Below, one piece after another: positions 1-64,000 of a DNA stretch of 64,000 nucleotides. Made by a program: the position numbers and the translations under genes. Origin of the DNA: Arenicola marina (Eukaryota > Annelida > Polychaeta > Arenicolidae); contig OZ025260.1 in assembly GCA_964019135.1 (NCBI GenBank), forward strand, positions 18,408,254 through 18,472,253. The letters run 5' to 3'. Below the pieces are notes generated by a model. The model made no database searches. It saw only the letters and a list, made by a program, of their open reading frames with translations, and was not told the origin of the DNA. Numbering within the stretch: the first letter of the stretch is position 1; every line of letters starts with the position of its first letter.

Positions 1-3000
1 TGTGTGACGGTGTTGCCATTACAATGAAAGTGTACATGTGTGACGGTGTTACCATTAGAGAAGAGTGTACTTGTACGACGGTGTTACCATTACAGTGAGA
101 GCGTACTTGTGTGACGGTCTTACCATTAGAGGATAGTGTAATTGTGTGACGGTGTTACCATTAGAGAAGAGTGTACTTGTGTGACGGTGTTACCATTACA
201 GTGAGAGCGTACTTGTGTGTCGGTCTTACCATTAAAGGATCGTGTACTTGTGTGACGGTGATACCATTAGAGAAGAGTGTACTTGTGTGACGGTGTTACC
301 ATTACAGTGGGAGTGTACATGTGCAACAGGGTTACCATAACAGTGAGAGTGTACATGTGTGGCGGTGTTGCCATTACAGTGAGAGTGTACAAGTGTGACG
401 GTGTTACCATGAGAGGATAATGCACTTGTGTGACGGTGTTACCATTAGAAAAGAGTGTACTTGTGTGACGGTGTTACCATTACAGTGAGATTGTACATGT
501 GTGACGGTGTTACCATTACAGTGAGAGTGTACATGTGTGACGGTGTTACCATTACAATAAGAGTGTACTTGTGTGACGGTGTTACCATTTCAGTGATAGT
601 GTACATGTGTGACGGTGTTACCATTAGAAAAGAGTGTATTTGTGTCACCGTGTTACCAGAACAGTGAGAGTGTACTTGTGTGACGGTGATACCATTATAG
701 TGAGAGTGTACATGTGTGACGGTGTTACCATTACAGTGAGAGTGTACATATGTGAAGGTGTTACAATTACATTGATAGTGTACATGTGTGACGGTGTTAC
801 CATTACACTGAGAGTGTACTTGTGTGACGGTGTTACCATTACAGTGAGAATGTACATGTGTGACGGTGTTCGCATTAGAGAAGCGTGTACTTGTGTGACG
901 GTGATACCATTACAGTGAGAGTGTACATGTGTGACGGTGTTACCATTACAGTGAGAGTGTGCATATGTGAAGGTGTTACCATTACAGTGAGAGTGTACAT
1001 ATGTGACGGTGTTACCATTACAATGAGAGTGTACATGTGTGACGGTGTTACCATTACGGTGAGAGTGTACATGTGTGACGGTGTTAGCATTAGACAAGTG
1101 TGTACTTGTGTGACGGTGTTACCATTACAATGAGAGTGTACATGTGTGACGGTGTTACCATTAGAGAAGAGTGTACTTGTGTGACGGTGTTACCATTAGA
1201 GTGATAGTGTTACCATTACAATGAGAGTGTACATGTGTGACGGTGTTACCATTAGAGAAGAGTGTACTTGTGTGACGGTGTTACCATTACAGTGATAGTG
1301 TACGTTTTGTGAGGGTGTTACCATTACAGTGAGAGTTACATGTGTGTTACCATTACAATGAGAGTGTACATGTGTGACGGTGTTACCATTAGAGAAGAGT
1401 GTACTTGTGTGACGGTGTTACCGTTACAGTGAGAGTGTACATGTGTGACGGTGTTACCATTACAGTGAGAGTGTACATGTGTGACGGTGTTACCATTACA
1501 ATGAGAGTGTACTTGTGTGACGGTGTTACCATTACAGTGAGAGTGTACATGTGTGACGGTGTTACCATTAGAGAAGAGTGTATTTGTGTCACGTTGTTAC
1601 CATTACAGTGAGAGTGTACTTGTGTGACGGTGATACCATTACGGTGAGAGTGTACATGTGTGACGGTGTTACCATTACAATGAGAGTGTACTTGTGTCAC
1701 GGTGTTACCATTACAGTGATAGTGTACATGTGTGACGGTGTTACCATTAGCAAAGAGTGTATTTGTGTCACGGTGTGACCATAACAATGAGAGTGTACTT
1801 GTGTGACGGTGTTACCATTACAGTGTGAGTGTACATATGTAAAGGTGTTACCATTACAGTGAGAGTGTACATGTGTCACGGTGTAACCATTACGGTGAGA
1901 GTGTGCATGTGTGACGCTGTTACCATTAGAGAAGAGTGTACTTGTGTGACTTTGTTACTGTTACAGTGAGAGTGTACATGTGTGACGGTGTTACCATTAC
2001 AGTGAGAGTGTACATATGTGAAGGTGTTACCATTACAGTGAGAGTGTACATATGTAAAGGTGTTACCATTACAGTGAGAGTGTACATGTGTCACGGTCTA
2101 ACCATTACAATGAGAGTGTACAGGTGTGACGGTGTTACCATTAGAGAAGAGTGTACTTGTGTGACGGTGTTACCATTACAGTGAGAGCGTACTTGTGTGA
2201 CGGTGTTACCATTAGAGAAGAGTGTACTTGTGTGACGGTGTTACCATGAGAGAAGAGTGTACTTGTGTGACGGTGTTACCATTACAGTGGGAGTGTACAT
2301 GTGTAACAGGGTTACCATTACAGTGAGAGTGTACATGTGTGGCGGTGTTGCCATTACAGTGAGAGTGTACAAGTGTGACGTTGTTACCATGAGAGGATAG
2401 TGTACTTGTGTGACGGTGTTACCATTACAGTGAGATTGTACTTGTGTGACGGTGTTATCATTACAGTGAGAGTGTACATGTGTGACGGTGTTGCCATTAC
2501 AGTGAGAGTGTACATTGTGACGGTGTTACCATTACCGCGAGAATGTGCGTGTGTGACGGTGTTATCATTAGAAAAGAGTGTACTTGCGTGACGGTGTTAC
2601 CATTAGAAAAGAGTGTACTTGTGTGACGGTGTTACCATTACAGCGAGATTGTACATGTGTGACGGTGTTACCATTACAGTGAGAGTGTACATGTGTGACG
2701 GTGTTACCATTACAATAAGATTGTACTTATGTGACGGTGTTACCATTACAGTGATAGTGTACATGTGTGACGGTGTTACCATTAGAAAAGAGGGTACTTG
2801 TGTCACGGTGTTACCATTACAGTGATAGTGTACATGTGTGACGGTGTTACCATTAGAAAAGAGTGTATTTGTGTCACGGTGTGACCATAACAGTGAGAGT
2901 GTACTTGTGTGACGGTGTTACCATTACAGTGAGAGTGTACATATGTGAAGGTGTTACCATTACAGTGAGAGTGTACATATGTAAAGGTGTTACCATTACA

Positions 3001-3349
3001 GTGAGAGTGTACATGTGTCACGGTGTAACCATTACGGTGAGAGTGTGCATGTGTGACGCTGTTACCATTAGAGAAGAGTGTACTTGTGTGACGGTGTTAC
3101 TATTACAGTGAGAGTGTACATATGTGACGGTGTTACCATTACAGTGAGAGTGTACATATGTGAAGGTGTTACCATTACAGTGAGAGTGTACATATGTAAA
3201 GGTGTTACCATTACAGTGAGAGTGTACATGTGTCACGGTGTAACCATTACAATGAGAGTGTACAGGTGTGACGGTGTTACCATTAGAGAAGAGTGTACTT
3301 GTGTGACGGTGTTACCATTACAGTGGGAGTGTACATGTGTAACAGGGTT

Positions 3350-6300
3350 ACCATTACAGTGAGAGTGTACATGTGTGGCGGTGTTGCCATTACAGTGAGA
3401 GTGTACAAGTGTGACGGTGTTACCTCGAGAGGATAGTGTACTTGTGTGACGGTGTTACCATTACAGTGAGATTGTACTTGTGTGATGGTGTTACCATTAC
3501 AGTGAGAGTGTACATGTGTGACGGTGTTGCCATTACAGTGAGAGTGTACGTGGGTGACGGTGTTATCATTAGAAAAGAGTGTACTTGTGTGACGGTGTTA
3601 CCATTAGAAAAGAGTGTACTTGTGTGACGGTGTTACCATTACAGCGAGATTGTACATGTGTGACGGTGTTACCATTACAGTGAGAGTGTACATGGGTGAC
3701 GGTGTTACCATTACAATAAGAGTCTACTTGTGTGACGGTGTTACCATTACAGTGATAGTGTACATGTGTGACGGTGTTACCATTAGAAAAGAGTGTATTT
3801 GTGTCACCGTGTTACCATGAGAGTGAGAGTGTTCTTGTGTGACGGTGATACCATTATAGTGAGAGTGTACATGTGTGACGGTGTTACCATTACAGTGAGA
3901 GAGTACATACGTGAAGGTGTTACCACTACAGTGATAGTGTACATGTGTGACGGTGTTACCATTACAGTGAGAGTGTACTTGTGTGACGGTGTTACCATTA
4001 CAGTGAGAGTGTACATGTGTGACGGTGTTAGCATTAGAGAAGAGTGTTCTTCTGTGACGGTGTTACCATTACAGTGGGAGTGTACGTTTTGTGACGGTGT
4101 TACCATTACAGTGAGAGTGTACATGTGTGACGGTGTTACCATTACAATGAAAGTGTACATGTGTGACAGTGTTACCATCAGAGAAGAATGTACTTGTGTG
4201 ACGGTGTTACCATTACAGTGAGGGCGTACTTGTGTCAGGGTGTAACCATTACAATGAGAGTGTACAGGTGTGACGGTGTTACCATTAGAGAAGAGTGTAC
4301 TTGTGTGACGGTGTTACCATTAGAGAAGAGTGTACTTGTGTGACGGTGTTACCATTAGAGAAGAGTGTACTTGTGTGACGGTGTTACCATTAGAGAAAAG
4401 TGTACTGGTGTGACGGTGTTACCATTACAGTGAGAGTGTACATGTGTAACAGGGTTACCATTACAGTGAGAGTGTACATGTGTGGCGGTGTTGCCATTAC
4501 AGTGAGAGTGTTCAAGTGTGACGGTGTTACCATGAGAGGATAGTGTACTTGTGTGACGGTGTTACCATTACAGTTAGATTGTACTTGTGTGACGGTGTTA
4601 CCATTACAGTGAGATTGTACTTGTGTGACGGTGTTACCATTACAGTGAGAGTGTACATGTGTGACGGTGTTGCCATTACAGTGAGAGTGTACATTGTGAC
4701 GGTGTTACCATTACCGCGAGAGTGTAGTGTGTGACGGTGTTATCATTAGAAAAGAGTGTACTTGTGTGACGGTGTTACCATTAGAAAAGAGTGTATTTGT
4801 GTCACCGTGTTACCATAACAGTGAGAGTGTACTTGTGTGACGGTGATACCATTATAGTGAGAGTGTACATGTGTGACGGTGTTACCATTACAGTGAGAGT
4901 GGAGATATGTGAAGGTGTTACCATTTCAGTGATAGTGTACATGTGTGACGGTGTTACCATTACACTGAGAGTGTACTTGTGTGACGGTGTTACCATTACA
5001 GTGAGAGTGTACATGTGTGACGGTGTTCGCGTTAGAGAAGCGTGTACTTGTGTGACGGTGATACCATTACAGTGAGAGTGTACATGTGTGACGGTGTTAC
5101 CATTACAGTGAGAGTGTACATATGTGAAGGTGTTACCATTACAGTGAGAGTGTACATATGTGACGGTGTTACCATTACAATGAGAGTGTACATGTGTGAC
5201 GGTGTTACCATTACGGCGAGAGTGTACATGTGTGACGGTGTTAGCATTAGACAAGAGTGTACTTGTGTGACGGGGTTACCATTACAGTGAGAGTTACATG
5301 TGTGACGGTGTTACCATTACAATGAGAGTGTACATGTGTGACGGTGTTACCATTAGAGAAGAGTGTACTTGTGTGACGGTGTTACAATTACAGTGATAGT
5401 GTACGTTTTGTGACGGTGTTACCATTACAGTGAGAGTTACATGTGTGTTACCATTACAATGAGAGTGTACATGTGTGACGGTGTTACCATTAGAGAAGAG
5501 TGTACTTGTGTGACGGTGTTACCGTTACAGTGAGAGTGTACATGTGTGACGGTGTTACCATTACAGTGAGAGTGTACATGTGTGACGGTGTTACCATTAC
5601 AATGAGAGTGTACTTGTGTGACGGTGTTACCATTACAGTGAGAGTGTACATGTGTGACGGTGTTACCATTAGAGATGAGTGTATTTGTGTCACGGTGTTA
5701 CCATTACAGTGAGAGTGTACATGTGTGGCGGTGTTGCCATTACAGTGAGAGTGTACAAGTGTGACGGTGTTACCTCGAGAGGATAGTGTACTTGTGTGAC
5801 GGTGTTACCATTACAGTGAGATTGTACTTGTGTGATGGTGTTACCATTACAGTGAGAGTGTACATGTGTGACGGTGTTGCCATTACAGTGAGAGTGTACG
5901 TGGGTGACGGTGTTATCATTAGAAAAGAGTGTACTTGTGTGACGGTGTTACCATTAGAAAAGAGTGTACTTGTGTGACGGTGTTACCATTACAGCGAGAT
6001 TGTACATGTGTGACGGTGTTACCATTACAGTGAGAGTGTACATGTGTGACGGTGTTACCATTACAATAAGAGTCTACTTGTGTGACGGTGTTACCATTAC
6101 AGTGATAGTGTACATGTGTGACGGTGTTACCATTAGAAAAGAGTGTATTTGTGTCACCGTGTTACCATGAGAGTGAGAGTGTTCTTGTGTGACGGTGATA
6201 CCATTATAGTGAGAGTGTACATGTGTGACGGTGTTACCATTACAGTGAGAGAGTACATACGTGAAGGTGTTACCACTACAGTGATAGTGTACATGTGTGA

Positions 6301-7950
6301 CGGTGTTACCATTACAGTGAGAGTGTACTTGTGTGACGGTGTTACCATTACAGTGAGAGTGTACATGTGTGACGGTGTTAGCATTAGAGAAGAGTGTTCT
6401 TCTGTGACGGTGTTACCATTACAGTGGGAGTGTACGTTTTGTGACGGTGTTACCATTACAGTGAGAGTGTACATGTGTGACGGTGTTACCATTACAATGA
6501 AAGTGTACATGTGTGACAGTGTTACCATCAGAGAAGAATGTACTTGTGTGACGGTGTTACCATTACAGTGAGGGCGTACTTGTGTCAGGGTGTAACCATT
6601 ACAATGAGAGTGTACAGGTGTGACGGTGTTACCATTAGAGAAGAGTGTACTTGTGTGACGGTGTTACCATTAGAGAAGAGGGTACTTGTGTGACGGTGTT
6701 ACCATTAGAGAAGAGTGTACTTGTGTGACGGTGTTACCATTAGAGAAAAGTGTACTGGTGTGACGGTGTTACCATTACAGTGGGAGTGTACATGTGTAAC
6801 AGGGTTACCATTACAGTGAGAGTGTACATGTGTGGCGGTGTTGCCATTACAGTGAGAGTGTTCAAGTGTGACGGTGTTACCATGAGAGGATAGTGTACTT
6901 GTGTGACGGTGTTACCATTACAGTTAGATTGTACTTGTGTGACGGTGTTACCATTAATTACAGTGAGATTGTACTTGTGTGACGGTGTTACCATTACAGT
7001 GAGAGTGTACATGTGTGACGGTGTTGCCATTACAGTGAGAGTGTACATTGTGACGGTGTTACCATTACCGCGAGAGTGTACGTGTGTGACGGTGTTATCA
7101 TTAGAAAAGAGTGTACTTGTGTGACGGTGTTACCATTAGAAAAGAGTGTATTTGTGTCACCGTGTTACCATAACAGTGAGAGTGTACTTGTGTGACGGTG
7201 ATACCATTATAGTGAGAGTGTACATGTGTGACGGTGTTACCATTACAGTGAGAGTGGAGATATGTGAAGGTGTTACCATTTCAGTGATAGTGTACATGTG
7301 TGACGGTGTTACCATTACACTGAGAGTGTACTTGTGTGACGGTGTTACCATTACAGTGAGAGTGTACATGTGTGACGGTGTTCGCGTTAGAGAAGCGTGT
7401 ACTTGTGTGACGGTGATACCATTACAGTGAGAGTGTACATGTGTGACGGTGTTACCATTACAGTGAGAGTGTACATATGTGAAGGTGTTACCATTACAGT
7501 GAGAGTGTACATATGTGACGGTGTTACCATTACAATGAGAGTGTACATATGTGACGGTGTTACCATTACGGCGAGAGTGTACATGTGTGACGGTGTTAGC
7601 ATTAGACAAGAGTGTACTTGTGTGACGGGGTTACCATTACAGTGAGAGTTACATGTGTGACGGTGTTACCATTACAATGAGAGTGTACATGTGTGACGGT
7701 GTTACCATTAGAGAAGAGTGTACTTGTGTGACGGTGTTACAATTACAGTGATAGTGTACGTTTTGTGACGGTGTTACCATTACAGTGAGAGTTACATGTG
7801 TGTTACCATTACAATGAGAGTGTACATGTGTGACGGTGTTACCATTAGAGAAGAGTGTACTTGTGTGACGGTGTTACCGTTACAGTGAGAGTGTACATGT
7901 GTGACGGTTTTACCATTACAGTGAGAGTGTACATGTGTGACGGTGTTACC
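3350..7950 (+). repeat. 2.35-kb tandem duplication nested in copy 1
   Basis: Monomer order repeats at an offset of 2,350 bp, then 2,355 bp: about 3,350-5,600 matches 5,700-7,950. It lies wholly inside the first 6.8-kb copy and so predates the larger duplication. The stretch 3,793-4,221 translates identically to 6,143-6,571. Confidence 0.88.
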
Positions 7951-10161
7951 ATTACAGTGAGAGTGGACATATGTGAAGGTGCTACCATTAGTGTGAGAGT
8001 GTACATATGTGAAGGTGTTACCATTACGGTGAGAGTGTACATGTGTGACGGTGTTGCCATTACGGTGAGAGTGTACATGTGTGACGCTGTTACCATTAGA
8101 GGAGAGTGTACTTGTGTGAAGGTGTTACCATTACAGCGATAGTGTACGTTTTGTGACGGTGTTACCATTACAGTGAGAGTGTCATGTGTGACGGTGTTGC
8201 CATTACAATCAGAGTGTACATGTGTGACGGTGTTACCATTAGAGAAGAGTGTACTTGTACGACGGTGTTACCATTAGAGTGAGAGCGTACTTGTGTGACG
8301 GTCTTACCATTAGAGGATAGTGTACTTGTGTGACGGTGTTACCATTAGAGAAGAGTGTACTTGTGTGACGGTGTTACCATTACAGTGAGAGCGTACTTGT
8401 GTGACGGTCTTACCATCAGAGGATAGTGTACTTGTGTGACGGTGTTACCATTAGAGAAGAGTGTACTTGTGTGACGGTGTTACCATTACAGTGGGAGTGT
8501 ACATGTGTAACAGGGTTACCATTACAGTGAGAGTGTACATGTGTGGCGGTGTTGCCATTACAGTGAGAGTGTACAAGTGTGACGGTGTTACCATGAGAGG
8601 ATAGTGTACTTGTGTGACGGTGTTACCATTAGAGAAGAGTGTACTTGTGTGACGGTGTTACCATTACAGTGAGATTGTACTTGTGTGACGGTGTTACCAT
8701 TACAGTGAGATTGTACTTGTGTGACGGTGTTACCATTACAGTGAGAGTGTACATGTGTGACGGTGTTGCCATTACAGTGAGAGTGTACATTGTGACGGTG
8801 TTACCATTACCGCGAGAGTGTACGTGTGTGACGGTGTTATCACTAGAAAAGAGTGTATTTGTGTGACGGTGTTACCATTACAGTGAGATTGTACATGTGT
8901 GACGGTGTTACCATTACAGTGAGAGTGTACATGTGTGACGGTGTTACCATTACAATAAGAGTGTACTTGTGTGAGGGTGTTACCATTACAGTGATAGTGT
9001 ACATGTGTGACGGTGTTACCATTACACTGAGAGTGTACTTGTGTGACGGTGATACCATTATAGCGAGAGTGTACATGTGTGACGGTGTTCGCATTAGAGA
9101 AGCGTGTACTTGTGTGACGGTGATACCATTACAGTGAGAGTGTACATGTGTGACGGTGTTACCATTACAGTGAGAGTGTACATATGTGAAGGTGTTACCA
9201 TTACAGTGAGAGTGTACATATGTGACGGTGTTACCATTACAATGAGAGTGTACATGTGTGACGGTGTTACCATTACGGTGAGAGTGTACATGTGTGACGG
9301 TGTTAGCATTAGACAAGAGTGTACTTGTGTGACGGTGTTACCATTACAGTGACAGTTACATGTGTGACGGTGTTACCATTACAATGAGAGTGTACATGTG
9401 TGACGGTGTTACCATTAGAGAAGAGTGTACTTGTGTGACGGTGTTACCATTACAGCGAGATTGTACATGTGTGACGGTGTTACCATTACAGTGAGAGTGT
9501 ACATGTGTGACGGTGTTACCATTACAATAAGATTGTACTTATGTGACGGTGTTACCATTACAGTGATAGTGTACATGTGTGACGGTGTTACCATTAGAAA
9601 AGAGGGTACTTGTGTCACGGTGTTACCATTACAGTGATAGTGTACATGTGTGACGGTGTTACCATTAGAAAAGAGTGTATTTGTGTCACGGTGTGACCAT
9701 AACAGTGAAAGTGTACTTGTGTGACGGTGTTACCATTACAGTGAGAGTGTACATATGTGAAGGTGTTACCATTACAGTGAGAGTGTACATATGTAAAGGT
9801 GTTACCATTACAGTGAGAGTGTACATGTGTCACGGTGTAACCATTACGGTGAGAGTGTGCATGTGTGACGCTGTTACCATTAGAGAAGAGTGTACTTGTG
9901 TGACGGTGTTACTATTACAGTGAGAGTGTACATGTGTGACGGTGTTACCATTACAGTGAGAGTGTACATATGTGAAGGTGTTACCATTACAGTGAGAGTG
10001 TACATATGTAAAGGTGTTACCATTACAGTGAGAGTGTACATGTGTCACGGTGTAACCATTACAATGAGAGTGTACAGGTGTGACGGTGTTACCATTAGAG
10101 AAGAGTGTACTTGTGTGACGGTGTTACCATTACAGTGGGAGTGTACATGTGTAACAGGGTT

Positions 10162-13100
10162 ACCATTACAGTGAGAGTGTACATGTGTGGCGGTGTTGCC
10201 ATTACAGTGAGAGTGTACAAGTGTGACGGTGTTACCTCGAGAGGATAGTGTACTTGTGTGACGGTGTTACCATTACAGTGAGATTGTACTTGTGTGATGG
10301 TGTTACCATTACAGTGAGAGTGTACATGTGTGACGGTGTTGCCATTACAGTGAGAGTGTACGTGGGTGACGGTGTTATCATTAGAAAAGAGTGTACTTGT
10401 GTGACGGTGTTACCATTAGAAAAGAGTGTACTTGTGTGACGGTGTTACCATTACAGCGAGATTGTACATGTGTGACGGTGTTACCATTACAGTGAGAGTG
10501 TACATGGGTGACGGTGTTACCATTACAATAAGAGTCTACTTGTGTGACGGTGTTACCATTACAGTGATAGTGTACATGTGTGACGGTGTTACCATTAGAA
10601 AAGAGTGTATTTGTGTCACCGTGTTACCATGAGAGTGAGAGTGTTCTTGTGTGACGGTGATACCATTATAGTGAGAGTGTACATGTGTGACGGTGTTACC
10701 ATTACAGTGAGAGAGTACATACGTGAAGGTGTTACCACTACAGTGATAGTGTACATGTGTGACGGTGTTACCATTACAGTGAGAGTGTACTTGTGTGACG
10801 GTGTTACCATTACAGTGAGAGTGTACATGTGTGACGGTGTTAGCATTAGAGAAGAGTGTTCTTCTGTGACGGTGTTACCATTACAGTGGGAGTGTACGTT
10901 TTGTGACGGTGTTACCATTACAGTGAGAGTGTACATGTGTGACGGTGTTACCATTACAATGAAAGTGTACATGTGTGACAGTGTTACCATCAGAGAAGAA
11001 TGTACTTGTGTGACGGTGTTACCATTACAGTGAGGGCGTACTTGTGTCAGGGTGTAACCATTACAATGAGAGTGTACAGGTGTGACGGTGTTACCATTAG
11101 AGAAGAGTGTACTTGTGTGACGGTGTTACCATTAGAGAAGAGTGTACTTGTGTGACGGTGTTACCATTAGAGAAGAGTGTACTTGTGTGACGGTGTTACC
11201 ATTAGAGAAAAGTTTACTGGTGTGACGGTGTTACCATTACAGTGAGAGTGTACATGTGTAACAGGGTTACCATTACAGTGAGAGTGTACATGTGTGGCGG
11301 TGTTGCCATTACAGTGAGAGTGTTCAAGTGTGACGGTGTTACCATGAGAGGATAGTGTACTTGTGTGACGGTGTTACCATTACAGTTAGATTGTACTTGT
11401 GTGACGGTGTTACCATTACAGTGAGATTGTACTTGTGTGACGGTGTTACCATTACAGTGAGAGTGTACATGTGTGACGGTGTTGCCATTACAGTGAGAGT
11501 GTACATTGTGACGGTGTTACCATTACCGCGAGAGTGTAGTGTGTGACGGTGTTATCATTAGAAAAGAGTGTACTTGTGTGACGGTGTTACCATTAGAAAA
11601 GAGTGTATTTGTGTCACCGTGTTACCATAACAGTGAGAGTGTACTTGTGTGACGGTGATACCATTATAGTGAGAGTGTACATGTGTGACGGTGTTACCAT
11701 TACAGTGAGAGTGGAGATATGTGAAGGTGTTACCATTTCAGTGATAGTGTACATGTGTGACGGTGTTACCATTACACTGAGAGTGTACTTGTGTGACGGT
11801 GTTACCATTACAGTGAGAGTGTACATGTGTGACGGTGTTCGCGTTAGAGAAGCGTGTACTTGTGTGACGGTGATACCATTACAGTGAGAGTGTACATGTG
11901 TGACGGTGTTACCATTACAGTGAGAGTGTACATATGTGAAGGTGTTACCATTACAGTGAGAGTGTACATATGTGACGGTGTTACCATTACAATGAGAGTG
12001 TACATGTGTGACGGTGTTACCATTACGGCGAGAGTGTACATGTGTGACGGTGTTAGCATTAGACAAGAGTGTACTTGTGTGACGGGGTTACCATTACAGT
12101 GAGAGTTACATGTGTGACGGTGTTACCATTACAATGAGAGTGTACATGTGTGACGGTGTTACCATTAGAGAAGAGTGTACTTGTGTGACGGTGTTACAAT
12201 TACAGTGATAGTGTACGTTTTGTGACGGTGTTACCATTACAGTGAGAGTTACATGTGTGTTACCATTACAATGAGAGTGTACATGTGTGACGGTGTTACC
12301 ATTAGAGAAGAGTGTACTTGTGTGACGGTGTTACCGTTACAGTGAGAGTGTACATGTGTGACGGTGTTACCATTACAGTGAGAGTGTACATGTGTGACGG
12401 TGTTACCATTACAATGAGAGTGTACTTGTGTGACGGTGTTACCATTACAGTGAGAGTGTACATGTGTGACGGTGTTACCATTAGAGATGAGTGTATTTGT
12501 GTCACGGTGTTACCATTACAGTGAGAGTGTACATGTGTGGCGGTGTTGCCATTACAGTGAGAGTGTACAAGTGTGACGGTGTTACCTCGAGAGGATAGTG
12601 TACTTGTGTGACGGTGTTACCATTACAGTGAGATTGTACTTGTGTGATGGTGTTACCATTACAGTGAGAGTGTACATGTGTGACGGTGTTGCCATTACAG
12701 TGAGAGTGTACGTGGGTGACGGTGTTATCATTAGAAAAGAGTGTACTTGTGTGACGGTGTTACCATTAGAAAAGAGTGTACTTGTGTGACGGTGTTACCA
12801 TTACAGCGAGATTGTACATGTGTGACGGTGTTACCATTACAGTGAGAGTGTACATGTGTGACGGTGTTACCATTACAATAAGAGTCTACTTGTGTGACGG
12901 TGTTACCATTACAGTGATAGTGTACATGTGTGACGGTGTTACCATTAGAAAAGAGTGTATTTGTGTCACCGTGTTACCATGAGAGTGAGAGTGTTCTTGT
13001 GTGACGGTGATACCATTATAGTGAGAGTGTACATGTGTGACGGTGTTACCATTACAGTGAGAGAGTACATACGTGAAGGTGTTACCACTACAGTGATAGT

Positions 13101-14758
13101 GTACATGTGTGACGGTGTTACCATTACAGTGAGAGTGTACTTGTGTGACGGTGTTACCATTACAGTGAGAGTGTACATGTGTGACGGTGTTAGCATTAGA
13201 GAAGAGTGTTCTTCTGTGACGGTGTTACCATTACAGTGGGAGTGTACGTTTTGTGACGGTGTTACCATTACAGTGAGAGTGTACATGTGTGACGGTGTTA
13301 CCATTACAATGAAAGTGTACATGTGTGACAGTGTTACCATCAGAGAAGAATGTACTTGTGTGACGGTGTTACCATTACAGTGAGGGCGTACTTGTGTCAG
13401 GGTGTAACCATTACAATGAGAGTGTACAGGTGTGACGGTGTTACCATTAGAGAAGAGTGTACTTGTGTGACGGTGTTACCATTAGAGAAGAGGGTACTTG
13501 TGTGACGGTGTTACCATTAGAGAAGAGTGTACTTGTGTGACGGTGTTACCATTAGAGAAAAGTGTACTGGTGTGACGGTGTTACCATTACAGTGGGAGTG
13601 TACATGTGTAACAGGGTTACCATTACAGTGAGAGTGTACATGTGTGGCGGTGTTGCCATTACAGTGAGAGTGTTCAAGTGTGACGGTGTTACCATGAGAG
13701 GATAGTGTACTTGTGTGACGGTGTTACCATTACAGTTAGATTGTACTTGTGTGACGGTGTTACCATTACAGTGAGATTGTACTTGTGTGACGGTGTTACC
13801 ATTACAGTGAGAGTGTACATGTGTGACGGTGTTGCCATTACAGTGAGAGTGTACATTGTGACGGTGTTACCATTACCGCGAGAGTGTACGTGTGTGACGG
13901 TGTTATCATTAGAAAAGAGTGTACTTGTGTGACGGTGTTACCATTAGAAAAGAGTGTATTTGTGTCACCGTGTTACCATAACAGTGAGAGTGTACTTGTG
14001 TGACGGTGATACCATTATAGTGAGAGTGTACATGTGTGACGGTGTTACCATTACAGTGAGAGTGGAGATATGTGAAGGTGTTACCATTTCAGTGATAGTG
14101 TACATGTGTGACGGTGTTACCATTACACTGAGAGTGTACTTGTGTGACGGTGTTACCATTACAGTGAGAGTGTACATGTGTGACGGTGTTCGCGTTAGAG
14201 AAGCGTGTACTTGTGTGACGGTGATACCATTACAGTGAGAGTGTACATGTGTGACGGTGTTACCATTACAGTGAGAGTGTACATATGTGAAGGTGTTACC
14301 ATTACAGTGAGAGTGTACATATGTGACGGTGTTACCATTACAATGAGAGTGTACATATGTGACGGTGTTACCATTACGGCGAGAGTGTACATGTGTGACG
14401 GTGTTAGCATTAGACAAGAGTGTACTTGTGTGACGGGGTTACCATTACAGTGAGAGTTACATGTGTGACGGTGTTACCATTACAATGAGAGTGTACATGT
14501 GTGACGGTGTTACCATTAGAGAAGAGTGTACTTGTGTGACGGTGTTACAATTACAGTGATAGTGTACGTTTTGTGACGGTGTTACCATTACAGTGAGAGT
14601 TACATGTGTGTTACCATTACAATGAGAGTGTACATGTGTGACGGTGTTACCATTAGAGAAGAGTGTACTTGTGTGACGGTGTTACCGTTACAGTGAGAGT
14701 GTACATGTGTGACGGTTTTACCATTACAGTGAGAGTGTACATGTGTGACGGTGTTACC
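10162..14758 (+). repeat. 2.35-kb tandem duplication nested in copy 2
   Basis: This is the counterpart of the 3,350-7,950 duplication inside the second 6.8-kb copy. The stretches 10,605-11,033 and 12,955-13,383 match each other and the two equivalent stretches of copy 1 without any translated difference, giving four equal copies of this block. Confidence 0.88.
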
Positions 14759-16548
14759 ATTACAGTGAGAGTGGACATATGTGAAGGTGCTACCATTAGT
14801 GTGAGAGTGTACATATGTGAAGGTGTTACCATTACGGTGAGAGTGTACATGTGTGACGGTGTTGCCATTACGGTGAGAGTGTACATGTGTGACGCTGTTA
14901 CCATTAGAGGAGAGTGTACTTGTGTGAAGGTGTTACCATTACAGCGATAGTGTACGTTTTGTGACGGTGTTACCATTACAGTGAGAGTGTCATGTGTGAC
15001 GGTGTTGCCATTACAATCAGAGTGTACATGTGTGACGGTGTTACCATTAGAGAAGAGTGTACTTGTACGACGGTGTTACCATTAGAGTGAGAGCGTACTT
15101 GTGTGACGGTCTTACCATTAGAGGATAGTGTACTTGTGTGACGGTGTTACCATTAGAGAAGAGTGTACTTGTGTGACGGTGTTACCATTACAGTGAGAGC
15201 GTACTTGTGTGACGGTCTTACCATCAGAGGATAGTGTACTTGTGTGACGGTGTTACCATTAGAGAAGAGTGTACTTGTGTGACGGTGTTACCATTACAGT
15301 GGGAGTGTACATGTGTAACAGGGTTACCATTACAGTGAGAGTGTACATGTGTGGCGGTGTTGCCATTACAGTGAGAGTGTACAAGTGTGACGGTGTTACC
15401 ATGAGAGGATAGTGTACTTGTGTGACGGTGTTACCATTAGAGAAGAGTGTACTTGTGTGACGGTGTTACCATTACAGTGAGATTGTACTTGTGTGACGGT
15501 GTTACCATTACAGTGAGATTGTACTTGTGTGACGGTGTTACCATTACAGTGAGAGTGTACATGTGTGACGGTGTTGCCATTACAGTGAGAGTGTACATTG
15601 TGACGGTGTTACCATTACCGCGAGAGTGTACGTGTGTGACGGTGTTATCACTAGAAAAGAGTGTATTTGTGTGACGGTGTTACCATTACAGTGAGATTGT
15701 ACATGTGTGACGGTGTTACCATTACAGTGAGAGTGTACATGTGTGACGGTGTTACCATTACAATAAGAGTGTACTTGTGTGAGGGTGTTACCATTACAGT
15801 GATAGTGTACATGTGTGACGGTGTTACCATTACACTGAGAGTGTACTTGTGTGACGGTGATACCATTATAGCGAGAGTGTACATGTGTGACGGTGTTCGC
15901 ATTAGAGAAGCGTGTACTTGTGTGACGGTGATACCATTACAGTGAGAGTGTACATGTGTGACGGTGTTACCATTACAGTGAGAGTGTACATATGTGAAGG
16001 TGTTACCATTACAGTGAGAGTGTACATATGTGACGGTGTTACCATTACAATGAGAGTGTACATGTGTGACGGTGTTACCATTACGGTGAGAGTGTACATG
16101 TGTGACGGTGTTAGCATTAGACAAGAGTGTACTTGTGTGACGGTGTTACCATTACAGTGACAGTTACATGTGTGACGGTGTTACCATTACAATGAGAGTG
16201 TACATGTGTGACGGTGTTACCATTAGAGAAGAGTGTACTTGTGTGACGGTGTTACCATTACAGTGATAGTGTACGTTTTGTGACGGTGTTACCATTACAG
16301 TGAGAGTTACATGTGTGTTACCATTACAATGAGAGTGTACTTGTGTGACGGTGTTACCATTAGAGAAGAGTGTACTTGTGTGACGGTGTTACCGTTACAG
16401 TGAGAGTGTGCATGTGTGACGGTGTTACCATTACATTGAGAGTATACATGTGTGACGGTGTTACCATTACAATGAGAGTGTACTTGTGTGACGGTGTTAC
16501 CATTACAGTGAGAGTGTACATGTGTGACGGTGTTACCATTAGAGAAGA

Positions 16549-19500
16549 GTGTATTTGTGTCACGGTGTTACCATTACAGAGAGAGTGTACTTGTGTGACA
16601 GTGATACCATTACGGTGAGAGTGTACATGTGTGACGGTGTTACCATTACAATGAGAGTGTACTTGTGTCACGGTGCAACCATTACGGTGAGAGTGTGCAT
16701 GTGTGACGCTGTTACCATTAGAGAAGAGTGTACTTGTGTGACGGTGTTACTATTACAGTGAGAGTGTACATATGCGACGGTGTTACCATTACAGTGAGAG
16801 TGTACATATGTGAAGGTGTTACCATTACAGTGAGAGTGTACATATGTAAAGGTGTTACCATTACAGTGAGAGTGTACATGTGTCACGGTGCAACCATTAC
16901 AATGAGAGTGTACAGGTGTGACGGTGTTACCATTAGAGAAGAGTGTACTTGTGTGACGGTGTTACCATTACAGTGAGTGCGTACTTGTGTGACGGTGTTA
17001 CCATTAGAGAAGAGTGTACTTGTGTGACGGTGTTACCATTTGAGAAGAGTATACTTGTACGACGGTGTTACCATTACAGTGAGAGCGTACTTGTGTGACG
17101 GTCTTACCATTAGAGGATAGTGTACTTGTGTGGCGGTGTTGCCATTACAGTGAGAGTGTACAAGTGTGACGGTGTTACCATGAGAGGATAGTGTACTTGT
17201 GTGACGGTGTTACCATTACAGTGAGATTGTACTTGTGTGACGGTGTTACCATTACAGTGAGAGTGTACATGTGTGACGGTGTTGCCATTACAGTGAGAGT
17301 GTACATTGTGACGGTGTTACCATTACCGCGAGAGTGTACGTGTGTGACGGTGTTATCATTAGAAAAGAGTGTACTTGTGTGACGGTGTTACCATTAGAAA
17401 AGAGTGTACTTGTGTGACGGTGTTACCATTACAGCGAGATTGTACATGTGTGACGGTGTTACCATTACAGCGAGAGTGTACATGTGTGACGGTGTTACCA
17501 TTACAATAAGAGTGTATTGTGTGACGGTGTTACCATTACAGTGATAGTGTACATGTGTGACGGTGTTACCATTAGAAAAGAGTGTATTTGTGTCACCGTG
17601 TTACCATAACAGTGAGAGTGTACTTGTGTGACGGTGATACCATTATAGTGAGAGTGTACATGTGTGACGGTGTTACCATTACAGTGAGAGAGTACATATG
17701 TGAAGCTGTTACCATTACAGTGATAGTGTACATGTGTGACGGTGTTACCATTACAGTGAGAGTGTACTTGTGTGACGGTGTTACGATTACAGTGAGAGTG
17801 TACATGTGTGACGGTGTTAGCGTTAGAGAAGAGTGTTCTTCTGTGACGGTGTTACCATTACAGTGAGAGTGTACGTTTTGTCACGGTGTTACAATTACAG
17901 TAAGAGTGTACATGTGTGACGGTGTTACCATTACAATGAAAGTGTACATGTGTGACAGTGTTACCATCAGAGAAGAATGTACTTGTGTGACGGTGTTACC
18001 ATTACAGTGAGAGCGTACTTGTGTCACGGTGTAACCATTACAATGAGAGTGTACAGGTGTGACGGTGTTACCATTAAAGAAGAGTGTACTTGTGTGACGG
18101 TGTTGCCATTAGAGAAGAGTGTCCTTGTGCGACGGTGTTACCATTAGAGAAGAGTGTACTTGTGTGACGGTGTTACCATTAGAGAAGAGTGTACTTGTGT
18201 GACGGTGTTACCATTAGAGAAGAGTGTACTTGTGTGAGGGTGTTGCCATTAGAGAAGAGTGTACTTGTGTGACGGTGTTACCATTAGAGAAGAGTGTACT
18301 TGTGTGACGGTGTTACCATTACAGTCAGAGTGTACATGTGTGACGGTGTTACCATTAGAGAAGAGTGTACTTGTGTGATGGTGTTACCATTACAGTGATA
18401 GTGCACGTTTTGTGACGATGTTACAATTACAGTGAGAGTTACATGTGTGACGGTGTTACCATTACAATGAGAGTGTACATGTGTGACGGTGTTACCATTA
18501 GAGAAGGGTGTACTTGTGTGACGGTGTTACCGTTACAGTGAGAGTGTACATGTGTGACGGTGTTGCCATTACAGTGAGAGTGTACATTGTGACGGTGTTA
18601 CCATTACCGCGAGAGTGTACGTGTGTGACGGTGTGATCATTAGAAAAGAGTGTACTTGTGTGACGGTGTTACCATTAGAAAAGAGTGTACTTGTGTGACG
18701 GTGTTACCATTACAGCGAGATTGTACATGTGTGACGGTGTTACCATTACAGTGAGAGTGTGCATGTGTGACGGTGTTACCATTACAATGAGAGCGTACTT
18801 GTGTGACGGTGTTACCATTACAGTGAGATTGTACATGTGTGGCGGGGTTGCCATTACAGTGAGAGTGTACATGTGTGACGGTGTTACCATTAGAGGATAG
18901 TGTACTTGTGTGACGGTGTTACCATTACAGTGAGATTGTACATGTGTGGCGGTGTTGCCATTACAGTGATAGTGTACATGTGTGACGGTGTTACCATTAG
19001 AGGATAGTGTACTTGTGTGACGGTGTTACCATTACAGTGAGATTGTACTTGTGTGACGGTGATACCAATATAGTGAGAGTGTACATGCGTGACGGTGTTA
19101 CCACTACAGTGAGAGTGTACATGTGTGACGGTGTTACCATTACAGTGAGTGTACATATGTGAAGGTGTTACCATTACAGTGAGAGTGTACATATGTGAAA
19201 GGGTTACCATTACAGTGAGAATGTACATGTGTGACGGTGTTACCATTAGAGAAGGGTGTACTTGTGTGACGGGGATACCATTACAGTGAGAGTGTACGTT
19301 TTGTAACGGTGTTACCTTTACAGTGAGAGTGTACATGTGTGACGATGTTACCATTACAATGAAAGTGTACATTTGTGACAGTGTTACCATTAGAGAAGAG
19401 TGTACTTGTGTGACGGTGTTACCATTACAGTGAGAGTGTACATGTGTGACGGTGTTACCATTACAGTGAGAGTGTACATATGTGAAGGTGTTACCATTAC

Positions 19501-22500
19501 AGTGAGAGTGTACATATGTGACGGTGTTACCATTACAATGAGAGTGTACATGTGTGACGGTGTTACCATTACGGTGAGAGTGTACATGTGTGACGGTGTT
19601 AGCATTAGACAAGAGTGTACTTGTGTGACGGTGTTACCATTACAGTGACAGTTACATGTGTGACGGTGTTACCATTACAATGAGAGTGTACATGTGTGAC
19701 GGTGTTACCATTAGAGAAGAGTGTATTTGTGTGACGGTGTTACCATTACAGTGATAGTGTACGTTTTGTGACGGTGTTACCATTACAGTGAGAGTTACAT
19801 GTGTGACGGTGTTACCATTAGAGAAGAGTGTATTTGTGTCACGGTGTTACCATTACAGAGAGAGTGTACTTGTGTGACAGTGATACCATTACGGTGAGAG
19901 TGTACATGTGTGACGGTGTTACCATTACAATGAGAGTGTACTTGTGTCACGGTGCAACCATTACGGTGAGAGTGTGCATGTGTGACGCTGTTACCATTAG
20001 AGAAGAGTGTACTTGTGTGACGGTGTTACTATTACAGTGAGAGTGTACATGTGCGACGGTGTTACCATTACAGTGAGAGTGTACATATGTGAAGGTGTTA
20101 CCATTACAGTGAGAGTGTACATATGTAAAGGTGTTACCATTACAGTGAGAGTGTACATGTGTCACGGTGTAACCATTACAATGAGAGTGTACAGGTGTGA
20201 CGGTGTTACCATTAGAGAAGAGTGTACTTGTGTGACGGTGTTACCATTACAGTGAGTGCGTACTTGTGTGACGGTGTTACCATTAGAGAAGAGTGTACTT
20301 GTGTGACGGTGTTACCATTTGAGAAGAGTATACTTGTACGACGGTGTTACCATTACAGTGAGAGCGTACTTGTGTGACGGTCTTACCATTAGAGGATAGT
20401 GTACTTGTGTGGCGGTGTTGCCATTACAGTGAGAGTGTACAAGTGTGACGGTGTTACCATGAGAGGATAGTGTACTTGTGTGACGGTGTTACCATTACAG
20501 TGAGATTGTACTTGTGTGACGGTGTTACCATTACAGTGAGAGTGTACATGTGTGACGGTGTTGCCATTACAGTGAGAGTGTACATTGTGACGGTGTTACC
20601 ATTACCGCGAGAGTGTACGTGTGTGACGGTGTTATCATTAGAAAAGAGTGTACTTGTGTGACGGTGTTACCATTAGAAAAGAGTGTACTTGTGTGACGGT
20701 GTTACCATTACAGCGAGATTGTACATGTGTGACGGTGTTACCATTACAGCGAGAGTGTACATGTGTGACGGTGTTACCATTACAATAAGAGTGTATTGTG
20801 TGACGGTGTTACCATTACAGTGATAGTGTACATGTGTGACGGTGTTACCATTAGAAAAGGGTGTATTTGTGTCACCGTGTTACCATAACAGTGAGAGTGT
20901 ACTTGTGTGACGGTGATACCATTATAGTGAGAGTGTACATGTGTGACGGTGTTACCATTACAGTGAGAGAGTACATATGTGAAGCTGTTACCATTACAGT
21001 GATAGTGTACATGTGTGACGGTGTTACCATTACAGTGAGAGTGTACTTGTGTGACGGTGTTACGATTACAGTGAGAGTGTACATGTGTGACGGTGTTAGC
21101 ATTAGAGAAGAGTGTTCTTCTGTGACGGTGTTACCATTACAGTGAGAGTGTACGTTTTGTCACGGTGTTACAATTACAGTAAGAGTGTACATGTGTGACG
21201 GTGTTACCATTACAATGAAAGTGTACATGTGTGACAGTGTTACCATCAGAGAAGAATGTACTTGTGTGACGGTGTTACCATTACAGTGAGAGCGTACTTG
21301 TGTCACGGTGTAACCATTACAATGAGAGTGTACAGGTGTGACGGTGTTACCATTAAAGAAGAGTGTACTTGTGTGACGGTGTTGCCATTAGAGAAGAGTG
21401 TCCTTGTGCGACGGTGTTACCATTAGAGAAGAGTGTACTTGTGTGACGGTGTTACCATTAGAGAAGAGTGTACTTGTGTGACGGTGTTACCATTAGAGAA
21501 GAGTGTACTTGTGTGAGGGTGTTGCCATTAGAGAAGAGTGTACTTGTGTGACGGTGTTACCATTAGAGAAGAGTGTACTTGTGTGACGGTGTTACCATTA
21601 CAGTCAGAGTGTACATGTGTGACGGTGTTACCATTAGAGAAGAGTGTACTTGTGTGATGGTGTTACCATTACAGTGATAGTGCACGTTTTGTGACGATGT
21701 TACAATTACAGTGAGAGTTACATGTGTGACGGTGTTACCATTACAATGAGAGTGTACATGTGTGACGGTGTTACCATTAGAGAAGGGTGTACTTGTGTGA
21801 CGGTGTTACCGTTACAGTGAGAGTGTACATGTGTGACGGTGTTGCCATTACAGTGAGAGTGTACATTGTGACGGTGTTACCATTACCGCGAGAGTGTACG
21901 TGTGTGACGGTGTTATCATTAGAAAAGAGTGTACTTGTGTGACGGTGTTACCATTAGAAAAGAGTGTACTTGTGTGACGGTGTTACCATTATAGCGAGAT
22001 TGTACATGTGTGACGGTGTTACCATTACAGTGAGAGTGTGCATGTGTGACGGTGTTACCATTACAATGAGAGCGTACTTGTGTGACGGTGTTACCATTAC
22101 AGTGAGATTGTACATGTGTGGCGGGGTTGCCATTACAGTGAGAGTGTACATGTGTGACGGTGTTACCATTAGAGGATAGTGTACTTGTGTGACGGTGTTA
22201 CCATTACAGTGAGATTGTACATGTGTGGCGGTGTTGCCATTACAGTGATAGTGTACATGTGTGACGGTGTTACCATTAGAGGATAGTGTACTTGTGTGAC
22301 GGTGTTACCATTACAGTGAGATTGTACTTGTGTGACGGTGATACCAATATAGTGAGAGTGTACATGCGTGACGGTGTTACCACTACAGTGAGAGTGTACA
22401 TGTGTGACGGTGTTACCATTACAGTGAGTGTACATATGTGAAGGTGTTACCATTACAGTGAGAGTGTACATATGTGAAAGGGTTACCATTACAGTGAGAA

Positions 22501-22708
22501 TGTACATGTGTGACGGTGTTACCATTAGAGAAGGGTGTACTTGTGTGACGGGGATACCATTACAGTGAGAGTGTACGTTTTGTAACGGTGTTACCTTTAC
22601 AGTGAGAGTGTACATGTGTGACGATGTTACCATTACAATGAAAGGGTACATTTGTGACAGTGTTACCATTAGAGAAGAGTGTACTTGTGTGACGGTGTTA
22701 CCATTACA
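16549..22708 (+). repeat. 3.28-kb tandem duplication in the satellite
   Basis: Variant monomers repeat at a constant offset of 3,279 bp: 16,549 onward matches 19,828 onward, including the rare CACGGTGCAACC monomer and a run of 35-bp monomers near 18,060 and 21,340. The match fades near 19,430 and 22,708. A few substitutions separate the copies. Confidence 0.87.
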
Positions 22709-25700
22709 GTGAGAGCGTACATGTGTGTCGGTGTTACCATTAGAGAAGAGTGTACTTGTGTGACGGTGATACCATTACAGTGACAGGTGTAAATGTGTGA
22801 CGGTGTTACCATTACAGTGAGGGTGTACATGTGTGACGGTGTTACCATTACAGTGAGAGTGTACATATGTGACGGTGTTACCATTACGGTGAGAGTGTAC
22901 ATGTGTGACGGTGTTAGCATTAGACAAGAGTGTGCTTGTGTGACGGTGTTACCATTACAGTGAGAGTGTACATGTGTGACGGTGTTACCATTAGAGAAGA
23001 GTGTACTTGTGTGATGGTGTTACCATTACAGTGATAGTGTACGTTTTGTGACGGTGTTACAATTACAGTGAGTTACATGTGTGACGGTGTTATCATTACA
23101 ATGAGAGTGTACATGTGTGACGGTGTTACCATTAGAGAAGAGTGTACTTGTGTGACGGTGTTACCGTTACAGTGAGAGTGTACATGTGTGACGGTGTTAC
23201 CATTACAGTGAGAGTGTACATGTGTGACGGTGTTACCATTACAATAAGAGTGTACTTGTGTGACGGTGTTACCATTACAGTGATAGTGTACATGTGTGAC
23301 GGTGTTACCATTAGAAAAGAGTGTATTTGTGTCACCGTGTTACCATAACAGTGAGAGTGTACTTGTGTGACGGTGATACCATTATAGTGATAGTGTACAT
23401 GTGTTACGGTGTTACCATTACAGTGAGAGTGTACATATGTGAAGGTGTTACCATTACAGTGATAGTGTACATGTGTGACGGTGTTACCATTACACTGAGA
23501 GTGTACTTGTGTGACGGTGTTACCATTACAGTGAGAGTGTACATGTGTGACGGTGTTCGCATTAGAGAAGCGTGTACTTGTGTGACGGTGATACCATTAC
23601 AGTGAGAGTGTACATGTGTGACGGTGTTACCATTACAGTGAGAGTGTACATATGTGAAGGTGTTACCATTACAGTGAGAGTGTACATATGTGACGGTGTT
23701 ACCATTACAATGAGAGTGTACATGTGTGACGGTGTTACCATTACGGTGAGAGTGTACATGTGTGACGGTGTTAGCATTAGACAAGAGTGTACTTGTGTGA
23801 CGGTGTTACCATTACAGTGAGAGTTACATGTGTGACGGTGTTACCATTACAATGAGAGTGTACATGTGTGACGGCGTTACCATTAGAGAAGAGTGTACTT
23901 GTGTGACGGTGTTACCATTACAGTGATAGTGTACGTTTTGTGACGGTGTTACCATTACAGTGAGAGCGTACTTGTGTGACGGTGTTACCATTAGAGAAGA
24001 GTGTACTTGTGTGACGGTGTTACCATTAGAGAAGAGTGTACTTGTACGACGGTGTTACCATTACAGTGAGAGCGTACTTGTGTGACGGTCTTACCATTAG
24101 AGGATAGTGTACTTGTGTGGCGGTGTTGCCATTACAGTGAGAGTTACATGTGTGACGGTGTTACCATTACGATGAGAGTGTACATGTGTGACGGTGTTAC
24201 CATTAGAGAAGAGTGTACTTGTGTGACGGTGTTACCATTACAGTGATAGTGTACGTTTTGTGACGGTGTTACCATTACAGTGAGAGTTACATGTGTGTTA
24301 CCATTACAATGAGAGTGTACATGTGTGACGGTGTTACCATTAGAGAAGAGTGTACTTGTGTGACGGTGTTACCGTTACAGTGAGAGTGTACATGTGTGAC
24401 GGTGTTACCATTACCGTGAGAGTGTACATGTGTGACGGTGTTACCATTACAATGAGAGTGTACTTGTGTGACGGTGTTACCATTACAGTGAGAGTGTACA
24501 TGTGTGACGGTGTTACCATTAGAGAAGAGTGTATTTGTGTCACGGTGTGACCATAACAGTGGGAGTGTACTTGTGTGACGGTGTTACCATTACAGTGAGA
24601 GTGTACATATGTGAAGGTGTTACCATTACAGTGAGAGTGTACATATGTAAAGGTGTTACCATTACAGTGAGAGTGTACATGTGTCACGGTGTAACCATTA
24701 CGGTGAGAGTGTGCATGTCTGACGCTGTTACCATTAGAGAAGAGTGTACTTGTGTGACGGTGTTACTATTACAGTGAGAGTGTACATGTGTGACGGTGTT
24801 ACCATTACAGTGAGAGTGTACATATGTGAAGGTGTTACCATTACAGTGAGAGTGTACATATGTAAAGGTGTTACCATTTCAGTGAGAGTACATTTGTCAC
24901 GGTGTAACCATTACAATGAGAGTGTACAGGTGTGACGGTGTTACCATTAGAGAAGAGTGTACTTGTGTGACGGTGTTACCATTACAGTGAGAGCGTACTT
25001 GTGTGACGGTGTTACCATTAGAGAAGAGTGTACTTGTGTGACGGTGTTACCATTAGAGAAGAGTGTACTTGTACGACGGTGTTACCATTACAGTGAGAGC
25101 GTACTTGTGTGACGGTCTTACCATTACAGTGAGAGCGTACTTGTGTGACGGTGTTGCCATTACAGTGAGAGTGTACAAGTGTGACGGTGTTAGCATGAGA
25201 GGATAGTGTACTTGTGTGACGGTGTTACCATTACATTGAGATTGTACTTGTGTGACGGTGTTACCATTACAGTGAGAGTTTACATGTGTGACGGTGTTGC
25301 CATTACAGTGAGAGTGTACATTGTGACGGTGTTACCATTACCGCGAGAGTGTACATTGTGACGGTGTTACCACTAGAAAAGAGTGTACTTGTGTGACGGT
25401 GTCACCATTAGAAAAGAGTGTACTTGTGTGACGGTGTTACCATTACAATAAGAGTGTACTTGTGTGACGGTGTTACCATTACAATAAGAGTGTACTTGTT
25501 TGACGGTGTTACCATTACAGTGATAGTGTACATGTGTGACGGTGTTACCATTAGAAAAGAGTGTATTTGTGTCACCGTGTTACCATAACACTGAGAGTGT
25601 ACTTGTGTGACGGTGATACCATTATAGTGAGAGTGTACATGTGTGACGGTGTTACCATTACAGTGAGAGTGTACATATGTGAAGGTGTTACCATTACAGT

Positions 25701-26289
25701 GATAGTGTACATGTGTGACGGTGTTACCATTACACTGAGAGCGTACTTGTGTGACGGTGTTACCATTACAGTGAGAGTGTACATGTGTGACGGTGTTCGC
25801 ATTAGAGAAGCGTGTACTTGTGTGACGGTGATACCATTACAGTGAGAGTGTACATGTGTGACGGTGTTACCATTACAGTGAGAGTGTACATATGTGAAGT
25901 TGTTACCATTACAGTGAGAGTGTACATATGTGACGGTGTTACCATTACAATGAGAGTGTACATGTGTGACGGTGTTACCATTACGGTGAGAGTGTACATG
26001 TGTGACGGTGTTAGCATTAGACAAGAGTGTACTTGTGTGACGGTGTTACCATTACGGTGAGAGTTACATGTGTGACGGTGTTACCATTACAATGAGAGTG
26101 TACATGTGTGACGGTGTTACCATTACGGTGAGAGTGTACATGTGTGACGGTGTTAGCATTAGACAAGAGTGTACTTGTGTAACGGTGTTACCATTACGGT
26201 GAGAGTTACATGTGTGACGGTGTTACCATTAGAGAAGAGTGTACTTGTGTGACGGTGTTACCATTACAGTGATAGTGTACGTTTTGTGA

Positions 26290-29200
26290 CGGTGATACCA
26301 TTACAGTGAGAGTTACATGTGTGCTACCATTACAATGAGAGTGTACTTGTGTGACGGTGTTACCATTAGAGAAGAGTGTACTTGTGTGACGGTGTTACTA
26401 TTACAGTGAGAGTGTACATGTGTGACGGTGTTACCATTAGAAAAGAGTGTATTTGTGTCACCGTGTTACCACAACAGTGAGAGTGTACTTGTGTGACGGT
26501 GATACCATTATAGTGAGAGTGTACATGTGTGACGGTGTTGCCATTACAGTGAGAGAGTACATATGTGAAGGTGTTACCATTACAGTGATAGTGTACATGT
26601 GTGACGGTGTTACCATTACAGTGATAGTGTACTTGTGTGACGGTGTTACGATTACAGTGAGAGTGTACATGTGTGACGGTGTTAGCATTAGAGAAGAGTG
26701 TTCTTCTGTGACGGTGTTACCATTACAGTGAGAGTGTACTTGTGTGACGGTGTTACCATTACAGTGAGAGTGTACATGTGTGACGGTGTTACCATTACAA
26801 TGAAAGTGTACATGTGTGACAGTGTTACCATCAGAGAAGAATGTACTTGTGTGACGGTGTTACCATTACAGTGAGAGCGTACTTGTGTCACGGTGTAACC
26901 ATTACAATGAGAGTGTACAGGTGTGACGGTGTTACCATTAGAGAAGAGTGTACTTGTGTGACGGTGTTACCATTAGAGAAGAGTGCCCTTGTGCGACGGT
27001 GTTACCATTAGAGAAGAGTGTACTTGTGTGACGGTGTTACCATTAGAGAAGAGTGTACTTGTGTGACGGTGTTACCATTAGAGAAGAGTGTACTTGTGTG
27101 ACGGTGTTACCATTACAGTGAGAGCGTACTTGTGTGACGGTCTTACCATTAGAGGATAGTGTACTTGTGTGACGGTGTTACCATTAGAGAAAAGTGTACT
27201 TGTGTGACGGTGTTACCATTACAGTGGGAGTGTACATGTGTAACAGGGTTACCATTACAGTGAGAGTGTACATGTGTGGCGGTGTTGCCATTACAGTGAG
27301 AGTGTACAATTGTGACGGTGTTACCATGAGAGGATAGTGTACTTGTGTGACGGTGTTACCATTACAGTGAGATTGTACTTGTGTGACGGTGTTACCATTA
27401 CAGTGAGATTGTACTTGTGTGACGGTGTTACCATTACAGTGAGAGTGTACATGTGTGACGGTGTTGCCATTACAGTGAGAGTGTACATTGTGACGGTGTT
27501 ACCATTACCGCGAGAGTGTACGTGTGTGACGGTGTTATCATTAGAAAAGAGTGTACTTGTGTGACGGTGTTACCATTAGAAAAGAGTGTACTTGTGTGAC
27601 GGTGTTACCATTACAGTGAGATTGTACATGTGTGGCGGGGTTGCCATTACAGTGAGAGTGTACATGTGTGACGGTGTTACCATTAGAGGATAGTGTACTT
27701 GTGTGACTGTGTTACCATTACAGTGAGATTGTACTTGTGTGACGGTCTTACCAATACAGTGAGAGTGTACATGTGTGACGGTTTTGCCATTACAGTGAGA
27801 GTGTACATTGTGACGGTGTTACCATTACCGCGAGAGTGTACGTGTGTGACGGTGTTACCAGTAGAAAAGAGTGTACTTGTGTGACGGTGTTACCATTAGA
27901 AAACAGTGTACTTGTGTGACGGTGTTACCATTAGAAAACAGTGTACTTGTGTGACGGTTTTACCATTACTGTGATATTGTACATGTGTGACGGTGTTACC
28001 ATTACAGTGAGAGTGTGCATGTGTGACGGTGTTACCATTACAGTGAGAGTGTACATATGTGAAGGTGTTACCATTACAGTGAGAGTGTACATATGTGACG
28101 GTGTTACCATTACAATGAGAGTGTACATGTGTGACGGTGTTACCATTACGGTGAGAGTGTACATGTGTGACGGTGTTAGCATTAGACAAGAGTGTACTTG
28201 TGTGACGGTGTTACCATTACGGTGAGAGTTACATGTGTGACGGTGTTACCATTACAATGAGAGTGTACATGTGTGACGGTGTTACCATTAGAGAAGAGTG
28301 TACTTGTGTGACGGTGTTACCATTACAGTGGTAGTGTACGTTTTGTGACGGTGATACCATTACAGTGAGAGTTACATGTGTGTTACCATTACAATGAGAG
28401 TGTACTTGTGTGACGGTGTTACCATTAGAGAAGTGTGTACTTGTGTGACGGTGTTACTATTACAGTGAGAGTGTACATGTGTGACGGTGTTACCATTAGA
28501 AAAGAGTGTATTTGTGTCACCGTGTTACCACAACAGTGAGAGTGTACTTGTGTGACGGTGATCCCATTATAGTGAGAGTGTACATGTGTGACGGTGTTGC
28601 CATTACAGTGAGAGAGTACATATGTGAAGGTGTTACCATTACAGTGATAGTGTACATGTGTGACGGTGTTACCATTACACTGAGAGTGTACTTGTGTGAC
28701 GGTGTTACGATTACAGTGAGAGTGTACATGTGTGACGGTGTTAGCATTAGAGAAGAGTGTTCTTCTGTGACGGTGTTACCATTACAGTGAGAGTGTACGT
28801 TTTGTGACGGTGTTACCATTACAGTGAGAGTGTACTTGTGTGACGGTGTTACCATTACAATGAAAGTGTACATGTGTGACAGTGTTACCATCAGAGAAGA
28901 GTGTACTTGTGTGACGGTGTTACCATTACAGTGAGAGCGTACTTGTGTGACGGTGTAACCATTACAATGAGAGTGTACAGGTGTGACGGTGTTACCATTA
29001 GAAAAGAGTGTACTTGTGTGACGGTGTTACCATTAGAGACGAGTGTCCTTGTGCGACGGTGTTACCATTAGAGAAGAGTGTACTTGTGTGACGGTGTTAC
29101 CATTAAAGAAGAGTGTACTTGTGTGACGGGGTTACCATTACAGTGAGAGCGTACTTGTGTGACGGACTTACCATTAGAGGATAGTGTACTTGTGTGACGG

Positions 29201-29900
29201 TGTTACCATTACAGTGGGAGTGTACATGTGTAACAGGGTTACCATTACAGTGAGAGTGTACATGTGTGGCGGTGTTGCCATTACAGTGAGAGTGTACAAG
29301 TGTGACGGTGTTACCATGAGAGGATAGTGTACTTGTGTGACGGTGTTACCATTACAGTGAGATTGTACTTGTGTGACGGTGTTACCATTACAGTGAGATT
29401 GTACTTGTGTGACGGTGTTACCATTACAGTGAGATTGTACATGTGTGACGGTGTTGCCATTACAGTGAGAGTGTATATTGTGACGGTGTTACCATTACCG
29501 CGAGAGTGTACGTGTGTGATGGTGTTATCATTAGAAAAGAGTGTACTTGTGTGACGGTGTTACCATTAGAAAAGAGTGTACTTGTGTGACGGTGTTACCA
29601 TTACAGTGAGATTGTACATGTGTGGCGGGGTTGCCATTACAGTGAGAGTGTACATGTGTGACGGTGTTACCATTAGAGGATAGTGTACTTGTGGGACGGT
29701 GTTACCATTACAGTGAGATTGTACTTGTGTGACGGTCTTACCAATACAGTGAGAGTGTACATGTTTGACGGTTTTGCCATTACAGTGAGAGTGTACATTG
29801 TGACCGTGTTACCATTACCGCGAGAGTGTACGTGTGTGACGGTGTTACCAGTAGAAAAGAGTGTACTTGTGTGACGGTGTTACCATTAGAAAACAGTGTA
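26290..29900 (+). repeat. About 2.0-kb tandem duplication in the satellite
   Basis: The block from about 26,290 recurs from about 28,349 (offset 2,059 bp). The offset becomes 1,990 bp from about 27,337 against 29,327, so about two monomers were lost or gained in one copy. Rare variants such as CCGTGTTACCACAACAG are shared. It is more diverged than the other duplications, so probably older. Confidence 0.72.
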
Positions 29901-32252
29901 CTTGTGTGACGGTGTTACCATTAGAAAACAGTGTACTTGTGTGACGGTTTTACCATTACTGTGAGATTGTACATGTGTGACGGTGTTACCATTGCAGTGA
30001 GAGTGTGCATGTGTGACGGTGTTACCATTACAATGAGAGTGTACTTGTGTGACGGTGTAACCATTACAGTGATAGTGTACATGTGTGACGGTGTTACCAT
30101 TAGAAAAGAGTGTATTTGTGTCACGGTGTTACCATAACAGTGAGAGTGTACTTGTGTGACGGTGATACCAATATAGTGAGAGTGTACATGCGTGACGGTG
30201 TTACCACTACAGTGCGAGTGTACATGTGTGACGGTGTTACCATTACAATGAAAGTGTACATTGGTGACAGTGTTACCATCAGAGAAGAATGTACTTGGGT
30301 GACGGTGTTACCATTACAGTGAGAGCGTACTTGTGTGACGGTGTTACCATTAGAGAAGAGTGTACTTGTGTGACGGTGTTACCATTACAGTGACAGGTGT
30401 AAATGTGTGACGGTGTTACCATTACAGTGAGAGTGTACATGTGTGACAGTGTTACCATTACAGTGAGAGTGTACTTGTGTGACGGTGTTACGATTACAGT
30501 GAGAGTGTACATGTGTGACGGTGTTAGCATTAGAGAAGAGTGTTCTTCTGTGACGGTGTTACCATTACAGTGAGAGTGTACGTTTTGTGACGGTGTTACC
30601 ATTACAGTGAGAGTGTACTTGTGTGACGGTGTTACCATTACAATGAAAGTGTACATGTGTGACAGTGTTACCATCAGAGAAGAGTGTACTTGTGTGACGG
30701 TGTTACCATTACAGTGAGAGCGTACTTGTGTGACGGTGTAACCATTACAATGAGAGTGTACAGGTGTGACGGTGTTACCATTAGAAAAGAGTGTACTTGT
30801 GTGACGGTGTTACCATTAGAGACGAGTGTCCTTGTGCGACGGTGTTACCATTAGAGAAGAGTGTACTTGTGTGACGGTGTTACCATTAAAGAAGAGTGTA
30901 CTTGTGTGACGGGGTTACCATTACAGTGAGAGCGTACTTGTGTGACGGACTTACCATTAGAGGATAGTGTACTTGTGTGACGGTGTTACCATTACAGTGG
31001 GAGTGTACATGTGTAACAGGGTTACCATTACAGTGAGAGTGTACATGTGTGGCGGTGTTGCCATTACAGTGAGAGTGTACAAGTGTGACGGTGTTACCAT
31101 GAGAGGATAGTGTACTTGTGTGACGGTGTTACCATTACAGTGAGATTGTACTTGTGTGACGGTGTTACCATTACAGTGAGATTGTACTTGTGTGACGGTG
31201 TTACCATTACAGTGAGATTGTACATGTGTGACGGTGTTGCCATTACAGTGAGAGTGTATATTGTGACGGTGTTACCATTACCGCGAGAGTGTACGTGTGT
31301 GATGGTGTTATCATTAGAAAAGAGTGTACTTGTGTGACGGTGTTACCATTAGAAAAGAGTGTACTTGTGTGACGGTGTTACCATTACAGTGAGATTGTAC
31401 ATGTGTGGCGGGGTTGCCATTACAGTGAGAGTGTACATGTGTGACGGTGTTACCATTAGAGGATAGTGTACTTGTGGGACGGTGTTACCATTACAGTGAG
31501 ATTGTACTTGTGTGACGGTCTTACCAATACAGTGAGAGTGTACATGTTTGACGGTTTTGCCATTACAGTGAGAGTGTACATTGTGACCGTGTTACCATTA
31601 CCGCGAGAGTGTACGTGTGTGACGGTGTTACCAGTAGAAAAGAGTGTACTTGTGTGACGGTGTTACCATTAGAAAACAGTGTACTTGTGTGACGGTGTTA
31701 CCATTAGAAAACAGTGTACTTGTGTGACGGTTTTACCATTACTGTGAGATTGTACATGTGTGACGGTGTTACCATTGCAGTGAGAGTGTGCATGTGTGAC
31801 GGTGTTACCATTACAATGAGAGTGTACTTGTGTGACGGTGTAACCATTACAGTGATAGTGTACATGTGTGACGGTGTTACCATTAGAAAAGAGTGTATTT
31901 GTGTCACGGTGTTACCATAACAGTGAGAGTGTACTTGTGTGACGGTGATACCAATATAGTGAGAGTGTACATGCGTGACGGTGTTACCACTACAGTGCGA
32001 GTGTACATGTGTGACGGTGTTACCATTACAATGAAAGTGTACATTGGTGACAGTGTTACCATCAGAGAAGAATGTACTTGGGTGACGGTGTTACCATTAC
32101 AGTGAGAGCGTACTTGTGTGACGGTGTTACCATTAGAGAAGAGTGTACTTGTGTGACGGTGTTACCATTACAGTGACAGGTGTAAATGTGTGACGGTGTT
32201 ACCATTACAGTGAGAGTGTACATGTGTGACAGTGTTACCATTACAGTGAGAG
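28687..32252 (+). repeat. 1.78-kb tandem duplication in the satellite
   Basis: The offset is 1,783 bp without change: 28,687-30,469 matches 30,470-32,252. Marker variants such as CTTGTGGGACGG and ACATGTTTGACGG appear in both copies. It overlaps the right copy of the 2.0-kb duplication, so it arose later. Confidence 0.87.
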
Positions 32253-35200
32253 TGTACATATGTGACGGTGTTACCATTACGGTGAGAGTGTACATGTGTG
32301 ACGGTGTTAGCATTAGACAAGAGTGTACTTGTGTGACGGTGTTACCATTACAGTGAGAGTGTACATGTGTGACGGTGTTACCATTAGAGAAGAGTGTACT
32401 TGTGTGATGGTGTTACCATTACAGTGATAGTGTACGTTTTGTGACGGTGTTACAATTACAGTGAGAGTTACATGTGTGACGGTGTTACCATTACAATGAG
32501 AGTGTACATGTGTGACGGTGTTACCATTAGAGACGAGTGTACTTGTGTGACGGTGTTACCATTACGGTGAGAGTGTACATGTGTGACGGTGTTAGCATTA
32601 GACAAGAGTGTACTTGTGTGACGGTGTTACCATTACAGTGAGAGTGTACATGTGTGACGGTGTTACCATTAGAGAAGAGTGCACTTGTGTGTCGGTGTTA
32701 CCATTAGAGAAGAGTGTACTTGTGTGACGGTGTTACCATTACAGTGACAGGTGTAAATGTGTGACGGTGTTACCATTACAGTGAGAGTGTACATGTGTGA
32801 CAGTGTTACCATTACAGTGAGAGTGTACATATGTGACGGTGTTACCATTACGGTGAGAGTGTACATGTGTGACGGTGTTAGCATTAGACAAGAGTGTACT
32901 TGTGTGACGGTGTTACCATTACAGTGAGAGTGTACATGTGTGACGGTGTTACCATTACAGTGAGAGTGTACATGTGTGACGGTGTTACCGTTAAAATGAG
33001 AGTGTACTTGTGTGACGGTGTTACCATTACAGTGATAGTGTACATGTGTGACGGTGTTACCATTGGAAAAGAGTGTATTTGTGTCAAAGTGTTACCATAA
33101 CAGTGAGAGTGTACATGTGTGACGGTGTTACCATTACAGTGAGAGTGTACATATGTGAAGGTGCTACCATTACAGTGAGAGTGTACATATGTGAAGGTGT
33201 TACCATTACGGTGAGAGTGTACATGTGTGACGGTGTTACCATTACGGTGAGAGTGTACATGTGTGACGCTGTTACCATTAGAGAAGAGTGTACTTGTGTG
33301 ACGGTGTTACCATTACAGTGATAGTGTACGTTTTGTGACGGTGTTACCATTACAGTGAGAGTGACATGTGTGACGGTGTTGCCATTACAATGAGAGTGTA
33401 CATGTGTGACGGTGTTACCATTAGAGAAGAGTGTACTTGTACGACGGTGTTACCATTACAGTGAGAGCGTACTTGTGTGACGGTCTTACCATTAGAGGAT
33501 AGTGTACTTGTGTGACGGTGTTACCATTAGAGAAGAGTGTACTTGTGTGACGGTGTTACCATTACAGTGAGAGCGTACTTGTGTGACGGTCCTACCATTA
33601 GAGGATCGTGTACTTGTGTGACGGTGTTACCATTAGAGAAGAGTGTACTTGTGTGACGGTGTTACCATTACAGTGGGAGTGTACATGTGTAACGGGGTTA
33701 CCATTACAGTGAGAGTGTACATGTGTGGCGGTGTTGCCATTACAGTGAGAGTGTACAAGTGTGACGGTGTTACCATGAGATGATATTGTACTTGTGTGAC
33801 GGTGTTACCATTAGAGAAGAGTGTACTTGTGTGACGGAGTTACCATTACAGTGAGATTGTACTTGTGTGACGGTGTTACCATTATAGTGAGAGTGTACAT
33901 GTGTGACGGTGTTGCCATTACAGTGAGAGTGTACATTGTGACGGTGTTACCATTACCGCGAGAGTGTACGTGTGTGACGGTGATATCATTAGAAAAGAGT
34001 GTACTTGTGTGACGGTGTTACCATTAGAAAAGAGTGTACTTGTGTGACGGTGTTACCATTACAGTGATAGTGTACATGTGTGACGGTGTTACCATGAGAA
34101 AAGAGTGTATTTGTGTCACCGTGTTACCATAACAGTGAGAGTGTACTTGTGTGACGGTGATACCATTATAGTGAGAGTGTACATGTGTGACGGTGTTACC
34201 ATTACAGTGAGAGTGTACATATGTGAAGGTGTTACCATTACAGTGATAGTGTACATGTGTGACGGTGTTACCATTACACTGAGAGTGTACTTGTGTGACG
34301 GTGTTACCATTACAGTGAGAGTGTACATGTGTGACGGTGTTAGCATTAGACAAGAGTGTACTTGTGTGACGGTGTTACCATTACAGTGAGAGTTACATGT
34401 GTGACGGTGTTACCATTACAATGAGAGTGTACATGTGTGACGGTGTTACCATTAGAGAAGAGTGTACTTGTGTGACGGTGTTACCATTACAGTGATAGTG
34501 TACGTTTTGTGACGGTGTTACCATTACAGTGAGAGTTACATGTGTGTTACCATTACAATGAGAGTGTACATGTGTGACGGTGTTACCATTAGAGAAGAGT
34601 GTACTTGTGTGACGGTGTTACCGTCACAGTGAGAGTGTACATGTGTGACGGTGTTACCATTACAGTGAGAGTGTACATGTGTGACGGTGTTACCATTACA
34701 ATGAGAGTGTACTTGTGTGACGGTGTTACCATTACAGTGAGAGTGTACATGTGTGACGGTGTTACCATTAGAGAAGAGTGTCTTTGTGTCACGGTGTTAC
34801 CATTACAGTGAGAGTGTACTTGTGTGACGGTGATACCATTACGGTGAGAGTGTACATGTGTGACGGTGTTACCATTACAATGAGAGTGTACTTGTGTCAC
34901 GGTGTTACCATTACAGTGATAGTGTACATGTGTGACGGTGTTACCATTAGAAAAGAGTGTATTTGTGTCACGGTGTGACCATAACAGTGAGAGTGTACTT
35001 GTGTGACGGTGTTACCATTACAGTGAGAGTGTACATATGTGAAGGTGTTACCATTACAGTGAGAGTGTACATATGTAAAGGTGTTACCATTACAGCGAGA
35101 GTGTACATGTGTCACGGTGTAACCATTACGGTGAGAGTGTGCATGTGTGACGCTGTTACCATTAGAGAAGAGTGTACTTGTGTGACGGTGTTACTATTAC

Positions 35201-36009
35201 AGTGAGAGTGTGCATGTGTGACGCTGTTACCATTACAGTGAGAGTGTACATATGTGAAGGTGTTACCATTACAGTGAGAGTGTACATATGTAAAGGTGTT
35301 ACCATTACAGTGAGAGTGTACATGTGTCACGGTGTAACCATTACAATGAGAGTGTACAGGTGTGACGGTGTTACCATTAGAGAAGAGTGTACTTGTGTGA
35401 CGGTGTTACCATTACAGTGAGAGCGTACTTGTGTGACGGTGTTACCATTAGAGAAGAGTGTACTTGTGTGACGGTGTTACCATTACAGTGAGAGCGTACT
35501 TGTGTGACGGTCTTACCATTAGAGGATAGTGTACTTGTGTGGCGGTGTTGCCATTACAGTGAGAGTGTACAAGTGTGACGGTGTTAGCATGAGAGGATAG
35601 TGTACTTGTGTGACGGTGTTACCATTACAGTGAGAGTGTACAAGTGTGACGGTGTTAGCATGAGAGGATAGTGTACTTGTGTGACGGTGTTACCATTACA
35701 GCGAGATTGTACTTGTGTGACGGTGTTACCATTACAGTGAGAGTGTACATGTGTGACGGTGTTGCCATTACAGTGAGAGTGTACATTGTGACGGTGTTAC
35801 CATTACCGCGAGAGTGTACGTGTGTGACGGTGTTACCATTAGAAAAGAGTGTACTTGTGTGACGGTGTTACCATTACAGCGAGATTGTACATGTGTGACG
35901 GTGTTACCATTACAGTGAGAGTGTACTTGTGTGACGGTGTTACCATTACAATAAGAGTGTATTGTGTGACGGTGTTACCATTACAGTGATATTGTACATG
36001 TGTGACCGT

Positions 36010-37907
36010 GTTACCATTAGAAAAGAGTGTATTTGTGTCACCGTGTTACCATCACAGTGAGAGTGTACTTGTGTGACGGTGATACCATTATTTTGAGAGT
36101 GTACATGTGTGACGGTGTTACCATTACAGTGAGAGAGTACATATGTGAAGGTGTTACCATTACAGTGATAGTGTACATGTGTGACGGTGTTACCATTACA
36201 GTGAGAGTGTACTTGTGTGACGGTGTTACGATTACAGTGAGAGTGTACATGTGTGACGGTGTTAGCATTAGAGAAGAGTGTTCTTCTGTGACGGTGTTAC
36301 CATTACAGTGAGAGTGTACATGTGTGACGGTGTCACCATTAGAGAAGAGTGTACTTGTGTGACGGTGTTACCATTACAGTGATAGTGTACTTGTGTGACG
36401 GTGTTACCATTCCAGTGAGAGCGTACTTGTGTCACGGTGTAACCATTACAATGAGAGTGTACAGGTGTGACGGTGTTACCATTAGAGAAGAGTGTACTTG
36501 TGTGACGGTGTTACCATTAGAGAAGGGTGTACTTATGTGACGGTGTTACCATTAGAGAAGAGTGTACTTGTGTGACGGTGTTACCATTAGAGCAGAGTGT
36601 ACTTGTGTGACGGTGTTACCATTAGAGAAGAGTGTACTTGTGTGACGGTGTTACCATTACAGTGAGAGCGTACTTGTGTGACGGTGTTACCATTAGAGGA
36701 TAGTGTACTTGTGTGGCGGTGTTACCATTAGAGAAAAGTGTACTTGTGTGACGGTGTTACCATTACAGTGGGAGTGTACATGTGTAACAGGGTTACCATT
36801 ACAGTGAGAGTGTACATGTGTGGCGGTGTTGCCATTACAGTGAGAGTGTACAAGTGTGACGGTGTTAGCATGAGAGGATAGTGTACTTGTGTGACGGTGT
36901 TACCATTACAGCGAGATTGTACTTGTGTGACGGTGTTACCATTACAGTGAGAGTGTACATGTGTGACGGTGTTGCCATTACAGTGAGAGTGTACATTGTG
37001 ACGGTGTTACCATTACCGCGAGAGTGTACGTGTGTGACGGTGTTACCATTAGAAAAGAGTGTATTTGTGTCACCGTGTTACCATCACAGTGAGAGTGTAC
37101 TTGTGTGACGGTGATACCATTATTTTGAGAGTGTACATGTGTGACGGTGTTACCATTACAGTGAGAGAGTACATATGTGAAGGTGTTACCATTACAGTGA
37201 TAGTGTACATGTGTGACGGTGTTACCATTACAGTGAGAGTGTACTTGTGTGACGGTGTTACGATTACAGTGAGAGTGTACATGTGTGACGGTGTTAGCAT
37301 TAGAGAAGAGTGTTCTTCTGTGACGGTGTTACCATTACAGTGAGAGTGTACATGTGTGACGGTGTCACCATTAGAGAAGAGTGTACTTGTGTGACGGTGT
37401 TACCATTACAGTGATAGTGTACTTGTGTGACGGTGTTACCATTACAGTGAGAGCGTACTTGTGTCACGGTGTAACCAATACAATGAGAGTGTACAGGTGT
37501 GACGGTGTTACCATTAGAGAAGAGTGTACTTGTGTGACGGTGTTACCATTAGAGAAGGGTGTACTTATGTGACGGTGTTACCGTTAGAGAAGAGTGTACT
37601 TGTGTGACGGTGTTACCATTAGAGCAGAGTGTACTTGTGTGACGGTGTTACCATTAGAGAAGAGTGTACTTGTGTGACGGTGTTACCATTACAGTGAGAG
37701 CGTACTTGTGTGACGGTGTTACCATTAGAGGATAGTGTACTTGTGTGGCGGTGTTACCATTAGAGAAAAGTGTACTTGTGTGACGGTGTTACCATTACAG
37801 TGGGAGTGTACATGTGTAACAGGGTTACCATTACAGTGAGAGTGTACATGTGTGGCGGTGTTGCCATTACAGTGAGAGTGTACAAGTGTGACGGTGTTAC
37901 CATGAGA
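36010..37907 (+). repeat. 1.03-kb tandem duplication in the satellite
   Basis: The offset is 1,032 bp: about 36,027-36,875 matches 37,059-37,907. The unusual ACCATTATTTTGAGAG monomer occurs in both copies. A handful of substitutions differ (for example near 36,413 versus 37,445). Confidence 0.83.
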
Positions 37908-38941
37908 GGATAGTGTACTTGTGTGACGGTGTTACCATTACAGTGAGATTGTACTTGTGTGACGGTGTTACCATTACAGTGAGATTGTACTTGTGTGACG
38001 GTGTTACCATTACAGTGAGAGTGTACATGTGTGACGGTGTTGCCATTACAGTGAGAGCGTACATTGTGACGGTGTTACCATTACCGCGAGAGTGTACGTG
38101 TGTGACGGTGTTATCATTGGAAAAGAGTGTACTTGTGTGACGGTGTTACCATTAGAAAAGAGTGTTCTTGTGTGACGGTGTTACCATTACAGTGAGATTG
38201 TACATGTGTGACGGTGTTACCATTACAGTGAGAGTGTACATGTGTGACGGTGTTACCATTACAATAAGAGTGTACTTGTGTGACGGTGTTACCATTACAG
38301 TGATAGTGTACATGTGTGACGGTGTTACCATTAGAAAAGAGTGTATTTGTGTCACCGTGTTACCATAACAGTGAGTGTACTTGTGTGACGGTGATACCAT
38401 TATAGTCAGAGTGTACATGTGTGACGGTGTTACCATTACAGTGAGAGTGTACATATGTGAAGGTGTTACCATTACAGTGATAGTGTACATGTGTGAGGGT
38501 GTTGCCATTACACTGAGAGTGTACTTGTGTGACGGTGTTACCATTACAGTGGGAGTGTACATGTGTGACGGTGTTCGCATTAGAGAAGCGTGTACTTGTG
38601 TGACGGTGATACCATTACAGTGAGAGTGTACATGTGTGACGGTGTTACCATTACAGTGAGAGTGTACATATGTGAAGGTGTTACCATTACAGTGATAGTG
38701 TACATATGTGACGGTGTTACCATTACAATGAGAGTGTACATGTGTGACGGTGTTACCATTACGGTGAGAGTGTCCATGTGTGACGGTGTTAGCATTAGAC
38801 AAGGGTGTACTTGTGTGACGGTGTTACCATTACAGTGAGAGTTACATGTGTGACGGTGTTACCATTACAATGAGAGTGTACATGTGTGACGGTGTTACCA
38901 TTAGAGAAGAGTGTACTTGTGTGACGGTGTTACCATTACAG

Positions 38942-41900
38942 TGATAGTGTACGTTTTGTGACGGTGTTACCATTACAGTGAGAGTTACATGTGTGTTACC
39001 ATTACAATGAGAGTGTACATGTGTGACAGTGTTACCACTACAATGAGTGTGTACTTGTGTGACGGTGTTACCGTTACAGTGAGAGTGTACATGTGTGACG
39101 GTGTTACCATTGCAGTGAGAGTGTACATGCGTGACGGTGTTACCATTACAATGAGAGTGTACTTGTGTGACGGTGTTACCATTACAGTGAGAGTATACAT
39201 GTGCGACGGTGTTACCATTAGAGAAGAGTGTATTTGTGTCACGGTGTTACGATTACAGTGAGAGTGTACTTGTGTGACGGTGATACCATTACAGTGAGAG
39301 TGTACATGTGTGACGGTGTTACCATTACAATGAGAGTGTACTTGTGTCACGGTGTTACCATTACAGTGATAGTGTACATGTGTGACGGTGTTACCATTAG
39401 AAAAGAGTGTATTTGTGTCACGGTGTGACCATAACAGTGAGAGTGTACTTGTGTGACGGTGTTACCATTACAGTGAGAGTGTACATATGTGAAGGTGTTA
39501 CCATTACAGTGAGAGTGTACATATGTAAAGGTGTTACCATTACAGTGAGAGTGTACATGTGTCACGGTGTAACCATTACGGTGAGAGTGTGCATGTGTGA
39601 CGCTGTTACCATTAGAGAGGAGTGTACTTGTGTGACGGTGTTGCTATTACAGTGAGAGTGTACATGTGTGACGGTGTTACCATTAGAAAAGAGTGTACTT
39701 GTGTGACGGTGTTACCGTTACAGTGAGAGTGTACATGTGTGACGGTGTTACCATTACAGTGAGAGTGTACATGTGTGACGGTGTTACCATTACAATGAGA
39801 GTGTACTTGTGTGACGGTGTTACCATTACAGTGAGAGTGTACATGTGTGACGGTGTTACCATTAGAGAAGAGTGTATTTGTGTCACGGTGGTTCCATTAC
39901 AGTTAGAGTGTACTTGTGTGACGGTGATACCATTACAGTGAGAGTGTACATGTGTGACGGTGTTACCATTACATTGAGAGTGTACTTGTGTGACGGTGTT
40001 ACCATTACAGTGAGAGTGTACATGTGTGACGGTGTTACCATTAGAGAAGAGTGTATTTGTGTCACGGTGTTACCATTACAGTGAGAGTGTACTTGTGTGA
40101 CGGTGATACCATTACAGTGATAGTGTACATGTGTGACGGTGTTACCAGTAGAAAAGAGTGTATTTGTGTCACGGTGTGACCATAACAGTGAGAGTGTACT
40201 TGTGTGACGGTGTTACCATTACAGTGAGAGTGTACATATGTGAAGGTGTTACCATTACAGTGAGAGTGTACATATGTAAAGGTGTTACCATTACAGTGAG
40301 AGTGTACATGTGTCACGGTGTAACCATTACGGTGAGAGTGTGCATGTGTGACGCTGTTACCATTAGAGAAGGGTGTACTTGTGTGACGGTGTAACTATTA
40401 CAGTGAGAGTGTACATGTGTGACGGTGTTACCATTAAAGTGAGAGTGTACATATGTGAAGGTGTTACCATTACAGTGAGAGTGTACATATGTAAAGGTGT
40501 TACCATTACAGTGAGAGTGTACATGTGTCATGGTGTAACCATTACAATGAGAGTGTACAGGTGTGACGGTGTTACCATTAGAGAAGAGTGTACTTGTGTG
40601 ACGGTGTTACCATTACAGTGAGAGCGTACTTGTGTGACGGTGTTACCATTAGAGAAGAGTGTACTTGTGTGACGGTGTTACCATTAGAGAAGAGTGTACT
40701 TGTGTGACGGTGTTACCATTACAGTGGGAGTGTACATGTGTAACAGGGTTACCATTACAGTGAGAGTTTACATGTGTGACGGTGTTACCATTACAGTGAG
40801 ATTGTACTTGTGTGACGGTGTTACCATTACAGTGAGAGTGTACATGTGTGACGGTGTTACCATTACCGCGAGAGTGTACGTGTGTGACGGTGTTATCATT
40901 AGAAAAGAGTGTACTTGTGTGACGGTGTTACCATTAGAAAAGAGTGTACTTGTGTGACGGTGTTACCATTACAGCGAGATTTTACATGTGTGACGGTGTT
41001 ACCATTACAATAAGAGTGTACTTGTGTGACGGTGTTACCATTACAGTGATAGTGTACATGTGTGACGGTGTTACCATTAGAAAAGAGTGTATTTGTGTCA
41101 CCGTGTTACCATAACAGTGAGAGTGTACTTGTGTGACGGTGATACCATTATAGTGAGAGTGTACATGTGTGACGGTGTTACCATTACAGTGAGAGAGTAC
41201 ATATGTGAAGGTGTTACCATTACAGTGATAGTGTACATGTGTGACGGTGTTACCATTACAGTGAGAGTGTACAGGTGTGACGGTGTTACCATTAGAGAAG
41301 AGTGTACTTGTGTGACGGTGTTACCATTAGAGAAGAGTGTACTTGTGTGACGGTGTTACCATTACAGTGATAGTGTACGTTTTGTGACGGTGTTACCATT
41401 ACAGTGAGAGTTACATGTGTGTTACCATTACAATGAGAGGGTACATGTGTGACAGTGTTACCATTACAATGAGTGTGTACTTGTGTGACGGTGTTACCGT
41501 TACAGTGAGAGTGTACATGTGTGACGGTGTTACCATTGCAGTGAGAGTGTACATGCGTGACGGTGTTACCATTACAATGAGAGTGTACTTGTGTGACGGT
41601 GTTACCATTACAGTGAGAGTATACATGTGCGACGGTGTTACCATTAGAGAAGAGTGTATTTGTGTCACGGTGTTACGATTACAGTGAGAGTGTACTTGTG
41701 TGACGGTGATACCATTACAGTGAGAGTGTACATGTGTGACGGTGTTACCATTACAATGAGAGTGTACTTGTGTCACGGTGTTACCATTACAGTGATAGTG
41801 TACATGTGTGACGGTGTTACGATTAGAAAAGAGTGTATTTGTGTCACGGTGTGACCATAACAGTGAGAGTGTACTTGTGTGACGGTGTTACCATTACAGT

Positions 41901-43790
41901 GAGAGTGTACATATGTGAAGGTGTTACCATTACAGTGAGAGTGTACATATGTAAAGGTGTTACCATTACAGTGAGAGTGTACATGTGTCACGGTGTAACC
42001 ATTACGGTGAGAGTGTGCATGTGTGACGCTGTTACCATTAGAGAGGAGTGTACTTGTGTGACGGTGTTGCTATTACAGTGAGAGTGTACATGTGTGACGG
42101 TGTTACCATTAGAAAAGAGTGTACTTGTGTGACGGTGTTACCGTTACAGTGAGAGTGTACATGTGTGACGGTGTTACCATTACAGTGAGAGTGTACATGT
42201 GTGACGGTGTTACCATTACAATGAGAGTGTACTTGTGTGACGGTGTTACCATTACAGTGAGAGTGTACATGTGTGACGGTGTTACCATTAGAGAAGAGTG
42301 TATTTGTGTCACGGTGTTACCATTACAGTGAGAGTGTACTTGTGTGACGGTGATACCATTACAGTGAGAGTGTACATGTGTGACGGTGTTACCATTACAA
42401 TGAGAGTGTACTTGTGTGACGGTGTTACCATTACAGTGAGAGTGTACATGTGTGACGGTGTTACCATTAGAGAAGAGTGTATTTGTGTCACGGTGTTACC
42501 ATTACAGTGAGAGTGTACTTGTGTGACGGTGATACCATTACAGTGATAGTGTACATGTGTGACGGTGTTACCAGTAGAAAAGAGTGTATTTGTGTCACGG
42601 TGTGACCATAACAGTGAGAGTGTACTTGTGTGACGGTGTTACCATTACAGTGAGAGTGTACATATGTGAAGGTGTTACCATTACAGTGAGAGTGTACATA
42701 TGTAAAGGTGTTACCATTACAGTGAGAATGTACATGTGTCACGGTGTAACCATTACGGTGAGAGTGTGCATGTGTGACGCTGTTACCATTAGAGAAGGGT
42801 GTACTTGTGTGACGGTGTAACTATTACAGTGAGAGTGTACATGTGTGACGGTGTTACCATTAAAGTGAGAGTGTACATATGTGAAGGTGTTACCATTACA
42901 GTGAGAGTGTACATATGTAAAGGTGTTACCATTACAGTGAGAGTGTACATGTGTCATGGTGTAACCATTACAATGAGAGTGTACAGGTGTGACGGTGTTA
43001 CCATTAGAGAAGAGTGTACTTGTGTGACGGTGTTACCATTACAGTGAGAGCGTACTTGTGTGACGGTGTTACCATTAGAGAAGAGTGTACTTGTGTGACG
43101 GTGTTACCATTAGAGAAGAGTGTACTTGTGTGACGGTGTTACCATTAGAGAAGAGTGTACTTGTGTGACGGTGTTACCATTACAGTGGGAGTGTACATGT
43201 GTAACAGGGTTACCATTACAGTGAGAGTTTACATGTGTGACGTTGTTACCATTACAGTGAGATTGTACTTGTGTGACGGTGTTACCATTACAGTGAGAGT
43301 GTACATGTGTGACGGTGTTACCATTACCGCGAGAGTGTACGTGTGTGACGGTGTTATCATTAGAAAAGAGTGTACTTGTGTGACGGTGTTACCATTAGAA
43401 AAGAGTGTACTTGTGTGACGGTGTTACCATTACAGCGAGATTTTACATGTGTGACGGTGTTACCATTACAATAAGAGTGTACTTGTGTGACGGTGTTACC
43501 ATTACAGTGATAGTGTACATGTGTGACGGTGTTACCATTAGAAAAGAGTGTATTTGTGTCACCGTGTTACCATAACAGTGAGAGTGTACTTGTGTGACGG
43601 TGATACCATTATAGTGAGAGTGTACATGTGTGACGGTGTTACCATTACAGTGAGAGAGTACATATGTGAAGGTGTTACCATTACAGTGATAGTGTACATG
43701 TGTGACGGTGTTACCATTACAGTGAGAGTGTACAGGTGTGACGGTGTTACCATTAGAGAAGAGTGTACTTGTGTGACGGTGTTACCATTA
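38942..43790 (+). repeat. 2.43-kb tandem duplication in the satellite
   Basis: The block from 38,942 repeats from 41,368 at an offset of 2,426 bp, which rises to 2,461 bp after one extra 35-bp monomer in the second copy near 43,110. This shows gain or loss of a single monomer since the duplication. Confidence 0.87.
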
Positions 43791-44848
43791 CAGTGAGAAC
43801 GTACTTGTGTGACGGTGTTACCATTAGAGAAGAGTGTACTTGTGTGACGGTGTTACCATTAGAGAAGAGTGTACTTGTGTGACGGTGTTACCATTAGAGA
43901 AGAGTGTTCTTGTGTGACGGTGTTACCATTACAGTGAGAGCGTATTGTGTGACGGTGTTACCATTAGAGAAGAGTGTACTTGTGTGACGGTGTTACCATT
44001 AGAGAAGAGTGTACTTGTGTGACGGTGTTACCATTACAGTGAGATTGTACTTGTGTGACGGTGTTACCATTAGAGAAGGGTGTACTTGTGTGACGGTGTT
44101 ACCATTACAGTGAAAGTGTAAATGTATGACGGTGTTACCATTACAATGAGAGGTTACATGTGTGACGGGTTACCATGAGAGAAGAGTGTACTTGTGTGAC
44201 GGTGCTACCATTACAGTGAGAGTGTACATGTGTAACGGGGTTACCATTACAGTGAGAGTGTACATGTGGGACGGAGTTACCATTACAGTGAGAGTGTACA
44301 TGTGTGACAGTGTTACCATTACAATGAGTGTGTACTTGTGTGACGGTGTTACCATTACAATGAGTGTGTACTTGTGTGACGGTGTTACCATTACAGTGAC
44401 AGTGTACTTGTGTGACGGTGATACCATTACTGTAATAACAGTGAGAGTGTACATGTGTGACGGTGTTACCATTACAGTGAGAGTGTACATATGTGAAGGT
44501 GTTACCATTACAGTGAGAGTGTACATTTGTGACGGTGTTACCATTACAATGAGAGTGTACATGTGTGACGGTGTTACCATTACGGTGAGAGTGTACATGT
44601 GTGACGGTGTTACCATTAGAAAAGAGTGTACTTGTGTGACGGTGTTACCATTACAGTGAGAGTGTATATGTGTGACGGTGTTGCCATTACAGTGAGAGTG
44701 TACATGGGTGACGGTGTTACCATTACAGTGAGAATGTGCATGGGTGACGGTGTTACCTTTACAGTGAGAGTGTATACGTATGAGGGTGTTACCATTACAG
44801 TGAGAGTGATCTTACCCTGGCGGACGCGCTGGTCCGCATAGCATTGAT

Positions 44849-44957
44849 ATGGCATTAGTTCCGGGTCTGCTGCGAGGGGCGCTGGTCTCCACACTGATGC
44901 TGATGTCGACCACCATTACCGCAGCACCACTCACTCTGGATCTGGCGTCACTTGGAG
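44849..44957 (+). CDS. Exon 1: signal peptide
   Basis: ATG opens 36 codons plus one base (phase 1), then GTAACG. The N-terminus (MALVPGLLRGALVSTLMLMS) is a standard signal peptide with a likely cut near TITAA, about residue 25. An in-frame TGA lies 14 codons upstream, in the last satellite monomer, and no other ATG lies between. Confidence 0.85.
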
Positions 44958-47900
44958 GTAACGCGATCGAAGCATGCATATCTGAAACATGCTAAACATG
45001 GGGTAGGAGGTTAACCCGAATAGGCAGTAGTTCGGCCGTGTTTGCTGATAAAGACTGGAAGTTTTAATTTTTTTAATTTTTAAAAATTTTTATATTTTGC
45101 TATATTGATACATACATATAAGTCTTACAATACAACAACTGATAATAAATCTAGAGACTGGAAGTTGTTCTACAGACGAAATAGTTGTTCTACAGACGTA
45201 ATAGCGGTTTGGCGACAAGGCTGAATAGGGCCGATCCAGGATATTGCGATACAGGTGGTCCACTTCGGACGGGATGAGATCTCTAAAGATCTGACGGGGA
45301 ACCGGGCTATCATCCCCTCCGGGGGCTGGGAGGGGCGGGGGCGGGGAGGGGGACCGGGCTGTCATCCCCTCCGGGAGGGGTGGGGGGGGGCGGGTGGGGG
45401 GGGGGAGGGGGACCAGGGTGCCCCCCAACGCCCTCCGCCCTCCACCCAACCGCCCCAGCCCCCGGGACCGGGCAGTCGCCCCACCACCTTCCGCCCCAAC
45501 CGCCCCCGCCCCCGGTGCGTCGCCCCACCGTCCTTAACTAAATCTATGCATTCTGATTTCAGTAAATTGTACTACTGTGGAGGCAATCATCGTTTACACG
45601 AGCTGCATTGATCAGAAGTACAATCCGAGTAATTTCCTAAAAGGCTGCGAACCTCAGTGCCAGTAAGTTTAACTGTTACACACCTAGCCATACCTCAGTG
45701 CCAGTAAGCTAACTGGTACACACCCAGCCATACCTCAGTGCCAGGAAGCTAACTGTTACACACCCAGCCCCACCTCAGTGCCAGTAAGCTAACTGTTACA
45801 CACCCAGCCATACCTCAGTGCCAGTAAGCTAACTGTTACACATCTAGACATACCTCAGTGCCAGTAAGCTAACTGTTACACATCTAGAATACCTCAGTGC
45901 CGGTAAGCTAACCGTTTCACACCCAGACATACGTCAGTGCCAGTAAGCTAACTGTTACACACCCAGCCATACCTTAGTGCCAGTAAGCTAACTGTTACAC
46001 ATCTAGACATACCTCAGTGCCAGTAAGCTTACCGTTGCACACCCAGACATACCTCAGTGCCAGTAAGCTAACCGTTGCACACCCAGCCATACCTCAGTAC
46101 CAGTAAGCTGTTGCACACCCAGACATACCTCAGTGCCAGTAAGCTAACTGTTACACACCCAGCCACACCTCAGTGCCAGTAAGCTAACTGTTACACACCC
46201 AGCCGCAAATCAGTGCCAGTAAGCTAACTGTTACACATCTAGACACACCTCAGTATCATTAAGCTGTTACACACCCAACTATACCTCAGTGCCAGTAAGC
46301 TAACTGTTACACATCCAGCCATACCTCAGTGCCAGCAAGCTAGTTCAGTTTGTTTAGGACACCACGGCAAACTCGCTGCTCTTTTTTCTGTAGATTATCA
46401 TACTAAAGTATAAACTTTAGTTACCGGGTAAATGCGATGAGTGGCGAGCGTAGCGCTCACTCTAACGCTGCACCCTCACCCAGCCTGGAATGTAGTGAAC
46501 CTAGCCACATGCATTCATTCTCATTGGTTGGACGGTCAAAGCTGCTTGTCGAGCTTGTCCCGCCAAATATAAACCAAGCGACATATATATGACAATTTGC
46601 GGAAAACTCATTCTATACTGTTCTATATTGTTTCATTCTATAAATTCAGAAACCTAATAAACATCGCCGTTTCGGCTGTAATGTGGCAAGCGTGTCTATC
46701 CCGAGACACCGCGGAACGCAAAAAGTAATGACGTTTGCCACTAAGTTGAAAACCTGTGGTTAATTGATATCACGGGCAAGGCTAAGAGACTCCATTTGGC
46801 AGTCCGGCATGCATGGAATATAGACAAGGGTGGGGACGGTAGCGGAGACTTACAACACGTCACCGCAAATCTCATGACACAGACATGTAACAATACGTTA
46901 TGATACAATACAGTCTAAGACCACGTCACAGCAAATGTCATGGCACAGACATGTAACAATACGTTATGATACAATACATTGTAAGTCCACGTCAAAGCAA
47001 ATCACATATCACAAACATATGGTTGACATAGAACTTTGTATATGCGTTCATAAAACTATCTATACCATATAATCGCTGATAAGATAGACGCATATGTATA
47101 AATTACTTTTTGTTGCATTACTCTTGGTAGGCATGTTGACGACCTTGTGGATTGTATCAATGGTGTGACATCCCTGACCACCGCCTGTCTGCGCTCCTTT
47201 AATCGCATCGTAAACCACACCCCACAGTCCTGGGAGGCAATCCTTGTAGACGGTATGTATATGCAGCATAGCGTGGTGTCAGAATTGTTATTTTCAATAA
47301 CTTTTAGGGATCAAAAAGTATGAAATCGCATGCATAAATTGCCAATTTTCCCATTTAAAAATGCCAAGCCTTCACACGCAAAATAATTCCATTTGGGCAT
47401 TTGTTATGCCTTTGTATTTTATGCGGTTCTGCCACCCTTGGCCTTTGCATGGTTTCAAAACATTATTTCGGGTTTATTCCTTTGGTCCTATATAGAGGTA
47501 ATGAATTTTGCACACTTGAGAATTATAATAAATAGCAAAATATATCTCAAATATGAATTAAATATTTCGTGCATGTTCTCAGCCAAACTGTATTTCATAT
47601 TTGCAGCCGGTGCTGCCCAAAATTGCAGCTTCACGTTTGTCAACCTAATAGACATTTGTCCGGATGTCCCGGCTCTGACACGCGCTGGTGAGTGGTCAAT
47701 GTGGGAGTGGTCATTGTGTGAGTGGTCAATGTGGGAGTGGTCATTGCGTGAGTGGTCATTGTGAGTGAATATTGCGTGAGTGGTCATTGTGAGTGAATAT
47801 TGTGTGAGTGGTCATTGTGTAAGTGGACATTGTGTGAGTGAACATTGTGTGAGTGGTTATTGTGTGAGTGGTCATTGTGTAAGTGGACATTGTGTGCGTG

Positions 47901-50900
47901 AACATTGTGTGAGTGGTTATTGTGTGAGTGGACATTGTGTGGGTGGTCATTGTGAGTAGTCATTGTGCGAGTGATCATTATGTGAGTGGTCATTGTGTGA
48001 GTGGTCATTGTGTGAGTGGTAATTGCGTGAGTGGTCATTGTGTGAGTGGTCATTGTGTGAGTGGTCATTGCGTGAGTGGTCATTGCGTGAGTGGTCATTG
48101 CGTGAGTGGTCATTGTGTGAGTGGTCATTGTGTGAGTTGTCATTGTGTGAGTGGTCATTGTGTGAGTGGTCATTATGTGAGTGTTCATTGTGTAAGTGGT
48201 CATTGTGTGAGTGGTCATTGTGTGAGTGGTCATGGTGTAAGTGGTCGTTATTGGAGTTTACATTGAATGAGTTTCTTGGACAGGATAAGCTGTTTGTAGA
48301 ACAGCAAAGCTATAAGACTGGATAATATGTTTGTAGAAAAGCTAGGATATAGGACTGGATAAGATGTTTGTACAACAGCTAGACTATAGGACGGTGTATA
48401 ATACTGACATCATGACATGTGTGTGTTGGGGGTGGGGGGGGGGGTGGGCTATCGTGTGGGCTTGATTCGGAAGAACCGAGTTGTTGAGGATGACCCAACT
48501 GCCTTCATTGGACGAATAGCAACGAGGCTTCGACAAAATACGAACAACTACTGTCATCTTTTGTGGAGGTCTGAGGTTGCCTAGACGTAGGTCAAGAGAC
48601 GGTTAGAGGAATTATTATTGTTTCACGGCAGGATGGTCGGATTGGAAGTCTGGCGAATGCAACGCCACCTGTGGAGATGGATATGCGACCCATACGCGCA
48701 GCTGCATCGATGTGCTGAGGGACCCACCGAATGTGACGACGGGCTGTGTCGGGCTGAGCACCAACACCACCACGTGCACGTCATCATCGTGCGGTAAGGA
48801 CATGGCCTCTAGTAGCCCCCAAACACGGGATCTCAGGAGATCTCACCTGATCTCAGGTGATCTCACCTGATCTCAGGTGATCTCACCTGATCTCAGGAGA
48901 TCTCACCTGATCTCAGGAGATCTCACGTGATCTCAGGAGATCTCACCTGATCTCAGGAGATCTCACGTGATCTCAGGAGATCTCACGTGATCTCAGGAGA
49001 TCTCACGTGATCTCAGGAGATCTCACGTGATCTCAGGAGATCTCTCCTGATCTCAGGCGATCTCACGCGATCTCAGGAGATTTCACCTGATCTCAGGAGA
49101 TCTCACGTGATCTCAGGAGATCTCACCTGATCTCAGGAGATCTCACCTGATCTCAGGAGATCTCACGTGATCTCAGGAGATCTCACCTGATCTCAGGAGA
49201 TCTCACGTGATCTCAGGTGATCTCACCTGATCTCAGGAGATCTCACGTGATCTCAGGAAATCTCACCTGATCTCAGGAGATCTCAAGTGATCTCAGGAGA
49301 TCTCACCTGATCTCAGGAGATCTCACGTGATCTCAGGAGATCTCACGTGATCTCAGGAGATCTCACCTCATCTCAGGAGATCTCACGTGATCTCAGGAGA
49401 TCTTACGTAATCTCTCGACTTTGCTCAAGATATGACGTACGATATAGTTACTCCGCCCAGTAATCCATACTTCGTAATCTCTTTGTAAGGCGACGCAGCC
49501 CCGGATTCAATAAATGTCCATTAACTAAAACTTCCTAATTGAAAAAACTCATTTGTTGCGTTATGATCTTCTCTATATGGCTGGCAAATAATCTGTTATA
49601 ATTGTTCTTTCCACTTAAGGTTATGAATGTTTGTGTAGCGTTAAGTGTGTCACAAAATACGAACAACTACTGTCATCTTTTGTGGAGGTCTGAGGTTTCC
49701 TAGACGTAGGTCAAGAGACGGTTAGAGGAATTATTATTGTTTCACGGCAGGATGGTCGGATTGGGAGTCTGGCGAATGCAACGCCACCTGTGGAGATGGA
49801 TATGCGACCCATACGCGCAGCTGCATCGATGTGCTGAGCGACCCACCGAATGTGACGACGGGCTGTGTCGGGCTGAGCACCAACACCACCACGTGCACGT
49901 CATCACCGTGCGGTAAGGACATGGCCTCTAGTAGCCCCCAAACACGGGATCTCAGGAGATCTCACCTGATCTCAGGAGATCTCACGTGATCTCAGGTGAT
50001 CTCACCTGATCTCAGGAGATCTCACCTGATCTCAGGAGATCTCACGTGATCTCAGGAGATCTCACGTGATCTCAGGAGATCTCACCTGATCTCAGGAGAT
50101 CTCACCTGATCTCAGGAGATCTCACGTGATCTCAGGAGATCTCACCTGATCTCAGGAGATCTCACGTGATCTCAGGTGATCTCACCTGATCTCAGGAGAT
50201 CTCACGTGATCTCAGGAAATCTCACCTGATCTCAGGAGATCTCAAGTGATCTCAGGAGATCTCACCTGATCTCAGGAGATCTCACGTGATCTCAGGAGAT
50301 CTCACGTGATCTCAGGAGATCTCACCTGATCTCAGGAGATCTCACGTGATCTCAGGAGATCTTACGTAATCTCTCGACTTTGCTCAAGATATGACGTACA
50401 ATATAGTTACTCCGCCCAGTAATCCATACTTCGTAATCTCTTTGTAAGGCGACGCAGCCCCGGATTCAATAAATGTCCATTAACTAAAACTTCCTAATTG
50501 AAAAAACTCATTTGTTGCGTTATGATCTTCTCTATATGGCTGGCAAATAATCTGTTATAATTGTTCTTTCCACTTAAGGTTATGAATGTTTGTGTAGCGT
50601 TAAGTGTGTCACAAGACGGTATCTATGGTCTTGTCGTAAGGTACGCACCCAAAAATGTCTTTTCGCAATAGTCTGTCAAGCTCGTGGCTTTTCGCACCAG
50701 AATTGTTTCTTTTCGGTGTCGAATGTTGTCTAAAACGTGGCGCCATCTGGTGAAGGAATCACCCATGCGAAGCAAGTTTACATGTCTGCCCTCTACGCAT
50801 AGGTGGCGAGTGTTATCTAAATGCTCGTTGTTCGTTGCAGGTGGCGCATCTAGAACCGATGGTCACGTGGCCGGGATGTTCGTAGTCATGGCAACCATCA

Positions 50901-50929
50901 TCAGCCAAGTTTTTCTGACACGTGGTTAG
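44849..50929 (+). CDS. Secreted, probably membrane-anchored protein with two TSP1 modules (seven exons)
   Basis: I join seven exons, all with AG/GT borders and matching phases: 44,849-44,957; 45,563-45,662; 47,131-47,252; 47,607-47,687; 48,632-48,793; 49,751-49,912; 50,841-50,929. They sum to 825 nt, 274 residues plus TAG. Residues 1 to about 25 are a signal peptide. Residues 37-137 hold eight cysteines (39, 51, 65, 69, 78, 89, 117, 128) in a mostly helical-looking domain I do not recognise. Residues 139-191 and 193-245 are TSP1 modules, each with WSDW and six cysteines. The last 28 residues include the hydrophobic FVVMATIISQVF after a small-residue stretch, as in a GPI signal or a short membrane anchor. 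At least six N-glycosylation sequons are present. TSP1 modules commonly bind proteins or glycans outside the cell; the actual partner is unknown. A TGA in frame at 44,807 fixes the start. The model is inferred from sequence, without transcript support. Confidence 0.85.
44958..45302 (+). other. Intron 1, first part: no feature seen
   Basis: Ordinary AT-leaning sequence with a T/A-rich patch at 45,063-45,105 and a short direct repeat TTGTTCTACAGACG at 45,162 and 45,184. I see no coding signal. Confidence 0.6.
45303..45535 (+). repeat. G-run tract followed by C-rich tract in intron 1
   Basis: Positions 45,310-45,420 hold many runs of three or more G (blocks such as GGGGCGGGGGCGGGG), enough for several G-quadruplexes on the + strand. 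Positions 45,421-45,535 are the reverse in bias, with runs of C. CATCCCCTCCGGG is repeated at 45,312 and 45,363. The two halves could pair as an imperfect hairpin in RNA. Long proline or arginine frames here reflect composition only. Confidence 0.8.
45563..45662 (+). CDS. Exon 2: first half of the eight-cysteine domain
   Basis: The acceptor TCTGATTTCAG is followed by 100 nt, entering in phase 1 and leaving in phase 2. It encodes four cysteines, starting NCTTVEAIIVYTSC and ending GCEPQC. The donor is TGCCA|GTAAGT. The last 12 nt of the exon and the donor form the first unit of the 40-bp array that follows. Confidence 0.83.
45651..46342 (+). repeat. 40-bp minisatellite that copies the exon 2 splice donor
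   Basis: About 18 units of 40 bp (a few of 33-41 bp). The first unit begins in exon 2 at ACCTCAGTGCCA and crosses the donor. Nearly every later unit keeps TGCCAGTAAGC, so the intron begins with a ladder of near-consensus 5' splice sites. The unit continues TAACTGTTACACACCCAGCC. Confidence 0.93.
46343..46855 (+). other. Intron 2, middle part: unique sequence
   Basis: No coding signal. There is a short inverted repeat (AGTATAAACTTTAG near 46,405) and a series ATTGGTTGG, AAATATAAACC and CTAATAAACATC at about 46,532, 46,565 and 46,650, which resembles promoter plus poly(A) landmarks. I cannot define element ends. Confidence 0.5.
46856..47022 (+). repeat. 66-bp tandem repeat, 2.5 copies, in intron 2
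   Basis: Units start at CACGTCA at 46,856, 46,922 and 46,988. Each holds GACATGTAACAATACGTTAT in the first two units; the third is partial and more diverged. Confidence 0.85.
47131..47252 (+). CDS. Exon 3: middle of the eight-cysteine domain
   Basis: The acceptor CTCTTGGTAG is followed by 122 nt, entering in phase 2 and leaving in phase 1 at GACG|GTATGT. It encodes HVDDLVDCINGV through AILVD with cysteines 78 and 89, sequon NHT at residue 98 and one tryptophan. The phase change from 2 to 1 fits exons 2 and 4 exactly. Confidence 0.82.
47253..47606 (+). other. Intron 3: no feature seen
   Basis: AT-rich, 354 bp, GTATGT to ATTTGCAG. This is the only intron of the gene besides intron 1's first part without a tandem array. 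Confidence 0.7.
47607..47687 (+). CDS. Exon 4: end of the eight-cysteine domain
   Basis: The acceptor CATATTTGCAG is followed by 81 nt in phases 1-1, encoding GAAQNCSFTFVNLIDIC and ending TRA. It holds cysteines 117 and 128 and sequon NCS. The donor GCTG|GTGAGT is the first copy of the 15-bp repeat that fills the start of intron 4. Confidence 0.82.
47688..48274 (+). repeat. 15-bp minisatellite that copies the exon 4 splice donor
   Basis: About 38 units of GTGAGTGGTCATTGT and close variants (GTAAG, GCGTGAG). The array starts at the first base of the intron, so each unit carries a GTGAGT donor. Because 15 is divisible by three, the exon frame stays open for about 75 nt (EWSMWEWSLCEWS...) to a TGA at 47,762. 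Confidence 0.93.
48632..48793 (+). CDS. Exon 5: TSP1 module 1
   Basis: The acceptor TTTCACGGCAG and donor TGCG|GTAAGG enclose 162 nt in phases 1-1, so the module can be duplicated without breaking the frame. It encodes WSDWKSGECNATCGDG, then TRSC and four further landmarks of the TSP1 fold; the six cysteines are at residues 147, 151, 162, 176, 186 and 191. Sequons are NAT, NVT and NTT. Confidence 0.9.
48829..49413 (+). repeat. 10/20-bp GATCTCA minisatellite, intron 5
   Basis: About 58 ten-base units, alternating GATCTCAGGA with GATCTCACCT or GATCTCACGT, in exact 10-bp register for 585 bp. The array starts 35 bp after the exon 5 donor. Confidence 0.95.
49751..49912 (+). CDS. Exon 6: TSP1 module 2
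   Basis: Again 162 nt in phases 1-1 with the same splice borders. It differs from exon 5 at three bases only, and all three change the residue: K to E in WSDWKS, R to S before DPPN, and S to P next to the last cysteine. All six cysteines (201, 205, 216, 230, 240, 245) are kept. Confidence 0.9.
49948..50372 (+). repeat. 10/20-bp GATCTCA minisatellite, intron 6
   Basis: The counterpart of the intron 5 array, 425 bp, about 42 ten-base units. The last 230 bp or so match the intron 5 array unit for unit, including the variants GATCTCAGGAAATCTC and CTCAAGTGATC, so the length change lies in the left half. Confidence 0.95.
50841..50929 (+). CDS. Exon 7: C-terminal tail and stop
   Basis: The acceptor TTGTTCGTTGCAG is followed by 89 nt in phase 1 ending in TAG. 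It encodes GASRTDGHVAGM, then FVVMATIISQVF and LTRG. A small-residue stretch followed by a short hydrophobic end suggests a GPI-anchor signal; a single short membrane segment is the alternative. There are no cysteines. Confidence 0.75.
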
Positions 50930-50956
50930 GACGTAATATGTCCGAGCCAAGCATTT

Positions 50957-50958
<2 letters not shown>

Positions 50959-51025
<67 letters not shown>

Positions 51026-51046
51026 GTATATATAAATATATATATG
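50959..51046. repeat. TA dinucleotide microsatellite
   Basis: About 44 TA steps with a few ATAAAT and ATGTAT breaks, starting 30 bp after the stop codon and so probably inside the 3' UTR of the TSP1 gene. Confidence 0.97.
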
Positions 51047-51270
51047 TTGTATCAATACGCGTCTAAACTGGCCGATGTTGGTTTAATCGGAAGATAGAAT
51101 TTGTGTCTAATGTGCGCATTTGGTATAGAAGTGGAGACCAATTACATTATGAATTGAAATGCATGCTATTTAAAGACTTTAGAGAAAAATACACCCCTCA
51201 TATATCTTATGGAAATCCAACTTCTGAAACCTGCGTTCACTTAACGAGTGACGGCAGGGCAACTACGGTA

Positions 51271-51276
51271 AATAAA
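51271..51276 (+). promoter_or_regulatory. Candidate poly(A) signal of the TSP1 gene
   Basis: AATAAA, 342 bp after the stop codon and the first good signal on this strand after it. Placement only; the cleavage site is not shown. Confidence 0.45.
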
Positions 51277-51384
51277 TGGAATTGATACGTTTAGAGGAAG
51301 GCATTTAGAAAATGCATTAAAGAGTAGCTCGGTTTATCCGGTTTGTTCTGTTTGTTAAAAATTGCATTTATACGCGAACGCGAA

Positions 51385-51540
51385 GTGGTGTATACATGTA
51401 CATAATATACTGTATACATCCGCATTATACACTGGATACATCTAAGTACATGATACACTGTATACATCTGCACTATGCATTGTATGCATCTACATTACAC
51501 ACTGTATAAATATATATCATACATTGTATACATATGAGTA
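51385..51540. repeat. Degenerate TATACA-rich repeat
   Basis: Imperfect units of roughly 30 bp around ACTGTATACATCT (near 51,408, 51,458, 51,488, 51,523), with TA-rich spacers. Confidence 0.7.
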
Positions 51541-52059
51541 TGAATATCAGTGGTCAACGGTCCAAAGTATATATATGCAGGACAGTTTTACTTAATGCTG
51601 GATCGCCTTAACATCACGTGGTTTGTCTGTTTGTTTACCACGGCAATTGTTTTCATTATTGCTTTCGTAAGTGGACAATGTAGCTGTTGTTTGTGTTGCC
51701 TGGTCGGTGGGTAACGTGCACGGTACGCCAATGTGGTCCACATCACATTGATTACGTCATTATCCAGCAGCGGGGCAATTTTGTCCCCTGAAAATGGGGA
51801 CGCATTGCGTATCTGCGTCGATGGTAGCTACACGCAGTGTGTTATGTTGTGATACCCCATGTGTCAACTCGTCCCTATGCTTAGAAAGCGCAAATGCAGC
51901 GAAACAATTCTTACTACTTAATAAACCAAAACAAAAGTTGCAAATCCATCGTCGTTCGCGGACGGATGCCAACCAACCAATTGTCCTGAAATAAGTCACA
52001 TTCGACGGTGTGTCGCTTAACGACCACGTGCTGCTTTTGTGTTTTCGGTAAAACATTCC
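51541..52059. other. Intergenic, no feature seen
   Basis: Unique sequence. Short open frames on both strands have no recognisable domain or splice context. Confidence 0.6.
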
Positions 52060-52790
52060 GGCCTTTTCCGCCTCATCCTTCGCCTCATCCTCCGCCTTCT
52101 CTGCCTCCTCCGCCTCCTCCGCCTCCTCCCCCGTCTCCGCCTCCTCCGCCTTCTCTGCCTCCTCCGCCTCCTGCGCCTCCTCTCCCGTCTCCGCCTTCTC
52201 TGCCTCCTCCGCCTCCTGCGCCTCCTCTCCCGTCTCCGCCTCCTCCGCCTCCTCCGCCTCCTCCGCCTCCTCCCCCGTCTCCGCCTCCTCCGCCTTCTCT
52301 GCCTCCTCCGCCTTCTGCGCCTCCCCTCCCGTCTCCGCCTTCTCTGCCTCCTCCGCCTCCTGCGCCTCCTCTCCCGTCTCCGCCTCCTCCGCCTCCTCCG
52401 CCTCCTCTCCCGTCTCCGCCTCCTCCGCCTCCTCCGCCTCCTCTCCCGTCTATGCCTCCTCCGCATCTTTCGTTGCCTCCTCAGCCTAATCCTCCTCCGC
52501 CTCTTCAAACTACTCCTCCTCCGCATTTTCTGCCTCCTCCTACGCCTCCTGTGTTTCCTCCGCATTTTCCGCCGCCTCCTCAGCCTCCTCAGCCTCCGCC
52601 GCCTCCCCCACCTCCTCCTCCGCTTCGCCTCCTTCTCCGCCTTCCTCTTCTCCCCCTCTTCCTCATCCGCCTCCTCCGCCTTCTCCTCCTCCGCCTCCTC
52701 TCTCGTCTCCTCCACCGCCTCCTCCTCTTCTTCTGCTTTCTCTCCTCATCGTCCTCTGCTTTCTCTCCTCCCCTCTTCTGCATCCGTCTC
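52060..52790 (+). repeat. Pyrimidine-rich CCTCCG minisatellite
   Basis: A 0.7-kb tract, almost all C and T on the + strand, built from CGCCTCCTC steps with higher-order blocks of about 60-70 bp (CTCCCGTCTCCGCC markers) up to about 52,450, then degenerate. Long frames of proline, leucine/arginine (+) and arginine/glutamate (-) run across it because the strand has almost no A; these are not taken as genes. Confidence 0.93.
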
Positions 52791-53007
52791 GGCCTTCACC
52801 CCGTCCTCCACCTCCTCAACTCTCGCTGTATTGCAGCGTGAACGGTTGGCCACCGCCTTCGCGCATTCGTCATCTAGATTTCGGGTTACATAGCATTTCG
52901 ACTGATTTTTTTCTCAGTTTTACATTCCTTGATACTTAACAGGCTTTTTTTAAATACATGACAATGCCAATACGAAACTTGTTTTGTGTTATTTATTCTC
53001 AGTGCGG

Positions 53008-53348
53008 CAATCATAGAGTGGTAGAGCGTGACCCAGTGCGGCAGCTGTAGAGCCGAGCGCAGTGCGGCAGTAACAGAGCGTGGCCCAGTGCGGCAGTGGT
53101 AGAGCCGAGTCCAGTGCGGCAGTGGTAGAGCAGGGCCCAGGGCCCAGTGCGGCAGTGGTAGAGCCGAGACCAATGCGGCAGTGGTAGAGCCGAGCCCAGT
53201 GCAGCAGTGGTAGAACGTTGTCCAGTGCGGCAGTGGTAGAACGGGGCCCAGTGCAGCAGTGGTAGAACAGGGCCCATTACGGCAGTGGTAGAGCGGGGCC
53301 TAGTGCGGCAGTGGTACAATAGGGCCCAGTGCGGCAGTGGTAGAGCGG
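53008..53348 (+). repeat. 26-bp minisatellite
   Basis: About 13 units around CAGTGCGGCAGTGGTAGAGC; the last six or so are regularly 26 bp, the earlier ones vary from 18 to 32 bp. Confidence 0.92.
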
Positions 53349-54338
53349 GGATAATTTGACCGGTTTAATAGCAAACAATGGTTAGAATGCGTAGCTTAGA
53401 TAGCACAATACTTCCAAAATAACTAACATCATTAATCTGTTCACGGGCACACCCTAGAGTTTAAGAATGAAGCATTGGGTCTCATTTGGGTCGGAATAGT
53501 TTATACTTATAGCAAACGTGTTAGGGGAACGGGGGCGAATAACTGACTGTTATTCCCTTGATCTAGAGGCTCCAGGGACAGACAACTTAAAATTTTAATT
53601 TAATTATTCAGAGCCCAACGTATCGTGTGACCCATATCAACTCGGCAACAGCTTACCCCGGACCTTGGCCAATACCCGAACCAGATCCCGGACCCCGTCT
53701 GAATTCCTTATTGGGTATTACCGTATTATACACCATGATTACGGAAATGGCAGGTTGCTATTTGCATTACGGATCACTTCTGCAGTCGTGCAATCATATA
53801 AACACAAATAAGGATCTGTGAGATACGGGTTACCATGGACTGACATGATATGAGTTCCACCGCCAGCGAATTGAAATCCCCCGCCATCGTATGTTAACAT
53901 TGCCTGCACTAAGGCAAACCGACTGCTGCCAGCGCGACTCAAGGCAATCAACTCACAGGGAGACGGAGATAACAGCCTCCATGCTCTCACAGCGTTAATC
54001 TGTAAGACACTTGTATCGGCAGTCACGCCATATAGCTGATGTTATTGTTGCTTATTACATTCTCCGTCACTCATTGTCACGACTCACGCTGAGACGAGGC
54101 GTTTATCCTACAACATCTACAGCAAGTCCTAGAGACCGCAAGGAAAGCAGTAAGTTATTGGTCGGGTCTCAGCCATTCGGGATGGTATGAGACTTTGCGA
54201 CAACAATAGACCACTGGTGACGGTGAGACCTGGTATTAGTACCACTGAGTGGAGTGACGTGCCAGAGTCATAGGGAACAGGACATGGCTGAAATCTGAAC
54301 GCCCACGCAGCCGGCAACACGCAGTAGACTTCATATCG
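53349..54338. other. Intergenic, upstream of the first TALE gene
   Basis: Unique sequence. A frame of 95 codons (54,026-53,739, - strand) and one of about 65 codons (from 53,612, + strand) are open but show no known domain. I do not call either a gene. Confidence 0.55.
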
Positions 54339-54346
54339 TATATAAG
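54339..54346 (+). promoter_or_regulatory. TATA box of the first TALE homeobox gene
   Basis: TATATAAG, 243 bp upstream of the start codon, in the right orientation. A start of transcription near 54,370 would follow by usual spacing. Confidence 0.55.
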
Positions 54347-54588
54347 ACGGCGTGGCGACAGTGGAGGGTCATAACAGATCTTCGGTCCCACGGAGGAAGC
54401 ATCTCAACCAACTTAGCGACTCCGAGTGAAGCACATGGATTAGCGATTTGACGCCCCACAACAGGCTGAAACAGTGAATATAGGATCTTGTTTTTCAATT
54501 ACGAGAGGGTTCTTGATCAGTGTGACGTCCGCCCGGTGGGGGCGGAAGTAGATGGTGCCTCTCTAAAGTCTGACATGTGCCTGTAAGG

Positions 54589-54661
54589 ATGAACCCGGTA
54601 ATACACGTAATTTCTTCATCCCAGCTCGGCGAAAGAGGAATATCGACAACGGAAAATATAG
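54589..54661 (+). CDS. Copy 1 exon 1
   Basis: 24 codons plus one base: MNPVIHVISSSQLGERGIST then TENI. The donor is ATAG|GTAAGT, close to consensus. The start sits in AAGGATGA. Confidence 0.78.
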
Positions 54662-55620
54662 GTAAGTGTAAGTTGTGAATTAAATATCGTATGCGCTTGT
54701 GCTGTCGATGACGTTCATTCAGGGACATGATATTTACGGTGAAATGCGAAGTACACGCGACTACGTTAATCGGGTAAAATATTTTTCATCGACATGCATT
54801 CAGTATCAATAAACTTGGATGTTGATCTATCTGCCGTGTTTCAGATGCTACCGACACATCGAGCTCCCTGAAGGAGAGACGACCACACCGATTGTTTCGT
54901 CCTTGGGAGGCTGTTGCCAGACATGCAGAGAGTACGTCACTGATTACCACTGGCACACCCTACGAGAATCACTCCTCATCGTGCAAGGTTCCCACCCGTC
55001 CCATCGCTCGATGTGCCGAAACTGTGCAAACCGACCTGAATGTCTCCGATATCCATGACTGTACCAACCAGAGGGGTGTGCAGGTACCTGTCGTTCACAT
55101 ACTGCCTGCGTTCAGCCATTTAAACCCAACTGGCGTTGCCCCATCGAACGCATTGGAATTGCGACGTCTTTCAAGTGGGAATAACGCGATGGTAACTGGA
55201 CAGTGGCACAACTGGGAGAACGACTTGCAGACGGCCAAACTCAGGCGGAGTCAGAACACCAGTTGGCCTTGTGATAGCTGCTTTAGGAGTAATCGATATT
55301 TAAGTACAGCAGCTGTCGGCATGCTGGAGCAGTGGTACACCCTCAACCGTCATCACCCATACCCCACCAGTTATGTCGTCCGGTACATATCTCAGCACGG
55401 GAATATCTCAGCCAACCAGGTCAAGAAATGGTTGGCCAACAGACGCATGCGAGACCCCACCCGACAGCACTCCAAGAGCGCCAGTGAATGCCCCGAGCCA
55501 CCCGCGACCACTCGCCAGCACCCGTACACCAGATTGTTGTCCACGTCGGACAAGCCACGGACGAGGAAATCGTTACGCAACGACATCGACTTGCCGAAGT
55601 CAACAATTAAAATACCTTAA
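54589..55620 (+). CDS. TALE-class homeodomain transcription factor, copy 1 (two exons)
   Basis: Exons 54,589-54,661 and 54,845-55,620 join in phase 1 across a 183-bp intron (GTAAGT to TGTTTCAG) to 282 residues ending in TAA. TGA lies six codons before the ATG in frame, with no other ATG between. The homeodomain spans about residues 172-232, with the three-residue TALE loop extension (HHPYP, 194-198) and recognition helix WLANRRMR (220-227) that keeps Asn51 and Arg53 of the standard numbering. It should bind DNA in the nucleus. An N-terminal LFRPWE box (41-46) is shared with copy 2. The tail of about 50 residues is basic and serine-rich; no MEIS, PBC or KNOX domain is visible. This fits the divergent TALE genes reported from spiralians (SPILE-like), but orthology is not shown. 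Confidence 0.85.
54845..55620 (+). CDS. Copy 1 exon 2, with the homeobox
   Basis: The acceptor TGCCGTGTTTCAG is followed by 776 nt. It carries the LFRPWE box at 54,892-54,909, the homeobox at about 55,285-55,467 and the stop. The whole exon is open in one frame. Confidence 0.9.
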
Positions 55621-55938
55621 CACGCCGTTAAGGCATCGGTGAAAATCCAGGTGACAAACACATCGGTGTTCGCACGTTCTTTTGTGGATGGCTTTTCATA
55701 ATGATTTATGGTGACTTTAACGTCGCTATCCATAAAAGTACGATATTTGGACTTCAAGGGCAAGGCCATTACCGGATTATGTCTTAATGAGCGAGGCACG
55801 CCTTAATGTTTGTGTTATAAGCTATACGTCATCGTCACCCAGACGGCACAAAACATAAGTATGTGTTGGCTGATGGCAGCGTATCACCAGAGCTGCAAGC
55901 GTTATGTAGTGTCTCTGAATTCATGCGTGATGCAAACA

Positions 55939-55944
55939 AATAAA
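55939..55944 (+). promoter_or_regulatory. Candidate poly(A) signal of TALE copy 1
   Basis: AATAAA 319 bp after the stop codon, the first on this strand. Confidence 0.5.
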
Positions 55945-56192
55945 TTATGCCCATTCACCAACATAATTGTTTTAGTCTTTTTTTCTTGATGATCGAAACT
56001 CGTCAATTAAAAATTGTTGTTTTACGATTTATTTGGGTTTGCCCTGATTTGTGATTATGTAGTAAACATCTGGTAAACAACGAAGAAGTGAGAAAATTCA
56101 CTGACAGCCAATGTCTACTATTGGCTAAATTCTCAATTATGACCTGATTTGTGTCACAGGGCATAGGACTGTTTGTGGCATCGAGTTTTAGA

Positions 56193-56370
56193 CATCAGAA
56201 TGCACTTTTAGTGAAAACAATGCATTCCACTAAAATTGCTCTTTCGCCGAGTGAAGTTGATTTCGTCTGAAGCGCAATAAATGTTGGAACGAAGCATTAC
56301 GCCAAAGTGGACAATTTATGTAACCCTTCGCTAGCCGATTTTGCTATATAAGGACGCGTGTGGATGATTT
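56193..56370 (+). repeat. Direct repeat A beside TALE copy 2
   Basis: About 75-80% alike to 57,469-57,640 in the same orientation. Shared blocks are CCACTAAAATTGCTCT, GTTGATTTCGTCTGAAGCGC and GCTAGCCGATTTTGCTAT. It holds an inverted pair TTTTAGTG/CACTAAAA and, near its end, TATATAAGG, so it looks like a core promoter pointing right. Confidence 0.8.
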
Positions 56371-56477
56371 AGATACAATAGTGGCACGTTGAGCAATGTC
56401 AACGGGTTGTAGATGCTGGCAGTGTCAAAGAACACTAATTGCAATCAAGTTGTATTGCTGTCTTCGCACCTGTTAAG

Positions 56478-57290
56478 TTAGTTCGCACTTCCTTCGTGGA
56501 TACTAATAGTTGTGTAAAGCGATGCAGTCCTATGCAATGGATTTACATCAGATATGCACGGCAAAACAGTATTTATGACTTTATGATGAAAACGGACTTC
56601 TATGTAAAAATCTTTATACTTATTGAAAGCTACAATTTTTTGACAAATAAGGTGTCTTGACTTCAGCAACATTAACATATGTTTCCTCGATTGTTGCTTA
56701 TCGCATAAATTGACAATTAAACTGGTTTGCGAGTTGCTCTTTAGACGTATAATTTGTAGAGATGATGAATTTGAGGTATATTTAGGTACGCAGTTAATAA
56801 CACATAACGATTTCGGGATGGCAATTTTAGAGTTAGAAATATGAGCAGTGGAGATGAATAAGTGAATAAGTAAATTCCAAAGACTGTCGATTTCGTTGGC
56901 CCGAAGTGAATATCCGAGGGTTGAAGCCGACCGCTTGCCAGGACGTTGTCTCTTAGAGGAGTTGTCTGTTGAAGACGGCAGTTTGCTATCCGGGGAAGAG
57001 TTGCTGGTGTGATCCCTGGTGGGATCTCGCATACGCGTGTTAGCCAGCCACTTTTTGACTTGGTTGACTGAGATATTCCCGTGTCGAGATATGTAGCGGA
57101 CTACATAGTCGGAAGGATATGGGTGGTGGCGGTTGAGAGAGTACCACTGCTTCAACATGTCGACAGCTGTTCCACTGAGATAGCGGCTTGCTCTTGTGGG
57201 GCGCTTGGTGAAATTGTGAGATGCCGCTGAAAGTGTAGCGTCCGTTGGTGACAGCCTAACGTCACTCTGGTAGCCGCTGTTACTGGGCAT
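56478..57290 (-). CDS. TALE-class homeodomain protein, copy 2
   Basis: An open frame of 270 residues from ATG at 57,290. The homeodomain (about residues 33-93) has loop HHPYP (55-59) and helix WLANTRMR (81-88) with Asn51 and Arg53 intact; 47 of 58 homeodomain residues equal copy 1. The flank is Ser/Thr-rich. Beyond about residue 135 the frame turns AT-driven (Ile, Asn, Lys, Ser) and may not be the natural end. The FFRPWE box that matches copy 1 lies just upstream (about 57,340-57,320) but in another frame, and a TAA closes the homeodomain frame 8 codons before this ATG. I found no splice pair that joins the two frames. So this is either a gene with a new, shorter N-terminus or a decaying copy. 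It converges on copy 1. Confidence 0.62.
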   Translation of the reverse strand: MPSNSGYQSDVRLSPTDATLSAASHNFTKRPTRASRYLSGTAVDMLKQWYSLNRHHPYPSDYVVRYISRHGNISVNQVKKWLANTRMRDPTRDHTSNSSPDSKLPSSTDNSSKRQRPGKRSASTLGYSLRANEIDSLWNLLIHLFISTAHISNSKIAIPKSLCVINCVPKYTSNSSSLQIIRLKSNSQTSLIVNLCDKQQSRKHMLMLLKSRHLICQKIVAFNKYKDFYIEVRFHHKVINTVLPCISDVNPLHRTASLYTTISIHEGSAN

Positions 57291-57468
57291 AGAACGGTGG
57301 TCGGCATCGAGTTATCCTCCCAGGGACGGAAGAACTTTGTACACATCTTCAGTTTGTGAACAATTAGCCGACGCGATGACCCTTGGTAACAGATCAAAGT
57401 TGGGGATTGAGATTTGCTGCGCACGTACAAGTCAAGTGAACGCAAATCCAAATGAACTTCTATTTTCT

Positions 57469-57640
57469 CATCAGAATTCACTTGTAGTGAAACGCAAATG
57501 CTTTCCACTAAAATTGCTCTACCCTCGAGTGAAGTTGATTTCGTCTGAAGCGCAATAAGCATTACGCCATACTGAACAATTTATATTTATAATCCTGCGC
57601 TAGCCGATTTTGCTATCCAGTGACGCGTGTGGGTGATTTT
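57469..57640 (+). repeat. Direct repeat B beside TALE copy 2
   Basis: The partner of repeat A, 1,276 bp to its right. It lies 180-350 bp upstream of the copy 2 start codon. The TATA-like stretch is changed to GCTATCCAG, and a 15-bp stretch present in A (around AATGTTGGAACG) is absent. Confidence 0.8.
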
Positions 57641-58545
57641 ATGTTGATGACTTTTTGATGAACAAGGTGCAATGCCATACGCGGGCGGACCGACCTGGTT
57701 CCACAAAACCAACTTGGTTCCGCGGCCACATATATGCAACACATCTTGAAAATCAAACGAGATTGAGTCACCCGAAGGGTGAGAATGACGTAAAATGTAA
57801 AATTCGGGTTATTCCTTTGGTCCACTGCAATGACCATGACCTTAACAATAGACTTGACTGTGACTTTATTTGTGACATATTTGGCCCCTCAGATCAAGAT
57901 TTGACGCTTTAGATCCAGATTGACCCCTCAGATCTATATTTAATACCTCAGATCCATATTGACCATCAAATCAGGCAGCTCTAAAACTGTCGCTATAGTG
58001 AGTATCCTCTCAATTGTTGGCCCCATCCCCAAAGTAAAAGTCACTCCCTAGTTTCGCCTCCAGCTAAATCCAAACTGCCTGTTTATTCAGTTTCAGTTTA
58101 CATAACTAGTTTCTACATCCCTACCATGCACATTAGTTTCATAGCAACCAACTCAATCATCCCACCACTCCATCTTTAACCCCCCCCCCACCCCACAACA
58201 GTAGGCCTACACTGGCACCGCGGTCGCTACCACCGCTCGCGACAGTCCAGAGCCTCTCTGTATTGTTTTTTTTTAGAAGATTAGTGAGCCGCGCGGTGTT
58301 GATATCTTGTTTGGATAAGCCAAGTGACGAGTCCCAGGCCACACATCACGCAATTGAGGTCCGCCAGCGGTTCTTAATAGTTAATAGCTCTCGTAGGGTC
58401 CCATGTTAAAGAGCATTTGTTGCAGAAGTTTCCTGTGACCTTGACCTTTGACGTACATACACCGCTAACAATCTTGACCGAGCCATGTCGGATACCTATC
58501 GATGGGTAAAGTACAGAACGACATGTTGCGTTTTGCGACCTAGCG
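57641..58545. other. Intergenic, little to report
   Basis: Unique sequence. A short degenerate repeat of CCTCAGATC(C/T) with spacers of about 30 bp lies at 57,886-57,962, and a C-run at 58,180-58,190. No gene is supported. Confidence 0.55.
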
Positions 58546-58593
58546 CGCACGCACACACACACACACACACACGCACACACACACACACACACA
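58546..58593. repeat. CA dinucleotide microsatellite
   Basis: About 22 CA steps broken by CG at three places. Confidence 0.97.
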
Positions 58594-58873
58594 GACAAAC
58601 CAACGTACTGAAAGATGACGGAAAAATCGAAGATTTTTCGTCATAACGTAGAAGGAAAACTTGTATGGGCAGCTTTAAGTTATAATATATGTCCTTGTAA
58701 AAGCAGGAGCTGACGTCATCCCGGATGTAATCGGCTGAGCAGACACGGAGCGGCATGGACACGTCACCCACATGCAGTATTTATGATAGGTGGGTGAGTC
58801 ATCACATGCCGCTTTCCGCCTCAGGGCAAGTGAGTCAGTTCTGTCAACCGTAAAAGAAGATGCAGCTTGCCAG

Positions 58874-59743
58874 TTATATCTCTGTGCGGTGCAAGGCTGT
58901 GAACCGGACAAAGCTGTGAACCGGACAAGGCTGTGAACCGGGCAAGGATGTGAACCGGGCAAGGCTGTGAACCGGACAAGGCTGTGAACCGGACAAGGCT
59001 GTGAACCGGACAAGCTGTCAACCGGACAAGGCTGTGAACCGGACAAGGCTGTGAACCGGGCAAGGATGTGAACCGGACAAGCTGTGAACCGGACCAAGCT
59101 GTGAACCGGACAAGGCTGCAAACTGGACCATGCTGTGAACCGGACAAAGCTGTGAACCGGACAAGGCTGTAAACTGGACCATGCTGTGAACCGGACAAGG
59201 CTGTGAACCGGACAAGGCTGTGAACCGGACCATGCTGTGAACCGGACAAGGCTGTGAACCGGACAAAGCTGTGAACCGGACAAGGCTGTGAACCGGACAA
59301 GGCTGCGAATCGGACAAGGCTGTGAACCGGACAAGGCTGTGAACTGGACAAGGCTGTGAACCGGACAAGGCTGTGAACCGGACAAGGCTGTGAACCGGAC
59401 AAGGCTGTGAACCGGACAAGGCTGTGAACCGGACAAGGCTGCGAACCGGACAAGGCAGTGAACCGGACAAGGCTGTGAACCGGACAAGGCTGTGAACCGG
59501 ACCAGGCTGTGAACCGGACAAGGCTGTGAACCGGACAAGGCTGTGAACCGCTGTGAACCGGACAAGGCTGTGAACCGCTGTGAACCGGACAAGGCTGTGA
59601 ACCGGACAAGGCTTTGAACCGGACAAGGCGGTGGACCAGACCAGGCTGGGGACCGGACAAGGCTGTGAACCGGACAACCGGACAAGGCTGTGAACCGGAC
59701 AAGGCTGTAAACCGGACAAGGCTGTGAACGCACAGAGATATAA
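58874..59743. mobile_element. 17-bp minisatellite enclosed by 15-bp inverted repeats
   Basis: About 49 units of GCTGTGAACCGGACAAG fill 58,893-59,728. The array is bracketed by TTATATCTCTGTGCG (58,874-58,888) and its perfect reverse complement (59,729-59,743). If the outer TA is a target-site duplication, this is a short non-autonomous DNA element whose interior has become a minisatellite. All three - frames are open through it because the unit has no stop; with a 17-bp period no frame is favoured, and I call no gene. Confidence 0.65.
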
Positions 59744-59847
59744 TATATATTTAGCTGCCTAAATAAACATTTTGCCATCAGGAAGTTATATTAAGCATAA
59801 TTTTTACATGGAAGACACGTTTTGAAAATGATTCATCTGCACGCTAC

Positions 59848-59965
59848 GGGGAATACCCGTGTAACAGTTGATTCTTGAAAAAGATATACTTGATTCTTGA
59901 AAAGATATACTCTTTTTATATATTCTGTTTCAAGAATGTAGTCTACTGTTACATGGGCATTCTCC
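59848..59965. repeat. Foldback (imperfect palindrome)
   Basis: Outer arms 59,848-59,868 and 59,945-59,965 match at 18 of 21 positions when inverted; inner arms ATTCTTGAAA (59,871) and TTTCAAGAAT (59,928) match fully. The loop is AT-rich and repeats GATTCTTGAAAA once. Confidence 0.8.
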
Positions 59966-60035
59966 TTACATTAACATCCCGTATTCAACATCTCCAGCCA
60001 TCGGTCATGACACCCGGAAGGACGAAAACATCTTA

Positions 60036-60154
60036 CCCCCCCCCCCCCAACCCCTCCCCCACCCCCACCCCAGCGTCAGGCCGCAGACAGACGGCCCCTT
60101 TGGTACATAGCCCACACATCGCCCCCACATTGCTCCTACTTCCCCCCCCCCCCC
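60036..60154 (+). repeat. Two poly-C runs
   Basis: Runs of 13 C at 60,036 and 60,142, with CCCCTCCCCCACCCCCACCCC after the first split into shorter runs. Such runs are prone to length error in sequencing. Confidence 0.85.
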
Positions 60155-60193
60155 GTCACACGGTATGAGTCAGCCGTTTGGTAGTTCCGTTCC

Positions 60194-60526
60194 GCCATAG
60201 TGCGTAGACAACACTATTCGTTTACATTGTACTGTCTGGGTACTGACTCCAAACACACAGTGTGCAGAAGACGTCGAGCCGTTCAGCCGTGATCATCAAG
60301 AGCTGTGGACTCTGTCCGTGAGTAACTATAACCTACATGGATACATGTTTATGTGCGGCAGCCATAGTGCGTAGACAACACTATTCGTTTACATTGTACT
60401 GTCTGGGTACTGACTCCAAACACACCGTGTGCAGAAGACGTCCAGCCGTTCAGCCGTGATCATCAAGAGCTGTGGAGCTGTCCGTGAGTAACTATAACCT
60501 CCATGGATACATGTTTATGTGCGGCA
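60194..60526 (+). repeat. 167-bp tandem duplication
   Basis: 60,194-60,360 and 60,361-60,526 differ at only a few bases plus one 1-bp gap. Each copy contains GTCCGTGAGTAACTATAACC, which includes a good 5' splice-site match, but I could not build an exon on it. Confidence 0.92.
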
Positions 60527-61749
60527 GCCATAGGCTTCCCGAGAGTGTGTGTGCAGGTCTATCAGGAGATCAATACATTGTCGTGACCTGATTCACTGAC
60601 ACTAGGACCAACATTTACTTGTACAATATGTATCCTCAACATAGCTCCTCTCTAAATAATACCCTCCACAGTCCACAGTGACCTTCCGGCTCTACCGCTG
60701 TCCCTAAGCTCGCATTCGCTATAGGTGGAGCTCCTTTCCTTCGTTTGGACGGTGTCTCTAGCGGAGTTAGCCGAAGTCGAAGGCAGAGAGTGCGATGTCC
60801 CATGAAACGGTTAAAACAACCCTCTTATAAAACACTCTTAACAAGGGTGCACGCGTCATTTTAGCCTCCACATGGCGACGAAAGTGGACGAAAAGCACGT
60901 TCGCTCCAGGCTTCGGTATTTTTTATCTCGTACTTAACGAAAGATCCCGGTAGAACGAGTGTAGCGCTCTATTCAAGCACTCTCGACGGGGATTCCGGCT
61001 CACTTGGTATGCAGGCTGAGTTACAGATGAACAGGTCGTTGGTACTAACCCAGGCCAGGGTCCCTAACATGGGGCTTGTTTCATCCATTCATCCTTCATC
61101 GTCCCGGACATTATCTGCCCGGAGTACGAATGACGTCACGCTCAGCCTCATTTGATATGCGCATACATGAATACTTAATGAGCTTAAGGATTCGGACAAA
61201 CACGAGTGATAAAATGGCCGCGAACATCATGAAACCAATCACCAAGCAAAGCGGAAGTGACGTTTAAAAATGCTTTACATAGTTTGTTATCATATGTTTA
61301 TTGCCCATGACCTTATAATTGCAGTAATCTAATATTTGCCTTGGACATCAGGCTTCAGTGAATCATTTATCTGTAGGCCTACATGACTACATGAGCATTG
61401 TTGATAAGCTTAATTGTATGTCCAGCTACGATACTTTTTTTATCTAGATTTGTATAATTTGTACACTATTTGAATATCATTATATACTGAGCTCAAAAAA
61501 GAAAGAATGTTGCCGTGATAGGGCGAAGTTGGTATGGTTTTGTATTATAAATTCAGTGGCATCAATCGACACTAACCGTAACAACAAGGTTTAGTCACTA
61601 TGGTGAAATATCACGTGAAACCCAATTTGTTTAAATGCTATAGCCAGTAGCCATGCGGTGTTTTTATACTGGATACCCCGCGGGTCTGAGCCAGTGATTG
61701 TCCGAATCTATTTATGTATGTGCGCACGAGGGAGGGCTATTTTTAGTAA
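60527..61749. other. Intergenic, no gene supported
   Basis: Unique sequence. A 63-codon frame at 61,076-61,267 has no known domain. The phrase TGAGCTCAAAAAAGAAAGAA at 61,487 is reminiscent of transposon ends but has no partner here. Confidence 0.5.
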
Positions 61750-62077
61750 CTACCCACGTAACAAAATAATATTCTCCGAATATTCCGCCAATGTTACGGG
61801 AATATTACCCAAAAACATCCCGGGAATGTTTTTCAGGAAAGTTTTCTTAATATTCAGGGAATTTTTTTTGGCGAATATTACGAGCGAACCTTTCGAGAAC
61901 ATTAAACGAACATGATAGTGACCTCACAGAAATGAAGCAGGAAACAGTGTAACATTTTTAACGTCTTCATTACACTGAAATAATATTCTGCGTTTATTAC
62001 GGGAATGTTCTTCCGTAACATAACATGGAAATAACATTGAGTGAATATTACGCGAATGTTCCGTGTTTGCTGGGTAG
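61750..62077. mobile_element. MITE-like element with GAATATT repeats
   Basis: Ends CTACCCACGTAACA (61,750) and TGTTTGCTGGGTAG (to 62,077) form imperfect terminal inverted repeats (CTACCCA matched fully). The 328-bp interior is full of inverted and direct GAATATT, GAATGTT and CGGGAATATTAC motifs. No coding capacity. Confidence 0.55.
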
Positions 62078-62620
62078 CAGGATTCGTACTCAAGGTAATC
62101 AGTTTAACCCGTTTATGCACAAAGGCGGCCTTAAACACTTCATTCTATCGAACCCCATATCATTATACTGACAGGTTTATTTATCCCCAGGGCTAGGTAG
62201 CTGTGCTAGTTACTCCCCGATAGCAACAGAAATCACCAGGACTAACGCCGAGCAGGATCTGGTGATGAAAAGAAAGTACTTTTGCATGTTACAGCAGTCT
62301 ACATCTGAGCCTTGTCCGCCCCGTTGTACCGCCCTGCACAGACAACCCGGGCGCGTAGTAAGCAGGTCAGTCAACCTTTGTGACGTCCGTGGGAAACTTC
62401 TCGTGGAATCGTCGCAATGCCACTACCAACTTACCCACTAACTAGCGGCATAACGTAGATTACTACGCTACAGCTCACTAGATGGAGCGACTTGTTGTGC
62501 AGTTTTCTTGTTTACCTTTTTCGTTTACTTTTTGAATGACTGTTTTGATGAATTCTATCTAAGTCAGCGTATATGCAAATGTAACCTTTTGGTAGAACAA
62601 AATATGTCGTCAAACCAAAA
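62078..62620. other. Unique sequence before the right satellite array
   Basis: No gene or repeat recognised. The switch to satellite at 62,621 (TGTACATATG) is abrupt. Confidence 0.55.
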
Positions 62621-64000
62621 TGTACATATGTGACGGTGTTACCATTACAGTGAGAGTGTACATGTGTGACGGTGTTACCATTACAGTGCGATTGTACTTG
62701 TGCGACAGTTTTACCATTACAGTGAGAGTGTACATGTGTGACGGTGTTACCATTACAGTGAGAGTGTACATGTGCGACTGTGTTACCATTACAGTGAGAG
62801 TGTACATGTGTGACGGTGTTACCATTACAGTTAGAGTGTACATGTGTGACGGTGTTACCATTACAGTGAGAGTGTACATGTGCGACAGTTTTACCATTAC
62901 AGTGAGAGTGTACATGTGTGACTGTGTTACCATTACAGTGAGAGTGTACATGTGTGACGGTGTTACCATTACAGTGAGAGTGTACTTGTGTGACGGTGTT
63001 AGGATTACATTGAGAGTACATGGGTGACGGTGTTACCATTACAGTGAGGGTGTACATGTGTGACGGTGTTACCATTAGAGAAGAGTGTACTTGTGTGACG
63101 GTGTTACCATTACAGTGAGAGTGTACATGTGTGACGGTGTTACCATTAGAGAAGAGTGTACATGTGTGACGGTGTTACCATTAGAGAAGAGTGTAGATGT
63201 GTGACGGTGTTACCATTACAGTGAGAGTGTACATGTGTGACGGTGTTACCATTAGAGAAGAGTGTACATGTGTGACGGTGTTACCATTAGAGAAGAGTGT
63301 ACATGTGTGACGGTGTTACCATTAGAGAAGAGTGTACATGTGTGACGGTGTTACCATTAGAGAAGAGTGTACATGTGTGACGGTGTTACCATTAGAGAAG
63401 AGTGTACATGTGTGACGGTGTTACCATTAGAGAAGAGTATACTTGTGTGACGGTATTACCATTAGAGAAGAGTGTACTTGTGTGACGGTGTTACCATTAC
63501 CGTGAGTGTACTTGTGTGACGGTGTTAGGATTACATTGAGAGTACATGGGTGACGGTGTTACCATTACAGTGAGAGTGTACATGTGTGACGGTGTTACCA
63601 TTACAGTGAGAGTGTACATGTGTGACGGTGTTACCATTACCGTGAGAGTGTACTTGTGTGACGGTGTTACCATTACAGCGAGAGCGTGCATATGTGAAGG
63701 TGTTACCATTACAGTGAGAGTGTACATGTGTGACGCTGTTACCATTACAGTGAGAGTGTACTTGTGTGACGGTGTTACCATTACCCTGAGAGTGTACATG
63801 TGTGACGGTTTTACCATTAGAAAAGAGTGTACTTGTGTGACGGTGTTACCATTACAGTGATAGTGTACATGTGTGACGGTGTTACCATTAGAGAAGAGTG
63901 TACTTGTGTGACGGTGTTACCATTACAGTGAGAGTGTACTTGTGTGACGTTGTTACGATTACATTGAGTGTACATGTGTGACGGTGTAACCATTACAGTG
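62621..64000 (+). repeat. 36-bp satellite array (right array)
   Basis: Same monomer and orientation as the left array, cut by the right window edge. 62,621-63,050 is nearly pure 36-bp class; 63,060-63,480 has many 35-bp AGAGAAGA monomers followed by GTGTACATG, a combination that is rare or absent in the left array. Two partial units (GATTACATTGAGAGTACATG) recur at 63,002 and 63,530, hinting at a duplication of about 530 bp. Confidence 0.95.

Follow-up and report, generated by a model that had tools for sequence, protein, structure and literature searches.

Four intact tandem copies of a predicted TSP1-like gene in Arenicola marina, with a fast-changing eight-cysteine domain and intron minisatellites resembling its splice donors

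Results

A predicted seven-exon gene among minisatellites

The window, by which we mean the whole 64,000-nt stretch of DNA analyzed here, begins with a 36-bp tandem array (1..44808) that ends 40 bp before the ATG of a predicted seven-exon gene; array and gene, like all other features described, are given on the + strand. Exon 1 (44849..44957, 109 nt) contains the ATG, encodes a putative signal peptide and the start of the mature protein, and ends at the donor GAG/gtaacg. An eight-cysteine domain is encoded by exons 2 (45563..45662, 100 nt; Cys 39, 51, 65 and 69), 3 (47131..47252, 122 nt; Cys 78 and 89) and 4 (47607..47687, 81 nt; Cys 117 and 128). Exon 5 (48632..48793, 162 nt), which is symmetric in phase (1-1), encodes a first TSP1 module, and exon 6 (49751..49912, 162 nt), its tandem duplicate, a second; the two differ at 3 of 162 nt, and all three differences replace an amino acid. 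Exon 7 (50841..50929, 89 nt) encodes a spacer and a hydrophobic C-terminal tail with the end VFLTRG, followed by the stop TAG. GT donors and AG acceptors are found throughout, and the exons join in phases 1, 2, 1, 1, 1, 1 into an unbroken frame of 825 nt, so that the seven-exon model of the original prediction holds. Its figure of 275 codons agrees with this length but includes the stop, since 825 nt correspond to 274 residues plus a stop codon. Nine N-glycosylation motifs are present in the predicted protein.

Three further complete copies (A, B and C) lie upstream on the same chromosome, making four intact copies with the window gene (D). Gene starts are 22.7 kb apart for A and B, 16.9 kb for B and C, and 75.3 kb for C and D; the 36-bp array, which on the chromosome runs to about 1,482 copies, takes up 52.8 kb of this last distance. 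In A, B and C every exon border, phase and frame is as in the window gene, with zero stops and zero frameshifts. The gene model had been said to fail if related genes placed their exon borders elsewhere; tried on these paralogues, the comparison leaves it standing, because they share both borders and phases with the window gene. Coding exons differ in length among the four copies by only 6 nt in exon 1 and 3 nt in exon 2; in introns 1 and 3, by contrast, gaps take many lengths that are not multiples of three. There is one TSP1 exon in each of A, B and C and two in the window gene. Of a fifth copy, E, exon 1 alone is seen, with the same GAG/gtaacg donor as in the four others, and a 200-N gap starts 218 bases behind it. 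Because four intact copies share the same borders and show selection on frames and cysteines (see below), the predicted gene is very probably real.

Divergent TSP1-like modules and an eight-cysteine domain

Both modules of the window protein contain WSDW and six cysteines spaced 3, 10, 13, 9, 4, in keeping with the canonical TSP1 order of six cysteines and a tryptophan motif. The window protein scores 24.8 bits against PF00090 (TSP_1; curated cut-off 21.6) from two stretches, and passes because the scores of two near-identical modules sum; the single-module copies B and C reach 13.5 and 16.3 bits, and A is unlisted to E 1. Since the single-module copies miss the cut-off, we describe the modules as divergent and TSP1-like. 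Their assignment, as originally predicted for two modules, is supported by the motif anatomy together with matches to thrombospondin-1 repeats in the PDB (E 1.1e-6 and 2.1e-5). Scores were below the cut-offs of the spondin-like TSP1 model PF19028 (window protein 34.6 against 41 bits; A, B and C 16.9 to 22.2) and, for the window protein, of ADAMTS-like models. WxxW and CxxTCxxG, which we take to be C-mannose and O-fucose sites, occur in both modules (CNATCGDG in exon 5); in copy B the motif reads CNAICGDG, and the O-fucose site is lost. TSP1 repeats are built on alternating Trp and Arg layers, usually with two or three Arg; by sequence, a module here offers one Arg for the stack (THTRSC). WSDW, CxxTCG, six ordered cysteines and phase 1-1 exons are thus shared with TSP1 repeat proteins, from which this family differs in the divergence of its modules and in what they are joined to: an eight-cysteine domain that has no known relative, and a short hydrophobic tail.

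The eight-cysteine domain matched no named family in Pfam (best match E 0.12, in one of the four members) and no PDB chain to E 10, an NCBIfam search gave no match, and no second place in this genome scored below E 0.1. The suggestion that the domain may be new is uncontradicted by these searches, and the domain is apparently uncharacterized. Homology to helical cysteine domains of the nematode or GDNF-receptor type was considered, but no profile supported it in the Pfam and PDB searches. No annelid case of the gene was found in the parts seen of the literature on annelid TSP1 and GPI families.

The N-terminus is hydrophobic and, judged by eye, has a cleavage-like AA-P site, from which we infer a signal peptide. 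The predicted hydrophobic tail is borne out by an 11-residue hydropathy maximum of 2.41 at residues 256-266. A usual GPI signal consists of small residues, a short spacer and a hydrophobic end, with no cytoplasmic domain. The hydropathy of the tail and its order of small residues, spacer and hydrophobic end resemble this layout, from which we infer that it is a GPI signal.

Intron arrays at splice donors

Two intron arrays appear "mirage"-like, built around the gene's own donors. The 40-bp array of intron 2 (45651..46342, 17.5 copies) begins inside exon 2: its first unit comprises the last 12 bases of the exon followed by the initial 28 bases of the intron, donor included, and CCAGTAAG occurs 14 times. 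Copy number is unstable between paralogues (A 92.6, B 3.6, C 125.6, window gene 17.5). The 15-bp array of intron 4 (47688..48246, 37.7 copies) starts at the first base of the intron, with the donor GTGAGTGG, and contains GTGAGT 29 times. The corresponding arrays of A and C start at the same base, and B has a few degraded units only. Read through as an extension of exon 4, the 15-bp array stays open for just 75 nt. By a donor weight matrix, intron 4 of the window gene has 34 decoys of at least 4 bits, none scoring as high as the exon-adjacent donor, and intron 2 has 20, two of which equal or exceed it. In intron 2 of copy C, 13 of 105 decoys score as high as the true donor or higher.

A 20-bp array in intron 5 (48824..49414) lies 30 bases behind the donor, and the array of intron 6 (49943..50373) is a copy of it. 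Shorter arrays of the 36-bp unit precede A, B, C and E. Among the matches listed, the 36-bp (62) and 40-bp (65) arrays all lie in this cluster, but the 36-bp list lacks the window's own 52.8-kb array and is therefore no proof of absence elsewhere. Among 34 other TSP1 exons of this genome, an array over the 3' exon border was seen in one (locus L001). These exons (8 loci plus 26) were hand-picked from 149 listed matches; the family search scored 150 of 310 candidates, and the cluster's own TSP1 exons do not appear in its list. Several of the 34 belong to the same gene, and in several the exon extends past the match, placing the donor outside the view.

Constraint and rate of change among the copies

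We permuted alignment columns in 2000 shuffles over 219 ungapped codons with 108 variable sites in the four copies. Amino acid changes occur at 67 of the 219 codons, yet all 14 cysteine columns are invariant (0 changed against a permutation mean of 4.3, P = 0.0065). Stops were likewise absent (mean 3.0, P = 0.037), and unbroken frames and unchanged cysteines coincided in 1 of 2000 shuffles. The 67 replacement changes, against 71.2 expected in the permutation, represent no excess.

Pooled over six pairs, pN/pS was 1.55, with 1.90 in exon 2; the tail is the sole part with a value below 1 (0.64). One-sided Fisher tests for more replacing than silent change, on independent pairs in the three ways of pairing the copies, gave P = 0.063, 0.021 and 0.014 for the whole protein, 0.169, 0.041 and 0.045 for the eight-cysteine domain, and 0.333, 0.081 and 0.022 for exon 2 alone, where only one pairing in three is below 0.05. 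Relaxed constraint, too, would give a pN that equals or exceeds pS. Exon 2 is the most divergent exon in most pairs, and it changed faster than the repeat-masked flanking introns 1 and 2 in AC, AD, BC, BD and CD (P 4.1e-6 to 0.0076), with P = 0.44 for AB. Non-coding sequence is not uniformly slow, however: in a plain end-anchored alignment the last 500 bases of intron 2 differ by 25-31% in five of six pairs. The figure is 4-10% when repeats are masked and the count is restricted to local matches, a procedure that favors similar stretches. By these comparisons the eight-cysteine domain is changing fast among the copies. The tandem family, this fast change and the two own-donor arrays are additions to the original prediction.

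Discussion

We read the predicted gene structure, the four intact tandem copies, their TSP1-like modules and invariant cysteines, and the fast-changing eight-cysteine domain as those of a functional, intron-rich annelid gene that probably encodes a small GPI-anchored surface recognition protein, in a family diversifying by tandem duplication. The signal peptide would direct the protein into the secretory pathway, and a GPI anchor would replace the C-terminal tail. The stem would consist of one TSP1 module or two, bearing C-mannose and O-fucose sites, and would carry a disulfide-bonded eight-cysteine head. This head may meet an evolving ligand, for instance a microbe, the gamete of a partner or the cells of another individual. 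Growth of the family would have come from duplication of a minisatellite-rich unit of roughly 20 kb. Two of the intron arrays would have originated from the gene's own donor splice sites, copied in tandem, and splicing would still use the exon-adjacent donor.

The gene could be real and exon 2 nonetheless vary by gene conversion or unequal exchange among copies, assisted by the arrays and without selection for diversity. An unstable array (3.6 to 125.6 copies) adjoins exon 2, and the exon 5 block has been duplicated. Since dN and dS of exon 2 are both 0.30 in pair CD, against a difference of 5% for all masked introns together, its fast change could stem from conversion with unsampled copies. 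We consider this explanation unlikely: the exon-2 changes of AB (10 replacing to 0 silent), AC (18 to 3) and AD (19.5 to 1.5) are mostly replacing, above the share of replacing sites, and no donor copy was found in the genome outside the cluster.

It is quite unlikely that the product is instead a soluble matrix or mucus protein, or is held by a transmembrane tail. In favor of this, the last residues of the tail are TRG and the hydrophobic stretch spans only about 14 residues; against it, the layout resembles that of a usual GPI signal with no cytoplasmic domain, and the tail alone has pN/pS below 1.

That the family is decaying, its members being recent pseudogenes or barely constrained duplicates whose frames are open through youth alone, we hold to be very unlikely. 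It would accommodate pN at or above pS, replacement changes close to random expectation and the lone exon 1 of copy E, although the N gap follows so closely there; however, frames, splice sites and 14 cysteine columns have been kept over 108 variable sites, and exons differ in length only in threes. An assembly artefact, with copies or the exon 5/6 duplication arising from unmerged or mis-joined haplotypes, is highly improbable, despite the difficulty of assembling minisatellites and the N gap next to copy E: exons differ by 0 to 25% between copies (exon 2 by 10 to 25%), array lengths differ between copies, and three sites distinguish exon 5 from exon 6.

Our preferred reading, a functional and diversifying family of surface proteins, has a bolder extension that we regard as quite doubtful. 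It would make the cluster a lineage-specific annelid recognition system, possibly for self/non-self, gamete or microbe recognition, in which a new disulfide-bonded fold on a GPI-anchored TSP1 stem is under diversifying selection and cluster turnover is driven by donor-seeded minisatellites. The family adds an apparently uncharacterized cysteine-rich domain with a testable recognition role. It also places splice-donor minisatellites, known from amphioxus genes, in an annelid tandem family that varies in copy number, in exon number and in the protein head. It may thus offer a natural test of two questions: whether exon duplication and the birth of genes are driven by boundary-copying repeats, and how one donor among dozens of near copies is chosen by the spliceosome.

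In amphioxus, mirage minisatellites of Adh3, globins and troponin C copy the exon-intron boundary and are unstable in copy number (PMC3087553); similar boundary repeats are described in PGBD5 (PMC3902484). The arrays studied here resemble them in that the intron-2 unit takes in both the final bases of exon 2 and the donor, with arrays in four of four copies, and in the unstable number of 40-bp units, here between paralogues. They differ from them in their annelid host, in the lack of exon sequence in the intron-4 array, which begins right at the donor, and in that the 36-bp and 20-bp arrays copy no recognized splice site. An amphioxus host, which the mirage pattern might suggest, was considered and rejected: the mitochondrial contig shows the annelid gene order, all on one strand (genes other than COX1 were named by eye), and the best matches of two globin exons are extracellular giant hemoglobin chains, which are annelid proteins, one match naming Glossoscolex. 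A search for the GFP family of amphioxus was negative, but control families gave no signal either, so that this carries no weight by itself. A nemertean origin, raised by a short run of gene order, was given up in view of the full mitochondrial order. The literature on exon-boundary minisatellites, as far as it was covered, yielded no annelid mirage. Earthworm metallothionein genes have minisatellites in intron 1 within a repetitive region of 10-19 kb (PMC12783039); splice-site copying is not described in the portion of that report consulted, and the proteins are unrelated, but they too are annelid genes with a large intronic repeat region.

Gene Model and Tandem Family

The seven exons of the original prediction (window 44849-50929, plus strand) were all found exactly as named, with GT-AG introns in phases 1, 2, 1, 1, 1, 1, and the coding length was confirmed at 825 nt, or 274 residues and a stop. 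The protein comprises a hydrophobic start, eight cysteines (exons 2-4), two TSP1-like modules (exons 5 and 6) and a hydrophobic tail. This is a known kind of gene, encoding a secreted protein with TSP1-like modules; less ordinary are its fast-changing tandem family, its unnamed cysteine-rich head, and minisatellites derived partly from its own splice sites. Exons 5 and 6 differ at 3 of 162 nt, all three replacing, and the window gene carries twice a block of ~1.1 kb that holds the TSP1 exon with its intron and array; a few bases (ACAA, by eye) are common to both ends of the block.

Searches of the genome (867 Mb, 762 contigs) with the spliced protein and exons identified three further complete copies upstream on contig C13, where the window spans 18408254-18472253: A, from 18338256 (222 residues), B, from 18360963 (222 residues), and C, from 18377828 (221 residues). 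Each has one TSP1 exon, and exon borders and phases are identical to those of the window gene (copy D). A fifth, downstream copy at C13 18472588 shows exon 1 only, a 200-N gap beginning 218 bases on, so it may or may not be complete. Intergenic sequence is also duplicated, with longer matches mostly at 82-97% and one repeat-rich stretch at 72-78%. Two TALE-type homeobox open frames (window 54826-55620, plus strand; 56478-57311, minus strand) lie in the unit duplicated with the TSP1 genes. They score 37.3 and 38.6 bits against Homeobox_KN (cut-off 24) and may be members of the spiralian TALE expansion described in PMC6118893.

Domain Assignments

In line with the proposed TSP1 assignment, the window protein exceeds the PF00090 cut-off through its two modules; the single-module copies fall short of it, and scores against more special TSP1 models stayed below their cut-offs. 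In a PDB search, the matches with E ≤ 0.0015 are to repeats of thrombospondin-1 and of UNC5D, further matches being weaker. The eight-cysteine domain, left without a family in the original prediction, has none in Pfam, where the best E was 0.12, in one of four members. No relative was found in the PDB, and elsewhere in the genome nothing matched below E 0.1; one match on contig C12 had E 0.37.

Constraint and Fast Change

The alignment of the four copies has 219 ungapped codons, in which 108 sites vary. There are no stops and no changed cysteines, a joint outcome seen in 1 of 2000 column permutations, which indicates that the protein is maintained. For the eight-cysteine domain alone, unchanged cysteines were significant (P 0.004) and the absence of stops was not (P 0.135).

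Change is nevertheless rapid. Variable sites at codon positions 1, 2 and 3 number 49, 35 and 24. Over the whole protein the pooled pN/pS comes to 1.55; by part, it is 1.94 for the predicted signal peptide, 1.90, 1.12 and 1.98 for exons 2, 3 and 4, 3.24 for TSP1, where changes are few, and 0.64 for the tail. Independent pairs gave P values for an excess of replacing changes of 0.063, 0.021 and 0.014 over the whole protein, and of 0.169, 0.041 and 0.045 in the eight-cysteine domain. Exon 2 exceeded its repeat-masked flanking introns in 5 of 6 pairs (P 4.1e-6 to 0.0076; AB 0.44; uncorrected, the six pairs being non-independent); an earlier comparison with introns 1 and 3 found it faster in 4 of 6. 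Diversifying selection on the family is likely, though not proven, and gene conversion is the main rival. Against diversifying selection, replaced residues show no excess over the permutation mean (67 vs 71), dN equals dS in exon 2 of pair CD, and intron 2, when aligned end-anchored without repeat masking, differs by 25-31% in 5 of 6 pairs.

Minisatellites

The first 40-bp unit of the intron-2 array reaches 12 bases back into exon 2 and takes in the donor and 28 nt of intron sequence, and the array is present in all four copies (92.6, 3.6, 125.6 and 17.5 units in A to D). In intron 4 a 15-bp array opens with the very first base of the intron in copies A, C and D; in B there are just a few degraded units. 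PMC3087553 and PMC3902484 describe the same "mirage" anatomy in amphioxus genes, whose minisatellites copy an exon-intron boundary and whose splicing reportedly stays normal. Nearly all decoys in the window gene score below the true donors; in intron 2 of copy C, 13 of 105 equal or beat the true donor.

At window 47688-47761 the 15-bp array is open in the exon-4 frame for 75 nt, reading GEWSMWEWSLCEWS... This read-on has GTGAGT donors at +30 and +60, which makes short isoforms via these inner donors conceivable.

Among 34 other TSP1 exons examined, one also has a donor-spanning array; it belongs to another gene, at C19:19996763 (unit of 45 bp, 6.3 copies, positions 1631-1912 of locus L001, spanning the 3′ border and donor), and such arrays are therefore not private to the window-gene family. 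A repetitive intron region, of 10-19 kb, is also present in the metallothionein genes of earthworms, for which transcripts have been studied (PMC12783039).

A 36-bp array of ~1,482 copies occupies 52.8 kb (C13:18400221-18453061; window 1-44808) and ends 40 bp before the ATG, and each other copy is preceded by shorter arrays of this unit. Among the matches listed, all 36-bp and 40-bp arrays lie in the TSP1 cluster, in a search that missed the largest (52.8-kb) array. The 36-bp unit contains donor-like ACA|GTGAGA, which makes a 5′ untranslated exon a possible source of the array. Separately, a 17-bp array, CAAGGCTGTGAACCGGA, of ~50 copies at window 58892-59729 leaves several minus-strand frames open; the one frame compared with Pfam matched no family.

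Other Observations

Two globin exons best matched extracellular giant haemoglobin chains. Contig C762 (15,942 bp) carries COX1 and is mitochondrial. Its open frames, named by eye, share a single strand and follow the order cox1, cox2, cox3, nad6, cob, atp6, nad5, nad4L, nad4, nad1, nad3, nad2, which is the order conserved among annelids.
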